This document shows positions 1 to 64,000 of a DNA stretch of 64,000 nucleotides, in pieces; the stretch's first letter is position 1, and every line of letters begins with the position of its first letter. Below the pieces are notes generated by a model that was not told the origin of the DNA, ran no database searches, and saw nothing but the letters and a program-made list of their open reading frames with translations. The stretch comes from Zygnema cylindricum (lineage: Eukaryota > Streptophyta > Zygnematophyceae > Zygnematales > Zygnemataceae). The position numbers and the translations under genes are program-made. The stretch covers positions 36,873-100,872 of the forward strand of contig JBBHKE010000853.1 in assembly GCA_037447655.1 (NCBI GenBank), read 5' to 3'.

Positions 1-63
1 AACCCTTTTCTTGAAGCTCCAGTACTGTACACATTTGCGTTTCCCAAGCAATGACGAAAACTA

Positions 64-602
64 CACCGCGCATCGTTATTAGTGTCAAAGTTTAAATAGT
101 GTGGAAGTAAATATACCGTCATTGACGCTAATTAAGATTTAAAAAAAAAAAAAAAAAAAGGTGTATTCTAATTTCGGCGTTTATGCTAATTTGGGAACAG
201 CAAAAATGGAATATTCGTTGTACGATTATATACATTAATATATGTATCCGTACAAAATATTGAAAATCGTACGCCGTCGTGAAATTTAAATATCCGTACA
301 TGTAAGACTAATTTACGTGTCAGAACAATCCCCTTTTTTTAGCGCACGATCCTATGCGTGCGCGTCTGATTTAACTCATTTTTTGTAAAATTTTCAATTG
401 AAAAGGTACATTTATGTACGGTCTGACATTGACCGTACACCACACTATTTAGATATTATTGTAATTCGTCCTTTACGCTATTTTGTACGTTACCTTAATT
501 AACGTCAAGGAAAAATTAAAATCATGTATCCTATTTGAGGAAAAAAATCAAAATTTTAAGAACCCAAATTAGTGTCGTTGACACTAATAACGATGCGCGG
601 TG
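64..602. mobile_element. MITE-1, TA-flanked miniature inverted-repeat element
   Basis: The left end CACCGCGCATCGTTATTAGT (64 onward) returns as its reverse complement at the right end (ending 602); about 25 bases match without a break. Both ends are flanked by TA (62-63 and 603-604), the target duplication expected of Tc1/mariner-type transposition. The interior is AT-rich, has no ORF of note and repeats short motifs such as ACGCTAATTA. No transposase is present, so it would be a non-autonomous element. Confidence 0.65.
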
Positions 603-689
603 TACAGTACACTTCGGGAAATCGGGTTATTCTTTTCTGTAGGTTTCAGCAGCTGATGCTCGTACTCCGCTCTGCAGTACAGTACAGTA

Positions 690-1237
690 CACCGTCAATC
701 GCTATTAGAGTAAAGGAATAAATAGCGTAAAAAAAAATTAGTGTTTTTAACACTAATCGGATTTTTTTTTTTTTGAAAAAAAATATATATACTAATTAAT
801 CCCTAACTGTAATTAGGGTTGCCTGAATAATAAATACCCGCCCTTTCAATGTCTACACTAATATGTGTATTTGTACAAAATCTGACAACTCGTACGCCGT
901 CGTGCTGTTCACACGGTCGACGGACGAACATATGAGAACGTGATTTTTGTCGACGAGTTTGCATCTCTTTCTTCCAGTGCACATTCACATGTGTGCGCAA
1001 TAATGTTAAGTGTCTTTTTATTCCTTTGTAATTCAAAAAGTACTATTTCGTACTAAAATATCCTGTCCGTACGACACACTATTTCCATCACAGTGTACTT
1101 CCCTTATTAACGCTAATTGAAAAATAAACCTAATTAGAATAATGGAAAAAATAGAATTATGGATTGTATTTCGGGTTTTTTTTTTTGAAAAAAGGGCACC
1201 GAATTGGCGTTATATACTCTAATAGCGATTGACGGTG
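690..1237. mobile_element. MITE-2, same family type as MITE-1
   Basis: The left end CACCGTCAATCGCTATTAGA is repeated in inverse orientation at the right end (ending 1237), about 23 bases perfect. TA flanks lie at 688-689 and 1238-1239. Size (548 bp), CACCG terminus, AT-rich filling and TA flanks match MITE-1, but the inner part of the inverted repeat differs, so these are two subfamilies or old members. The only ORF inside (803-1036, minus) has no recognisable product and is not called. Confidence 0.65.
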
Positions 1238-1401
1238 TACCTGCAGGCAAGCTGATTCTGAAGGGTTTTTGGAAGCCTTTCTATTCTGCTTTCAACTAAT
1301 ATTTATGAACTGCCGACCGTTTCTCAAGGCATCGATGAACCCGCTTCTGCCAGAGGAAGACTTCCTTCTTTAGAGTTTTTTCAGGGAATTCGAGGCTTCC
1401 A

Positions 1402-9694
<8,293 letters not shown>

Positions 9695-12688
9695 TCTGAA
9701 GTTAGGAATAGGACAGCTGTTTATTTGTACAGATTTAGGGTTCTTCATTGTAGTGTCAAACGTTTTAGTCGTCATTGCTGTTGGACAAGGAGGGAGTCAC
9801 TCCTTTGGTGGTTGTTTTCTTTGTTTATTACAACTATTGTATGGAGTGTATGAGCAGGAATGTTGGATACGTCAGTTGGTACAGTAAGACTACGATGCAA
9901 ATGGTTTCACGTTCGTATTGATTTTATGAATTTCTATGTTACAATACTTTTTACGGAATTCACTTACATGTTGTTTGATTGCGTATTCACCCAATCTGTG
10001 AAAATGACTTCAGTGGCGAAAATGGACAACCACGGATTGGTGATGGTGACATTGCAAGATGAGCTCTGGATTGTATATCATGTGAAAATGACAGACCCAA
10101 TCATCTACTGTTGCATCCTCGGCGATGTGACAAAGTGTGTTTTCATGGCAAATAACCAATTACCCGGTACTTTAGGGTTTTCTAACATGTACAGGACAAT
10201 GTTTTTGATGGATGTCAGGTTTCTGCCTTTCCTACTTCATTTCCTTTTCCCGTCTTTATCTTCAAGGCTTGAACCTCCCATTCCAGGATTTCACATTCCA
10301 GTAATCTGTCCTGAAAGGAAGCCGGAGGCGATTCCTTTTGAGCCACCTTCTGGAACTGTTTTTTATCGCTTAACTTGAGGTTTATTCTATGTTTTTGTTT
10401 GGTTTTTTTCTTAGATGGCCCTGATTTCCGTATGTAAGCTTGTGACCTACAGGCAAATATCCAGCGATTCGTACGATCTAGGTTATCTTGTGTATCAATA
10501 GCCTCTTAACCATTATGTACTTGTACCTTTTCTTTACACACCGGTAGTCTATGTATTGGTATGCATATCGATTCCATACAGAGGTAAGATAAATATCTGA
10601 TATTTTGCCGGTACAACATCCGACATGGCGATATGGAAATAAACGCATCTTAGAGATTTTCGTAAGGTTTTCTTAGTATTTTATGCCCTTGTACTCTTTC
10701 CACAAAATATTGTTAGCCTAAACTGTTTCATTTCATGTAAGTTTACATGATAGATTTGTTATTGTGAAGAGGGAAACTATAGGAGACATAAAAAAGTAGG
10801 TTTCTATTGATTAAATTGTTTAGTGTTTTCTCACATTCTTACCATCTAGGAAATTGTTCAAGGTAGATGACAATTGTCAACTAGGAATTAGAAACCATTT
10901 TTTCACTTGGTAATTACAGTTTTAATTCTGATTTACTTATGAACATGATATTTTGCGCTATTACTGTTAAAATTTTGATTGGAGTAATGAGTTCAGCACA
11001 GTACTTTCGTTCTACTAATTCAACTTTTTTGAACATAAGTGTTGCGCAATCCTGATTGGAGTCCGTACTTTACGCTGGATTGTGATATGTGACATGGCAT
11101 GCTAAACATTGTACAGAGAATAACACTATATAGTGCGTAGTACTAGAAATAGTATATTAGTAATAGAATGCATGTGCAAGTACACCAGCAATAACAATTT
11201 GTTCGCCCCGGCTCGATACATCAGGTCCCTTGGCCGTTCGATCGTGATAGGCAATCTACCTACGCACAACCCTATTAACTAAGGGCATTGCCTAATGAAA
11301 TTGTAACTTAGCGAACTTACTTTGTATTCTAGCGTAGATTCTTCGTACACGGTTTTCAAGTGTTTCCATGTATAACTACGAAATTGTAACTTAAGGGTGT
11401 GACGATTGTATACGTTGAAATGTTCGTGACGGTTGTCAACGTCTGCAATTTGTCTTGAAGCCCGTATTTGTTTTAAAAAATTGGAATGTCGCAAGACACA
11501 TCGTATTTTTTGAAACGTTCTGTTATGTCGTATGTCTTTGCGTGACATCGTAGACGTACAACCTTCCAGCCATGGCTAAATGAACTGCTTTTGCATTTCC
11601 CTTTCCTGTCCGGACTCTAAGAATGGACAAAGAATTCTAGAGCCCCCTACAAAATAAGAAACATTTTTTTTTGGGGGCGCGTTTGCTGGATTCTTCCCAG
11701 CGTGACTTGGTTCGCACACGTGCGTCTAACCCCAACATTGTGCCTTCCTCCAGTGGTGCCGCGAAGTAGTGAAGTTTGGAGTGAAGGAGGGGGAAGGTGA
11801 GAGAGCAGCGATCTGTAGTGGCGCCTTCATGGATTTTTCACCTTTCTGTGCTTTGAGGCCCCTGCAAAAAAAAATCCGTACAAGATGCAAGCGGACAAAA
11901 AGCGGCAACAAAAGCTTTTTTTTTCGGCGTCAAAAACCTTTGAAAACATTTAACACGTGCAAATATGTATTTCTATTTGTGAAAGCGGTGTTACTTCATT
12001 TAAAACACACCGCCGATGTGTTTTAAGATAAATTTGAGGATGACGCGACATTGGGTCGAAAAAACAAAAGATGACAACTTGTAGTACATCCTCAGTTTTA
12101 AGGTGACGCAAAATGTAAACATTTTTGCAATTTCTTCTTACGGTTGTAACTTTGGCAAAACTGCACTAAGTTTTTGAAGAAAACAACAGAGAAAAACCTT
12201 TACTTAGGGTATTTTCGCATATAACCGAAACTTAGTCTTGCTACTTTGTTTTTTAGCGAAGATTCTCCGTAAAGCTTCCAGAGCATGCAGATGTAAACGC
12301 AAATAACTTGTCACTTAAAAAAGTGACTTACGTAGACGTGTACGAAGAACTGTGACAGATGAAGTGGTACACAAAATGAGGCGAAACTTCCACTCGCCTT
12401 CAATTTGAGGCGTTTCTCCGCATGCTGTACAATTTTTGTGACTTCATTAGTTCGTAATGTCCGTTCGCCACATTGTGACGTGTCGAAACCCTAAAATACC
12501 TTTCCCTGTCGCACAAAATTTGCGGTTTCGTTTATCGTCTTCCCACTTGCCGACAGGTGGCCAATATTTTTCATACGCCGTATGTGGGAAGACACGTGTT
12601 TTTGAGAGAGACGGCCCCTGTATGGATCAGCGCACGCAAAATATTACGCTCAGGCTGGAAACGTGCAGTGTGTTTTTTTTTGGTACTC
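9695..12688. other. Intergenic, no supportable gene
   Basis: This is the 3' flank of the dihydrouridine synthase gene. The ORF at 9860-10378 (172 codons) shows no recognisable domain and codes for a low-complexity hydrophobic mixture, so it is not called. AT-rich sequence continues, with scattered TACG-containing words. No tRNA, LTR or transposase signature was found. Confidence 0.5.
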
Positions 12689-12856
12689 CGCGCACAAAAA
12701 TTGTAAAAAACTTCAGACACGTGCGACAGTATCTGTCTATTCGCTCACCTTATTGGACTTTATTTCAAATCACGCGCACAAAAATTGTAAAAAACTTCAG
12801 ACACGTGCGACAGTATCTGTCTATTCGCTCACCTTATTGGACTTTATTTCAAATCA
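12689..12856. repeat. Exact 84-bp tandem duplication
   Basis: CGCGCACAAAAATTGTAAAA starts at 12689 and again at 12773. The two 84-bp copies look identical and abut directly. Because 84 is a multiple of three, an ORF at 12457-12879 stays open through both, but its product is unrecognised and the reading frame is probably incidental. Confidence 0.85.
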
Positions 12857-13282
12857 CCTTGCGAGGTGATTTGATGTAAAGTTTGAACATGTGTAGAACG
12901 GATGCGAAAGTGGGTCGAAATGCGCTAAACGACAAATTAGACCGCGCTAGACGACAAAGTAATGTACGTATTAAGGTTCAGGGTAATGCATTCTTGTACG
13001 GTGGTAATTTCTATTTTTTGGTACGGTTGCGGATTTTCTCGTTTTTTTCTAAGTTATGGAGGAAAACTACAAAAAATAACTGTAACTTTAGCACATGCGA
13101 AAATACCCTTATAGTCACACGGCGTTGTACCGTGACTTTGAAATTGCGTACGTTGACGTACGCTCTCGACCATACTATCTTTATTAAAAATCATTGCCCT
13201 TTGGTCGCCGTTTTGAAAACCTTTAAATAGGGCGGTGTCTATGCGTCCTCGCGACCCAAAACGTCACGTCCCTTACGGCCGC

Positions 13283-13690
13283 GTCAGCGACGGCGTCTCG
13301 ACCGCAACAACGACAGCGATAGCGACGACGACCATGACAGCGACCACGACAGCGACGACGACCGCGACAGCCACAGCGAAAGCGACCAAAACAGCGACTA
13401 CGAAGCGTTAGACGACTACACCGACGAAAGATGTGATGTACGGATGACCACGAAGCGTTAGATGACTACACCGACAATGAAAGATGTGATGTACGGATGT
13501 GTCCGACCGAAATTAGTGACACTGAACAAATTCAAAGTACGATACATCCGCTTTCCAAAACGACAATGTTGTCGTGACATCGAAAGATGTGATGTACGGA
13601 TGTGTCAAACCGATGCACAAATTCAAAGTACAGTACGGTAGATCCGCTTTAGAAAACGACAATGACGCCATGACGTCGACAGCGCCGTAA
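13283..13690. repeat. GACAGC/GACGAC minisatellite and compound tandem repeats
   Basis: 13283-13400 is a degenerate array of GACAGCGAC-like units. From 13401 a 50-bp unit beginning CGAAGCGTTAGA repeats at 13451. A word AAAGATGTGATGTACGGATG occurs three times (about 13427, 13481, 13582), and an ACAAATTCAAAGTA unit recurs about 91 bp apart near 13527 and 13617. No coding potential is supported. Confidence 0.7.
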
Positions 13691-15525
13691 ATACACCGAC
13701 TAAGGTAACATAAATTAAATTGAATCAAAAAAAATTCCACGACCACGACAATGACCACAACCACGACCATACCGACCGGATCACTTTAAAGGTAGGCGCG
13801 GTTCTCCAAAAGTGGCGCAAAGGTTAAAGCAGGAGTGTATCGCAGGACCATCCAGGGATAAGGTACAGGTGTTCGTTTTTTGGAACCGGCATGAAAAACG
13901 GGCATGAAAAAAGGGCATTTTTAATTGGAGGGGTACATGTCCGTGTAACGGGCGTTGATTTACTTGTCAAAGAAAATTACAGGAGTACTGTATGGTTACG
14001 TACCCTTTTAGCAATCTCGGAGAGAAGTATGCCAGATTAGCGTTACAATAGCGTTTACGTACCTTTATGACAAACCATACGGTGATATAATGTTTTAATT
14101 CAGAACTATTGTGGATTATATTATATTATTAATGGTCCACAATGACCATACACAATGTGGTCCACGAACGTCATCAAAAAGGGAGAATTTGTCCTATTTG
14201 TTTCCGGTCGAGGCGTGGCGTAATTCACGGGCATCCGAACGATCGGACGGTGGTTATTGGTTCCGTACAATCTAGAATGTCACAGAAACCTAAAGGTGTG
14301 TGCCCATGTATTTCAACTAAGGGTTTTTTTCCCGTCGTTTTGACAGAAAATGGGACTTGCAACGAGAATATCTTACGCTGTACGAAAAATGGGGAAGAAC
14401 CAAAGTACATTTTTGTCATCTTGGAACTTTGAATGGCACGTCAATTTTGCGTTATTATTATCGCGACCCATTTTCACGTCACGCCAGCTCGTCTTCACAC
14501 TTGTACTGGAATCAAATCGCGACCTGATTTTAATTAAAAAAACAACATATTGACGAATAACAAAACAGTATTGCACATGTGAAACGTTTTCGAAAAGTTT
14601 TGAACGAGGGAGAATACACGCTATTTTTTTCACTGCTCGTCACACGCATGTACGTCCGAAAATGACAAGCAGGTACGAAAGAAATTCGTTAAGGTCTCAT
14701 ACCTCCACTTTCATTCATGAGTTCTTTGCAAAAGTTTACGTCGTCCTCCTCTCTCTCACTCTTTCTCACTCGGTCGCTCCTCTTTCTTTATTCTTTAAAT
14801 GAAATGCAACAATAATAATATCAAATGAAAGATTTTTTTATTATTTTTCTTTAATATTTTTGGTCTTAGTTTGATGGCACATCGAATGATATAAAATAAG
14901 AAAAAGAAATCGGGAAGCCATAGCGGAAAATCTACGTCCTGGTGACGTCGCAAGGTAGCATGACTTGGCTATGTCACAAAACCCTAAACATCTACAATGG
15001 CACAAAAACCTTGATGTCTACAACCGTCACCGTTTTTGTAGACGTCACCAATTTTAGGAAGTTTCGTAGTCGTATATATTTCGTTTCGTACTCTGTCGCA
15101 CACTTTGTAGACGTCTACAACTATCATATATTTGAAGTAATGAAGGCGGAAGTAACAATTGACATAGGAACACTTTGAAAGGTACACCGTAAAATTTACG
15201 CTAAAATCTAATGTAACATTTCAAAGTTTCGGTTACATGAGCACACACCCTAAGATTCGAACCGACCGCTCGGTTATACGAAACTGACGGCCAAAAACGT
15301 CACTAGGACCATAATGACGTAGCAAAACCGTATCGGATTTAGAACAGAATGTCCATGCTGCTTTTGTAAAAAGTAAGGTTGTCTTTTGTGCATTTGATTT
15401 TGGTGTGGACATTTCTAGATAATGTATTCGAATATAACACAGAGTATTACTGTACCAAAAGTATGAAACTGTGTTATGATTGGCCGGTTCGTCTCTCAAG
15501 GCTGTGAGGGCGTACATTAAGACTA
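13691..15525. other. Intergenic, apart from the repeat arm at 13845
   Basis: No gene recognised. Short ORFs on both strands (for example 14142-14432 plus and 15233-15517 minus) have no domain signature. A TACACCG end-like word at 15183 resembles a MITE terminus but no partner was found. Confidence 0.45.
13845..13967 (-). repeat. Dispersed inverted repeat, arm 2
   Basis: Read on the minus strand from 13967 it begins ACAAGTAAATCAACGCCCGT and follows the segment at 4871-4981, with a few substitutions and small gaps. The arms are about 9 kb apart and face each other. Flanking bases show no obvious target duplication. Confidence 0.6.
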
Positions 15526-15740
15526 CACCGTGAATAACTATTTATGTTATTGTTTTTTTCGTCTCTTAAAACATTTTTTCTCCGTATACACATGACGGAT
15601 TGTCGATTCGACGGTTCGATTGAAAGTTAAGGTTCTCAGATTTCGATTAGTCGTCTCCGTTTGAAAATCGGACATGTGTGTTCGAATAAAAAATGTTTTG
15701 AGTGGCAAAAAAGTGTTAACACTAATAGGGATACACGGTG
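15526..15740. mobile_element. MITE-3, short TA-flanked element
   Basis: The left end CACCGTGAATAACTATTTAT is matched in inverse orientation by CACCGTGTATCCCTATTAGT at the right end, about 80% identical over 25 bases. TA lies on both sides (15524-15525, 15741-15742). Same terminal CACCG signature as MITE-1 and MITE-2 but only 215 bp. There is no internal ORF. Confidence 0.5.
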
Positions 15741-18359
15741 TAGAGGTGAACTTTTGTAGACCATCAACAGCCTTCCATATACTGATGTTTTGGAAATTTT
15801 GAGGAGCGATATCATGCAATGTCTTCAATATATTGGAATGAAACTTTGCGGACTTGTGGAGTGCTATCTGAATTACTTGTGTGTGAAGTTTCGTTTTGTT
15901 TGCTTCTCTACGTGACCGGGTACGTCTGGTGAAAGTAGCTTTGATTAGCATAGCAATGTGACAAAAAATGACGCGACTTTGAAAGTGGCCAGGAAAAAAA
16001 CAACCACTAACAATGATGTGATAGTCATTAAAAGCACAAGTTAACATGCATAGAAGAAAATTTCCAAAAGAAAAAGAAAATGACGTCACTCTTAATAGTT
16101 TCTCTCTCTTATTAGCAATCATATTAATGTTATTGTTGAGTCTCATTATGAAATCGAGAAAACTTTGCACGAAAAAAAGTAGCTTACTTCTCTATAGTGT
16201 TACTTTAGTTACACCGTGAACCTCTATCAACGTTAATACTATTTAACTCGTAAAAACTTTTGTTGCTCATTAACCATAACAAAACGTTTTTAACCCTAAT
16301 TTTTTTTCCTCAACGTTGATTCTGTTGAATAGTTCGTAATCGTCCACGTCACTCGGACCGGAAATATAATTATTAAAGCAAAAACAATCTTCATATAAAT
16401 TGTTTTTTAACGCTAAATTTGATTAGTGTGGATAAGTTTTGTTAGGAACATTATTACCAACGGTAAAACGGTTTCTTCATAACCACTAAAATTACCCAAC
16501 GTTAGATTTATTTCTTACAAAATGAACAGAGGAGATTAAAAAAGTACAATATTTCAGTCTGAAATACCATTTTCTTACACAAACCAATCATCTCTATTAA
16601 TGGTAAATCGACACTAGTCCACAAATACCGTTATTTACTGAGGTAGTTTCAAAACTGCAAATGAAAATGGTCGAAGTACAATATTTAGTGTTCAAACATG
16701 CTTGATTTGCTCATGCATTCTCGACGATACACCTTCACCTCCACTATTTGCATCACATTTTATCACGGAAAAACAAAATCTGATATTTTTGCAATCTCAA
16801 TGGAATTCGAAGTTTATTTTCGGAAACATAAATTGAAGAAGATAAAATAACAATTGAACAATAATTATTTAACCCTAATCATGCTTGTAACCTTAATCCT
16901 ACAAGAGAACTTTGCTCTTCATAAAATAGCAGAGCAAAAGAAGTGGAACCCATGGAAATGGTTACCTATACTAAATACTGATGGTTACTAATACTATACC
17001 TATACTATGGAAAGCTTTTATGGAGGAAAGCAGAAGATTTTATTATAAAAAATGCGACGGTTAAACCATCTGAGTCCAAAACGTGATTGAAATGGAAAAC
17101 TGTTCAGTACCATTAAAGGTTATGAAAAACCCAAAAGCATGAATAAAAACAACAAAGGATAACAAGACATTGATAATATAGTGAATTATAAATGTAATAC
17201 CAATATTAGTATAGCTACACCATATTGCGCTACACCAAGTGGATTAATAACGACCACCTGATTACGCATTGTCTGTATTTTTTTGTAAATAATAATTAAC
17301 AATTTTTGGTCATAAAAAATTTGGCACTTGAATTAGTGCTTTCAACTCTAATAGTAGTACGTTGTGCAGTGAACTTGATAGTCTAGGCCGACTAGGCGGC
17401 AATGCAACAAACATGTCTTTACGGTAAATTCAACATAGTTCGACATATCGTACAACAATTCACATATCAAAAGCTGAGATCTTCCAGCATGGCATCATGG
17501 TCACCTTAACGATTCTTCCCGTTTGGTGACGTGGTGGATTCTTAACGTCTCATGCATGGAATAGAGATTTGGAAAATTTTGAATGTTATAGAAATGGACG
17601 TGAACGAAGAAATTCATTTGGAAAGGATTTTGCGGGATGGGCTAGAGTGTACAAGAGTAGAGGTTGAAATAAAATTTATCGCAATAATCAAAATTGAAAA
17701 ATCCCTATGAATAATATGTTTCATTTAAGAAAGGTTGACAATTCTTGAGGACACGAAAGGAACAAAAAGGTAACATAAAAGGGGAAAACATCAGACTAGA
17801 TCAACCCACAAGAACCAAGAATACTTTGAGAATCGAATAAAAAACAATAAAAGGTTAAGTTAAAGATGCGAATAAAGATAGACAAAAACCTAAACCAAGA
17901 AAAACATAAACTATATCATCCTGTGGACCTGTGTGTAATATAAGTAAGCTTCTTAAGGGATCACCGCCGCAAGCCACCATGCCTTGGTGGAGCAGCTCCG
18001 TTTTGCTTCTCTTGCTGAAAAAATAATTTAGGGGGGTGGTGGTGAGTAGGAGCATTGAACAAAAAAACGACCTCCATTGCGAATTTCTTAAAAGCCATGG
18101 AAGAAAGAAAAAAGCTGTTTTTTCACTATCGCATGTCACCAAGTCGAATGATTTTTTTGTGCTTTGCCGTTCGGCTGCAGTTATGGGCTTGGCAGCAAGC
18201 TACAGTCTCCATCTCTACAAGGGACAGTGATTCATTAAGGTCAACACTTAGAATTAGCCATACTAAATTCAATTTGCACGTGGTTCATAATACGCCACTC
18301 GATTAAATGATTTTCATCAACACTAGATTGTTACGTTGAATCTGAAAAACACTCCCTTA
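15741..18359. other. AT-rich intergenic DNA, no gene supported
   Basis: The minus-strand ORF 15547-16170 overlaps MITE-3 and shows no known domain. A TA-CACCGTGAA end-like sequence at 16210 lacks a clear partner (a weak one ends near 17371). Nothing else is recognised until copia pol remnants begin near 18360. Confidence 0.4.
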
Positions 18360-18707
18360 AATTAGAAGATTCACAATTTTATTTTCATTTTTTTCCCTTA
18401 CGAAGCTCAATATTATGTCCATATGTTTAGCTTTGAAATGATGTTTTGGATTGGCTACAATTGCAATAGAAGCCTGAATATCACAAAAGAGTTTATGCAC
18501 TTGGACCTTCATATACCCCAATTTTTACAACAAGGACTTGACCCACATTAATTCTTTCACAACAGAACAAGAGGCCATATACTCAGCCTTCATAGTAGAC
18601 TAAGCAACCACCTTTTGTCGCTTATTTCTCCAACAGCAAGCACCTTCCCCCACATACAACACATACCCAGAAGTGCATCTTCTCATAAGTTCATCCCCAT
18701 AACTGGT
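18360..18707 (-). pseudogene. Copia RNase H fragment
   Basis: The minus strand reads as the C-terminal RNase H part of a Ty1/copia polyprotein: SYGDELMRRCTSGY, then an EAEYMASCS-like stretch, then KHHFKAKHMDI, ending near the polyprotein C-terminus. There are several in-frame stops. The first recognisable RNase H residues directly abut an LTR end at 18708, so gag, protease, integrase and reverse transcriptase are all missing. It is a dead, internally deleted fragment. Confidence 0.75.
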
Positions 18708-19714
18708 TGCAACTGTGAGACCTCCATAGGTCCTCAGAGTAGGCAACTCACACGAAGCCACTAAGATAACCCTGGCCCCTTTGTGTTTCAGCAAGAATAA
18801 CTGTCACTCTGACAGACAAAAACTCTGACCACACCCACCTTTGTGAAGGCAAGACTCCCCGGAGTCTATAGCAAAAAGAAACTCTGAATTTGCTCTCCTG
18901 AGCAGTTAGTTATGGCTGGTCAAAAATGACCTTTATATTTACAAGCTTTCTTAGAGAGAGGTACCTCAATATCACTAAGTCTTCGTTAGCCTACTCACGA
19001 CTACCTACTACTTAACCCTAGTTCTATAGGAACACTATATAGTACAAAAAGGTACAATGGGCGATGTACTTATTGTACGTCTATTGTACGACATAGTCTA
19101 CAAGGTAACACCTTTCAATTTGAGAGCTATGGTTCCTCCTCCCATCTTCTCCGGTATCAAATAATGCTACACTACGTGGCAGCGCGTGACGCTATCTCCG
19201 AATGCCGCCAAAATTTCACTTTGGGTGGCGGCTACAATGCTGGCCGTCAGATCAAAATATATTTTACACGGTTCAGATTCCCGTACATGCATGAATTGAT
19301 CCTTTTCGTTAGTTTGGTGTTAATTAGCCGATTCGTTAATGTTCATATATCTTTCAAATCTGTCACGTGTATCGTTTCGTAGCGCATTAATGTTTAAGAC
19401 GCCCGGCTATATAGAATCTAGAGGTCGTAGGTTCAAATCCGGAATTAGACAATATTTTGGTAAAATATCATCTACTTCAAAATTTGCCACTTTTTTAATA
19501 TGGCGACAGCTATGGCATGCCATTGATCCTCACACTCTCTCTCTTTAAAGTATAACTAAAATAGAGAAGTGAACTAGTAATTACCTCTTTTGAACAACAA
19601 GTGTCTGTCTCACTCTAGGCAACACAAGCAGCCTTAGCTATTACTCCCTCTTCAACCTTCAGTGATTGCGACAAGTATAGGAGTTGAAGATAGGAGTTAG
19701 AGAAAGATTGCGTC
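18708..19714 (-). repeat. Copia LTR (family C), antisense, 5' truncated
   Basis: Read on the minus strand it ends GGAGGTCTCACAGTTGCA, the family-C LTR terminus, and carries the typical family blocks (AGGGGAGC, GACTC-rich U5, CAAGTATAGG-like U3 side). The LTR start is missing: the sequence runs into the family-B LTR at 19715. Divergence from the Copia-1 LTRs is high, so this is an old copy. Confidence 0.65.
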
Positions 19715-20630
19715 TGTCAAGCTCATGTGCTTTTTAGGCATACCTTTATATAACCAAGGATTTCCAAGACCTATTTACCTTGTATGGTCTTCAGAGGACG
19801 GAGGAGTGAGTGCACTAAGCCGGACGAGATCCTTGTATTTCCTAAACTGAGCGGAACGCACTTTATTTGGCGCTTAACGGAGGCCGGACGACAAAGTTCT
19901 ATCGTCTCAAAGATTGCAATTCCGTTATAGGGAACCATTTGCCACCAGCCCCCGTGGGGGGTACATTGTGGATTGCCACGTAACTTTCCGGATTTGCATT
20001 TAGATTATACTGTTAGCCGTCAATAGGAATTTAGTTCAGTCTTAGTTGACTTTTTGTCCATTAATTACGTTATGTCAAAGTCAGGCAAGTTAGTGTCCTT
20101 TTCAGGACTTTGTCTTATAATAGTGGACCAAATAATTACTTCTCGCCGCGGAACTAGCCGCAGTCCGGGGCAGAACTTTTTGCCTCGAGTGTAGTACGGA
20201 TTATTTTGTCTTGTGTTAGTTGAATTACACTTGCTTGCCGCTCATTGGTTAATACCGTAGCTTTGACTTTTGGACTTGCAATTTGACAAACTTTGATGTA
20301 TAAGGCACTTGGGGTCGAAGGAGACAGGTTGCTTTTCAATACTGTCTTCGTGAAAACCCTCAGAAATTCCAACAAACCTTCTTTTGGAGAATCTTTGTGT
20401 TGTTTTGACTTTATTGCCATCTTGGTTTTCGATCTAGCTTTTGTGGAAATCACAGTCCGGGCGGGTAGTTGGCACTATCTTCCTTTTGGGTGATTTTGGA
20501 CTTTTTGCTGTTTGGAACCGAGAAGAGTCTGGTCGGTTCCTTTTGGGTGATTTTGGACTTTTTGCTGTTTGGAACCGAGAAGAGTCTGGTCGGTTCCGAG
20601 CTGCGAACACCAAAGGTTGTAGGAGTACCA
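19715..20630 (+). repeat. Ty3/gypsy family-B LTR
   Basis: Begins TGTCAAGCTCATGTGC and ends GGAGTACCA (TG...CA). A second copy lies on the minus strand at 56342-57202, which defines the borders. It is followed by a leader and a gag start, so it is a 5' LTR. It holds a 57-bp tandem duplication (20482-20597) absent from the other copy. Confidence 0.7.
20482..20597 (+). repeat. 57-bp tandem duplication inside the family-B LTR
   Basis: CCTTTTGGGTGATTTTGGAC starts at 20482 and again at 20539. The copies are identical by eye. The family-B LTR at 56342-57202 has only one copy, so the duplication arose in this copy or its recent parent. Confidence 0.85.
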
Positions 20631-21061
20631 TACCTTTTGATGATACTATCGGGAGAGGGGCCGCCTTTTCGTAATTGTCATCTTAGATTGTTGGTGTATG
20701 TTAAGCTTCCTTCGTCACATATCACATTTTCTATCTTTTATTCTCTTTTCTGGGGCAAGGTGATATTGTTAAATCTGGAAAGCCAATCATATTTATTTAT
20801 ATCTATCTACATGGTAGTGCATTTGTGTCTTCATCTGGAGTTCTCTTAGCTTTGGAGTTACTATTCCGGAGTAAACTAAAACCCCTTGGATGAGGACAGT
20901 GGGTTTTGAGGGAACAAGTGCGATAGACTTACCTTAGAAGAAGCATAGTACTGAAAAGCTACTTGTCTGCTCGGATAATCGGGGATACGAGCTTTATATT
21001 TGGAAGCTCTCTTTTTGGAAGTGAGCACTAGTTACATTTAATACTATTTCTCTTTGTCATC
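20631..21061 (+). other. Leader (5' UTR) of family-B gypsy element
   Basis: Non-coding segment between the LTR and gag. Its last part (about 20930-21061) matches 50341-50477 in front of the other family-B gag, including AGTACTGAAAAGC and TCTGCTCGGAT. The start of the segment should contain the primer-binding site, but no tRNA match was recognised there. Confidence 0.55.
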
Positions 21062-21309
21062 ATGGTGGGAGGAGAGACTCCGCATAATGGATCTGGAGAG
21101 CAGGGTCGGCAAGAGAGGGCCGTACAGGAGGAAAAGTCTCAGATGTCAGAGGAGTCTGTACCCATGGAGTATATCTTTGATTCTCCGACAAAAGAAACCA
21201 GCTAGTGCTTCTTCTCCTCCTTTTCTTCCACGGTGTGATTCTCGAACATTACCCCTCCTTGGCGGAGGCCGCCAAGGCCTATGCTGAGGAAAGGAAGGAA
21301 GCCCGAGCT
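21062..21309 (+). pseudogene. Family-B gag N-terminus, interrupted by Copia-1
   Basis: The ATG at 21062 opens a frame like that at 50478: GGETPHNGSGEQ against GRGETPDNGSREQ, then EEKS and a PMEYIFDSP stretch against PMEIVFESP. A TAG follows and the reading frame shifts, but the homology continues to a YPSLAEAA-like stretch. The gag stops at 21309 where the Copia-1 LTR begins. The rest of this gypsy element is not found on the other side of Copia-1. Confidence 0.7.
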
Positions 21310-22342
21310 TGTAGAAATTAAAGGTTATTTTAATATTTTCTAGGTTTTGTAAAATGTAGAAAAGAAGCAGAGGCAGTCTGTCTCTAACGCCTCTCTCCAG
21401 CTCCCACACTTGTCGTAGTCACTGAAAGTTGGAGAGGGAGATAGAGCCATGGCCGCCTATGCTATCCCGATGGGGACGGATATTAGGTTTGTAGATTTTT
21501 ACAAAATAAATTTGACGGGCCCAATATTTGAACCTGATACCTGCCGTCCGTCAAAGTAGCCGGTAGCCATAGCCAACTAGTCTAAACCAGAGATATATGA
21601 TATAGGGTTTGATAGTTATTTAAATGTTAACATGTCAGCTATCTTCATTCAATGGGATATTTAGACATAGATACAGTTTGTAATGTACGGCGTACGGCAC
21701 ATCCAAAAGGGATACCGCGTATTTTGTTTAGAAGGCGAAACAAATATTACGCAAGTATTTATAACGGCCACGATTGTAATTCGACGGCCACTTAATCGGA
21801 CGGCCACAAAGCATGCCGAGATCGCCCAATAGATTTTTGGCGGTTTGCGGTCGACGTCACATCAATCGCCACGTGGCACAATCACATTGGATTACAGCAT
21901 CTCCGCGGATTCCAGGAACGAATCCAAAATTGACATATGTCGACTTTTTGGCCATGTCGTACAATGGCCGTACATAAAGTACAACGACACCTGTACCTTT
22001 ATGTACGATACACTATTATGATTCGTGCCGTACTTCAGTAGATAGAGTTTTAGAGATAGATAGGACTTTAAAAAATTGGTAGATAGGACCCTCTCTCCCA
22101 GAGAGCTTCTGTACAAAAGGTCAACTTTGACCTTTTATAACTTACTGCTCAGGGGAGCAAACTCAGAGATTTTTTTTGCTATCGACTCAAGGGAGTCTTG
22201 CCTTTACATGGGTGTAGGTGGTTAGAGTTTGTGTCTGCCAGGGTGGTAGTTATTCTTGCTGAAACACAAAGGGGTCAGAGTTATCCTAGAGGCTTCGTGT
22301 GAGCTGCCTACTTTGAGTTCCTATGAAGGTCTCAGAGTTATC
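21310..22342 (+). repeat. Copia-1 5' LTR (family C)
   Basis: Starts TGTAGAAATTAAAGG and ends directly before the primer-binding site. The solo copy at 32108-33139 fixes the true family borders. The gag ATG (22323) lies inside the LTR, 20 bases before its end. The LTR includes an antisense tRNA-like stretch (about 21520-21600) with a TTTGAACC B-box complement. Confidence 0.85.
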
Positions 22343-23270
22343 GGTTATAGGCCCACCATCTAAGGTGCCCATATTCAATGGAGCTGGCTTCATATACCGG
22401 GAAAGTATGATGACACGAGCTCTATGTGAGAAACGGGATTGGGGAATAGTGAGTGGACGGGTGAGGAGTCCATCCAGTCTTAGGATACCTCCAGTGTTTA
22501 CAAGAGGCAGATTTATTAGGGATGAAGATCCATCTTCAACAGAGGAGACAAATGAAGGAGAGGTGGTGGATAAAGGAAAGGAGAAGGAGAGGGTCACACC
22601 AATTGCAACTGGTTTGGCATTCATGTCACCTATTCCGAGGAACGAGGAGAATGATATCGAAACTTGGGATTACAACAATATGGCGCCGAAACACTTTATC
22701 CTTCGCCATCTTACTCAAGGGCTTCCATCTCCCCATTTGCAGGTAGAGAGGGCATCCGATATTTGGGCGGCTCTCATAGAGATGTACTGAAGTGGTACGA
22801 TTAAGCAACAACAGTTGGGTGATAAAAAAATTAAGGAGTATGTATAGAAGAGGGGAAGATGTTGGATTTTCGCAACGAGCTTGCTACACTTTTTATGGAA
22901 CTAGAGAGTGCTGGAAAAGTATTTAGTGAAAAGGAAAAGGTTAACTGTTTACTGATAAAGTTACCTGATGAGTTCGAAAACATAGTCAACCGTGTGCAGG
23001 ACATGGCAGACTCAAGGTGGATTTGGAATTCAGTGGTAGGGATGATTCTCGTTCAGGAGAATACAATTGAGATCCGAAAGGGAGGAAAGAGTGGGCAAGC
23101 TTAAGCAGCTGGGACCGATTGGAGAAACAATGATTCAAGAAAATAGGTTGGAAATTATCGAGGGGAGGGGCAAAAAAATCAAACCGAGGATTTCGGACCA
23201 AGTGCTCCGAAGGGTTTGTGCCATTTTTGTAATAAATCGGGGCACTATATGGCTGAATGCAATTAGTTAA
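22323..23270 (+). pseudogene. Copia-1 gag
   Basis: Gag packages the element RNA. Translation would start at 22323 inside the LTR and run through the primer-binding site (VIGPPSKVPIFNG). The gag core includes WGIVSG and an ILRHLTQGL stretch. A TGA after EMY at about 22787 and further frame breaks around 22800-22850 and 23103 interrupt it. LPDEFENIVNRVQ is the typical UBN2-like region. Near 23219-23260 lies a zinc knuckle of form C-x2-C-x4-H-x4-C (CHFC...H...C). The family is clear; the copy is broken. Confidence 0.85.
22343..22357 (+). other. Primer-binding site, initiator tRNA-Met anticodon arm
   Basis: GGTTATAGGCCCACC differs at one base from the complement of GGUGGGCCCAUAACC, the anticodon arm of eukaryotic initiator tRNA-Met. 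Its position immediately 3' of the LTR fits. Use of an internal tRNA segment implies a cleaved half-tRNA primer, as known for Drosophila copia. Confidence 0.75.
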
Positions 23271-23332
23271 CAGCGCTGCGGTTAAAGGAGGGGCAGACCG
23301 ATGGACCCTCGAGAGGAAAGAAAAAATCCCTT

Positions 23333-24613
23333 GTGACACAGGTACATGAAGCGGAATCCAAGGACAAGGACGATGAACTCCTATTGGATGACGAGTTTGA
23401 AGGGAAAAACGAGGTTGAAATTCCACGAAAGCAGAAATGTGCTTTCGGTGGATTGAAAGGTGAAGCATGCTGGATTGTAGATTCACGTGCATCCATGCAC
23501 ATTTGTAAAGATAAACACGTGTTCACTAAGATAAGAAAGATTCCCACCGTAGAGATAGAGTACGGGGATGGGAGGATAGTCACCACTACTCTTGTAGGAT
23601 CGGTAGATCTAAAAGTGTTAGTAGAAGGAAAGACATCTATAGTTACATTCTCCGATGTGTTGTTTATTCCGGAGCTGAACAAAAACCTCATCTCTACGTC
23701 TGTATTAGATGATAAGGGTTTTGATACTAGCACTAGGAAAGGAGTCTTTAGTGCTAGTTTTGAGGAGGAAATTTATTTCACTGCTGAAAAAGGTAGCCAA
23801 GGGATGTTTAGGCTGATTTTAAGCAATGAAAAGAAGAAACTTTATTATGCTGGTGTTCATGATATAATGTTGTGGCATAAGAGGCTTGGGCATGTGAATC
23901 TAGATAAGTTAAGAGAGATGAAAAAGATGGGAGTAGTGGAAGGGATTCAGTTTGGTGAAAGTGAGAATCTAAGTGATTGTAGGGGATGTGCTCAAGGTAA
24001 AGCACACAGGTTGCCCTTCCCAAAAACTGCCACCTATAAGGGAGAAAAGATTCTAGATTTAGTACACACAGATATTTGGGGGCCGGCCAGAGTGCCATCA
24101 CCCGGGGGGAAGAGATTTATGATGACTATAACTGATGATTGGTCTCGGTATTCCAGAGTGTATTTTTTGAAAAATAAGTCAGAGGCTCAGGAATGTTTTA
24201 AACAATATAAAGCATGGAGTGAAAAACTCCATGAAACCTCAATCAAGAGAGTAAGGAGTGACAATGGTGGCGAGTATACCTCTAACCAGTTTGAGGATTT
24301 TTTGAGAGAAGATGGAGTGCAACACCAAAAGACAGTTCCTGAAAATCCTGAGCAGAATGGTGTAGCTGAAAGATTAAATAGAACACTGAGTGATAGTGCT
24401 AGGAGTATGCTGTCCGATAAGAAGATAGGAAAGAAGTTTTGGGCCGAAGCAATGAACTGTGCAAATTATCTCAAAAATAGAGTTCTTACTTCAGCAGTAA
24501 AAGGCCAAACACCTTATGAGAGATGGACAGGCCGAAAACCAGATGTTTCACACTTAAAGGTTTTCGGTAGTCAAGTGTTCAGTTTAGACACAGATGTTCA
24601 AACTGGAAGTTAG
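23333..24613 (+). pseudogene. Copia-1 protease and integrase
   Basis: Aspartic protease: CWIVDSRASMH near 23480. The normal catalytic motif is DSGA; here the Gly is Arg, which should disable the protease. GAG-pre-integrase zinc region: LWHKRLGHVNL then CRGCAQGKAH (HHCC). Integrase core: HTDIWGP (first Asp), RSDNGGEYTS (second Asp) and ENPEQNGVAERLNR (Glu). It ends with a frame break at 24613 within the SQVFSLDTD region; the same polyprotein resumes at 24615-24680 in another frame. Confidence 0.9.
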
Positions 24614-24614
24614 A

Positions 24615-26679
24615 CCCAAAAGGAAAACCAGGATATCTACTAGGATATGATGAAGATGTAAAAGGATATAGAGTGTATGATCTCAAAAGAGAGGATATTA
24701 TTCTAGTGAAGCATCTAGTGGTTATGGATGAAGGAAAATCTATTGATCCCTTTAAGCATACAAGGACAGTCAAGATCAGATTTGAGTCAGAAAATTCTGA
24801 TGACTTTGAGCTTCCTAACTATCCAGGATTTCAAGAAGATGATGATCTTGCAGGTACGGATCAGATCGAGAAGGACCCAAATGTGGAACCCCTTGTATTA
24901 ACTCCAACCGAAGCGGAAGACGTGGTGGAAATCGACCCGGAATCAAGCGATAGGGGAGAAGTAGAAACTGTTCGGAAAAATCCAAGAGAACCATCTTTTC
25001 CGGCAACCGAGTTTGAGGGAGGAAGAAGAAGCAGCAAAAGACTGCAAGAGAGACAAGTTAACAATAAGGTAACCAAACTGTCTCACCCCGATAAACCTCA
25101 AACTTATAATGAGGCAATGACTTGTCCTGAAAGAAACCGGTGGAAAACTGCCATAAATGAGGAGATGGCCTCAATTATGGCGGCCGATACATGGGAATTG
25201 GCGGATTGTCCTCCTGACAGGAAGCCAATTGGGTGTAAGTGGGTATTTGAGCTGAAACTCAACCCGGATAACACCATTGAGCGCTACAAGGCTCGGTTAG
25301 TGGCGAAGGGATTTGCCCAGAAAGAGGGAATTGACTACGAGGAGACTTTTGCTCCGGTCGTTAGGTTTCCTTCGGTTCGGATACTTCTCAGTATGGCGGC
25401 AGCAGAAGACATGGAAGTGCATCAGATGGACATCAAGACGGCCTTCCTACATGGAGAGTTGGAAGAGGAAATTTTTATGCGACAGCCCGAAGGATTTGTG
25501 GAGCAAGGGGAGGAAAGCAAGGTATGCCGATTGATCAAATCTTTGTATGGGCTGAAACAGGCGCCCCGGCAATGGAACAAGAAGCTCGATGAGTTTCTTA
25601 CAGGTTTGGGATATATTCGGATCAGCTCAGATCACTCTATATATTTGTTTGAAGTTGAGGAAGGAATTATTTTTATTGCAATTTATGTCGATGATTTGCT
25701 TGTTTTAAGTAAATCTATGGATAAAATAAATAAGTTGAAAAATGATTTAAAAGGAAGATTTGAGATGAAGGATATGGGAGAAGCAAGGTATATTTTGGGA
25801 ATTCAGGTAGAAAGGGACAGAGAGAGAAAGATAATCAGATTAACTCAAAAAGAGGCCATTGGAAACATGTTAGAAAAATTCCAAATGGACAAGGCTAATA
25901 GTTGTACCACTCCTATGGATTTAAAGAAGGGAAGTGAGGGGAGTGAGGAAGAGGGAGTTATAATCTTAGATGATGAGGTAAGCCCGGAAGAGAAAAGATT
26001 TATGCAGACCATCCCTTATAGACAAGTAGTGGGCAGCCTAATATATTTTATGAATTGTACCCGTCCAGACATAGCCGCAGCTGTAGGAGTACTAAGTAGG
26101 AGTCTGAATGCTCCCACTAAGAAAGATTGGGAGGCAGCTAAGAGAGTCCTTAGATATCTCATAGGAACTAGGGATGTATGGTTACATTTGGGTGGGAAAA
26201 ATACTGACATCACCACTTGGAGTGATGCCAGCTATGGGGATGCTCCTATGAGGAGATGCACATCTGGATATGTATTGTATGTGGGTGATGGGGCTTGCTG
26301 CTGGAGCAGCAAGCAGCAAAAGGTCATTGCTCAGTCCACCATGGAGGCTGAGTACATGGCTTCTTGCTCTGCTGTAAAAGAATTAATGTGGGTCAAGTCT
26401 TTGCTAGGTGAGCTTGGTCAACTTAAGAGTGGTGTCCAAAAAGTGTTTTGTGATAATCAGGCTGCCATTGCCATTTCTGCCAATCCTAAACATCACTTTA
26501 AAGCCAAACACATGGACATTAGGCTTAGCTTTGTTAGAGAGAAAGTAGAAAACAAGATAATCAGTTTGGAGTATAAACCAGATAGTGAAATGGTAGCTGA
26601 TATGATGACCAAACCTGTTCCTTCCCCTAAATTAATTTTCTGCCGGGAGAAGTGTGGTCTTAAAATAAAGAGTGACTAG
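24615..26679 (+). CDS. Copia-1 reverse transcriptase and RNase H
   Basis: The open frame (from 24673, 668 codons, stop TAG 26677-26679) begins in the integrase C-terminal tail (DEGKSIDPFKHT), passes a variable acidic linker with EGGRRSSKRLQ, and enters the RVT_2 domain: WELADCPPDRKPIGCKWVF, ARLVAKGFAQKEGIDYEETF, QMDIKTAFLHGEL. The catalytic YVDD is at about 25684-25695. RNase H follows: WSDASYGDAP, STMEAEYMA, FCDNQAAI, KHMDIRLSFVRE. All expected motifs are present and the frame is open, so this is the best preserved pol segment of the window. It would be made from the Gag-Pol polyprotein, not from its own start codon. Confidence 0.92.
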
Positions 26680-26692
26680 AAAATAAGGGGAG
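26677..26692 (+). other. Copia-1 polypurine tract
   Basis: The purine run GAAAATAAGGGGAG directly precedes the 3' LTR start TGTAGAAA. Standard priming site for plus-strand cDNA. Confidence 0.8.
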
Positions 26693-27722
26693 TGTAGAAA
26701 TAAAAGGTTATTTTAGTATTTTCTAGGTTTTGCAAAATGCAGAAAAGAAGCCGAGGCAGTCTGCCTCTAACTTCTCTCTTCAGCTCCCACACTTGTCGTA
26801 GTCACTGAAGGTTGAAGAGGGAGCTAGAGCCATGGCTGCCTATGCTGATTAGAGATAGAGTTACGGGTTATAGATTTTGGTAGATTTACTAAAATGTATA
26901 ATGACGGACCTAGGGTTTGAACCTAGTACCTACCGCCCGTCAACTTAGCCTGTAGCCTTAGCCATTTAGTCTGCCATCATGCTTGAAGATATATAGTTTG
27001 ATAGATATTTAAATGTTGACACGTAGTCTATTTCATTTAACGGATCTTTAAACATAGACACACTTTGTAAAGTACGGCGTACGAAACATCCGAAACGAAT
27101 ACTGCGCATTTTGTTTAGAAAGCGAAACAAATACTGCGGAAGTATTTATGACGGTCACGATTGTAATCCGGCTTAATCGGACGGCCACGAAGCATGCCGA
27201 GATCGTGGAATATGTTTTCGGCGGTTTGCGGTTGACGTCACGTCAATTGCCACGTGGCAAAATCACATTGGATTGCGACATCTCTTGGGATTCCAAGAAC
27301 GAATCCAAAAATGGCATGTGTCGACTTGTTGGCCATGTTGTACAATATCCGTACATAAAGTACATCGGCACTTGTACCTTATGTACGATACACTATTATG
27401 ATTGGTGCCGTACTTCAGTAGATAGAGTTTAGAGAGAGATAGGACTTAGAAAAATTTGATAGATTGGACCCTCTCTCCTTGAGAGCTGCTGTACAAAAGG
27501 TCAACTTTGACCCTTCATAACTTACAGCTCAGGGGAGCAAATTCAGAGATTCTTTTTGCTATAGACTCAGGGGAGTCTTGCCTTTACAGGGGTGAAGGTG
27601 GTCTGAGTTTTTGTTTGCCAGGGTGGCAGTTATTCTTGCTGAAAGACAAAGGGGTCAGGGTTATCCTAGAGGCTTCGTGTGAGCTGCCTACTCTGAGGTC
27701 CTATGGAGGTCTCAGAGTTACA
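26693..27722 (+). repeat. Copia-1 3' LTR (family C)
   Basis: Starts TGTAGAAATAAAAGG and ends CTCAGAGTTACA. It matches the 5' LTR over its whole length with many point differences and a few small indels, so this is not a recent insertion. Antisense tRNA-like stretch at about 26902-26985. Confidence 0.85.
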
Positions 27723-28020
27723 ATACTTACATACCACTTTGAACAATCTGGTTATTGTCAAAAGTGAACTGCAGCTGATCCCTACAGGTAGAGTTTTGCA
27801 AAACTCCCAATCGAATTTGCTTCCCTTTTTTCACTCCTCGCGAAATACGGAAGTCGGCCGGTCACCTTGTATATAAACTGGGGTACGGGTGAGAAATGCA
27901 ACGCACACGAACACGAGAGAAGTTAGGGTGGAAAATAGTACACCTGAACAATTGAATATCCAAGAATTTGGCAACAATCTTAGAAATGTTGAAAATTGAT
28001 TGGACAAGTGTGAAATTGAA
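27723..28020. other. Unannotated flank of Copia-1
   Basis: No similarity to the gypsy gag left of Copia-1 was seen. No gene was found. Confidence 0.4.
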
Positions 28021-28215
28021 AGAAGTGTTTGGAAATAGTAAGAAATGTGTTAGAATTTCAACTATATGTGCACAAATTGGAAGCAATATGCAGCAATCTG
28101 CTGGAAATGTGCATAAATTGTAGAAATTTTGTAGAAATGTGCCAATATATGCGGAAATTGCAAGAAATGTGCCGAAATATGCAAAAAATTGCAATAAATG
28201 TGCAAAAATTTTCTG
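28021..28215. repeat. Degenerate GAAATGTGC repeat
   Basis: About seven loosely spaced units of the type GAAATGTGC...AAATTG (24-30 bp). Too degenerate for a fixed period. The ORFs crossing it on both strands are composition artefacts. Confidence 0.55.
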
Positions 28216-28358
28216 ATATCCTACAATGTTTTCAAATATGACCAAATGTCCAACAATGTATAATCAAAATGACAAATTTGTAACTAAGGAGAAAATGAAG
28301 ATTGTTTCAAATTGCATCAATTGTGCCAAACGCAGAATGGACGAATCGAGAAAACGAG

Positions 28359-28364
28359 TTTTTT

Positions 28365-28427
<63 letters not shown>

Positions 28428-28453
28428 TTTGTTTTTTTTTTTTTTTTTGATTT
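28359..28453. repeat. (AT)n microsatellite with T-rich borders
   Basis: A perfect alternating AT run (about 28371-28424, 27 units) is flanked by T runs on both sides. Confidence 0.95.
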
Positions 28454-29470
28454 TTGACAATATTTTTTTTTTATATAATCGAAACTGAAAAAAAACAAAA
28501 TGAATTGAAAAAAACACTAGAGAATTAGAGACAATTTTCAAGTGCACGAATACTAAGCCGATGGATGGCCACTATGCCCCACAGTCTTTTTTCATTCCTT
28601 ACAGGTGTTATCCTATCGAAAACAATCTGAATTTAGACTTAAAGAGAATAAATCAAAATAGAAACAACCGAGACGGAAAACAAAAACTGAAAATGACAAT
28701 GTGCAAAACACTTATGAGGTTTAAGATAACCAAACTCAAAAGATGGGCATAAGCTTAATAGAAATAAATACACAATTACAAGAAATAAAACCAACAAAAT
28801 GATATTCCCAACATGCAACTTCCACACTAATTAAAGTTCAGCCACACTCGGGAGAAGAAGTTTGTGTTATGAAGAAGCGATCGAAATCCACTCAAACGGA
28901 TGAAAAGAGTTGAAGGGAAACCATATAGGTCTTTGCTAAAGCGGTATAGATTAATATGTAAGGCTTTACGAGAGATTGATAATGTAATAGAAATTAGACG
29001 CTTCAAACTAAGGCCGAAAATCGCCTCTAAGCTGTCCGGACAATTTTACAAACAAAAGAACGCCTATAGAAAATCTTCAATACTGAAAATATATAATTCA
29101 TGCACTTGAAAATTGTGTACACGAAATCATCGAAAATCAACTAGGTACCAAGGCCTACGCCTAGCGAAAACAAGCCAAAAAGATTACAACGTGCTATGTA
29201 AGTATTTGCGTCTAGTTTGGATTCAGCCAATAGGCGGCCGGAACCTTATGCCCTTTTACAAAATTTATAACCTACGAATTAAAACCCTTCCTATCTACAC
29301 GTGAATGCGTGAACCTCCAAATGGTTCACGACTTAAATTTGTCCAATCGCGTCGCATTGCCAGAACTGACAGTCGCCTTGTCTGTTCGTCGCGTCAACGG
29401 TCCGGATGCCATATTTCGAACTGAGTATAAATCTGTGTCGACGGCCGAGATGCTCCCTCACACAAAACGA
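28454..29470. other. AT-rich spacer, no gene
   Basis: No domain, LTR or tRNA signature was found. A short inverted repeat GTGAACC...GGTTCAC lies at about 29309-29327. Confidence 0.4.
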
Positions 29471-29473
29471 TCA

Positions 29474-29616
29474 AATTCGTCGTCGGCAGAAATTCCGGAG
29501 CTGTAGGTACGGGAATATTACATGTAAGGCCGCGAACGCGAACATAAGTCGTCGGCGGAAATTACGGACAACATAAATATCTACGGTCCAAATCGTCATC
29601 GACGGAAATTACGAGG
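29474..29616. repeat. Three short GTCGTCGGCRGAAATT repeats
   Basis: GTCGTCGGCAGAAATTCCGG (about 29478), GTCGTCGGCGGAAATTACGG (about 29549) and TCATCGACGGAAATTACGA (about 29596) are related words. Function unknown. Confidence 0.5.
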
Positions 29617-29739
29617 AATGAATGTACGGACCTGGAAAACCAAAATAACACCCAAAAACAAATTAGTGTGGCTGCCGCCCATCCTAAAACCTAAATATAA
29701 ACAAGTAAGGTGGTCGACGAGATGCGGCATGATAGGGAA

Positions 29740-30163
29740 GCGAAAGCGAAGAGGGAGGGAGGAGGGAGGGCGGAAGGAGGGAAACGTAGGGAAAGTGTGG
29801 GGAGGGAGGGGGGACAAAGAGGAGATAAAGAAAATAAAATGGTGGAGGATGGGGGGGGGAGAGGAGGGAGGAGTATTAAAAATAAAGGATGGAAGGGGGA
29901 GGGGGAGAAGAGGGCCGAAGGGGAGAGAGGTGAGGGAAAAAAAGAGATAGAAGGACAATTAAAAAAAAATATAGATCATAAGGTAATAACAAAGCGAGGT
30001 AAACAAATTGAGGTAAAAGACCAACTCTCTCTATCTTTTCTCTTTCTTGTACCAGTTCTTACTCTTATCCATCCACGCTCCCTATCGTACCTTTTTTTAC
30101 TTCCCTATTTTCAAGCTCTTCTCTTCTGTGGGTTACAGCTGCTTAAACCCTCAATTACGTTTT

Positions 30164-30223
<60 letters not shown>

Positions 30224-30310
30224 AAAGAGAGAAAGAAAGAGAGAGAGAGAGAGAAAGAAAGAGAGAGAAAGAAAGAAAGAGAGGAAAAATGGGAGATAAG
30301 GGATATAAAA
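29740..30310. repeat. Purine-rich low-complexity block with (GA)n
   Basis: 29740-29945 is G/A-rich. 30164-30219 is a (GA)n run, followed by GAAA-type units. The long ORFs here (29618-29950, 29710-30393) encode Arg/Glu/Lys/Gly runs and are rejected as genes. Confidence 0.8.
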
Positions 30311-30430
30311 GATACAAGGGGTATAAAGAGAAAGAGGAAAGTGGTGGTTCAAAAAAAGAAAATGTGACGTTAGGGGTTAATGAAATGAGATAAAAATATA
30401 AGAGAAGGAAGGGGAGGAGGGGGGAGGAGT
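30262..30430 (+). repeat. 169-bp direct duplication, copy A
   Basis: Repeated at 30910-31078 with an offset of 648 bp, no indel and one mismatch seen (ATAAAG against ATAGAG). The similarity runs from the GAAA-type repeat through GGAGATAAGGGATATAAAAG to GGGGGGAGGAGT. Confidence 0.85.
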
Positions 30431-30909
30431 AAAACTTTGAATGGCGCTAAATGTTGAAAATGGCTTAAAAAATCAACAAGCCTTTTTGTTTGTTGGAAAA
30501 CTGGTGTTCATGTGTTTGCTTTTCCAGTTTCTTTGTTTCTATAGTTGTTGACGGGTTCTTTATTAGAATTGAAAAACAGGTTACCATACTCTTGTTTGGA
30601 CAAAGTGCCAAGATACCACACTAAAGACAAATATTAACACACCTACAAAAGAGGCAATTAAATCCTAGATAAAACTCTTTGTCAAAATGGAAAGAAGAAA
30701 TGGAAAGGACAAAAAAAAAAAAAAAAAGAGAAAGAACAGACAACATTTACACACACCCTAATAACATTCTCCAACACACACCCTAATAACATTCTCCAAC
30801 AGTTCTTTGTAGTCAATTCAAACAACAATTCTAACAAAAATAAGAAAGAAAGAAAGACAAAGAAAGAAGAAAGGAACAAAGAAAGGAAGAAAGAAAGGAA
30901 GAAAGAAAG

Positions 30910-31078
30910 AGAGAGAAAGAAAGAAAGAGAGGAAAAATGGGAGATAAGGGATATAAAAGATACAAGGGGTATAGAGAGAAAGAGGAAAGTGGTGGTTCAA
31001 AAAAAGAAAATGTGACGTTAGGGGTTAATGAAATGAGATAAAAATATAAGAGAAGGAAGGGGAGGAGGGGGGAGGAGT
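30910..31078 (+). repeat. 169-bp direct duplication, copy B
   Basis: Partner of 30262-30430. Between the two copies a 25-bp unit (ACACACCCTAATAACATTCT...) is itself doubled at about 30750-30800. Confidence 0.85.
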
Positions 31079-31939
31079 CATAATGAGAGAGAAGAAAAAA
31101 AGATGAGCCAACCTTTTTCGCACTCATTCATCATTTATGCTCTCTTTCTACTTTTTTTTTCCAATTTAATATTAAAGTTGTTTAAAGTGTTGGGTAGGTT
31201 TAGCAAACTAAAGTTTGAGAACATTTGGGTTTAGGGAACACTAAGAGAAAAAAACGAGAGGATGGTATAACGGGGCATAAAAATGAAATAAATGATAGTA
31301 AAAGGTGGTGAAGAGAGAAAAGAGAGGAAAAACGAGAAAAAAATAGGAACGTTGAAAAATTACAAAATGACCAACTCTCATTTTCCCTTCGCTTTATCCA
31401 TCGCCCTTTCGTTACATATTTACCTTCTTTTTCATTTTAACTTATCTATTACATTCTAAATATGAAACCTTTGATGTTGACCACATACTTTAGGAGAGAG
31501 AGGAAAACGAATATGAATGGAGGAAAAATATGTTAAAAAGAAACTAAAATTTACTATTTTTTTGTTGTTTTGTTTTTTTCTACTTTGTTTAGTTGTTAAA
31601 AAAAAAAAGTTGGAGAGAAGAAGATAAAAAAATAGCCACTAATCCTTTACTTTTAGCCTTTTTTTATTGTTATTTACCACATTTGGTTTTTCTCTATCGA
31701 TCTCTCACAAAAATTTTATACCATCGCTACCATATTGAAAATAGACAAAAATATCTAGGTGTCACCATATATGTATTATGTAGTTAAATCTGACTCTTTA
31801 GTGATAAATTAGATTAGGGCCATATGTAACCAAATGAGCAAATTAAAAAAAAAATATACAAAACAATTTTTTTCTCATATGTTAGTTGTAAAAAAATTGG
31901 CATATCGGGTATCGATAGTGTTGTTCTGGAAAGCTTTAG
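31079..31939. other. AT-rich spacer, no gene
   Basis: A short purine-rich stretch (31245-31345) and T/A runs only. No coding or repeat family was recognised. Confidence 0.4.
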
Positions 31940-33806
31940 TCATCTCTATGCCACGGAATGTTAGAGGGAGAGAGAGTTTCAAGATTTAGAATGTTTTCAG
32001 TAAGTCCAGTTCAGTGTGAATAAGAATTAGTGTCACAATGGCTCATTGAGAAGTACACTGATGAATACACCCCCGTAACAAGCGTCGGTAAAAAAAATAG
32101 TGTATTCTGTAGAAATTAAAGGCAATTTTAGTATTTTCTAGGTTTTCTAAAATGTAGAAAAGAAGCAGAGGCAGTCTGCCTCTAACTCCTCTCTCCTACT
32201 CCCACAGTTGTCGCAGTCACTAAAAGTTGGAGAGGGAGATAGAGCCATGGCCGCCTATGCTATCCAGACGCGGACAGACATTAGATTGGTAGATTTACCA
32301 AAATAGTTATTGACGGAACCGCGATTTGAACCTTGTACCTGCAGTGTGTCAGAGCCGTCGGCTTCCGGTAGCTTTAGCCAAGTAGACTAGGATCAAGGTT
32401 ATACGATATAGGGTTTGATAATTACATAAATACGTACACGTAGGCTATTTCATTTAAGGGGATATTTGGACATAGAAAGAGTTTGTAATGTACGGCATAC
32501 GGCATATCCGAAACAGATACCGCGCAATTTGTTGAAGGCGAAACAAATATCGCGCAAGTATTTATGACGGCTACGATTGAAATCCGGTTTAAACGGAAGG
32601 TCGCGAAGCATGCCGAGATCATGGAATAGTTTTTGGCGGTTTGCGGTCAACGTCACATCGAATGACACGTGGCAGAACCATATTGGAATACGGCATCTCC
32701 GAGGATTACACGAACGAATCCAAAAATGACATGTGTCGACTTGTTGGCCATGTCGTACCATGGCCGTATAGAAAGTACACCGACACCTGTACCTTTCTGT
32801 ACGATATAATATTATGATTGGTGCCATACTCCAGTAGATAGGGTTTTAGAGAGAGATAGGACTTAGAAAAAATTAATAGATTGGACCCTCTCTCCCAGAG
32901 AGCTTCTGTACAAAAGGTCAACTTTGACCCTTCATAACGCACTGCTCAGGGGAGCAAATGGGAAGATTCTTTTTGCTATCGACTCAGGGGAGTCTTGCCT
33001 TCACAGGGGTGAAGGTGGTCAAAGTTTTTGTCTCCCAAAGTGCCAGTTAATCTTGCTGAAACACAAAGGGTTCAGGGTTATCCTTGAGGCTTCGTGTGAG
33101 CTGCCTACTTTGAGGACCTATGGAGGTCTCAGAGTTCCATATTCTGAAATATCCGTCTGTTGGTGTACAAAGACACTCAAGGACCGAAATAACACGTGGC
33201 GGTTCACCTACGGACCATAATGTGATATGCGGGCAGTGGACCCAAACCGCCGACAAATTTTGGTCAAAATGGATCATGTACACGATGATTTGACTTGGAA
33301 TGCGGAATCCTAAGTAGTTATAAATATTCGTTATAATTGTTTTTGTCTTTATTTGATCAGCTAATTTGTATAAGGTTCCTTTGTTTGACATAACTTCTCT
33401 ATGCCTCGGAATGTGAGCGAGAGAGAGAATTTCAATATTTAGAATGTTTTCAGTAAGTTTGGTTAAGTGTGAACAAGAATTAGTGTCACACTGGCTCATT
33501 GAGAAGTACACCGATGTATACACTCTCGTGACAAGCATCGGTAAAAGAAATAATGTATTCTTAAATATCCGTCTCTTGGTGTATGGAGACACTCAAGGAC
33601 CGAAATGACACGTGGCCGTTCACCTACGGACCATAATGTGATATGCTGGCGGTAGACGGAGACCGCCGACAAATTTTGGTCAAAATGGATCATGTAGACG
33701 ATGATTTGACTTAGAATGCCGAATCCTACGTAGTTATAAATATTCGTTATAGTTGTTTTTGTCTTTATTTGATCAGCTAATTTGTGTAAGATTCCTTTGT
33801 TTGACA
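31940..33806 (+). repeat. About 410-bp tandem duplication split by a solo LTR
   Basis: Unit 1 is 31940-32107 plus 33145-33395; unit 2 is 33396-33806. Shared marks: TCTCTATGCC, GAATGTTTTCAGTAAGT, AATTAGTGTCACA, GTATTCT, AAATATCCGTCT, CACTCAAGGACCGAAAT and ATAATGTGATATGC. The solo LTR sits only in unit 1, so it landed after the duplication. Downstream sequence (33807-34140) resembles the LTR of the gag-only element at 39728. Confidence 0.75.
32108..33139 (+). repeat. Solo copia LTR (family C)
   Basis: Starts TGTAGAAATTAAAGG and ends CAGAGTTCCA. Perfect 5-bp target duplication TATTC (32103-32107, 33140-33144). No internal region, so it arose by LTR-LTR recombination. It fixes the family-C LTR borders. 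The minus-strand ORFs across it (32450-32827, 33047-33592) are incidental. Confidence 0.92.
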
Positions 33807-34170
33807 TAGCTCTTCATTTCGGGTATACGTAGTGTATTAGGTGTTTCAGGTTGGTAGATGTACGGGAGGTATGCTTCCGTACGTTCAGTAGTGAAGTTTC
33901 AATGTGTTTGAGTAAGACTTAGTCCATTTTATGAGTTAGGAACAATTTGTATACAAAACTTGTACAAAGTTGTTTTTGGTAATTTTAATAGTGAATATCT
34001 CACATATCTGAAGACAAATTTATATGTATTTTTTTGTGTGTAATCATCTTTTTATTTTCTACGTTATATTAGATTTGCAAAGCAATTGTGTCTCTTGTTT
34101 CTGTTTTATCAACTTTTGAAATTGTTGTTTGTAACAGGGTTACAGAACTATGTACAGTATAGGTTGCTGT
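33807..34170. other. Spacer with similarity to the gag-only element's LTR
   Basis: GGTATGCTTCCGTACGTTCAGTA (about 33870; compare GGTATGCCTCCGTACACTCAGTA near 40410) and the TTTTTGGTAATTTTA word indicate a diverged relative of the LTR at 39728-40910. No borders could be set. Confidence 0.45.
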
Positions 34171-34646
34171 TGTGGTTCAAAGCAGCGCAGCTGCGATGCA
34201 AACGAGCGCAGTATAGCAGCGGATCAACGCATCGTAGCAGTATAACAATATAGCGACGCAGCGTAGCAGTATAGCAACGCCGCAGAATGTAGATTTGACT
34301 ACATTGTTCTAAAAGATAGTCGGATAGATCGTGGTTGACCGAGAAGGTCTACGTGTACATAAGCATAGTACCTAGTTGACTAGCAGCTGATTAGTTTAAA
34401 TAGTCAAGTAGACCTAGTCAACATCAGACTCTTGAATAGACCTTTACAGCGAGCTTTCAACCTTGTAATCTCAACCTTGTAATCTCTTCCTGATCAATAA
34501 AGCTCAATCCTTACTATGAATGTTGTGTACCTTAGTGTCGCTACGAGGGGATTCTTGGGGATAATTCCGCTGTGTACTTTGAGTGTGGTGTCATTATCTT
34601 GTCCCTTTTCCACTAGTACCAGAGCTCTTCCTCGTGACTCGACAAC
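34171..34646 (+). other. Gypsy-1 5' LTR and leader (borders uncertain)
   Basis: A segment in front of the Gypsy-1 gag with an AATAAA signal (about 34495) and a possible primer-binding site TAGTACCAGAGCTC at 34614-34627, similar to the TGGTATCAGAGC type that pairs with the tRNA-Met 3' end. The LTR would end CCA at 34612. No matching 3' LTR is found near 49.9 kb, so the 5' border cannot be set by comparison. Confidence 0.4.
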
Positions 34647-35466
34647 ATGGAAGTTCACAACGTTTCAACATCGGATATGTTGGATCAAGTTCTCCGGGAA
34701 TTGGAAAACCTCAGATTACGGAATGCTCACCTAAGTGACACCGTCGCAACCTTCGAATCTCGTCTTGATGAAAGAACTCATGGAGGCACGGAGAGAGATT
34801 TGATGAGACCGACGCTCAGACTTCCGAACGAGTTTGACCCGGCCCGTCAACACTCGTGGAAAGCGATGAGATACCTACTGAGTGGTCCAGCTTTGTTCAA
34901 CTCCTCCGCGACTTCGGTAACCCGTAAATACAATCAAAGCTGCGAGGGATAAAATTTCGGTTATAAAGCAACGTACTTCGGTTATGGAGTACACGCATCA
35001 GTTCTTGGAGTGTAAAGTTCAAATACCTACGATGACGAAAGATGAAGCCGTGGATCGTTATGTGAAGGGGCTCAAGGGATCCTTCGGAGGGATGTGGAAC
35101 AGTGGCTCGCGCGGGAAATTATGACTCCTAACCTCTCGGCAATTATTCAGTTTGTGGAACGGACCGATTTTGTAGACTCCACTCTTTGTAGATCTTATCA
35201 TTTTGGATCGAGCAGCGGCGGGGGAGGTCGAAGAGATGATGGTCCGGCTCCTATAGAGGCTGGAGCGATAAATGGTGACAAAGAGGCGGTCACCGCAATT
35301 CGGAAGAAGAACAAGACTGTTAAAGCCAAGGCTAATGACTTGTCCCCCGAGGAGCTCCAACGGAGAAGGCACAGTGGATTGTGTTTCGAATGCGGTTCCC
35401 TGGACCATATGCCCAAAGATTGTCCAAAAACAAAATTCCCTAAGAAGGGCAAGCTCACTGTCATGT
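34647..35466 (+). pseudogene. Gypsy-1 gag
   Basis: The ATG at 34647 opens MEVHNVSTSD with a coiled-coil-like LRELENLRLRNAHL stretch, then RLPNEFDPARQHSW. Frame breaks occur at about 34900-35090. A second open part from 35094 carries the zinc knuckle CFECGSLDHMPKDC (C-x2-C-x4-H-x4-C, about 35385-35426). Typical Ty3/gypsy Gag; broken by frameshifts. Confidence 0.8.
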
Positions 35467-36070
35467 GGTTAGCTAGTGAAAGTGGTGACCCTTTGGTTTT
35501 TCAGGGTCAAATCGGTACAAGCGCAGCTAGTTTCATGGTGGATTCAGGCACGTCAGGGAATTTTATCATAAAGAGGACGGTGAAACAGTTGAAACTCCCT
35601 CCCATTGCTATTCCAAATAATCAGACGGTTCAATTGGGCGACGGAGTTCCCTATCGATTACTCATCGCACTCCAAGGTTACGTGTCTGAATGGGGAAATT
35701 TCTATGGTATGACACACTTCATGTACTACCTCTTGGGGACCATGAGATAATCCTGGGGAAGCCGTGGCTGCGAAAGTGGAACACGACAATCGACTGGAGG
35801 AACGGTAGCATGAGAGTAAGAAAAGGTGGAAAAGAGTTTGAGGAGAATGTGGGAGCCGCTAGTAAGGATTCGGAAGAGGGACGCCTACTTTCAGCCTTAC
35901 AGTTAAAAAGGGCACTCAAGAAAGGGGAGACAGCTGGTATGGTGGTCGTCCAACCAGTTGAGGTAACAAAGGAGGGGATTCTAGAGGAATGGAGTAAAAT
36001 GGATCTCGTTTTCGGCTCGAAAGGTGGTGGCGACTCAAAAAAGACTTCCGTAGAGGCCCGAAAGTCATAA
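35467..36070 (+). pseudogene. Gypsy-1 protease and linker
   Basis: FMVDSGTSGNFI near 35535 is the aspartic protease active site (D-S-G). The second half, DHEIILGKPWLRKWN (about 35735-35780, IILG being the conserved flap-end motif), lies in another frame because of a frameshift near 35690. An acidic/basic linker leads to the reverse transcriptase. Confidence 0.85.
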
Positions 36071-36957
36071 CAAAGCTTCTCGAGGAGTATGTTGATGTCT
36101 TTCCCCCGAAGCTCTAGGAAGGTTTACCTCCGAAGCGCGACGTAGACCACAAGATAGAGCTTGTCCACGGAGCGGTGCCACCGGCTAATCGGATGTATAA
36201 AATAAGTTACATCGAATTGGACGAACTCAAAAAGCAACATGCGGAGTTGGTCGAAGCGGGAGCAATCGAACCAAGCAAGTCACCGTATGGGGCCCCCGTC
36301 CTCTTCGTGAATAAGAAAGATGGAGGGTTACGTATGTGTTTGGACTACCGAGCGCTAAACAAGTTGACAGTTAAAAACGCGTATCCTCTACCAAGGATAG
36401 ATGAATTGTTCGATCGGCTAAAAGGTGCCAAGTATTTTTCGAAGATAGACTTGCGTAGCGGATACCACCAGATTAGAATTGCCGAAGAAGATGTGGAGAA
36501 GACAGCATTCCGGACCCGATACGGTCATTTCCATTTTTTGGTTATGCCGTTTGGATTGACGAACGCATCGGCAACCTTTATGCATTTAATGAATTATATC
36601 TTTCGGCAATATTTGGACGCTTTCGTCATAGTCTTCCTAGACGACATTTTAGTGTACAGCAAGACATTTGAGGAGCACACAAAGCACCTACAAACGGTCT
36701 TACAAGTTTTTCAGGAGAATAAATTGTACGCGAAGAGGATTAAATGTGACTTTCGGAAAGAGAAAATAGAGTTTTTGGGGCATGTGGTGAGCCGGGATGG
36801 GATCGTAGTGGATCCGAATAAAACTATGGCTATCAAAGAGTGGCCGCAACCGACTAAATTTACGGAGTTGCGATGCTTTCTTGGATTATCCTCCTACTAT
36901 CGCCGATTTGTTGAAGGTTTCGCAAAAAATCGATGCTCGTCTCACGGATCTACTTAA
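36071..36957 (+). pseudogene. Gypsy-1 reverse transcriptase
   Basis: RVT_1 domain: the primer-grip side begins near [15 protein letters not shown], then [38 protein letters not shown] and the catalytic FLDD (about 36633-36644), then LGHVVSRDG. The start region contains a TAG (36114) and the ORF proper opens at 36175. The thumb/connection region ([15 protein letters not shown]) ends in a frame shift at about 36900. Confidence 0.9.
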
Positions 36958-37299
36958 GAATGACATGCCCTATGAATGGAAAACGGCGCAAGGGTCAGCT
37001 TTTGAAATGCTAAAGGAGCGGTTGGTTACCGCCCGTGTGTTAGCTGTCCCCGCTCGTGGGTTACCTTGGACGATAATTACTGACGCCAGTGATACTGCTA
37101 TTGGAGCGATTCTTATGCAAGATCATAAAAAAGGCTTACAACCTATTGCCTATGATAGTCGGAAGTTAAAGGCAGCGCAACTCAATTGGGCCACGTATGA
37201 GAAAGAGACAATGTCTATCATTAATGCTTTTGAAGTCTGGAAGTGCTACGTTCAGGGGAAGCAGATCACTGTAATCACAGATCACAACGTGTTACAGTA
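36881..37299 (+). pseudogene. Gypsy-1 RNase H, 5' part
   Basis: TDASDTAIGAIL (catalytic Asp), YEKETMSII (Glu) and ITVITDHNVLQYAI (Asp) are RNase H motifs. The frame is cut at 37299 by the Copia-2 3' LTR; codons shown past that point belong to the LTR. The domain continues at 47630. Confidence 0.9.
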
Positions 37300-38317
37300 T
37301 GCAATTCTATATCCTCTATTGGACTACAGAATACAGGAAGCCTCTAGATAGTATTTAACTAACCCACTTTAAGCCACAACCACTGCTGCCCAAGAAAGAA
37401 AACTGACAATTTGACTGCACCCCTATGCAGCGTAGACTACCCTGATTCCGTAGCAAAAAGAATCACTGAAAACGGCCTAGCGGCCGATTAGTTATGAGGA
37501 ACCAAAAATGCCAATTTGTACAAACTCTCAAAGGGGGAGGTGACTACCTACCAAAATTTTCTAAGTCGTGATTCCTTCTAATAACATCTATCTACAGAAG
37601 TACGGACCAATCAAATTATTGTACCGTACCAAAAAATACTATTGCCGGTGTACCTTTTGTACGGCCTATTTACGACAAGGCTATTAAGTGGACGCATGTC
37701 TGCTTTTTATTTGTCCGTACATTCCTCGGAATTCATATGACCGAATGTCATCTCTCCACGTGGCTCCAGGTCATGCCACGTCACAAAACGCGACGGTGAC
37801 CACTCTGGGATTTCGGCGATGACGTGCGCCGTCGGATTCGTAATGAGACGTAATCTTAACCGTTATAATTACTTGCGAGATATTTGTTTCGATGTCAACC
37901 AAATGCGAGGTATTCATTCTGAAATGATGTCGTACTAAAACTGTATCTATGCACGCCGTATCTAGTTTTAGTTAAATGGATTTCTTACTTCCTAAATGTA
38001 TATATATCTATCATACTCTATAACACTTAGCATTGGTCCTAGTCTAGTAGGATAAAGCTGACCGCTATCGGCCAACTTGACGAACCGCAGGTTTCGGGTT
38101 CAAATCCTGGGTCCGTCAAGACTATTTTTAGTAACTTCTAAAAAATAACTGCCTGTTGAACTAAGGCAGCCATGGATCAACCACATTTTCTATCTTTCAG
38201 TGACTACAACAAGTATGGGGGCTAGAGAAAGGAGGTGGAGGCAGGCTGTCTTTCCTTTTTCTTTTTCCTAACATATTTAAACCTAGAAAACACTATAGAA
38301 ATCTATGAATTTCAACA
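37300..38317 (-). repeat. Copia-2 3' LTR (family E)
   Basis: On the minus strand it starts TGTTGAAATTCATAG and ends AGAATTGCA. About 1,018 bp, and very similar to the 5' LTR. A polypurine tract (AAAATAAGGGGAG) lies just 5' of it at about 38318-38331. Confidence 0.92.
38033..38119 (+). other. tRNA-like stretch with A and B boxes, antisense to the LTR
   Basis: TAGTCTAGTAGG (38040-38051) fits the Pol III A box and GGTTCAAATCC (38097-38107) the B box, 57 bases apart start to start. A T-arm-like stem flanks the B box. The acceptor ends do not pair as in a real tRNA. The same layout recurs in the 5' LTR (47351-47362, 47408-47418) and, antisense, in family-C LTRs and at 62230-62320. Read as a tRNA-derived relic or internal Pol III promoter, not as a tRNA gene. 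Confidence 0.45.
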
Positions 38318-38330
38318 CTCCCCTTATTTT

Positions 38331-39727
38331 CTAGTCTAATTTTAATTTTTCTTTTAACCCGCATTTCTCCCGACAATATTTTAATTTAGGAGAGGGCACA
38401 GGTTTGGTCATCATGTGAGCCACCATTTCTTCATCAGGCCTATACACAAGATTTAAAATTTTATTTCCAACATTTTCTCTTACGAAGCTTAATCTTATGT
38501 CCATATGTTCTGCTTTGAAATGGTGTTTTGGATTGTCTGCGATTGCGATTGCAGCTTGATTATCGCAAAAGATTTCATGCACTCCCTCCTTCATACATCC
38601 CAGTTCTTGCAACAATGACTTCACCCACACTAGTTCTTTTACAGTAGAACAAGACGCCATATACTCACCCTCCATAGTAGACTGAGCAACCACCTTTTGT
38701 TACTTACTGCTCCAACAGCAAGCTCCTTCCCCCACATACAAAACATATCCAGAAGTGCATCTTCTCATAGGTGCATCCCCATAACTAGCATCACTCCAAG
38801 TGGTGATATCAGTGTGCTCCCCCCCCAAATGCAACCATAATTCTCTGGTTCCAACCAGATATCTCATGACTCTCTTGGCTGCCTCCCAGTCTCTCTTCCT
38901 AGGATCATTAAGACTCCTATTGAGTACTCCAACTGCTGCCGCTATGTCCGGCCTGGTACAGTTTATAAAATAAATTAAACTTCCTACGACCTATCTATAA
39001 GGGATAGACTTCATAAACTCTCTCTCCTCTGGACTCATCTGATCATGTAAGATCATCACTCCTCCTTCTACACTCCCATCACTTACTTTTTCAAGTCCAT
39101 GGGAGTGGTACAACTGTTAGCATTTTCCATCAAGAATTTCTCAATCATATTACTTATTGCTTCTTTCTGAGTAAGTCTGATAATCTTCTTCCCCCTATCT
39201 CTCTTCATTTGGATCCCCAAAATATATTTTGCCTCCCCTAAATCCTTCATATCAAATCTGCCCCTAAGATCTTTCTTTAGCCTATTGACATTCTCCAAAG
39301 ACTTACTTAACACAAGTAGATCATCCACATAAATTGCAATAAAAATGACACCATTCTCATCTTCAAACATATAGATAGAATGGTCAGAGCTGATCCGAAT
39401 GTATCCCGGATCGGTGAGAAACTCATCTAGTTTCTTATTCCACTGTCGGGGAGCCTGTTTCAGTCCATATAAGGACTTTATGAGCCTGCAGACTTTTCTC
39501 TCTTCTCCTTCTTCCACAAACCCCTCGGGTTGCCTCATATAAATTTCTTCCTCTAACTCACCATTGAGAAAAGCAGTCTAAATATCCATCTGATGAATTT
39601 CCATGTCTTCCACTGCGGCCAGACTGAGGAGAATCCTTACCGATGGGAACCGAACAACTGGAGCAAAGGTCTCCTCATAGTCAATCCCCTCTTTTTGGGT
39701 GAACCCCTTCGTACCAATCGAGCCTTA
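38331..39727 (-). pseudogene. Copia-2 reverse transcriptase (3' part) and RNase H
   Basis: Resumes after the nested element. ORF 39538-39083: MRQPEGFVEEGEE, CRLIKSLYGLKQAPRQWNKK, AIYVDDLLVLSKS (YVDD catalytic). RNase H: an MRRCTSGYVLYVGEG-like stretch, then STMEGEYMAS, FCDNQAAIA and KAEHMDIRLSFVRE (ORF 38693-38331, ending at the tail KEKLKLD). Stops separate the parts (for example TAA in QMDI*TAFLNGE near 39580). Confidence 0.9.
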
Positions 39728-40910
39728 TGTTGTTTTTGAAAAGTTGGTTTCGTGCGTACTCGACATTTTGTGCGCACGCGACGTTTCGCGTGCGTAATAT
39801 ATTATCGAAAGTAATGTGGTGGTTCGAATGGATTTGCGGATTGGGGGAGTAAATGTACGAGTAAAATTAAAGGGACGTGAGGTAGTAATTGAGTGGCGCG
39901 GATTGCGTTAAGAAATGGACGGCGGATCGCGACGCGATCCGATGTGAAGTTTACGGAAATGATTTCGGTTGTACGATTATTATTTTAACAAGTGGACATG
40001 AATGACTAAATTATCTTCGCGACGTCGTGGGATATTTGACGACTCGCATGGATTTTGTTTGGATTTTTATGACCACGTGGCGCGACATCAAGGGTGCCGA
40101 ATTAGATCGACGGACGGCGGATATAGGCCGTGGATATTTTTCAAGTAGTAGAGACGCGAAATCGCGTCAATCACACGATGTTAATTTTGGACGTCCCAGA
40201 TTGTTTGACGAAATTCGAGGAGTTCCATTGAGTGACTCAGCATGACTGAGCATACGATTTTGTAAGATTGTGTGTACTTTGTAAATATTTACAACAATGG
40301 TTTGTCTTTATGTGTATTAGTTATTAGTGTAGATTTACTCTTTTTGACATACCTCGAAGTATTCGGGTTTATTAACATTAATAGAGGTAGCTAGTAGATT
40401 GCGTGCGGCTGGTATGCCTCCGTACACTCAGTAATGAGCTCGTGTATATTTGTAGGACTTGTCATTTTTAGTCATAGGAACTTTTGGACCAAAAACTGTT
40501 TATGGTGTTTTTTTGGTAATTTTATCTGAGGATTACTCTCAGATCTGTTGGCAGAATTATCTGAAATTCTGCATGTGTGTTCCTCTTTATATTTTTATTA
40601 TTTTCACAAATTTGCAGGCCTATTGTGTGCCTGGTCTGTGTTTTACTTCATTGTGAAGTTAGTCTGTTTTATCAAAGTTCTGGCAGACTGTTTTTCTGCA
40701 ACTTTGACTAGATGATGTGATCGCTCTGTTTATTATATTTGCCTGAAAATTTGTGAGGTTATTCCAAAGCCTATATACTATCTATTGATGTAGTTTCAGC
40801 TTGTTTTGTTATTTCTGCAGAATTCTGTGTTGATTCAAAGTAGGCTGTTTTTGGGTAGTCTGTGGTGCTTCCGAGGGTGAATCCATGGCTAGAAATGGCT
40901 ATGGACAACA
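39728..40910 (+). repeat. 5' LTR of the gag-only element (family D)
   Basis: Starts TGTTGTTTTTGAAAAG and ends ATGGACAACA. Includes the gag start ATG at 40885. Confidence 0.93.
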
Positions 40911-41808
40911 GGTTATGGGCCCACACCCATGGCTACCCATATTGGATGAATCCTACTTACCCATATTTGATGGAACTGAATATTATTGTTGGAGGAGTAT
41001 TATGGAGAGCTACTTCAAGTTGAGGGAGCTTATGGATGTGGTGGATGGGACATGTGTCGAAACTTCGGCTGAATGGGAGGAGAAAAACTTGGAGTGCTTG
41101 AGGATTATCAAGCTATCAATGACTAAGGAATTTGTAATGATGTACCTTGATGTGAAGAGTGCAGCTGAATTATGGAAGTTTTTAGAATGCACTTATCAAA
41201 TGACTTCTGTGTATCACTGGATGATTAGTGCTACAAAAATATTTGAATATAAATATGATGGTGGTAGCATGTTGAAATATTGTCTTAGTTTGCAAAGATT
41301 GTTTGCAGAAAATGATATTGCGGGAGGAAATTTTACAAATGTTCAAAAGGCTCTCATTTTAATGAAAGGGTTACCTAAGGAATATAGGTGTGCGTTTGAT
41401 AGATTAAACCAAGTTGATAAAAAGGATTGGAACTTACCATTAGCAATCAGATTTGTTTTGGATATAGAAAATGATAAAGAGGCTTTAAAAGATAAGGGGA
41501 ATTTTGAAGGTGTTAATTCACAGTTTGAGAGAAATAGAAAAAGTTGCAAATCAAAAAATTGTTTTTACTGTAATGATTTAGGACATACTTTTAGAGTATG
41601 TCCATTATATAAAAGTGCATGTGTCACAGGAAATTTCAGAAACGGATGGGATGACGATCGAGTTCGACCCCCTACACGAAGGGATACACTTCCAGTCGAT
41701 GAATTTGTATACTTGCCGACAGTTATTTTTCGAAATATGGAAAATGAGGAAGCAAAGGAAACATTTGCTGTCACCGAAAATAGTGTGGAGAAAGTGGTGA
41801 CAGATTAG
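40885..41808 (+). CDS. Gag of the gag-only element
   Basis: 307 codons starting in the LTR (MARNGYGQQ) and reading through the primer-binding site (VMGPHP). LPIFDGTEYYCWRSIME matches the copia Gag N-terminal type seen in Copia-1 and Copia-2 (VPTFNGSEFIYWEAM). A UBN2-like core follows (ALILMKGLPKEYRCAFDRLN), then the zinc knuckle CFYCNDLGHTFRVC (C-x2-C-x4-H-x4-C, about 41562-41603). It stops at TAG 41806. It would form particles; polymerase functions must come in trans. Confidence 0.85.
   Translation: MARNGYGQQVMGPHPWLPILDESYLPIFDGTEYYCWRSIMESYFKLRELMDVVDGTCVETSAEWEEKNLECLRIIKLSMTKEFVMMYLDVKSAAELWKFLECTYQMTSVYHWMISATKIFEYKYDGGSMLKYCLSLQRLFAENDIAGGNFTNVQKALILMKGLPKEYRCAFDRLNQVDKKDWNLPLAIRFVLDIENDKEALKDKGNFEGVNSQFERNRKSCKSKNCFYCNDLGHTFRVCPLYKSACVTGNFRNGWDDDRVRPPTRRDTLPVDEFVYLPTVIFRNMENEEAKETFAVTENSVEKVVTD
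40911..40925 (+). other. Primer-binding site of the gag-only element
   Basis: GGTTATGGGCCCACA matches 14 of 15 bases to the complement of the initiator tRNA-Met anticodon arm. It directly follows the LTR end and lies inside the gag reading frame. Confidence 0.8.
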
Positions 41809-42162
41809 GATTCGGTTTATGTCAATTTTTTTGACGACAGATTGGTGAGTGATAAAGATTTACAGGAGGAAAATGTTAATGTTGTGAGGATAGTTAGAGA
41901 AAGTGAAGGTCAATTGAAAGTAGAAGCTGAAAATAATTTGCATGAGGAGATTAGTGCGCTTAGAGAAGGAGAGAGAAAAAGTGTCAAGAAAAGTGGAGTA
42001 AATGAGGAAGTTTATATTATTGAAAAAGAAAATAAAAATGTGAAAATTGAGAGAATACCAAAATTTATGAAGAAAACGAAGAAAAGAAGTAGAATTCAAA
42101 GGATGAACCATAGAAGAAAACATGTGCAGAAAGTGGTCAAAAGAAAACAACGTGAAAAGTAA
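41809..42162 (+). CDS. In-frame continuation after the gag stop
   Basis: Beyond the TAG at 41806-41808 the same frame stays open to 42162, encoding a highly charged Lys/Glu-rich segment ending in a basic tail (KHVQKVVKRKQREK). No domain is recognised. Either the gag once was about 425 residues and has acquired a stop, or readthrough gives a longer form. No pol motif is present. Confidence 0.5.
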   Translation, partial: DSVYVNFFDDRLVSDKDLQEENVNVVRIVRESEGQLKVEAENNLHEEISALREGERKSVKKSGVNEEVYIIEKENKNVKIERIPKFMKKTKKRSRIQRMNHRRKHVQKVVKRKQREK

Positions 42163-42491
42163 TTTTATGGAGGTGGCTATCTTTGACATTTAGTAATTTT
42201 TGTAAAATTTCGGATTTAGCATTTTGAATTTTGAAATTGGTTGAAAAGGAAAGTTTATATTTTTATTTTTGAAGACCTAGAAAGAGGAAGCGGAAGAAAT
42301 GGTGTGTTGAGGAAGGACGGAATTTGGAAGACATGGCAGCAGGTAGTTGAAGCAGTGGTGACGTCAGCGGAAGCAGTGGTGACGTTTGAACGAGAAAAAA
42401 AAAAGTAAATTTGGGGGTATGGAAATGTACAGTTACATTTGAAATGATGCATATTTTATTCCGGGTGCACGAAACAAAATTTTCGGGGGAG
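42163..42491 (+). other. 3' non-coding part of the gag-only element with polypurine tract
   Basis: No ORF of interest. A direct repeat GCAGTGGTGACGT occurs twice near 42352-42385. TCGGGGGAG just before TGTTG at 42492 is the polypurine tract. Confidence 0.6.
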
Positions 42492-43675
42492 TGTTGTTTT
42501 TGAAAAGTTGGTTTCGTGCGTACTCGACATTTTGTGCGCACGCGAGGTTTCGCGTGCGTAATATATTATCGAAAGTAATGTGGTGGTTCGAATGGATTTG
42601 CGGATTGGGGGAGTAAATATACGAGTAAAATTAAAGGGACGTGAGGTAGTAATTGAGTGGCGCGGATTGCGTTAAAAAATGGACGGCGGATCGCGACGCG
42701 ATCCGATGTGAAGTTTACGGAAACGATTTCGGTTGTACGATTATTATTTTAACAAGTGGACATGAATGACTAAATTATCTTCGCGACGTCGTGGGATATT
42801 TGACGACTCGCGTGGATTTCGTTTGGATTTTTATGACCACGTGGCGCGACATCAAGGGTGCCGAATTAGATCGACGGACGGCGGATATAGGCCGTGGATA
42901 TTTTTCAAGTAGTAGAGACGCGAAATCGCGTCAATCACACGATGTTAATTTTGGACGTCCCGGATTGTTTGACGAAATTCGAGGAGTTCCATTGAGTGAC
43001 TCAGCATGACTGAGCATACGATTTTGTAAGATTGTGTGTACTTTGTAAATATTTACAACAATGGTTTGTCTTTATGTGTATTAGTTATTAGTGTAGATTT
43101 ACTCTTTTTGACATACCTCGAAGTATTCGGGTTAATTAACATTAATAGAGGTAGCTAGTAGATTGCGTACGGCTGGTATGCCTCCGTACACTCAGTAATG
43201 AGCTCATGTATATTTGTAGGACTTAGTCATTTTTAGTCATAGGAACTTTTGGACCAAAAACTGTTTATGGTGTTTTTTTGGTAATTTTATCTGAGGATTA
43301 CTCTCAGATCTGTTGGCAGAATTATCTGAAATTCTGCATGTGTGTTCCTCTTTATATTTTTATTATTTTCACAAATTTGCAGGCCTATTGTGTGCCTGGT
43401 CTGTGTTTTACTTCATTGTGAAGTTAGTCTGTTTTATCAAAGTTCTGGCAGACTGTTTTTCTGCAACTTTGACTAGATGATGTGATCGCTCTGTTTATTA
43501 TATTTGCCTGAAAATTTGTGAGGTTATTCCAAAGCCTATATACTATCTATTGATGTAGTTTCAGCTTGTTTTGTTATTTCTGCAGAATTCTGTGTTGATT
43601 CAAAGTAGGCTGTTTTTGGGTAGTCTGTGGTGCTTCCGAGGGTGAATCCATGGCTAGAAATGGCTATGGACAACA
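42492..43675 (+). repeat. 3' LTR of the gag-only element
   Basis: 1,184 bp, about 99% identical by eye to the 5' LTR. Most differences are transitions. Confidence 0.93.
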
Positions 43676-43997
43676 CCTTATACCTCTCAATTGTATTATC
43701 TGGGTTCAGTTTTAGTTTAAATACCCATTTACATCCAATATGTTTTCTGTCTGGAGGGCAATCCGCTAGTTCCCAAGTATTTGCTTCCATGATAGAAGCC
43801 ATCTCATCATTTATGGCTCTAATCCATCTTCCTTTCTCTGGACTATTCACTGCCTCTAAGTAAGACTGAGGCTCATCTAGGTGAGACAGCTTAGTTACCT
43901 TATGATCAGCTTGTTTTTCCCGTATCTTTTTGCTGCTCCTCCTTCCTCCCTCAAACTCCGAAGCTGGAATGGATGGAAGTCTTGGATTTCTTCTCAC
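43676..43997 (-). pseudogene. Copia-2 reverse transcriptase, N-terminal part
   Basis: EGGRRSSKKIREKQAD linker, then WIRAINDEMASIMEAN, ELADCPPDRKHIGCKWVFK and NPDNTIERYK, the first block of RVT_2. The reading frame ends exactly at the insertion of the gag-only element at 43676-43680 and resumes at 39727. Confidence 0.9.
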
Positions 43998-45430
43998 TGT
44001 CTCATCGGCTCCCTGTCCATGGAAACCGGTTCTTGTCTAGCTTCTTCTATCTCCTCGAAGTCCATAGGAGTATGTGAGGTTTTCGGTGAGTCTCCTGTAT
44101 CTTGGATCTCTCGTGAATTTGTAATCACGGTTTTATTCATGTCCCTTTCGGGAACGACCGAATTCTCATCACTTTCGGACTCAAATCTGATCCTTATCTT
44201 CTTTGTATATTTGAAGGGGTCAAATGACTTCCCTTCATCCATGACAACTAAGTGTTTGACCAGAATGATATCTTTCTTTGCTAAGTCATAGACTCTATAT
44301 CCCTTAACATCCTCATCATATCCCACAAAGTATCCAGTTTTTCCCTTAGCATCTAGTTTCCAGTTTTTCCTATCCGTGTCAAGACTGTAAACTTGGCTAC
44401 CAAATACTTTAAGGTGTGAGATATTTGGTTTCCTTCCAACCCATCTCTTATAAGGTGTCACTCCCTTTATAGTTGAGGTAAGGACTCTATTCTTAATGTA
44501 GTTGGCACAGTTCATTGCTTCTGCCCAAAATCTCTTTCCTATTTTCTTGTCGGCCAACATACTGCGTACACTATCTCCTAGTGTTCGATTCAACCTCTCA
44601 GCTACCCCATTTTGTTCCGAGTTATATGGTATAGTTTTCTGGTGCTGCACTCCCTCATCTCTTAGATATTCCTCAAACTCGTTAGAGGTATATTCCCCCC
44701 CATTATCACTCCTTATGATGTTAATCGGGGTTTCATGCAACTTCTCACTCCAAGCTTTATATTCTTTGAAGTAAGTTGATGCTTCAGACTTTGTTTTCAG
44801 AAAGTAGACTCAAGAGTATCTAGACCAGTCATCAGTTATGGTCATCATGAACCTCTTTCCTCCAACCGAAGGTACTTTTGTAGGTCCCCAAATATCTGTG
44901 TGGACCAAATCTAACACTTTCTCACCTCTATATGTGGCGGCTTTGGGAAAGGGAAGTCTGTGAGCCTTACCTTGAGCACAACCACTACAATCATCCATCA
45001 TTTCATTATCCCCAAACTGAATGCCATCTACTACCCTAAGCTTTTTCATTTCCCTCAACCTATCAAAATGCACATGCCCCAACTGCTTATGCCAAATCAT
45101 CACCTTAGGAACACCAACATAGTAAGCATTATTCTTTTCATTACTCAGGTTAAGCCAAAACATTATTTGGCTACCCTTATCTGCTGTGAAGTAAACTTCA
45201 TTCCCATACTTAGCTGTAAAGACACCCTTTCTGGTGAAGGTATCAAACTCTTTGTCATCTAACACAGACGTAGAGAAAGGATTTTTATTTAGCTGTGGAA
45301 TGTAAAGTACATCTGAGAATGTAAGTATAGAAGTCTTACCCTCCACTAAGACTTTCAGATCTACTGATCCCACTAGATCTGTAGTAACCACTCTCCCATC
45401 CCTAACTCTATCTCTACAATAGGAATCTTT
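43994..45430 (-). pseudogene. Copia-2 integrase region
   Basis: ORF 45391-44810: GAG-pre-integrase zinc region (MIWHKQLGHVHF, CSGCAQGKAHR) and first catalytic Asp (HTDIWGP), stopping at TDDWSRYS. After a break, ORF 44740-43994 carries the second Asp (IRSDNGGEYTS) and Glu (NSEQNGVAERLNR), the GRKPNISHLKVFGSQVY segment and the acidic tail toward the reverse transcriptase. The two ORFs are separated by about 70 bp with a stop and a frame break. Confidence 0.9.
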
Positions 45431-46629
45431 CTTAGCTTAGTGAAGAGTTATTTATCACGATACATATGCATGGATGCACCTGAGTCGATGATCCATCCTT
45501 CCTGTGGAGCTTCCCGAATTGCTCCAAGGGCACACTTCTGCCTCCGAGTGATCTCCTTCTCCTCCAGACTCTCGTCAAGAAGAAGCTCCCCATCCTCTTC
45601 AGAGGACTCATCCTTGGTTTCTCCTGACACTTTTGTAACCACAAGTGCCTTTTTCTTCCCTCCGCAAGAACCCCCTCCACGGTTCTCTTGGAGCCTCAGC
45701 TCTGATAGCTTGACACAATATGCGATGAAGTGTCCCGACTTTTTGCAATAATGACAAAGACCCTTTGGGGGCCTCTGTCCCCCAGAATGATCTCTCTCCC
45801 CTCTATAAGGTTTCTTCGCGTCCTTCCCCTATCGGTCCCCTCTTGCTGCTAGAGCTTGAATGCTCTTTCCTCCTCTCCTAATCTCCATTGTGTTTTCCTG
45901 CACAAGTATCATTGTGACTACTGTGTTCCATTTCTATGAACTATCAGGCATTCCCTGTACTCGGTACACTATGTTTTCGAACTCATCTGGTAATTTCATG
46001 ATAAGGGTGTTAACTTTCATTTTCATTGTACCTGTCCACCCGGCACTTTCCATTTCCATATACAAACAAGAAAGATCATTACAGTAATCTAACATCTTTC
46101 CTCCTATGTAAGTGTAACTCAATAGCTTTTGCTCAGCCAACTGGAGCTCCTAAATAGTTCTTGCTCTATAAATCTCCACCAAACTCTCCCACAACTCCTC
46201 GGCCTTGTAAATGTGAAGATGAGGAGTGGCCAAACCTTGAGTGAGGTGCCTTAGAATGAAGTTCTTGGCAGCCATGTTTACATCCTCCCACATTTAAGTA
46301 TCGTTCTCCACGGTCTTCACGATTGTCGCTCCCGATATTGTGCCAATAGGAGTGAGGGATGTCTCCTTCATTTTCCCCTTTTCGGACACACTGCTGTCCC
46401 GATCATCTGCCTCCTCCGCTGAGGTAGCCTTTGTTGCACAAAACCTTACTCCCCCAAATCCTGGTGGAGTTCCCGAAGGTGGACGTTTCACTTGTCCACT
46501 GACAATACCCCAGTATCGTTTCTCACACAAAGCTCTTATCTTCATGGCTTCCCAATAGATGAACTCAGATCCATTGAAGGTGGGCACCCTAGAGGGTGGG
46601 CCCATAACCTGCAATTCTGTGTCCTCCAT
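45431..46629 (-). pseudogene. Copia-2 gag and protease
   Basis: Starts at ATG 46629 inside the 5' LTR (MEDTELQVMGPPSRVP) and reads through the primer-binding site. Gag core as in Copia-1 (WGIVSGQVKRPP; LPDEFENIVYRVQGM). A zinc knuckle CHYCKKSGHFIAYC lies near 45720-45765. The protease motif WIIDSGASMHM is at about 45460-45500, with the normal DSGA. Several stops are present (near 46294, 46150, 45930, 45830). Confidence 0.85.
46595..46609 (-). other. Copia-2 primer-binding site
   Basis: On the minus strand GGTTATGGGCCCACC, an exact complement of 15 bases of the initiator tRNA-Met anticodon arm, immediately after the LTR end AATTGCA. Confidence 0.85.
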
Positions 46630-47629
46630 TGGACTACAGAATACAGGAAGCCTATAGATACTATTTAACTAACCCACTTTAAGCCACGATCACTGCTGCC
46701 CAAGAAGGCAAAATGACAATTTGACTGCACCCCTATGCAGCGTGGACTGCCCTGAGTCCGTAGCAAAAAGAATCACTGAAAACGGCCTACCGGCCGATTA
46801 GTTATGAGGCACCAAAAATGCCAATTTGTACAAACTCTCAAAGGGGGAGGTGACTACCTACCAAAATTTTCTAAGTCCTAATTCCTTCTAATAACATCTA
46901 TCTACAGAAGTACGGACCAATCAAATTACTGTACCGTACCAAAAAGTACTACTGGCGGTGTACCTTTTGTACGGCCTATTTACGACAAGGCTATTAAGTG
47001 GACGCATGTCTCCTTTTTATTTGTCCGTACATTCCTCGGAATTCCTATGACCGAAATGTCATCTCTCCACGTGGCTCCAGGTCATGCCACGTCACAAAAC
47101 GCCAAGGTGACCACTCTAGGATTTCGGCGATGACGTGCGCCGTCGGATTCGTAATGAGACGTAATCTTAACCGTTATAATTACTTGTGAGATATTTGTTT
47201 CGATGTCAACCAAATGCAAGGTATTCATTCTGAAATGATGTCGTACTAAAACTGTATCTATGCACGCCGTATCTAGTTTTAGTTAAATGGATTTCTTACT
47301 TCCTAAATGTATATATATCTATCATACTCTATAGCACTTAGCATTAGTCCTAGTCTAGTAGGATAAAGGTGACCGCTATCGGCCAACTTGACGAACTGCA
47401 GGTTCCAGGTTCAAATCCTGGGTCCGTCAAGACTATTTTTAGTAACTTTCTAAAAAATAATTGCTTGTTGAACTAAGGCAGCCATGGATCAATCACCTTC
47501 TCTATCCTTCAGTGACTACAACAAGTATGGGGGCTAGAGAAAGGAGGTGGAGGTAGGTTGTCTGTCCTTTTTCTTTTTCCTAACATATTTAAACCTAGAA
47601 AATACTATAGAAATCTATGAATTTCAACA
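46610..47629 (-). repeat. Copia-2 5' LTR (family E)
   Basis: 1,020 bp, TG...CA on the minus strand. Flanked on the right by CAGTA. Contains the tRNA-like stretch (47343-47430) on the + strand. Confidence 0.92.
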
Positions 47630-48240
47630 CAGTATCTCCAAACGCAACCCAAATTATCGAAGAAACAAGTGAGGTGGATGACCTTTCTTCAAACCTTTAG
47701 ACCTGGGTTAACTATTGAATACAAACCGGGTAAGACAAAACCGGTGGATGCCTTGTCGAGAAGTCCTGGTGTCGCTGCGCCAGTGACAAAGCAAGTATCA
47801 CAACCATCGCATGAGCAAAGCGGGAATGCTGAAAGAAAGGACATCGTAGCAGCGGATAAAACGCAGATGCAAAGAGTAAGCGCATTGACAAGCACGTTGC
47901 AGGTGGACGAGCTGTGGCTGAATAGGATTAAGGTCATTTATGATGACGATGATACAATCAAGGAATTGGTCAAACGAAGATCTTGATTCGAACCGCCAAC
48001 GACATGTGGTGGTACAGACCGAGTCAGATAACCCGACTTTATATTCCGACAAACCCTAAGTTACGTCACACAGTACTTAAATTGAGTCATGACGAGCCGC
48101 TCAGTGGTCATTTCGGACAAAATAAAACAACTGCACGTGTCGCTGAGGTGTATTATTGGCCGAACATGACTCGAGACATTGTGGAATATGTCAAAAACCT
48201 GTGACTCGTGTAACTTGAACAAATCGGAGGCGGGTAGTCA
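47630..48240 (+). pseudogene. Gypsy-1 RNase H end and integrase zinc domain
   Basis: Resumes at CAGTA. FRPGLTIEYKPGKTKPVDALSR is the RNase H C-terminus. After a linker comes the HHCC-type integrase zinc region in a shifted frame (ORF 47983-48204): LKLSHDEPLSGHFGQNKT and YYWPNMTRDI. A CDSCNL-like Cys pair follows at about 48203-48220 in another frame. Confidence 0.88.
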
Positions 48241-48770
48241 AGGACTTTTATAACCCCTTCAGATACCATCAGTGCCCTGGGAAGCGATTTCAATGGACTT
48301 TATCGTTGCACTTCCAACGCCACCGCAACGATATGACTCTATATTTGTTGTCGTGGATTACCTTACAAAAATGGCCCATTTCCTACCTACGACAACCACA
48401 GCTCCAGCTCGAGACATGGCAAATATATTCTTTCGAGAGATTTTCCGGTATCATGGGCTTCCAAAAAAAATCATAAGTGATCGTGATATAAAATTTGTCA
48501 GTCTTTTTTCGAGGAATCTGTTCCAGTTATGTAAAATGCAGTTTTCCATGTCCACAGCGTACCACCCTCAGACAGACGCTCAGACGGAAAGAGTGAACAG
48601 AACGTTGGAGGAGGCTTTAAGGGCTTATGTATCAATACACAAAACACACAAGGTGAACCATTTGACAGCAATTGAGGTAGATACAACAGTGCTGTGCACT
48701 CATCGACTAATGCTACGCCTTTCTCTCTCAATGGGCGACAACCTACCTTTCCCCATAATTTATTAGTCAC
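48241..48770 (+). pseudogene. Gypsy-1 integrase core
   Basis: ORF 48272-48766: MDFIVALPTPPQRYDSIFVVVD (first Asp), IISDRDIKFVS (second Asp) and AYHPQTDAQTERVNRTLEE (Glu): the DDE triad of an rve domain. A frame shift near 48690 moves the remaining part to another frame. Confidence 0.9.
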
Positions 48771-49918
48771 AGAATGCCCTACACTGGCCGCTATGGACTT
48801 TGCGCGGACGTTGCAAGTGAATCTGGTTAAGGCAGCGAAGGCCCTCCAACAAGCAAAAGATCACCAAAAGTTGCAAGCCGACGCTCATCGGAAAGACATC
48901 AACTTTCGTGTGGCAGACAAGGTTTGCCTAAACGTGGCAAAAATGTCATTACCAAGTGCGCTTTCAAGGAAATTAGCGCTACGGTTCACGCGACCATTCA
49001 CCATCCTTTCCAAAGTGAATGACGTGGCTTACAAACTTGATATTCCAAAAGAATGGCAAATTTCGAATGTGTTTCATGTGTCAATACTCAAACCATTTCG
49101 CAATCCTGACTCGGTTTTTCCTCATCGCCGCCGTTCTACCCCGCTACCGCCATTCGAGGGTACCGCGGATGAATACGAGGTAGAGGAAATTGTGCAGTCG
49201 TGTCGCCGCCAAAATACGGACTCCACGCAATATTTAGTGCGATGGAAAGGTAACAAAATGGAGGACGAATGTTGGGTAGACGAAAAAGATCTTCATTCCC
49301 CTGATTTGCTGCGCTGGTTTAAGCAGAGTGCGGACACTGAACATAATCGGAGCGGCAGTCTCACTGAGCGCAACAGAAGAACAAGTTGCAGTAACGCAAC
49401 AGTCGCAGTAATAATGGGAACACGACGAGGAAACGCAGCGGCGATGGTAACGGACCAAAGCACTATGGTTGCGCAACCACCGAAGCGCACTGTAATATTG
49501 ACACCATCAGAGAATCGCAGCGCCACCGCTGCGGTGACAGAAAAGCGCAACGGCGTAGTTATGAATCGCAACCTAGGTGAGGTCAAACTCTCGGTATCGT
49601 CGCGGCAGCGCAATTTACGAAACGTTGGACACTGCGATAACTTCGCACGCTGCGACGCCTGGAAGAGTCCAATCACGGAACCCTCAACCCTCTCAGCTAA
49701 AGCCGCCATTAATTCTCGCGATCAACCTAGTTTGAGCAGCTTGGAGAGCATCTCTCTCCGCACTGCCAGCTTACTCTCACTTTTCCAGTTGCCTGAACTA
49801 TCTCGTACAACCGCATCCATGGCGTCATCATCCTCTCCACCACCAAAAAAAAGAGACTCGTACGAGTGGGACATGAGGATACACCTCGCCAGGATAGATT
49901 GTTAGTCGCGGCGGAGGT
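48694..49918 (+). pseudogene. Gypsy-1 integrase C-terminus, chromodomain and tail
   Basis: 403 codons. NATPFSLNGRQPTFP ends the core; KLALRFTRPFTILSKVND and FHVSILKPF are the integrase C-terminal (GPY/F-like) module. Chromodomain about 49171-49330: YEVEEIVQSCRR, YLVRWKGNKMEDECWV, with the aromatic residues Y, W and W expected of a methyl-lysine cage. Downstream, about 190 codons rich in Arg/Ser/Thr/Ala run to TAG 49903 with no domain. This part may be 3' non-coding sequence that happens to be open. The chromodomain would guide integration to methylated histone H3. Confidence 0.85.
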
Positions 49919-50097
49919 CATGGTAGAGGCCGACTGGAGAAGGGGAATGGTGGAAGAACCGGAGTAGGGAGGGGCTACCAGTAGTGCGGAAGGACCGGCG
50001 GAAACCAGTGGAGGGGAGGGGTCAGAGAATTCACAGGACCCTGAGTATAACCCACTTAAAGAAGGGGGACCGAGAAGAGGAAGAAGATCATGAGCTC
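49919..50097. other. G-rich junction between Gypsy-1 and family-B sequence
   Basis: GGGG-rich on the + strand, no ORF supported. The minus-strand ORF 49727-50167 crosses three different elements and is rejected. Confidence 0.4.
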
Positions 50098-50340
50098 TGT
50101 CGAGCGTGCCTGAGTTACGTGGGGGAAGGGCCCAAAGCTCGGAGTCATCGCCATCGGAGTCCTGCAAATAACCCCCAAATGCGAATGCTTCCCAGAATGA
50201 TGATCATGCCGGATGCTGCCCACATCCCTCACATAGATATGCATGAAAAATAGTAGAGACGCTCAAACAGAGAGAAAGAATGAGTGTATGGGAAAGCGAA
50301 AGGAACCCCTTACCGCTTCCTTTCCCCCATTTAGAATCCC
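50098..50340. repeat. Family-S LTR copy, shortened
   Basis: Starts TGTCGAGCGTGCCTGAGT and follows 57205-57486 with substitutions; the last 60 bases are poorly preserved or deleted. Orientation is ambiguous because both ends read TG...CA. It abuts the family-B leader at 50341, whose own LTR is missing. Confidence 0.55.
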
Positions 50341-50477
50341 CGTAGAGGAAGCACAGTACTGAAAAGCCACCTGTCTGCTCGGATTAGAGGGGATATGAGC
50401 TTTGACTTTGGAAGCCCTCATTTTGGAAGTGAGCTTTAGTTGTATTCATTCTCTTTTTCTCGTTACCTCTTTCCTCA
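50341..50477 (+). other. Leader of the family-B gypsy element (part)
   Basis: Matches 20930-21061: AGTACTGAAAAGC, TGTCTGCTCGGAT, TTTTGGAAGTGAGC. The 5' part of the leader and the family-B LTR are absent here. Confidence 0.6.
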
Positions 50478-52982
50478 TGGGGCGAGGAGAGACTCCGGAT
50501 AACGGATCTCGAGAGCAGAGTCAACAGGAGAGGCGTGTGCATGAGGAAAAGTCTTTGAAGTCTGAGGTGTTTGAGCCCATGGAGATTGTCTTTGAATCTC
50601 CGGCGAAGGAATCGGCTGGTGCTTCTTCTCCTCCCCCTCCTCCCAGCTTGACTCCCGAACATTACCCTTCCTTGGCGGAGGCCGCCAGGGCCTATGCTGA
50701 GGAAAGGAGGGAAGCTCAGGCTCAGGCCCAGGAAAGGAATCGAGTGGCTCGCAGAGCCCGGACAAAACGGCAGACGCAGAGGGAGTCCCATTTGGGCCCT
50801 CTTCTAAAGGTCGCGCTTTACACCAGATCCAAGATTCCCCGGGCCAAGATCCAGGTTGACCACGCGGTTTTGACGGATCCCCGTTAATTAGGTCATAAGG
50901 AACTCCTTGCCGTTCACGACCTCCATGAGCTGAAAGTGAAGAAGGAGTTGGTACAGAGAGTGGCTCGGACAGATCGAGTGAGATTGGTTAGACCCGTGGG
51001 AGGGGTGGTGGAGATTTTGAGCAGTTCTTTGGATAGCAGCTCTTCACAGTCAGTGGAGGACCTGTTATATAAAGCTCCCTATTCTCGCCCTCCCACATCT
51101 TCCAGTCAGGACCCCGCAGCCAACAGACCCTCCAAGGACGTACATCTTCACGGCCTGGTAGAGGAGAAGGGGGTATCGAGAGGGAAGCCCGAGATCCATT
51201 GAGGGGAAAGAGGTTTGACCACTGTGAGAGCAAGGGGAGATTTGCACCTCTTCCCAAGGAGGAGATGTCACCAACTCCTGTGTCAGCCTCAACCAAGAAA
51301 CATGCTCCTACAACAACTCGTGTCCGCCGTGCCGAAAGGCTTTGGCGACCCAAACCGACCGATGTAGAGGTTCCGGGTATGGGACCAGAAGATTTGTCCG
51401 CGGGATGGTGGCGGTCTAAACCTAATGATCCCGAAATTTTAGGGATGGAGATAGCGGATCTTACCAAAGTGGTCAAAAAAGCAAAGGAACTAGTGGAGGT
51501 TATAAAATCCCAGGGACAGCCTACACCGGGGGCTAGACCCGCCACGGTAGATTGGGAGGCCTTAGAGGCATAAAGGCAAAAGGCATGGGAACACGAATTC
51601 ACGCTTATTAGGGAAGCTCGGCGTAGGACAAGTGGGATTCTTAGCGGGAAGATTCCTCCTACCCCAAAGATAGGGCCGCATTCTGAAGCACCACCCGCGG
51701 GGACCTCTCCTCTCACCAACACTCAGCCCGACATTTCGTCCTCGGAGCCAAGCCAAGAGCATCCTCTTCCGTGGAAATGGGAGGGAAACATTGGACCTAA
51801 TGTGAAGGGTTTGGGTGCAAATTCCTCTTTTGGACTCGCTTTGGCTCTTCGCGGAGAGACTACCTTTGTCTTGGTGGAGGTGTCTACTGCCGTGGAGGCT
51901 TTGGTGGAGTTACTACCTGCCGAGAGAATTCACATTCCCTTGAGGGTGCCAACACCTCCTTCCACTTCTCCCAAGGGATCTTTGAAGCTCCCACCTTCTC
52001 CTCTTCCGCCTCATTCCTCTCACTCCCGGGACCCACCACAGAGCCTCGGGACTGTCCCGCCTCCTCTCCTTCGCCATCCGTTTCTCCTACAGCAGCTGTC
52101 CGTGGGTCGCCTGGTTCGCATGTGTTACCCTACTAATACGACGTACCTGCCTATTCACCTCCTCACCGACGCTCTCTTTCCTCTTGCTTCGGAACTCCAC
52201 CTCTCGAGACCTCAAGGAGGCGAACTAGGAGACAGACCCCCTTCCCCATAAGGGCTACGCAGTCTCCGTTCCCATCTCCTTCTCCGTCTTCGCCACCGGC
52301 CATCCCACAAAAGCCTTTGAACAAGCCTCGTCTCCACATTCCTTTAGTGGAGACCGTGCTTCGGGAGGCACAATATTCTTCTGGATATAGAGGAGTAGTG
52401 GGGAACATCCTTTCTCCAACCATATTTTCAGGCGCTAGTACTTCCTCTGTGGGAGGGGAATCCACACCTCTCAAGGCAACAACTTCTACCGCAGGAGGAC
52501 ACGGTCCAAGTCCCGAGGAATAGGATACGGGAGTCATCTCGCCATCTCAGTTTGTCAGCCCCACCAAGCCTTCCTCTTCCCATTTCACCAATACTGCAGA
52601 GGAAGAAAAAAAAATGGGGGATATTACAATCTTTACAGGAGATAGCTCAGGGATCACATTTCGAGTTGTTGTGGAAATCTTTCACACAATCCGAAATCAA
52701 TAAGTACCGGGGAGGAGCCATTCCATATGACTTCGAAACAACCCTCTTTCCCATGATGGCCAACTACCTCTCTGGAGGGGCGTTGGCGGATTACAAAGAG
52801 CGTCTACCTCTTTTGATGGCTCATAGCATCCTAGAATCTCGGATCCGACCCTTAATGCTGCAGTGTTACTAGCGGAGGCTGACTTGGCTGCGGCGGCTAC
52901 AACCCTTGTGACGGCTACCTTAACCCAGGACATGAAACTAGAAGCACAGGGAAGCGCTTATGTTAACCAGCTGCAAGCAATC
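50478..52982 (+). pseudogene. Family-B gag, N-terminal and central parts
   Basis: The ATG at 50478 opens MGRGETPDNGSREQ, PMEIVFESPAKES, a YPSLAEAARAYAEERREA helix and basic RRARTKRQ. A TAA at 50885 and later stops and frameshifts split the rest: a VQRVARTDRVRLV segment, a Pro/Ser-rich stretch with SSSLDSSSSQS, and a doubled motif RPKPTDVEVPGMGPEDL / RSKPNDPEILGMEIADL (about 51345-51460). Pro/Ser-rich sequence continues to about 52540. A DITIFTGDSSGITF segment near 52620 is Gag-like. The size is unusual for gypsy Gag, so extra domains may be present. No known enzyme motif was seen. Confidence 0.6.
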
Positions 52983-54073
52983 TGAAACTCTGAGACCTCC
53001 ATAAGTCCTCAGAGTGGACAGCTTCCAAGAAGCCTCTAGGATAACCCTGACCCCTTTGTGTTTCAGCAAAAACAACTACCACCCTGGCAGACAATAACTC
53101 TAACCAACTTCACCCCTGTGAAGGCAAGACTCCCTGAGTCGATAGCAAAAAGAATCTCTGAATTTGCTCCCCTGAGCAGTAAGTTATGGAGGGTCAAAGT
53201 TGACCTTTTGTATAGAAGCTCTCTGGGAGAGAGGGTCCTATCTCCTAATTTTTCTAAGTCCTAACTCTCTCACAGACTCTATCTACTGATGTATGGAGCC
53301 AATCAGAATGCAGTTCGGTACACAAAAGTACAGCTGTCGGTGTACTTTCTGTACAAACACTGTACAACATGGCCTAAATGTCGACACGTGGTATGTCCGG
53401 ATTCGCTCTTGTAATCTTCGGAGATGCCGCGATCCAATGTAATTCCGCCATGTGTCATTCGATCTGGCGATATCCACAAACTGCCAAAATCCTCTTCCGC
53501 GATCTCGGCGTTAATTCCGGCCGTCCGATTAAATTCATATTTAATCGTAGCCGTAATAAATACATGTGCGGTATTCTTTTCTATAAAGAAACAAATGCGC
53601 GGTATTGGTTTCTTAAACGTACCCAAATCCATACTTTTACAATTATGGATCTATGTCTCCCGTAAACAGTTATAGTTAAATGAATTTTCCTACTTGATAA
53701 TATTTAATTAAATATCAAACCCTATATTACGTAACACTCGATAAAGACTTAACGGCTAAGGCTACCGGCTACCGGTTCTCTGCCGGCAAGTAGGTACAAG
53801 GATCAAATCCTGAAGCTGGTTCTTTCCTTTTAGTAAATAAACCCCTAACAAATATATAATCCTCGTAAACTTCTGGATAGCCTAGGTAGCCATGGCTGTG
53901 GCTCCCTCTCCAATTTCTCAGTGACTGCGACAAGTTTGAGAGTTAGAGAGAGAAGTTAGAGGTAGACTGTCTTGGTTGCGGCGGCTGCAACCCATGTGAG
54001 TGCTACCTTTACCGAGGACATGAAACTACAAGCACATGGAAGTGCCTATGTTAACCAGCTGGAAGCAATCTAG
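52885..54073 (+). repeat. About 100-bp duplication flanking the antisense LTR
   Basis: TTGGCTGCGGCGGCTACAAC...CAGCTGCAAGCAATC (about 52886-52982) and TTGGTTGCGGCGGCTGCAAC...CAGCTGGAAGCAATC (about 53975-54071) lie on either side of the LTR fragment and are about 85% identical. Far longer than the 5-bp duplication made by an LTR integrase. Confidence 0.8.
52983..53985 (-). repeat. Copia LTR (family C), antisense, 5' truncated
   Basis: On the minus strand it ends GGAGGTCTCAGAGTTTCA with family-C blocks throughout (CTCTCTCCCAGAGAGCTTCT; AGGGGAGCAAATTCAGAGAT). The first 65 or so bases of the LTR are missing: after GGTAGACTG it runs into gag sequence at about 53974-53986. Confidence 0.8.
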
Positions 54074-56298
54074 GCAGCCCAGGCAGCAACTTGCATGGTT
54101 GCCAATCCCTACCCCTGTACCACCCTGCTTAACATCTGGAGACTCATTTACACCGAGAGGAAAAGTCTGCATTTAAAGAATCACAGAATTTCGATATGTG
54201 AAGAACAAGAATCTGCAGACCCTCTTTAATTGACTCTCCAGCCTTTGTCAGAAGACAAAGCTGTCCACTATTGATCTTCAGGCGATGGCCACCAAATATT
54301 TCATCGCCGTCCGTAATTCATTCGGGCCAACATGGCAGACCGCTCTTGATAATTTGATTGCCGGACAGGCAATTTAGGACATTAATCTCTCAGCCAAGGA
54401 AATTTCGTTGGTGGTGATGAAGTTGTACGACCACTTCGTCCACAGCAAGGGAAGGGAGAAAGCCGTGACCAGCAAGTCCCGCGCGAATTTTGCAGGATTA
54501 GCCGGGAGACCTCCTTGAGTGTGGAGGAGAAGTCTGAACTTCAAGCTTTTCGAAAGCACAAAGTGAAGCAAGTGGAAGACAACGGGTCAGAGCCGGCAAT
54601 GAGAGCAGATGAAAGAGTTTTTCTTTACAATTGCCTAAATTGTCAACAAACAGGCCATGGGTGGAAGCACTGCACACGAAAACTTAAACCGCAGCTGGCC
54701 TTGAAGCTAAAGGAATGGGAGAAAGAACGGGCAGAAAGGACCCATAAGCAGCAAGAAAGGTTCAAAGGGGAAGGAGGGGGTGAGAAGACGCCAATAACCA
54801 AGGAAACTTACCGTCCACCCCTGAGGAGAAACCGCCAAAATGTCGCAATCTTAGTTGCGACAAATAAAACTTCCAAAGTTTTGATGACGCCCAAATCTCT
54901 AATGAAATCCGTAGCAAATACACCTCCGAGGGAACAAAATGCAAGGCTTGCAGATTCATTGGGCATAAGGAGACGCGATGTTTCCGAAAGAATTAAGTTT
55001 CCAAAGAAATGATGCAGTTCGCCCTATTTACTGGAGAAGGAGAAACTGCCTTTAACCCTCTCCCACTTCAACTCCTCTATCATTGGGGACGAAGAGTTTT
55101 GCTCACCCCAGAGGAACCGGAGCGTGCACCGATGGCTACAACAAGACTTACGCCGGAAATCATTATCCAGCAGCAGTGTTAGAAACTAGTCGCGATGGCT
55201 GCAGAATTGGCTGCTGTTTGTTTAGGATCTCCTTCCCGACCTGCTCCTCTCACGGCAGTTCAACAACTCCAGAGGTAAAAATAGGAATTGTTACAGAAGC
55301 TCGCGGAGCTTGATGTTCAAAGCACTGCAAGTGCAAATGATGATGACTTATTGGGCTGGGATTTGGAACCCCCAAACACCCACCATGCAAAAACCTTCCT
55401 GACAAGGGCTTGGAATGTTGGGGTGGGAGACAACCGTCGCCAACTCTGCCATTCCACCTCAATGTAAAGACAAGACAGGCAGAAAATGGGCTAGAAGGAC
55501 CACAACCGGAAAGCTACAGGTCCTTTGTCATTTACTCCCAAGGTAGTAATGCTTAACTATGACGTCGACCTCGGAATCAAACCAAATCATCCTCCATCTC
55601 TTTGGCCAAACCCTAAATTGCCTCCCGATTTCGATAACTACCGAAACAAGAAACAACAGAGGGAAAAGGAGTCGCTGGAGAGAGAGAAAAATGACAATCA
55701 ACACTGGTTTGAAAGATACATGGCAGAACGCTCGGAAAATGACACTCCCCAAATTCAGCTGATTGCAGATTTTGGCTCCGAGAATGATGAGAAAGAAGGA
55801 CAGGATCAAGAACCACAAGAACCGGATTCACCCTCATTCCGACAAGAGGCTACCCTTCTTTCCTCCAAACCGGTTGTAATGCTAGTCCGGCACCTCATGC
55901 CATACTCCCTTACCCACGTAAAGACAATGGCATCCTTTCACAACCTGGCCTAAGAGATCCTCATTCAGGCATTGGGAGAAGAGATCCACTCTGGGAAGAA
56001 CCGTGTCAACACGGCCACTCCCCCAACCGCAATCTTTCTTTCTCCCAATCCTAAAACACATATAGTGGATAGGGACTACAAAGCCTTGTCGGTGGCTCTT
56101 ATACTGAACCTGACAGGAAACTTCAAGCTCAACAGGTACGCATGATACCAAGACGTTGTGGTCGACACCAGAGCCCTCCCCAACCTCATTACCACTTGCG
56201 CCTTACGGGAAATGCGTGAAGAACTCCGACCAAAAATTTGCCCTAGTAACATTTGCTTGAGCACGGTAAGCATCGGTAGCCAACCTGTCTATGGTAAC
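53974..56298 (+). pseudogene. Family-B gag C-terminus and protease start
   Basis: Gag continues: MATKYFIAVRNSFGPTW (about 54284), a KEISLVVMKLYDHF stretch, then ORF 54515-55012 with the zinc knuckle CLNCQQTGHGWKHC (C-x2-C-x4-H-x4-C, about 54632-54675). A linker with ORF 55525-55953 (PPSLWPNPKLPPDFDNYR; acidic DFGSENDEKEG) leads to the protease-like VVDTRALPNLITTCALREM near 56155; the usual D-T/S-G is D-T-R here. At least seven in-frame stops occur, all single C-to-T steps from CAA, CAG or CGA or their equivalents. The copy ends at 56298. Confidence 0.75.
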
Positions 56299-56341
56299 TG
56301 TCGAGCGTGCCTGATTAACGTGAGGGAAGGGCCCACAGCCC
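56299..56341 (-). repeat. 43-bp duplicate of the family-S LTR end
   Basis: TGTCGAGCGTGCCTGATTAA... repeats 57205-57247 with two mismatches. The two copies flank the family-B LTR at 56342-57202. Confidence 0.75.
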
Positions 56342-57202
56342 AGGTACTTTAGCAACCTTCGTTGTCCGCAGCTCAAAACCGACCAGCCTCTTCTCGGTTC
56401 CCAACAGCAAAATGTCCAAAATCACCCAAAAAAGAAGATAGTGCCAACTACCCGCCCGGACTGTGATTTCCACAAAAGACAGATCCAAAACCAAGATGGC
56501 AATAGAGTCGAAACAACACAAAGATTCTCCAAAAGAAGGTTTGTTGGAATTTCTGAGGGTTTTCACAGGAGACAGTACTGAAAAGCAACCTGTCTCCTTC
56601 GACCCCAAGTGCCTTATACATCAAAGTTTGTCATTTTGCAAGTCCGAAAGTCAAAGCTACGCTATTAACCAATGAGCGGCAAGCAAGTGTAATGGAACTG
56701 ACACAAGGAAAATTAATCCGTACTACACTTGGGGCAAAAAGTTCTGTTCCAGAGTGCGGCTAGATCCGCGGCCGGAAGTAATTATTTAGTCCCCTATTAT
56801 AAGACAAAATCTTGAAAATGACACTAACTTGTCAAACTTTGACCTAACGTAATTAAGGGACCAAAAGTCAGCTGAGCCGGAGCTCAATTCCTACTGACGG
56901 CCAACAGCATAATCTAGATGCAAATCTGGAAAGTTACGTGGCAATCCACAATGTACCCCCCACGGAGGATGTTGGAAACTGGTTTTAGGTAACAGAATTG
57001 CAATCTTTGAAACGGTAGAACTTGGTCATTCCGCCTCCGTTAGACGCGAAATAAAGTGCGTTCCGCTCAATTTAGGTAATACAAGGATCACGTCCGACTT
57101 GGTGCACTCACTCCTCCGTACTCTGAAGACCGAACAGAGTAAAAAGGGCCCGGAAATCCTTGATGATATAAAGGTATGCCTAAAAAGCACATGAGCTTGA
57201 CA
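56342..57202 (-). repeat. Family-B LTR, antisense
   Basis: On the minus strand it starts TGTCAAGCTCATGTGC (57202) and ends near AAGTACCT (56342), matching 19715-20630 but with a single copy of the 57-bp unit. No attached gag on its strand, so it is a solo LTR. It carries a segment (about 56570-56600 on the + strand) complementary in sense to the family-B leader word AGTACTGAAAAGC. Confidence 0.8.
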
Positions 57203-57204
57203 GC

Positions 57205-57486
57205 TGTCGAGCGTGCCTAATTAACGTGAGGGAGGGGCCCACAGCCCGGAGTCTTCGGCATTGGAGTCCTGCAAATAAACCCCGAATGCGAATGATTCCC
57301 AAAAAGAATGATCATGCCCACTGCTGCCCACATCCCTCCCATAGATATGCATGCAAAATAGGAGAGAGGCATGAGCAGGGAATAGGGAGGAGGGCAAGGG
57401 GCAGGCGAAAGTTATCCCCTCCTCTTTCCTTCCCCCCTTGGCCGGGGGAAGGGATTAGGGTCTCGGCAATCAGGATGATATCCCCA
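57205..57486 (-). repeat. 3' LTR (family S) of the methyltransferase element
   Basis: On the minus strand it starts TGGGGATATCATCCTGATTG directly after a polypurine tract and ends GGCACGCTCGACA. 282 bp, short for a gypsy LTR. A related copy lies at 50098-50340. Confidence 0.7.
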
Positions 57487-57502
57487 ATTTCCCCCCCCTT
57501 TT
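57487..57502 (-). other. Polypurine tract of the methyltransferase element
   Basis: Minus strand GACTAAAAGGGGGGGGAAAT, immediately followed by TGGGGATATC. It fixes the element's orientation and the start of the 3' LTR. Confidence 0.8.
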
Positions 57503-57531
57503 AGTCAACGGTGACTAAGATATGAAAACAA

Positions 57532-58362
57532 TTACCCACTCCATTCGCAGTTCCCACAGAACCATATGCTGGAGGGTATATGGTGTGGCTCCCTAGAGGA
57601 GGGGAGACAGGCTGAATGCCAACACTGACCATACTGATTGCAGACCAATAGGTGGTGCAGCTGGGAAGACTGATTGTAGGCTGAGGAACAGGAGGGAGTA
57701 TCGGCACAGTAAGTGAAGTGGAAAGTTAGTTCGTCTTCCAATCCCCGAAGATGGGAGGGGGCCACATTGATCTGATTCTCTTTAATTCGTCGACCATCTT
57801 TTCCCTCCAATGTAAGAACCCCTTTGTTGGACACCTCGACCACTTTGAATATTACCCTCCCGACACAATTATCCAGCGTGTTATTCTTCTGTTGCATTAG
57901 ATATACAAAGTCTCCCGGCAGAAATCGTCGCTGCCGGGGCACATAATTCCCACTCCAGCGCTGAGAATACCACAATTAATCTCGGTGTTGAGCCGCTTGC
58001 AAATTGCCCATGGCGAGAGGCATCTCTCGGTGAAATACCTTGGCCCTGTCGGCGATCAGTTTTTCGACTGTCCCCTTGTCATCCATCTCCGGTAGGACCA
58101 GCGATTGGGCCGATGCAGCTCCGGGCAAGATGGGATGTCGTCGAAATAGAATGAAATAAAGGCTATAGGAGTGGAGAGAAGCCTGCCTGCTAAATCTGTA
58201 ACCCATAGCAATCTAAGGTACTTTTCTGTCCCACTCCCCCAAATCTTCTTCCACGACATATTTTCGTAGTGACAGCTTCACTGTCTGTACGCACCTTTCG
58301 GCTAAACCGTCGGCTTGAGGGTGGTCACGGTTGGTTAGCCGATGGTCGACCAAGCATTTTTC
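57532..58362 (-). pseudogene. Integrase C-terminal part and PHD-like finger
   Basis: Continues the integrase after a TAG at 58363. RDHPQADGLAERCVQTVKL-type sequence (catalytic Glu region) is read around 58265-58330, with further stops before ORF 57975-57532. The latter holds PGDFVYLMQQKNNTLDN and GRVIFKVVEVSNKGVLTL, an SH3-like integrase C-terminal fold, then VAPSHLRGLEDE. The last 60 codons (57535-57710) form a Cys/His cluster: C-x5-C-x15-C-x2-Y-x4-H-x2-C...WFCGNC, closing with TAA. This matches the C4-H-C3 PHD layout except that the fourth Cys is Tyr. Chromoviruses place a chromodomain here instead. Confidence 0.8.
57547..57708 (-). other. PHD-finger-like zinc module
   Basis: LVCNQYGQCWHSACLP and IWFCGNCEW carry the signature elements of PHD fingers: a hydrophobic pair before the third Cys, W-H-x2-C, and W-F-C-x2-C at the end. 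The distance from the second to the third Cys (15 residues) is within the family range. Position four reads Tyr (TAT) where Cys (TGT) would be expected, one transition away. PHD fingers read the histone H3 tail, usually its Lys4 methylation state. Confidence 0.6.
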
Positions 58363-58983
58363 CTAGAGGTTGGAAAATTCTTCGACAAATTCGGAGCCTT
58401 GGTCGGTCAAAACTTCCGCCGGCGCTCCGAATTGGGCCAGCACCTGTTGCAAAAAGGCATCGACAATTGCCTTGGGCTCCTTCCGGGGCAAAACCACCAA
58501 CTCGATCCACTTGGAAAAATGTTCTATCATAACCAACACAAAGTGGTTCCCCCGCCAGCTGGTCGGAAAGGGTCCCAAAAGATCCAACGACCATCGATAA
58601 AACATCCCTCGGATAGGCAGTGAGTGAAGCTCAATCCCGCCCTTTTTGTCAAAAGGTGCCTTAACGCGATCGCATGAGGAGCAAGTTTGCACAATTCGGT
58701 TGACTTGGGTCTGCAACCCATGCCACCAATTAGAGTCCGTAACCAGGGAAGTGGTCCGCTTTTGCGCGAAGTGTCCACATTGCCAATGGAGATTAGAAAT
58801 CAGAGTTTCTCGGTCAGAGGGGGGAGGAACCACTTTCCTCGTACAGTCTGACCATTTCCGAAGGAGAACGCCTCTGTCCCAATCATATGCAGCCATCCGG
58901 GTCTGTACCTGGGATAAGGGAACTCCAGTCAAGTGGGGAATAGGGGACCCCTGCTGGATAGATTGGAGAGCATCGGGGTCGTT
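58363..58983 (-). pseudogene. Integrase zinc domain and core of the methyltransferase element
   Basis: Same frame as the RNase H ORF, separated from it by a TGA (58984-58986). NLHWQCGHFAQKRT and CSSCDRVKAPF form the HHCC zinc region; WSLDLLGPFPTSWRGNHFVLVMI gives the first Asp; VLTDQGSEFVEEF the second. The core is cut by TAG at 58363 and continues in the following segment. Confidence 0.88.
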
Positions 58984-59844
58984 TCAGATGTCCTTCTGTT
59001 CGACCCCTATTGGCGCCAGCCCCTTCACATCGGCAGAGAAAGTTGACAGTTCCCACCCAGATTGGGGAAGCCAGATGAAAATGGAGGACGCTCGAATGAT
59101 TCCCAAGCTGATCTCAGGGTCCTCATCATGGCGAGCTCCGGTAGAATCCATGGTGGAGGGATCAGGATTCCGGCTAAGTCCGTCGGCATTCCCATGGATC
59201 TCCCCTGCCCTATTAACAATGTCGAAATCATATTCCTGCAGGATAAGAACCCATCTGGCGAGTTTGCCGGTCAAATTACTATTTTCCATGATCCATTTCA
59301 AGGGTTGGTGATCCGTAATCAGTGTGAAATGGACTCCGTACAAATAAGGCCGGAAATGCTGGATGGTCCTAACAGCTGCGAGTAACTCTCCGTGGTAACT
59401 ATTATAATTCCCCTCAGCCTTGTTGTTACTTCGGTTGGCATAGGCCACCACATATTCAGCTCCGGCATCATCGACTTGAGCCAGAACTGCTCCCAATCCA
59501 AACCTGCTCCAACCAGTATAAAGGAGGAAAGGTCTTTGGTGATCAGGCATCCAGAGCACGGGGTGCTGCTTCAGAGCATCCTTCAATAACTGGAAGGAGA
59601 TCTGTTGTTCCTTGGCCGACTGCCACTCTTGGTCCTTCCGCAGTAGCTGGTTAAGGGGCTGGGCGTGACTACTGAACTCTGGGATAAACCGCCGATAGTA
59701 ATTGGCCAAACCCAGAAAAGTGCGAAGGGCCGAGATGTCCTGTGGTGGGGGAAGAGCGTCAAGGGTTGCCACCTTGACCATGTGGGGACCCACAGTCCCG
59801 GGTGTCACCTCATGTCCTAAGTAAATGATTTTTCTGCACCCCAA
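58984..59844 (-). pseudogene. RT connection and RNase H of the methyltransferase element
   Basis: IIYLGHEVTPGTVGPH and ALRTFLGLANYYRRFIPEF are the RT thumb/connection. RNase H motifs follow: the first catalytic position lies in LLYTGWSRFGLGAVL, where TDASxxG is expected, so the first catalytic Asp is replaced; SYHGELLAAVRTI (Glu); LITDHQPLKW (Asp); IHGNADGLSR. Frame differs by a shift from the preceding RT segment at about 59850. Confidence 0.88.
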
Positions 59845-59858
59845 AAAATGTCTTTGCC

Positions 59859-60512
59859 CTAGTGATATTTCAAGCCCGCTGCTCGGAGTGCCCAGAGAAC
59901 GATTTGGATATGCTCTAGGTGTTCATCAAAAGTCTTTGAGAATATAATAACATCATCAATATAGCACCGGGCACACTCGATTCCTCGAAGTGCTTCGTCC
60001 ATGGCCCGTTGGAATTTTGCCGGTGCATTCTTAAGCCCGAAGGGCATGTAAATCCATTCATAAAGTTTGGAACCCGCCCAAAATGCAGTTCTCTCCCGGT
60101 GCTTTAGTTCCATTGCAATCTGGTGGAAACCATTCTTCATGTCCAGAGTGGAATATATAGTGGCGCCTGCAAGAGAGTCGAATATCTCTTCCGGAGTCGG
60201 CATCGGATACCGGTCAGAGATGGTGGCCGTGTTCAGCATGCGATAGTCTCCACACATCCGGAAATCTACAGTTTTCCCGAGCGAGTCCTTTTTGGGAGGG
60301 AGGACTGTCGGGGAAGCGAACCCATGAAGTCCGGTACTTTCCTGAACCAATCCAGCTTCCACCAAGGTCTGGACTTTAGCCGTGATGAATTCCTTTTCCT
60401 TGAAACTGAGAGGATACTGCTTCTGCCAAACAGTAGCCGTCTCGTCGATCAAATCAATTCGGAAGGGTGTTCCTTTGTAGATACCGACGTCTGTTTCTGA
60501 CCATGAGAACAC
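59859..60512 (-). pseudogene. Reverse transcriptase of the methyltransferase element
   Basis: 217 codons directly in frame with the methyltransferase ORF, separated by one TAG (60513-60515). FSWSETDVGIYKGTPFRID is the usual pre-RT segment. RT blocks: FASPTVLPPKK, RMCGDYRMLN, LDMKNGFHQIAM, YMPFGLKNAPAKFQRAMD, and the catalytic CYIDDVIIFS (YIDD at residues 184-187). Ends with TAG after GLKYH and a frameshift in a T/G run. Confidence 0.92.
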
Positions 60513-61874
60513 CTATTTGTTTTCGGCCAACAGCTCCGAGAGTCGCGCCTTCTGCTGAGGGTCCAACTGCTCCCCCAGGGTCCAATCCATTTTCCTCGGC
60601 TCAACGGCAGCCCAAGCTTCCGGCGGTCTACCCCAGAGGTTAATGTCGAATTCCAACCCTACCGGTGGATCTGCCCCTATCTCTCTGGCTAGGACACTGC
60701 TGCTGACAACTTCTGCTAAGCTGTCACCATCGGAGCCGCTGCCCCCCCCCACTAGGAAAACATGCGGCGGTAAAATGTGAAGTCTGGTTTTTCTTCTCTT
60801 TTCTCTCCCCCCCTCAAGCTGCAAAGTTGCCTGCACCGCTAATAACTGAGGAGCTTGATGGTAAATAGCTCGTGATTCCGGGGACGTGAGACTGGAAAAG
60901 GCGATTGCATGCTTGAGTACCCATGTGACCGAATTCAAATCCATACTTTGCCCCATAAGGCTGCACCGCTGAAGGTCTGATATACCTGGTGCTGTCGTTG
61001 TTCTTTTCTGAAATCCTATTGCTTCTTCCCGTTCGGCTATCGTCGGTGTTGTCCAGAGTGCTGCTTTGCTATCGAAAATCATTCCTGCCGCTCCATTTCG
61101 ATAAGCATGACTGTGAGGGAAAGAGACCAATGTCGGGAGGGCTTTCCTTGGGAATCCCGGTCTGTTGCACCGGAAGAAAGGTGGGCGATCGGATCGAGTC
61201 ACAGGTGTGGCTATTCTACCTTCCCCAAGTATATGCTGAACGGAATTTTTCTTGTCGGGGATTTCCTTCTCCAACAATTGTCGGAGGACTGGAATCGTGA
61301 TCATGTTTGTCCAATATGCCCTGACTCGGTGTGCCCGCGATCCCAGCTGTGCAGGGTTGAAAACTAATGGAGCCCCTAAGATCCGGGTTACGTGATTCCA
61401 GGTGTCTGCAACATGTTTTCGTTTATCATCTCCCGGTTGGACATTTTCCAGAACGTACCCCATCGGCGTTTCCTGGAGTTGTTGAAGCCACGAGATTAAC
61501 TCAATCAACCGAAAAAAGGTTCCACTTCTGCGGTCTTGGTGCCCTTTTCCTTCTCCTGCTAGGGAGTATCCATAACAAGGCCAGCGTGCCAATACCAAAT
61601 CCACTCTTCCCAAACAGGCTATGTGGGTCGCCATGATGTTCTCTAAATTGTGGGGAAGACTACGGTAAGCTTTGGAGAAGGCGGATACTAGAAGCTGTTG
61701 AGGATATTGGTGATGAAGTTTGTGGAGGCGATGTTCGCTGACAGCCCTAGCCTCGAGATATACTTCCACGACTGTGAATGACTCCACCGGATTCCCTGTT
61801 TTCAAGACCGCTTCCACATCAAAACTAATTCCTGAAAATAGAGATAAAATACGCAGTCCAGAATCGGGAACTGC
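60513..61874 (-). CDS. DNMT3/DRM-like cytosine-C5 DNA methyltransferase domain
   Basis: Transfers methyl from S-adenosylmethionine to cytosine C5. The open frame has 453 codons after a TAG at 61875-61877. Motif I GLRILSLFSGIS (residues 6-17) binds the cofactor; motif II VVEVYLEARAVSEH; motif IV RWPCYGYS with the catalytic Cys near residue 100; motif VI LENV (about 142-145); motif VIII SRAHRVRAYW (about 179-188); motifs IX-X around EREEAIGF and RCSLMGQSM (about 281-310). The order I-IV-VI-VIII-IX-X and the RxHRxRxxW form resemble DNMT3/DRM rather than DNMT1/CMT. A linker of about 120 residues with LDPQQKARLSELLAENK leads straight into the RT frame, so the domain is part of the retrotransposon polyprotein and not a host gene. 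All core catalytic residues appear intact. Confidence 0.88.
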   Translation of the reverse strand, partial: AVPDSGLRILSLFSGISFDVEAVLKTGNPVESFTVVEVYLEARAVSEHRLHKLHHQYPQQLLVSAFSKAYRSLPHNLENIMATHIACLGRVDLVLARWPCYGYSLAGEGKGHQDRRSGTFFRLIELISWLQQLQETPMGYVLENVQPGDDKRKHVADTWNHVTRILGAPLVFNPAQLGSRAHRVRAYWTNMITIPVLRQLLEKEIPDKKNSVQHILGEGRIATPVTRSDRPPFFRCNRPGFPRKALPTLVSFPHSHAYRNGAAGMIFDSKAALWTTPTIAEREEAIGFQKRTTTAPGISDLQRCSLMGQSMDLNSVTWVLKHAIAFSSLTSPESRAIYHQAPQLLAVQATLQLEGGREKRRKTRLHILPPHVFLVGGGSGSDGDSLAEVVSSSVLAREIGADPPVGLEFDINLWGRPPEAWAAVEPRKMDWTLGEQLDPQQKARLSELLAENK

Positions 61875-61877
61875 CTA

Positions 61878-62031
61878 GGACACAACTTGTCGATTGAGTT
61901 CCTTGTTACTGGTCTTGGGTTTGGAAGCATTACACTGTTAGGTAGCTTCCTTCAACGTCAAGGCTGAAAATGCCTGATCCACTCCCCACCGGAGTTATGC
62001 TACCTGTAATAATCTATTCTTATATTCCTCT
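61878..62031 (-). pseudogene. Upstream linker of the methyltransferase polyprotein
   Basis: The same frame continues upstream with two further stops (TAA near 61940, TAA near 62000). Readable pieces are DQAFSALTLKEAT and KPKTSNKELNRQVVS. No domain is recognised. Sequence ends where the Copia-5 LTR starts. Confidence 0.55.
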
Positions 62032-63051
62032 TGTTGAAATTCATAGATTTCTATAGTATTTTCTAGGTTTAAATATGTTAGGAAAAAGAAAAAAGGACAG
62101 ACAGCCTGCCTCCACCTCCTTTCTCTAGCCCCCATACTTGTTGTAGTCTCTGAAGGATAGAGAAGGTGGTTGATCCATGGCTGCCTTAGTTCAACATGCA
62201 GTTATTTCTAGAAGGTTACTAAAAATAGTCTTGACGGACCCGGGATTTGAACCCGGAGCCTGCGGTTCATCAAGTTGGTCGATAGCGGTCAGCTTTATCC
62301 TACTAGACTAGGACCAATGCTAAGTGCTATGGAGTATGATAGATATATATACATTTAGGAAGTAAGAAATTCATTTAACTAAAACTAGATACGGCGTGCA
62401 TAGATACAGTTTTAATATGACATCATTTCAGAATGAATACCTCGCATTTGTTTGACAGCGAAACAAATATCTCGCAAGTAATTATAACGGTTAAGATTAC
62501 GTCTCATTACGAATCTGACGACGCACGTCATCGCCAAAATCCTGGAGTGGTCACCTTGGGGTTTTGTGACGTGGCATGACCTGGAGACACGTGGAGAGAT
62601 GACATTCTGTCATAGGAATTCCGAGGAATGTACGAACAAATAAAAAGCAGACACGCGTCCACTAAATAGCCTTGTCGTACATAGGCCGTACAAAAGGTAC
62701 TTCGGCAGTAGTACTTTTTGGTACGGTACAGTAATTTGATTGGTCCAAACTTCAGTAGATAGAAGTTATTAGAAGGAATCAGGACTTAGAAAATTTTGGT
62801 AAGTAGTCACCTCTCCCTTTGAGAGTTTGTACAAATTGGCATTTTTGGTGCCTCATAACTTATCGGCTGGTTGGCCGTTTTCAGTGATTTTTTTTGCTAC
62901 GGACTCAAGGGAGTCCAGGCTGCACAGGGGTTTAGTCAAATTGTTAGTTTGTCTTCTTTGGCAGCAGTGGTCGTGGCTTAAAGAGGGTTAGTTAAATACT
63001 ATCTAGAGGCTTCCTGTATTCTGTAGTCCAATGGAGGACACAGAATTTGCA
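62032..63051 (+). repeat. Copia-5 5' LTR (family E)
   Basis: Starts TGTTGAAATTCATAG and ends AGAATTTGCA. 1,020 bp. Contains the antisense tRNA-like stretch at about 62232-62320. Confidence 0.92.
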
Positions 63052-64000
63052 GGTTATGGGCCCACCCTCTAGGGTGCCCACCTTCAATGGATCTGGGTTC
63101 ATCTATTGGGAAGCCATGATGATGGGAGCTTTGTGTGAAAAAGGATACTGGGGTATAGTCAGTGGACAAGTGAAACGTCCACCTTCGGGAACTCCACCAG
63201 GATTTGGGGGAGTAAGGTTTTCTGCAACAACGGCTGCCTGAACGGAGGAGGCAAATGATGGGGACAGAAGTGTGTCCGAAAAGGAGAAAGGGAAGGAGAC
63301 ACCCCTCACTCCTATCGTCACAATATCGGGAGTGATGACCGTGAAGATCGTGGAGAACAATACTCAAATGTGGGAGGATGTAAACATGGCTGCAAAGAAC
63401 TTCATTTTGAGGCACCTCACTCAAGGTTTGGCCACTCCTCATCTTCACATTTACAAGGCAGAGGAGTTGTGGGAGAGTTTGGTGGAGATTTATAGAGCTG
63501 GAACTATTCAGGAGCTCCAGTTGGCTGAGCAAAAGCTATTGAGTTACACTTACAAAGGAGGAAAGATGTTAGATTACTGTAATGATCTTTCTTGTTTGTA
63601 TATGGAAATGGAAAGTGCCGGGTGGACAGGTACAATGAAAATGAAAGTTAACACCCTTATCATGAAATTACCAGATGAGTTCGAAAACATAGTGTACCGA
63701 GTACAGGGAATGCCTGATAGTTCATGGAAATGGAACACAGTAGTCAGGATGATACTTGTGCAGGAAAACACAATGGAGATTAGGAGAGGAGGAAAGAGCA
63801 TTCAAGCTCTAGCAGCAGGAGGGGACCGATGGGGGAAGGACCCGAAGAAACCTTATAGAGGGGAAAGAGATCATTCTGGGGGACAGAGGCCCCCAAAGGG
63901 TCTTTGTCATTATTGCAAAAAGCCGGGACACTTTATTGCAGATTGTGTCAAGCTATCAGAGCTGAGGCTCCAAGAGAACCGTGGAGGAGGTTCTTCCGGA
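63031..64000 (+). pseudogene. Copia-5 gag, partial
   Basis: Compared with Copia-2, one extra T (GAATTTGCA for GAATTGCA) puts the LTR-borne ATG (63031) out of frame with gag; the gag frame itself resumes as QVMGPPSRVPTFNGSG. A TGA at about 63239 and later frame differences break it further. LPDEFENIVYRVQGM and a zinc knuckle CHYCKKPGHFIADC (about 63906-63947) are recognisable. The window ends in the linker before the protease. Confidence 0.88.
63052..63066 (+). other. Copia-5 primer-binding site
   Basis: GGTTATGGGCCCACC, exact complement of 15 bases of the initiator tRNA-Met anticodon arm, directly after the LTR. Confidence 0.85.

Follow-up and report, generated by a model that had tools for sequence, protein, structure and literature searches.

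The closest described system is KnitGypsy-Dnmt3 of Klebsormidium nitens, a Gypsy element that bears a methyltransferase (MT) and carries DIRS-like repeats (PMC5890265). The Klebsormidium MT gave no methylation in yeast, a result its authors regarded as inconclusive (PMC5890265). In dinoflagellates, SymbioDIRS-Dnmt3 elements contain a DNMT3-type MT inside Pol, in two domain orders (PMC5890265). Chromoviruses are Gypsy elements furnished with a chromodomain (PMC3605345). Readthrough candidates have been noted among rice gypsy elements, with RIRE2 cited, and TMV represents type I readthrough (PMC2754532), the signal for which is UAG CAR YYA (PMC2754532, PMC11166343).

Here we compare with these systems an element found in a 64,000-nt stretch of Zygnema cylindricum DNA, termed the window, and its relatives. 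Like KnitGypsy-Dnmt3 as described in the main text of PMC5890265, they have an unpermuted DNMT3-related MT in a Gypsy Pol, DIRS-like repeats and purifying selection. If the K. nitens protein P0130 (KFL_009030040), with the order MT-RT-RNase H-integrase, is taken to be KnitGypsy-Dnmt3, placement of the MT before the reverse transcriptase (RT) is also shared. The initial annotation had suggested that an MT between protease and RT may be a distinct arrangement; the same order in P0130, from a published host, removes that distinction. Unlike KnitGypsy-Dnmt3, a TAG precedes the MT here (in families A and C, defined below), a PHD finger ends Pol, and P0130 occupies a separate branch in both MT and RT trees. 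SymbioDIRS-Dnmt3 elements resemble the present ones in having a DNMT3-type MT in Pol, A-coding-B-A-B repeats and two domain orders, but employ a tyrosine recombinase (PMC5890265), whereas a DDE integrase and a 4-bp target duplication (element L009) are found here. As in chromoviruses, a chromatin-reading module lies at the integrase C-terminus, a PHD finger here and a chromodomain there (PMC3605345). The words 'PHD' and 'readthrough' are absent from the main text of PMC5890265, figures and supplements being outside this statement. In the literature searched, we found no account of a kept TAG, of PHD in place of the chromodomain or of the second Gypsy domain order described below.

The window copy and its surroundings

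On its minus strand, the window holds a Ty3/Gypsy Pol led by a DNMT3-like cytosine MT (Table 1). The initial annotation had described an MT frame that continues into a YIDD RT on the same strand, and this was confirmed: the frame at 60513-61874 is stop-free over 453 codons, the plus strand of the same span is full of stops, and MT and RT frames are separated by a single TAG at 60513-60515. Homology to the pol frame (reference: open P0004, from L013) extends beyond these bounds, however, starting at 62024, with the stop at 61872-61874 inside the homologous span. The PF00145 search proposed for the 453-codon frame returned a match above the cut-off (25.3 versus 22 bits; E 1.3e-5, residues 70-147), and the best solved relative of the frame was DNMT3A (E 1.7e-4). 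Cytosine-C5 MT motifs earlier read as a full set are present in the frame, but motif IV is altered (RWPCYGYS). In the metagenomic protein P0002 (685 aa), a single open frame covers both MT and RT, and P0002 shares 51% identity with the window across 667 alignment columns. Because P0002 aligns across the MT/RT TAG of the window, the adjacency of these domains is not a matter of chance.

The Pol domains of the window copy are present, but in pieces. Relative to open P0004, the first piece (residues 12-755) shows 71% identity and 5 stops, and the second (residues 739-1520), in a different frame, 82% identity and 4 stops. The closest sister of the window copy, L034 (92-93%), reads GWPSEGYS at motif IV. 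Given its in-frame stops, its frameshift, the PCY of motif IV and a Copia insertion that removed the 5' side, this copy is dead, and open frames survive in relatives. Motifs I, IV, VI and VIII are accordingly not all intact, and the proposal that the element can methylate DNA does not hold for this decayed copy. The Copia insertion also destroyed the protease-MT junction. The contig terminates at window position 64000, and the 5' end of the element lies beyond it.

Table 1. Features of the methyltransferase-bearing element and adjacent sequences in the window
Feature	Position	Strand	Evidence
Copia element, inserted ~11 codons into pol frame	62032..64000	+	94% to 45661-47629, 93% to 37303-38317
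DNMT3-like MT domain (~60870-61874) and linker to RT	60513..61874	-	stop-free frame
Motif IV region, reads WPCYGYS, catalytic Cys kept	61563..61583	-	Cys99 in 34/34 rows of alignment
Reverse transcriptase (YIDD)	59859..60512	-	RVT_1, E 6.6e-25
RNase H region	58984..59922	-	RT_RNaseH, E 1.3e-32; frameshift near 59.87 kb
Integrase zinc-binding and core (DDE, rve)	58363..58983	-	Pfam
PHD-like finger, integrase C-terminus	57547..57684	-	PF00628, 17.4 bits, below cut-off of 24
Body 3' end; repeat B1 at its end, only the 57-nt tail repeated as B2	57204..57439	-	
Palindromic B/A junction GACAGCTGTC	57199..57208	.	
Repeat A, internal copy	56355..57203	-	89% to copy at 19714-20538; junction compared with L022
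Repeat B2 and element 3' terminus, ends ..GACAG	56298..56354	-	86% to B1 tail
Gag-protease, opposite orientation	52059..56294	+	66-72% nt to L012 gag-protease, three colinear pieces

The plus-strand gag-protease at 52059-56294, in which a zinc knuckle (CLNCQQTGHGWKHC) was read by eye, belongs either to a second family A copy, into which the present element would have nested, or to an inverted half of the same element. Within this gag, 108-nt direct repeats (87%; 52876-52983 and 53964-54071), far exceeding the usual length of a target duplication, flank a Copia-LTR-like piece. Elsewhere in the window, 12689-12857 is a perfect 85-bp tandem duplication, 28370-28424 holds 54 perfectly self-complementary bp, perhaps a simple repeat, and 48254-49905 encodes the integrase of another Gypsy-like element, which carries a chromodomain (Chromo, 33.1 bits).

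Genome copies, the TAG junction and split repeats

The genome searched comprises 352,776,454 bp in 2689 contigs. Families were named by sequence: A, which includes the window copy; B, consisting of L009 and its kin; and C (L003, L020, L024 and L026). Candidate counts represent a loose first look only: 2054 for the window MT (P0001; 93 scored), 3063 for the window RT (150 scored) and 3115 for the family B RT (150 scored), with four places encoding a 100% identical RT protein. The PF00145 profile yielded 782 candidates, and all 123 scored exceeded the cut-off, host genes possibly included. By the scored places, together with 302 junction matches described below, the copy number of MT elements is in the hundreds.

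In L009, L012 and L013, a single Pol joins the MT to Gypsy RT, RNase H and DDE integrase. A single 2395-codon frame in L009 encodes two zinc knuckles (16.6 bits) and a protease (16.7 bits), both below Pfam cut-offs, followed by MT, RT, RNase H, integrase and PHD, all above them. The family A elements L012 and L013 are open from MT to PHD over 1525 and 1520 codons, respectively, with a PHD that falls below the cut-off, and have a protease-like frame upstream of the MT (L012 protease, 22.7 bits versus a cut-off of 24.3). Tyrosine recombinase (PF00589) had no match in the Pol frames scanned. These contain an rve integrase instead, and DIRS membership was therefore rejected.

The RT was sampled at every 8th of the 150 scored places (n=18). 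At least most of an MT lay within 1.6 kb directly upstream in 15/18 copies and was absent in three. For one of these three, on C291, the same strand shows a protease-MT junction match ~4.7 kb upstream, which would fit a later insertion. A stand-alone host MT gene beside an RT was rejected because the MT sits directly upstream in those 15 copies, and the pattern of RT copies lacking the MT while the MT stands alone did not occur. Thus, the order first read from the window, with the MT downstream of the protease and N-terminal to the RT, recurs in multiple copies across the genome.

Protease and MT share a reading frame in families A and C, with a TAG between the two. All 24 distinct junctions with homology have TAG, and CAATTC follows in 22 (the count draws on 25 distinct rows, less the window piece cut by Copia, and omits 8 loci with the junction outside the piece). 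A genome pattern built from the junction flanks, with the codon left open, gave 302 matches versus 2 in a reversed control. Among 100 matches listed and counted by eye, 89 have TAG, the others being TAA, TAC, TTG and TAT (2 each), AAG, ACC and TCG; at a nearby Pro codon, all four bases occur in third position among the listed matches. Codons on both sides of the TAG are constrained. In 16 distinct family A copies with ATT or ATC before the TAG (family C and L012 left out), pN/pS was 0.23 over the 19 codons after it and 0.37 over the 30 codons before it. A host code that reads TAG as an amino acid was rejected on the basis of the frames of 2395, 1525 and 1520 codons, which lack any TAG.

The junction context, UAG CAA UUC, agrees with 5/6 positions of the type I signal. 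As in TMV (PMC2754532), UAG is followed by CAA and two pyrimidines; the final base differs (C rather than A), and what lies behind the stop here is MT-RT-integrase following a protease. Retention of the TAG between protease and MT suggests that MT-RT-integrase of families A and C is probably made by stop-codon readthrough. Readthrough is not required in all families, since family B has no stop. The TAG could instead be an ordinary terminator, with MT-RT-integrase translated from an internal start, and the 19th codon past the TAG is indeed Met in 5 of the 16 distinct family A copies. We consider this distinctly unlikely, because that codon is Val or Ile in 11, the intervening codons after the TAG are constrained, and no other single codon takes the place of TAG more than twice among the 100 matches listed.

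The elements carry split direct repeats with the layout A-body-B-A-B. This DIRS-like arrangement is complete in L009 on contig C1344, where A1 (85514-86444) is followed by the body, B1 (94737-94978), A2 (94981-95911) and B2 (95912-96154); the window has the B-A-B end. A1 and A2 of L009 are 100% identical over 931 bp, and B1 and B2 99.6% identical. L009 has termini TGTC..GACA and the 4-bp duplication TTGG on both flanks, a single case because it is the sole element with both ends in hand. The junction GACAGCTGTC occurs near the 3' end in 9/19 loci from families A, B and C, with a 1-nt variant in L022; chance expectation for the exact word is 0.18 in those 190 kb. Internally, the junction has two bases more than the element ends show, as would be expected if cDNA ends were copied from the junction and trimmed by integrase. 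L012 and L013 have A at left and B at right, and a second A was sought in both and not found. Either recombination or a second product could account for elements without the extra A-B. In L014 (family B), positions 1-889 and 8245-9134 form an inverted match (97%), parts of which resemble L009 repeat A.

The methyltransferase and the PHD finger

C5-methyltransferases are recognized by a series of named motifs with usual forms, motif IV typically reading PCQ. A 7-row profile of the element MT matched DNMT3A among solved structures with an E of 2.6e-18; next beyond DNMT3 were HhaI (2.2e-7) and DRM2 (8.4e-6). Motif order is unpermuted, with I before IV, VI and VIII in one frame. A bacterial-type MT was rejected on the weaker match to HhaI, and DRM identity on the unpermuted order together with a DRM2 match weaker than that to DNMT3A. 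Motifs I, IV, VI and VIII are all present in L013 and likewise in L012, save for a change in motif I (LSLFCGI). Motif IV reads PCQG or ECQG in 35/38 alignment rows (excluding the window and its fragment L027, and counting four loci twice), with L034, L039 and L044 as exceptions. ECQ replaces PCQ in family B and in many relatives of the second domain order; examples come from the locus range L009-L019 and from P0007, P0015, P0028, P0048 and P0105, among others.

Median dN/dS (NG86) of the MT was 0.16 in family A (97/171 pairs usable), 0.18 in family B (11/55) and 0.74 in family C (6/6), and corresponding RT medians were 0.08 (152/171), 0.09 (10/55) and 0.51 (3/6). L001, L006, L008 and L027 were dropped from this set, and L005 and L028 stood outside the family groups. 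The MT is therefore under purifying selection in families A and B, and none is visible in family C at a median of 0.74 over 6 pairs. The ECQ of family B, in an MT under purifying selection, is an unusual C5-methyltransferase catalytic motif. Conceivably the domain is non-catalytic and serves to bind nucleic acid or to modify RNA or a tRNA primer; the Glu that stands in place of the motif IV Pro (WECQ) in family B, and in many relatives of the second order, would fit such a role, as would the inactivity of the Klebsormidium MT in yeast (PMC5890265). We find this very improbable, given a catalytic Cys that is invariant in 34/34 rows, window included, a motif VI Glu and a motif VIII Arg each kept in at least 90% of 34 rows, and dN/dS of 0.16-0.18 in families A and B.

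MT and RT distances are correlated among 32 own-genome copies (r 0.91), within family B (0.75) and, at only 0.28, within family A; over 31 rows including other organisms, r was 0.77. Not one of 2000 permutations reached any of the observed correlations. Own-copy MT and RT trees agree in placing B apart from A and C (trees and own-copy correlations omit L001, L002, L003, L005, L006, L008, L027 and L028). P0002 presents a small conflict in these trees, grouping with C for MT and falling outside A and C for RT; in the wider MT tree described below it pairs with P0096.

Self-methylation would be expected to give CpG depletion. As a scar of that kind, CpG content showed no special signal in MT elements compared with those lacking an MT: CpG o/e was 0.61-0.67 in family A (3 loci), 0.70 in the window pol, 0.87-0.95 in family B (7 loci) and 0.85 in family C (1 locus), versus 0.46 and 0.32 in Copia stretches and 0.99 and 1.06 in Gypsy stretches without MT. 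Self-methylation of copies may plausibly occur; CpG content lends it no support.

The PHD finger at the end of Pol is clear in family B (L009, 38.1 bits) and weak in family A, where PF00628 scores of L012 (21.5 bits) and L013 (17.5 bits) fall below the cut-off of 24. The family B PHD matched 93 solved sequences, PHF12 being best (5.9e-16), followed by BAZ2B, lid/KDM5, WSTF, KDM5B and PHF21A, with KMT2D, KAT6, DPF3, AIRE and UHRF1 ranked lower. Several of the PHD fingers matched, but not all, read the unmodified H3 tail, and the ADD domain of cellular DNMT3 reads the same tail. No chromodomain was matched in the L009, L012 and L013 Pol frames scanned, in which the PHD takes its place at the integrase C-terminus.

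Relatives elsewhere and a proposed role

The MT profile matched 92 proteins, among which P0069-P0095 are weak matches and in part bacterial; among proteins of polyprotein size, 43 match it. Named hosts are Klebsormidium nitens, Closterium NIES-53 and NIES-54, Marchantia polymorpha and Chromochloris zofingiensis, the last of which we take to be the source labelled jgi/Chrzof1. Prokaryote contigs gave 24 pattern matches with no relative among them, and viral contigs 11, including 2 weak relatives. The relatives in Klebsormidium, Closterium, Marchantia and a chlorophyte suggest a lineage older and wider than one published green host.

Two domain orders were found among these proteins. Order 1, with MT before RT, is represented by 14 proteins from elsewhere, including Klebsormidium P0130, Closterium P0048 and P0119, P0096, P0097 and P0103. 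Order 2, RT-MT-integrase, is likewise represented by 14 (P0105, P0110, P0114, P0117, P0121, P0122 and others). By profile, 13/14 order-2 proteins have a PHD finger, and P0124 ends inside the integrase. Among order-1 proteins elsewhere that reach the integrase, a PHD is present in 2/6, P0103 (profile) and P0137 (precomputed Pfam); neither method detected one in Klebsormidium P0130 or Closterium P0119. Pfam places RNase H between RT and MT in P0110, and among five proteins examined for RNase H by Pfam, none was found in P0098. The second Gypsy order thus appears to be RT-RNase H-MT-integrase-PHD and to form its own clade, with an SH-aLRT of 99 in both the MT tree (28/63 rows, some of unknown order) and the RT tree (14/31 rows). 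The wider MT tree included 11 hand-picked proteins from the RT-less P0002-P0068, and P0096-P0137 only where the MT stretch reached at least 240 residues; P0069-P0095 were left out, and rows in which the MT precedes integrase and no RT was matched were labelled order 2. Being unrooted, the trees fit a single capture followed by a move as well as two captures. In the RT tree, P0130 lies on the order-1 side and forms a branch of its own together with P0106; in the MT tree, it occupies a separate long branch.

Additional proteins showed other configurations. Metagenomic P0012 is an RNase H-methyltransferase-G-patch protein. Marchantia P0098, P0100, P0108 and P0112 end soon after the MT and contain no RT themselves; their RT may lie in another frame.

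Our best explanation of the anatomy observed, which we favour with modest confidence, is that an MT dosed as part of Pol methylates cDNA in the particle while the PHD finger steers integration. Most ribosomes would stop at the TAG to yield Gag-protease, and a minority would read through to produce Gag-protease-MT-RT-RNase H-integrase-PHD. The MT would then be made at Pol dosage and packed with RT in particles, a location that would seat it on nascent cDNA and not on the host genome. There it would methylate the nascent cDNA, and the PHD finger would direct integration to chromatin without H3K4 methylation. A new copy would land pre-methylated in a silent neighbourhood, where it would be tolerated and less harmful.

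An MT that precedes RT within one Pol would also suit a role limited to shielding unintegrated cDNA from a host nuclease or deaminase, with no function after integration, as has been proposed for DIRS elements (PMC5890265). MT-less Copia and Gypsy elements in the same window would then need some other means of evasion, and we regard this role as rather unlikely. Still less likely is that the MT acts in trans, scattered copies adding to or diluting host methylation with a gain through blurred host self/non-self marks or silenced competitors. Copy number is high, and a host-wide effect has been raised for dinoflagellates (PMC5890265), but the MT is coupled to Pol and lies behind a stop in families A and C, which should keep its dose low and RT-linked; selection per element, moreover, favours an effect in cis.

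With cDNA methylation and PHD-steered integration as the preferred reading, we tentatively propose that these elements may constitute a large, old Gypsy lineage of green algae and bryophytes that is self-methylating and chromatin-steered. Such a lineage would unite a DNA methylation writer and a histone reader in one Pol, ration the writer in part by UAG readthrough, combine split direct repeats with a DDE integrase and keep the MT in two Pol places. Transposons are the usual targets of DNA methylation. A constrained MT in hundreds of copies, together with a chromatin reader and an apparent leaky stop, makes the question of why transposons methylate DNA testable, with MT dose, its place in the particle and its target chromatin each open to separate assay.
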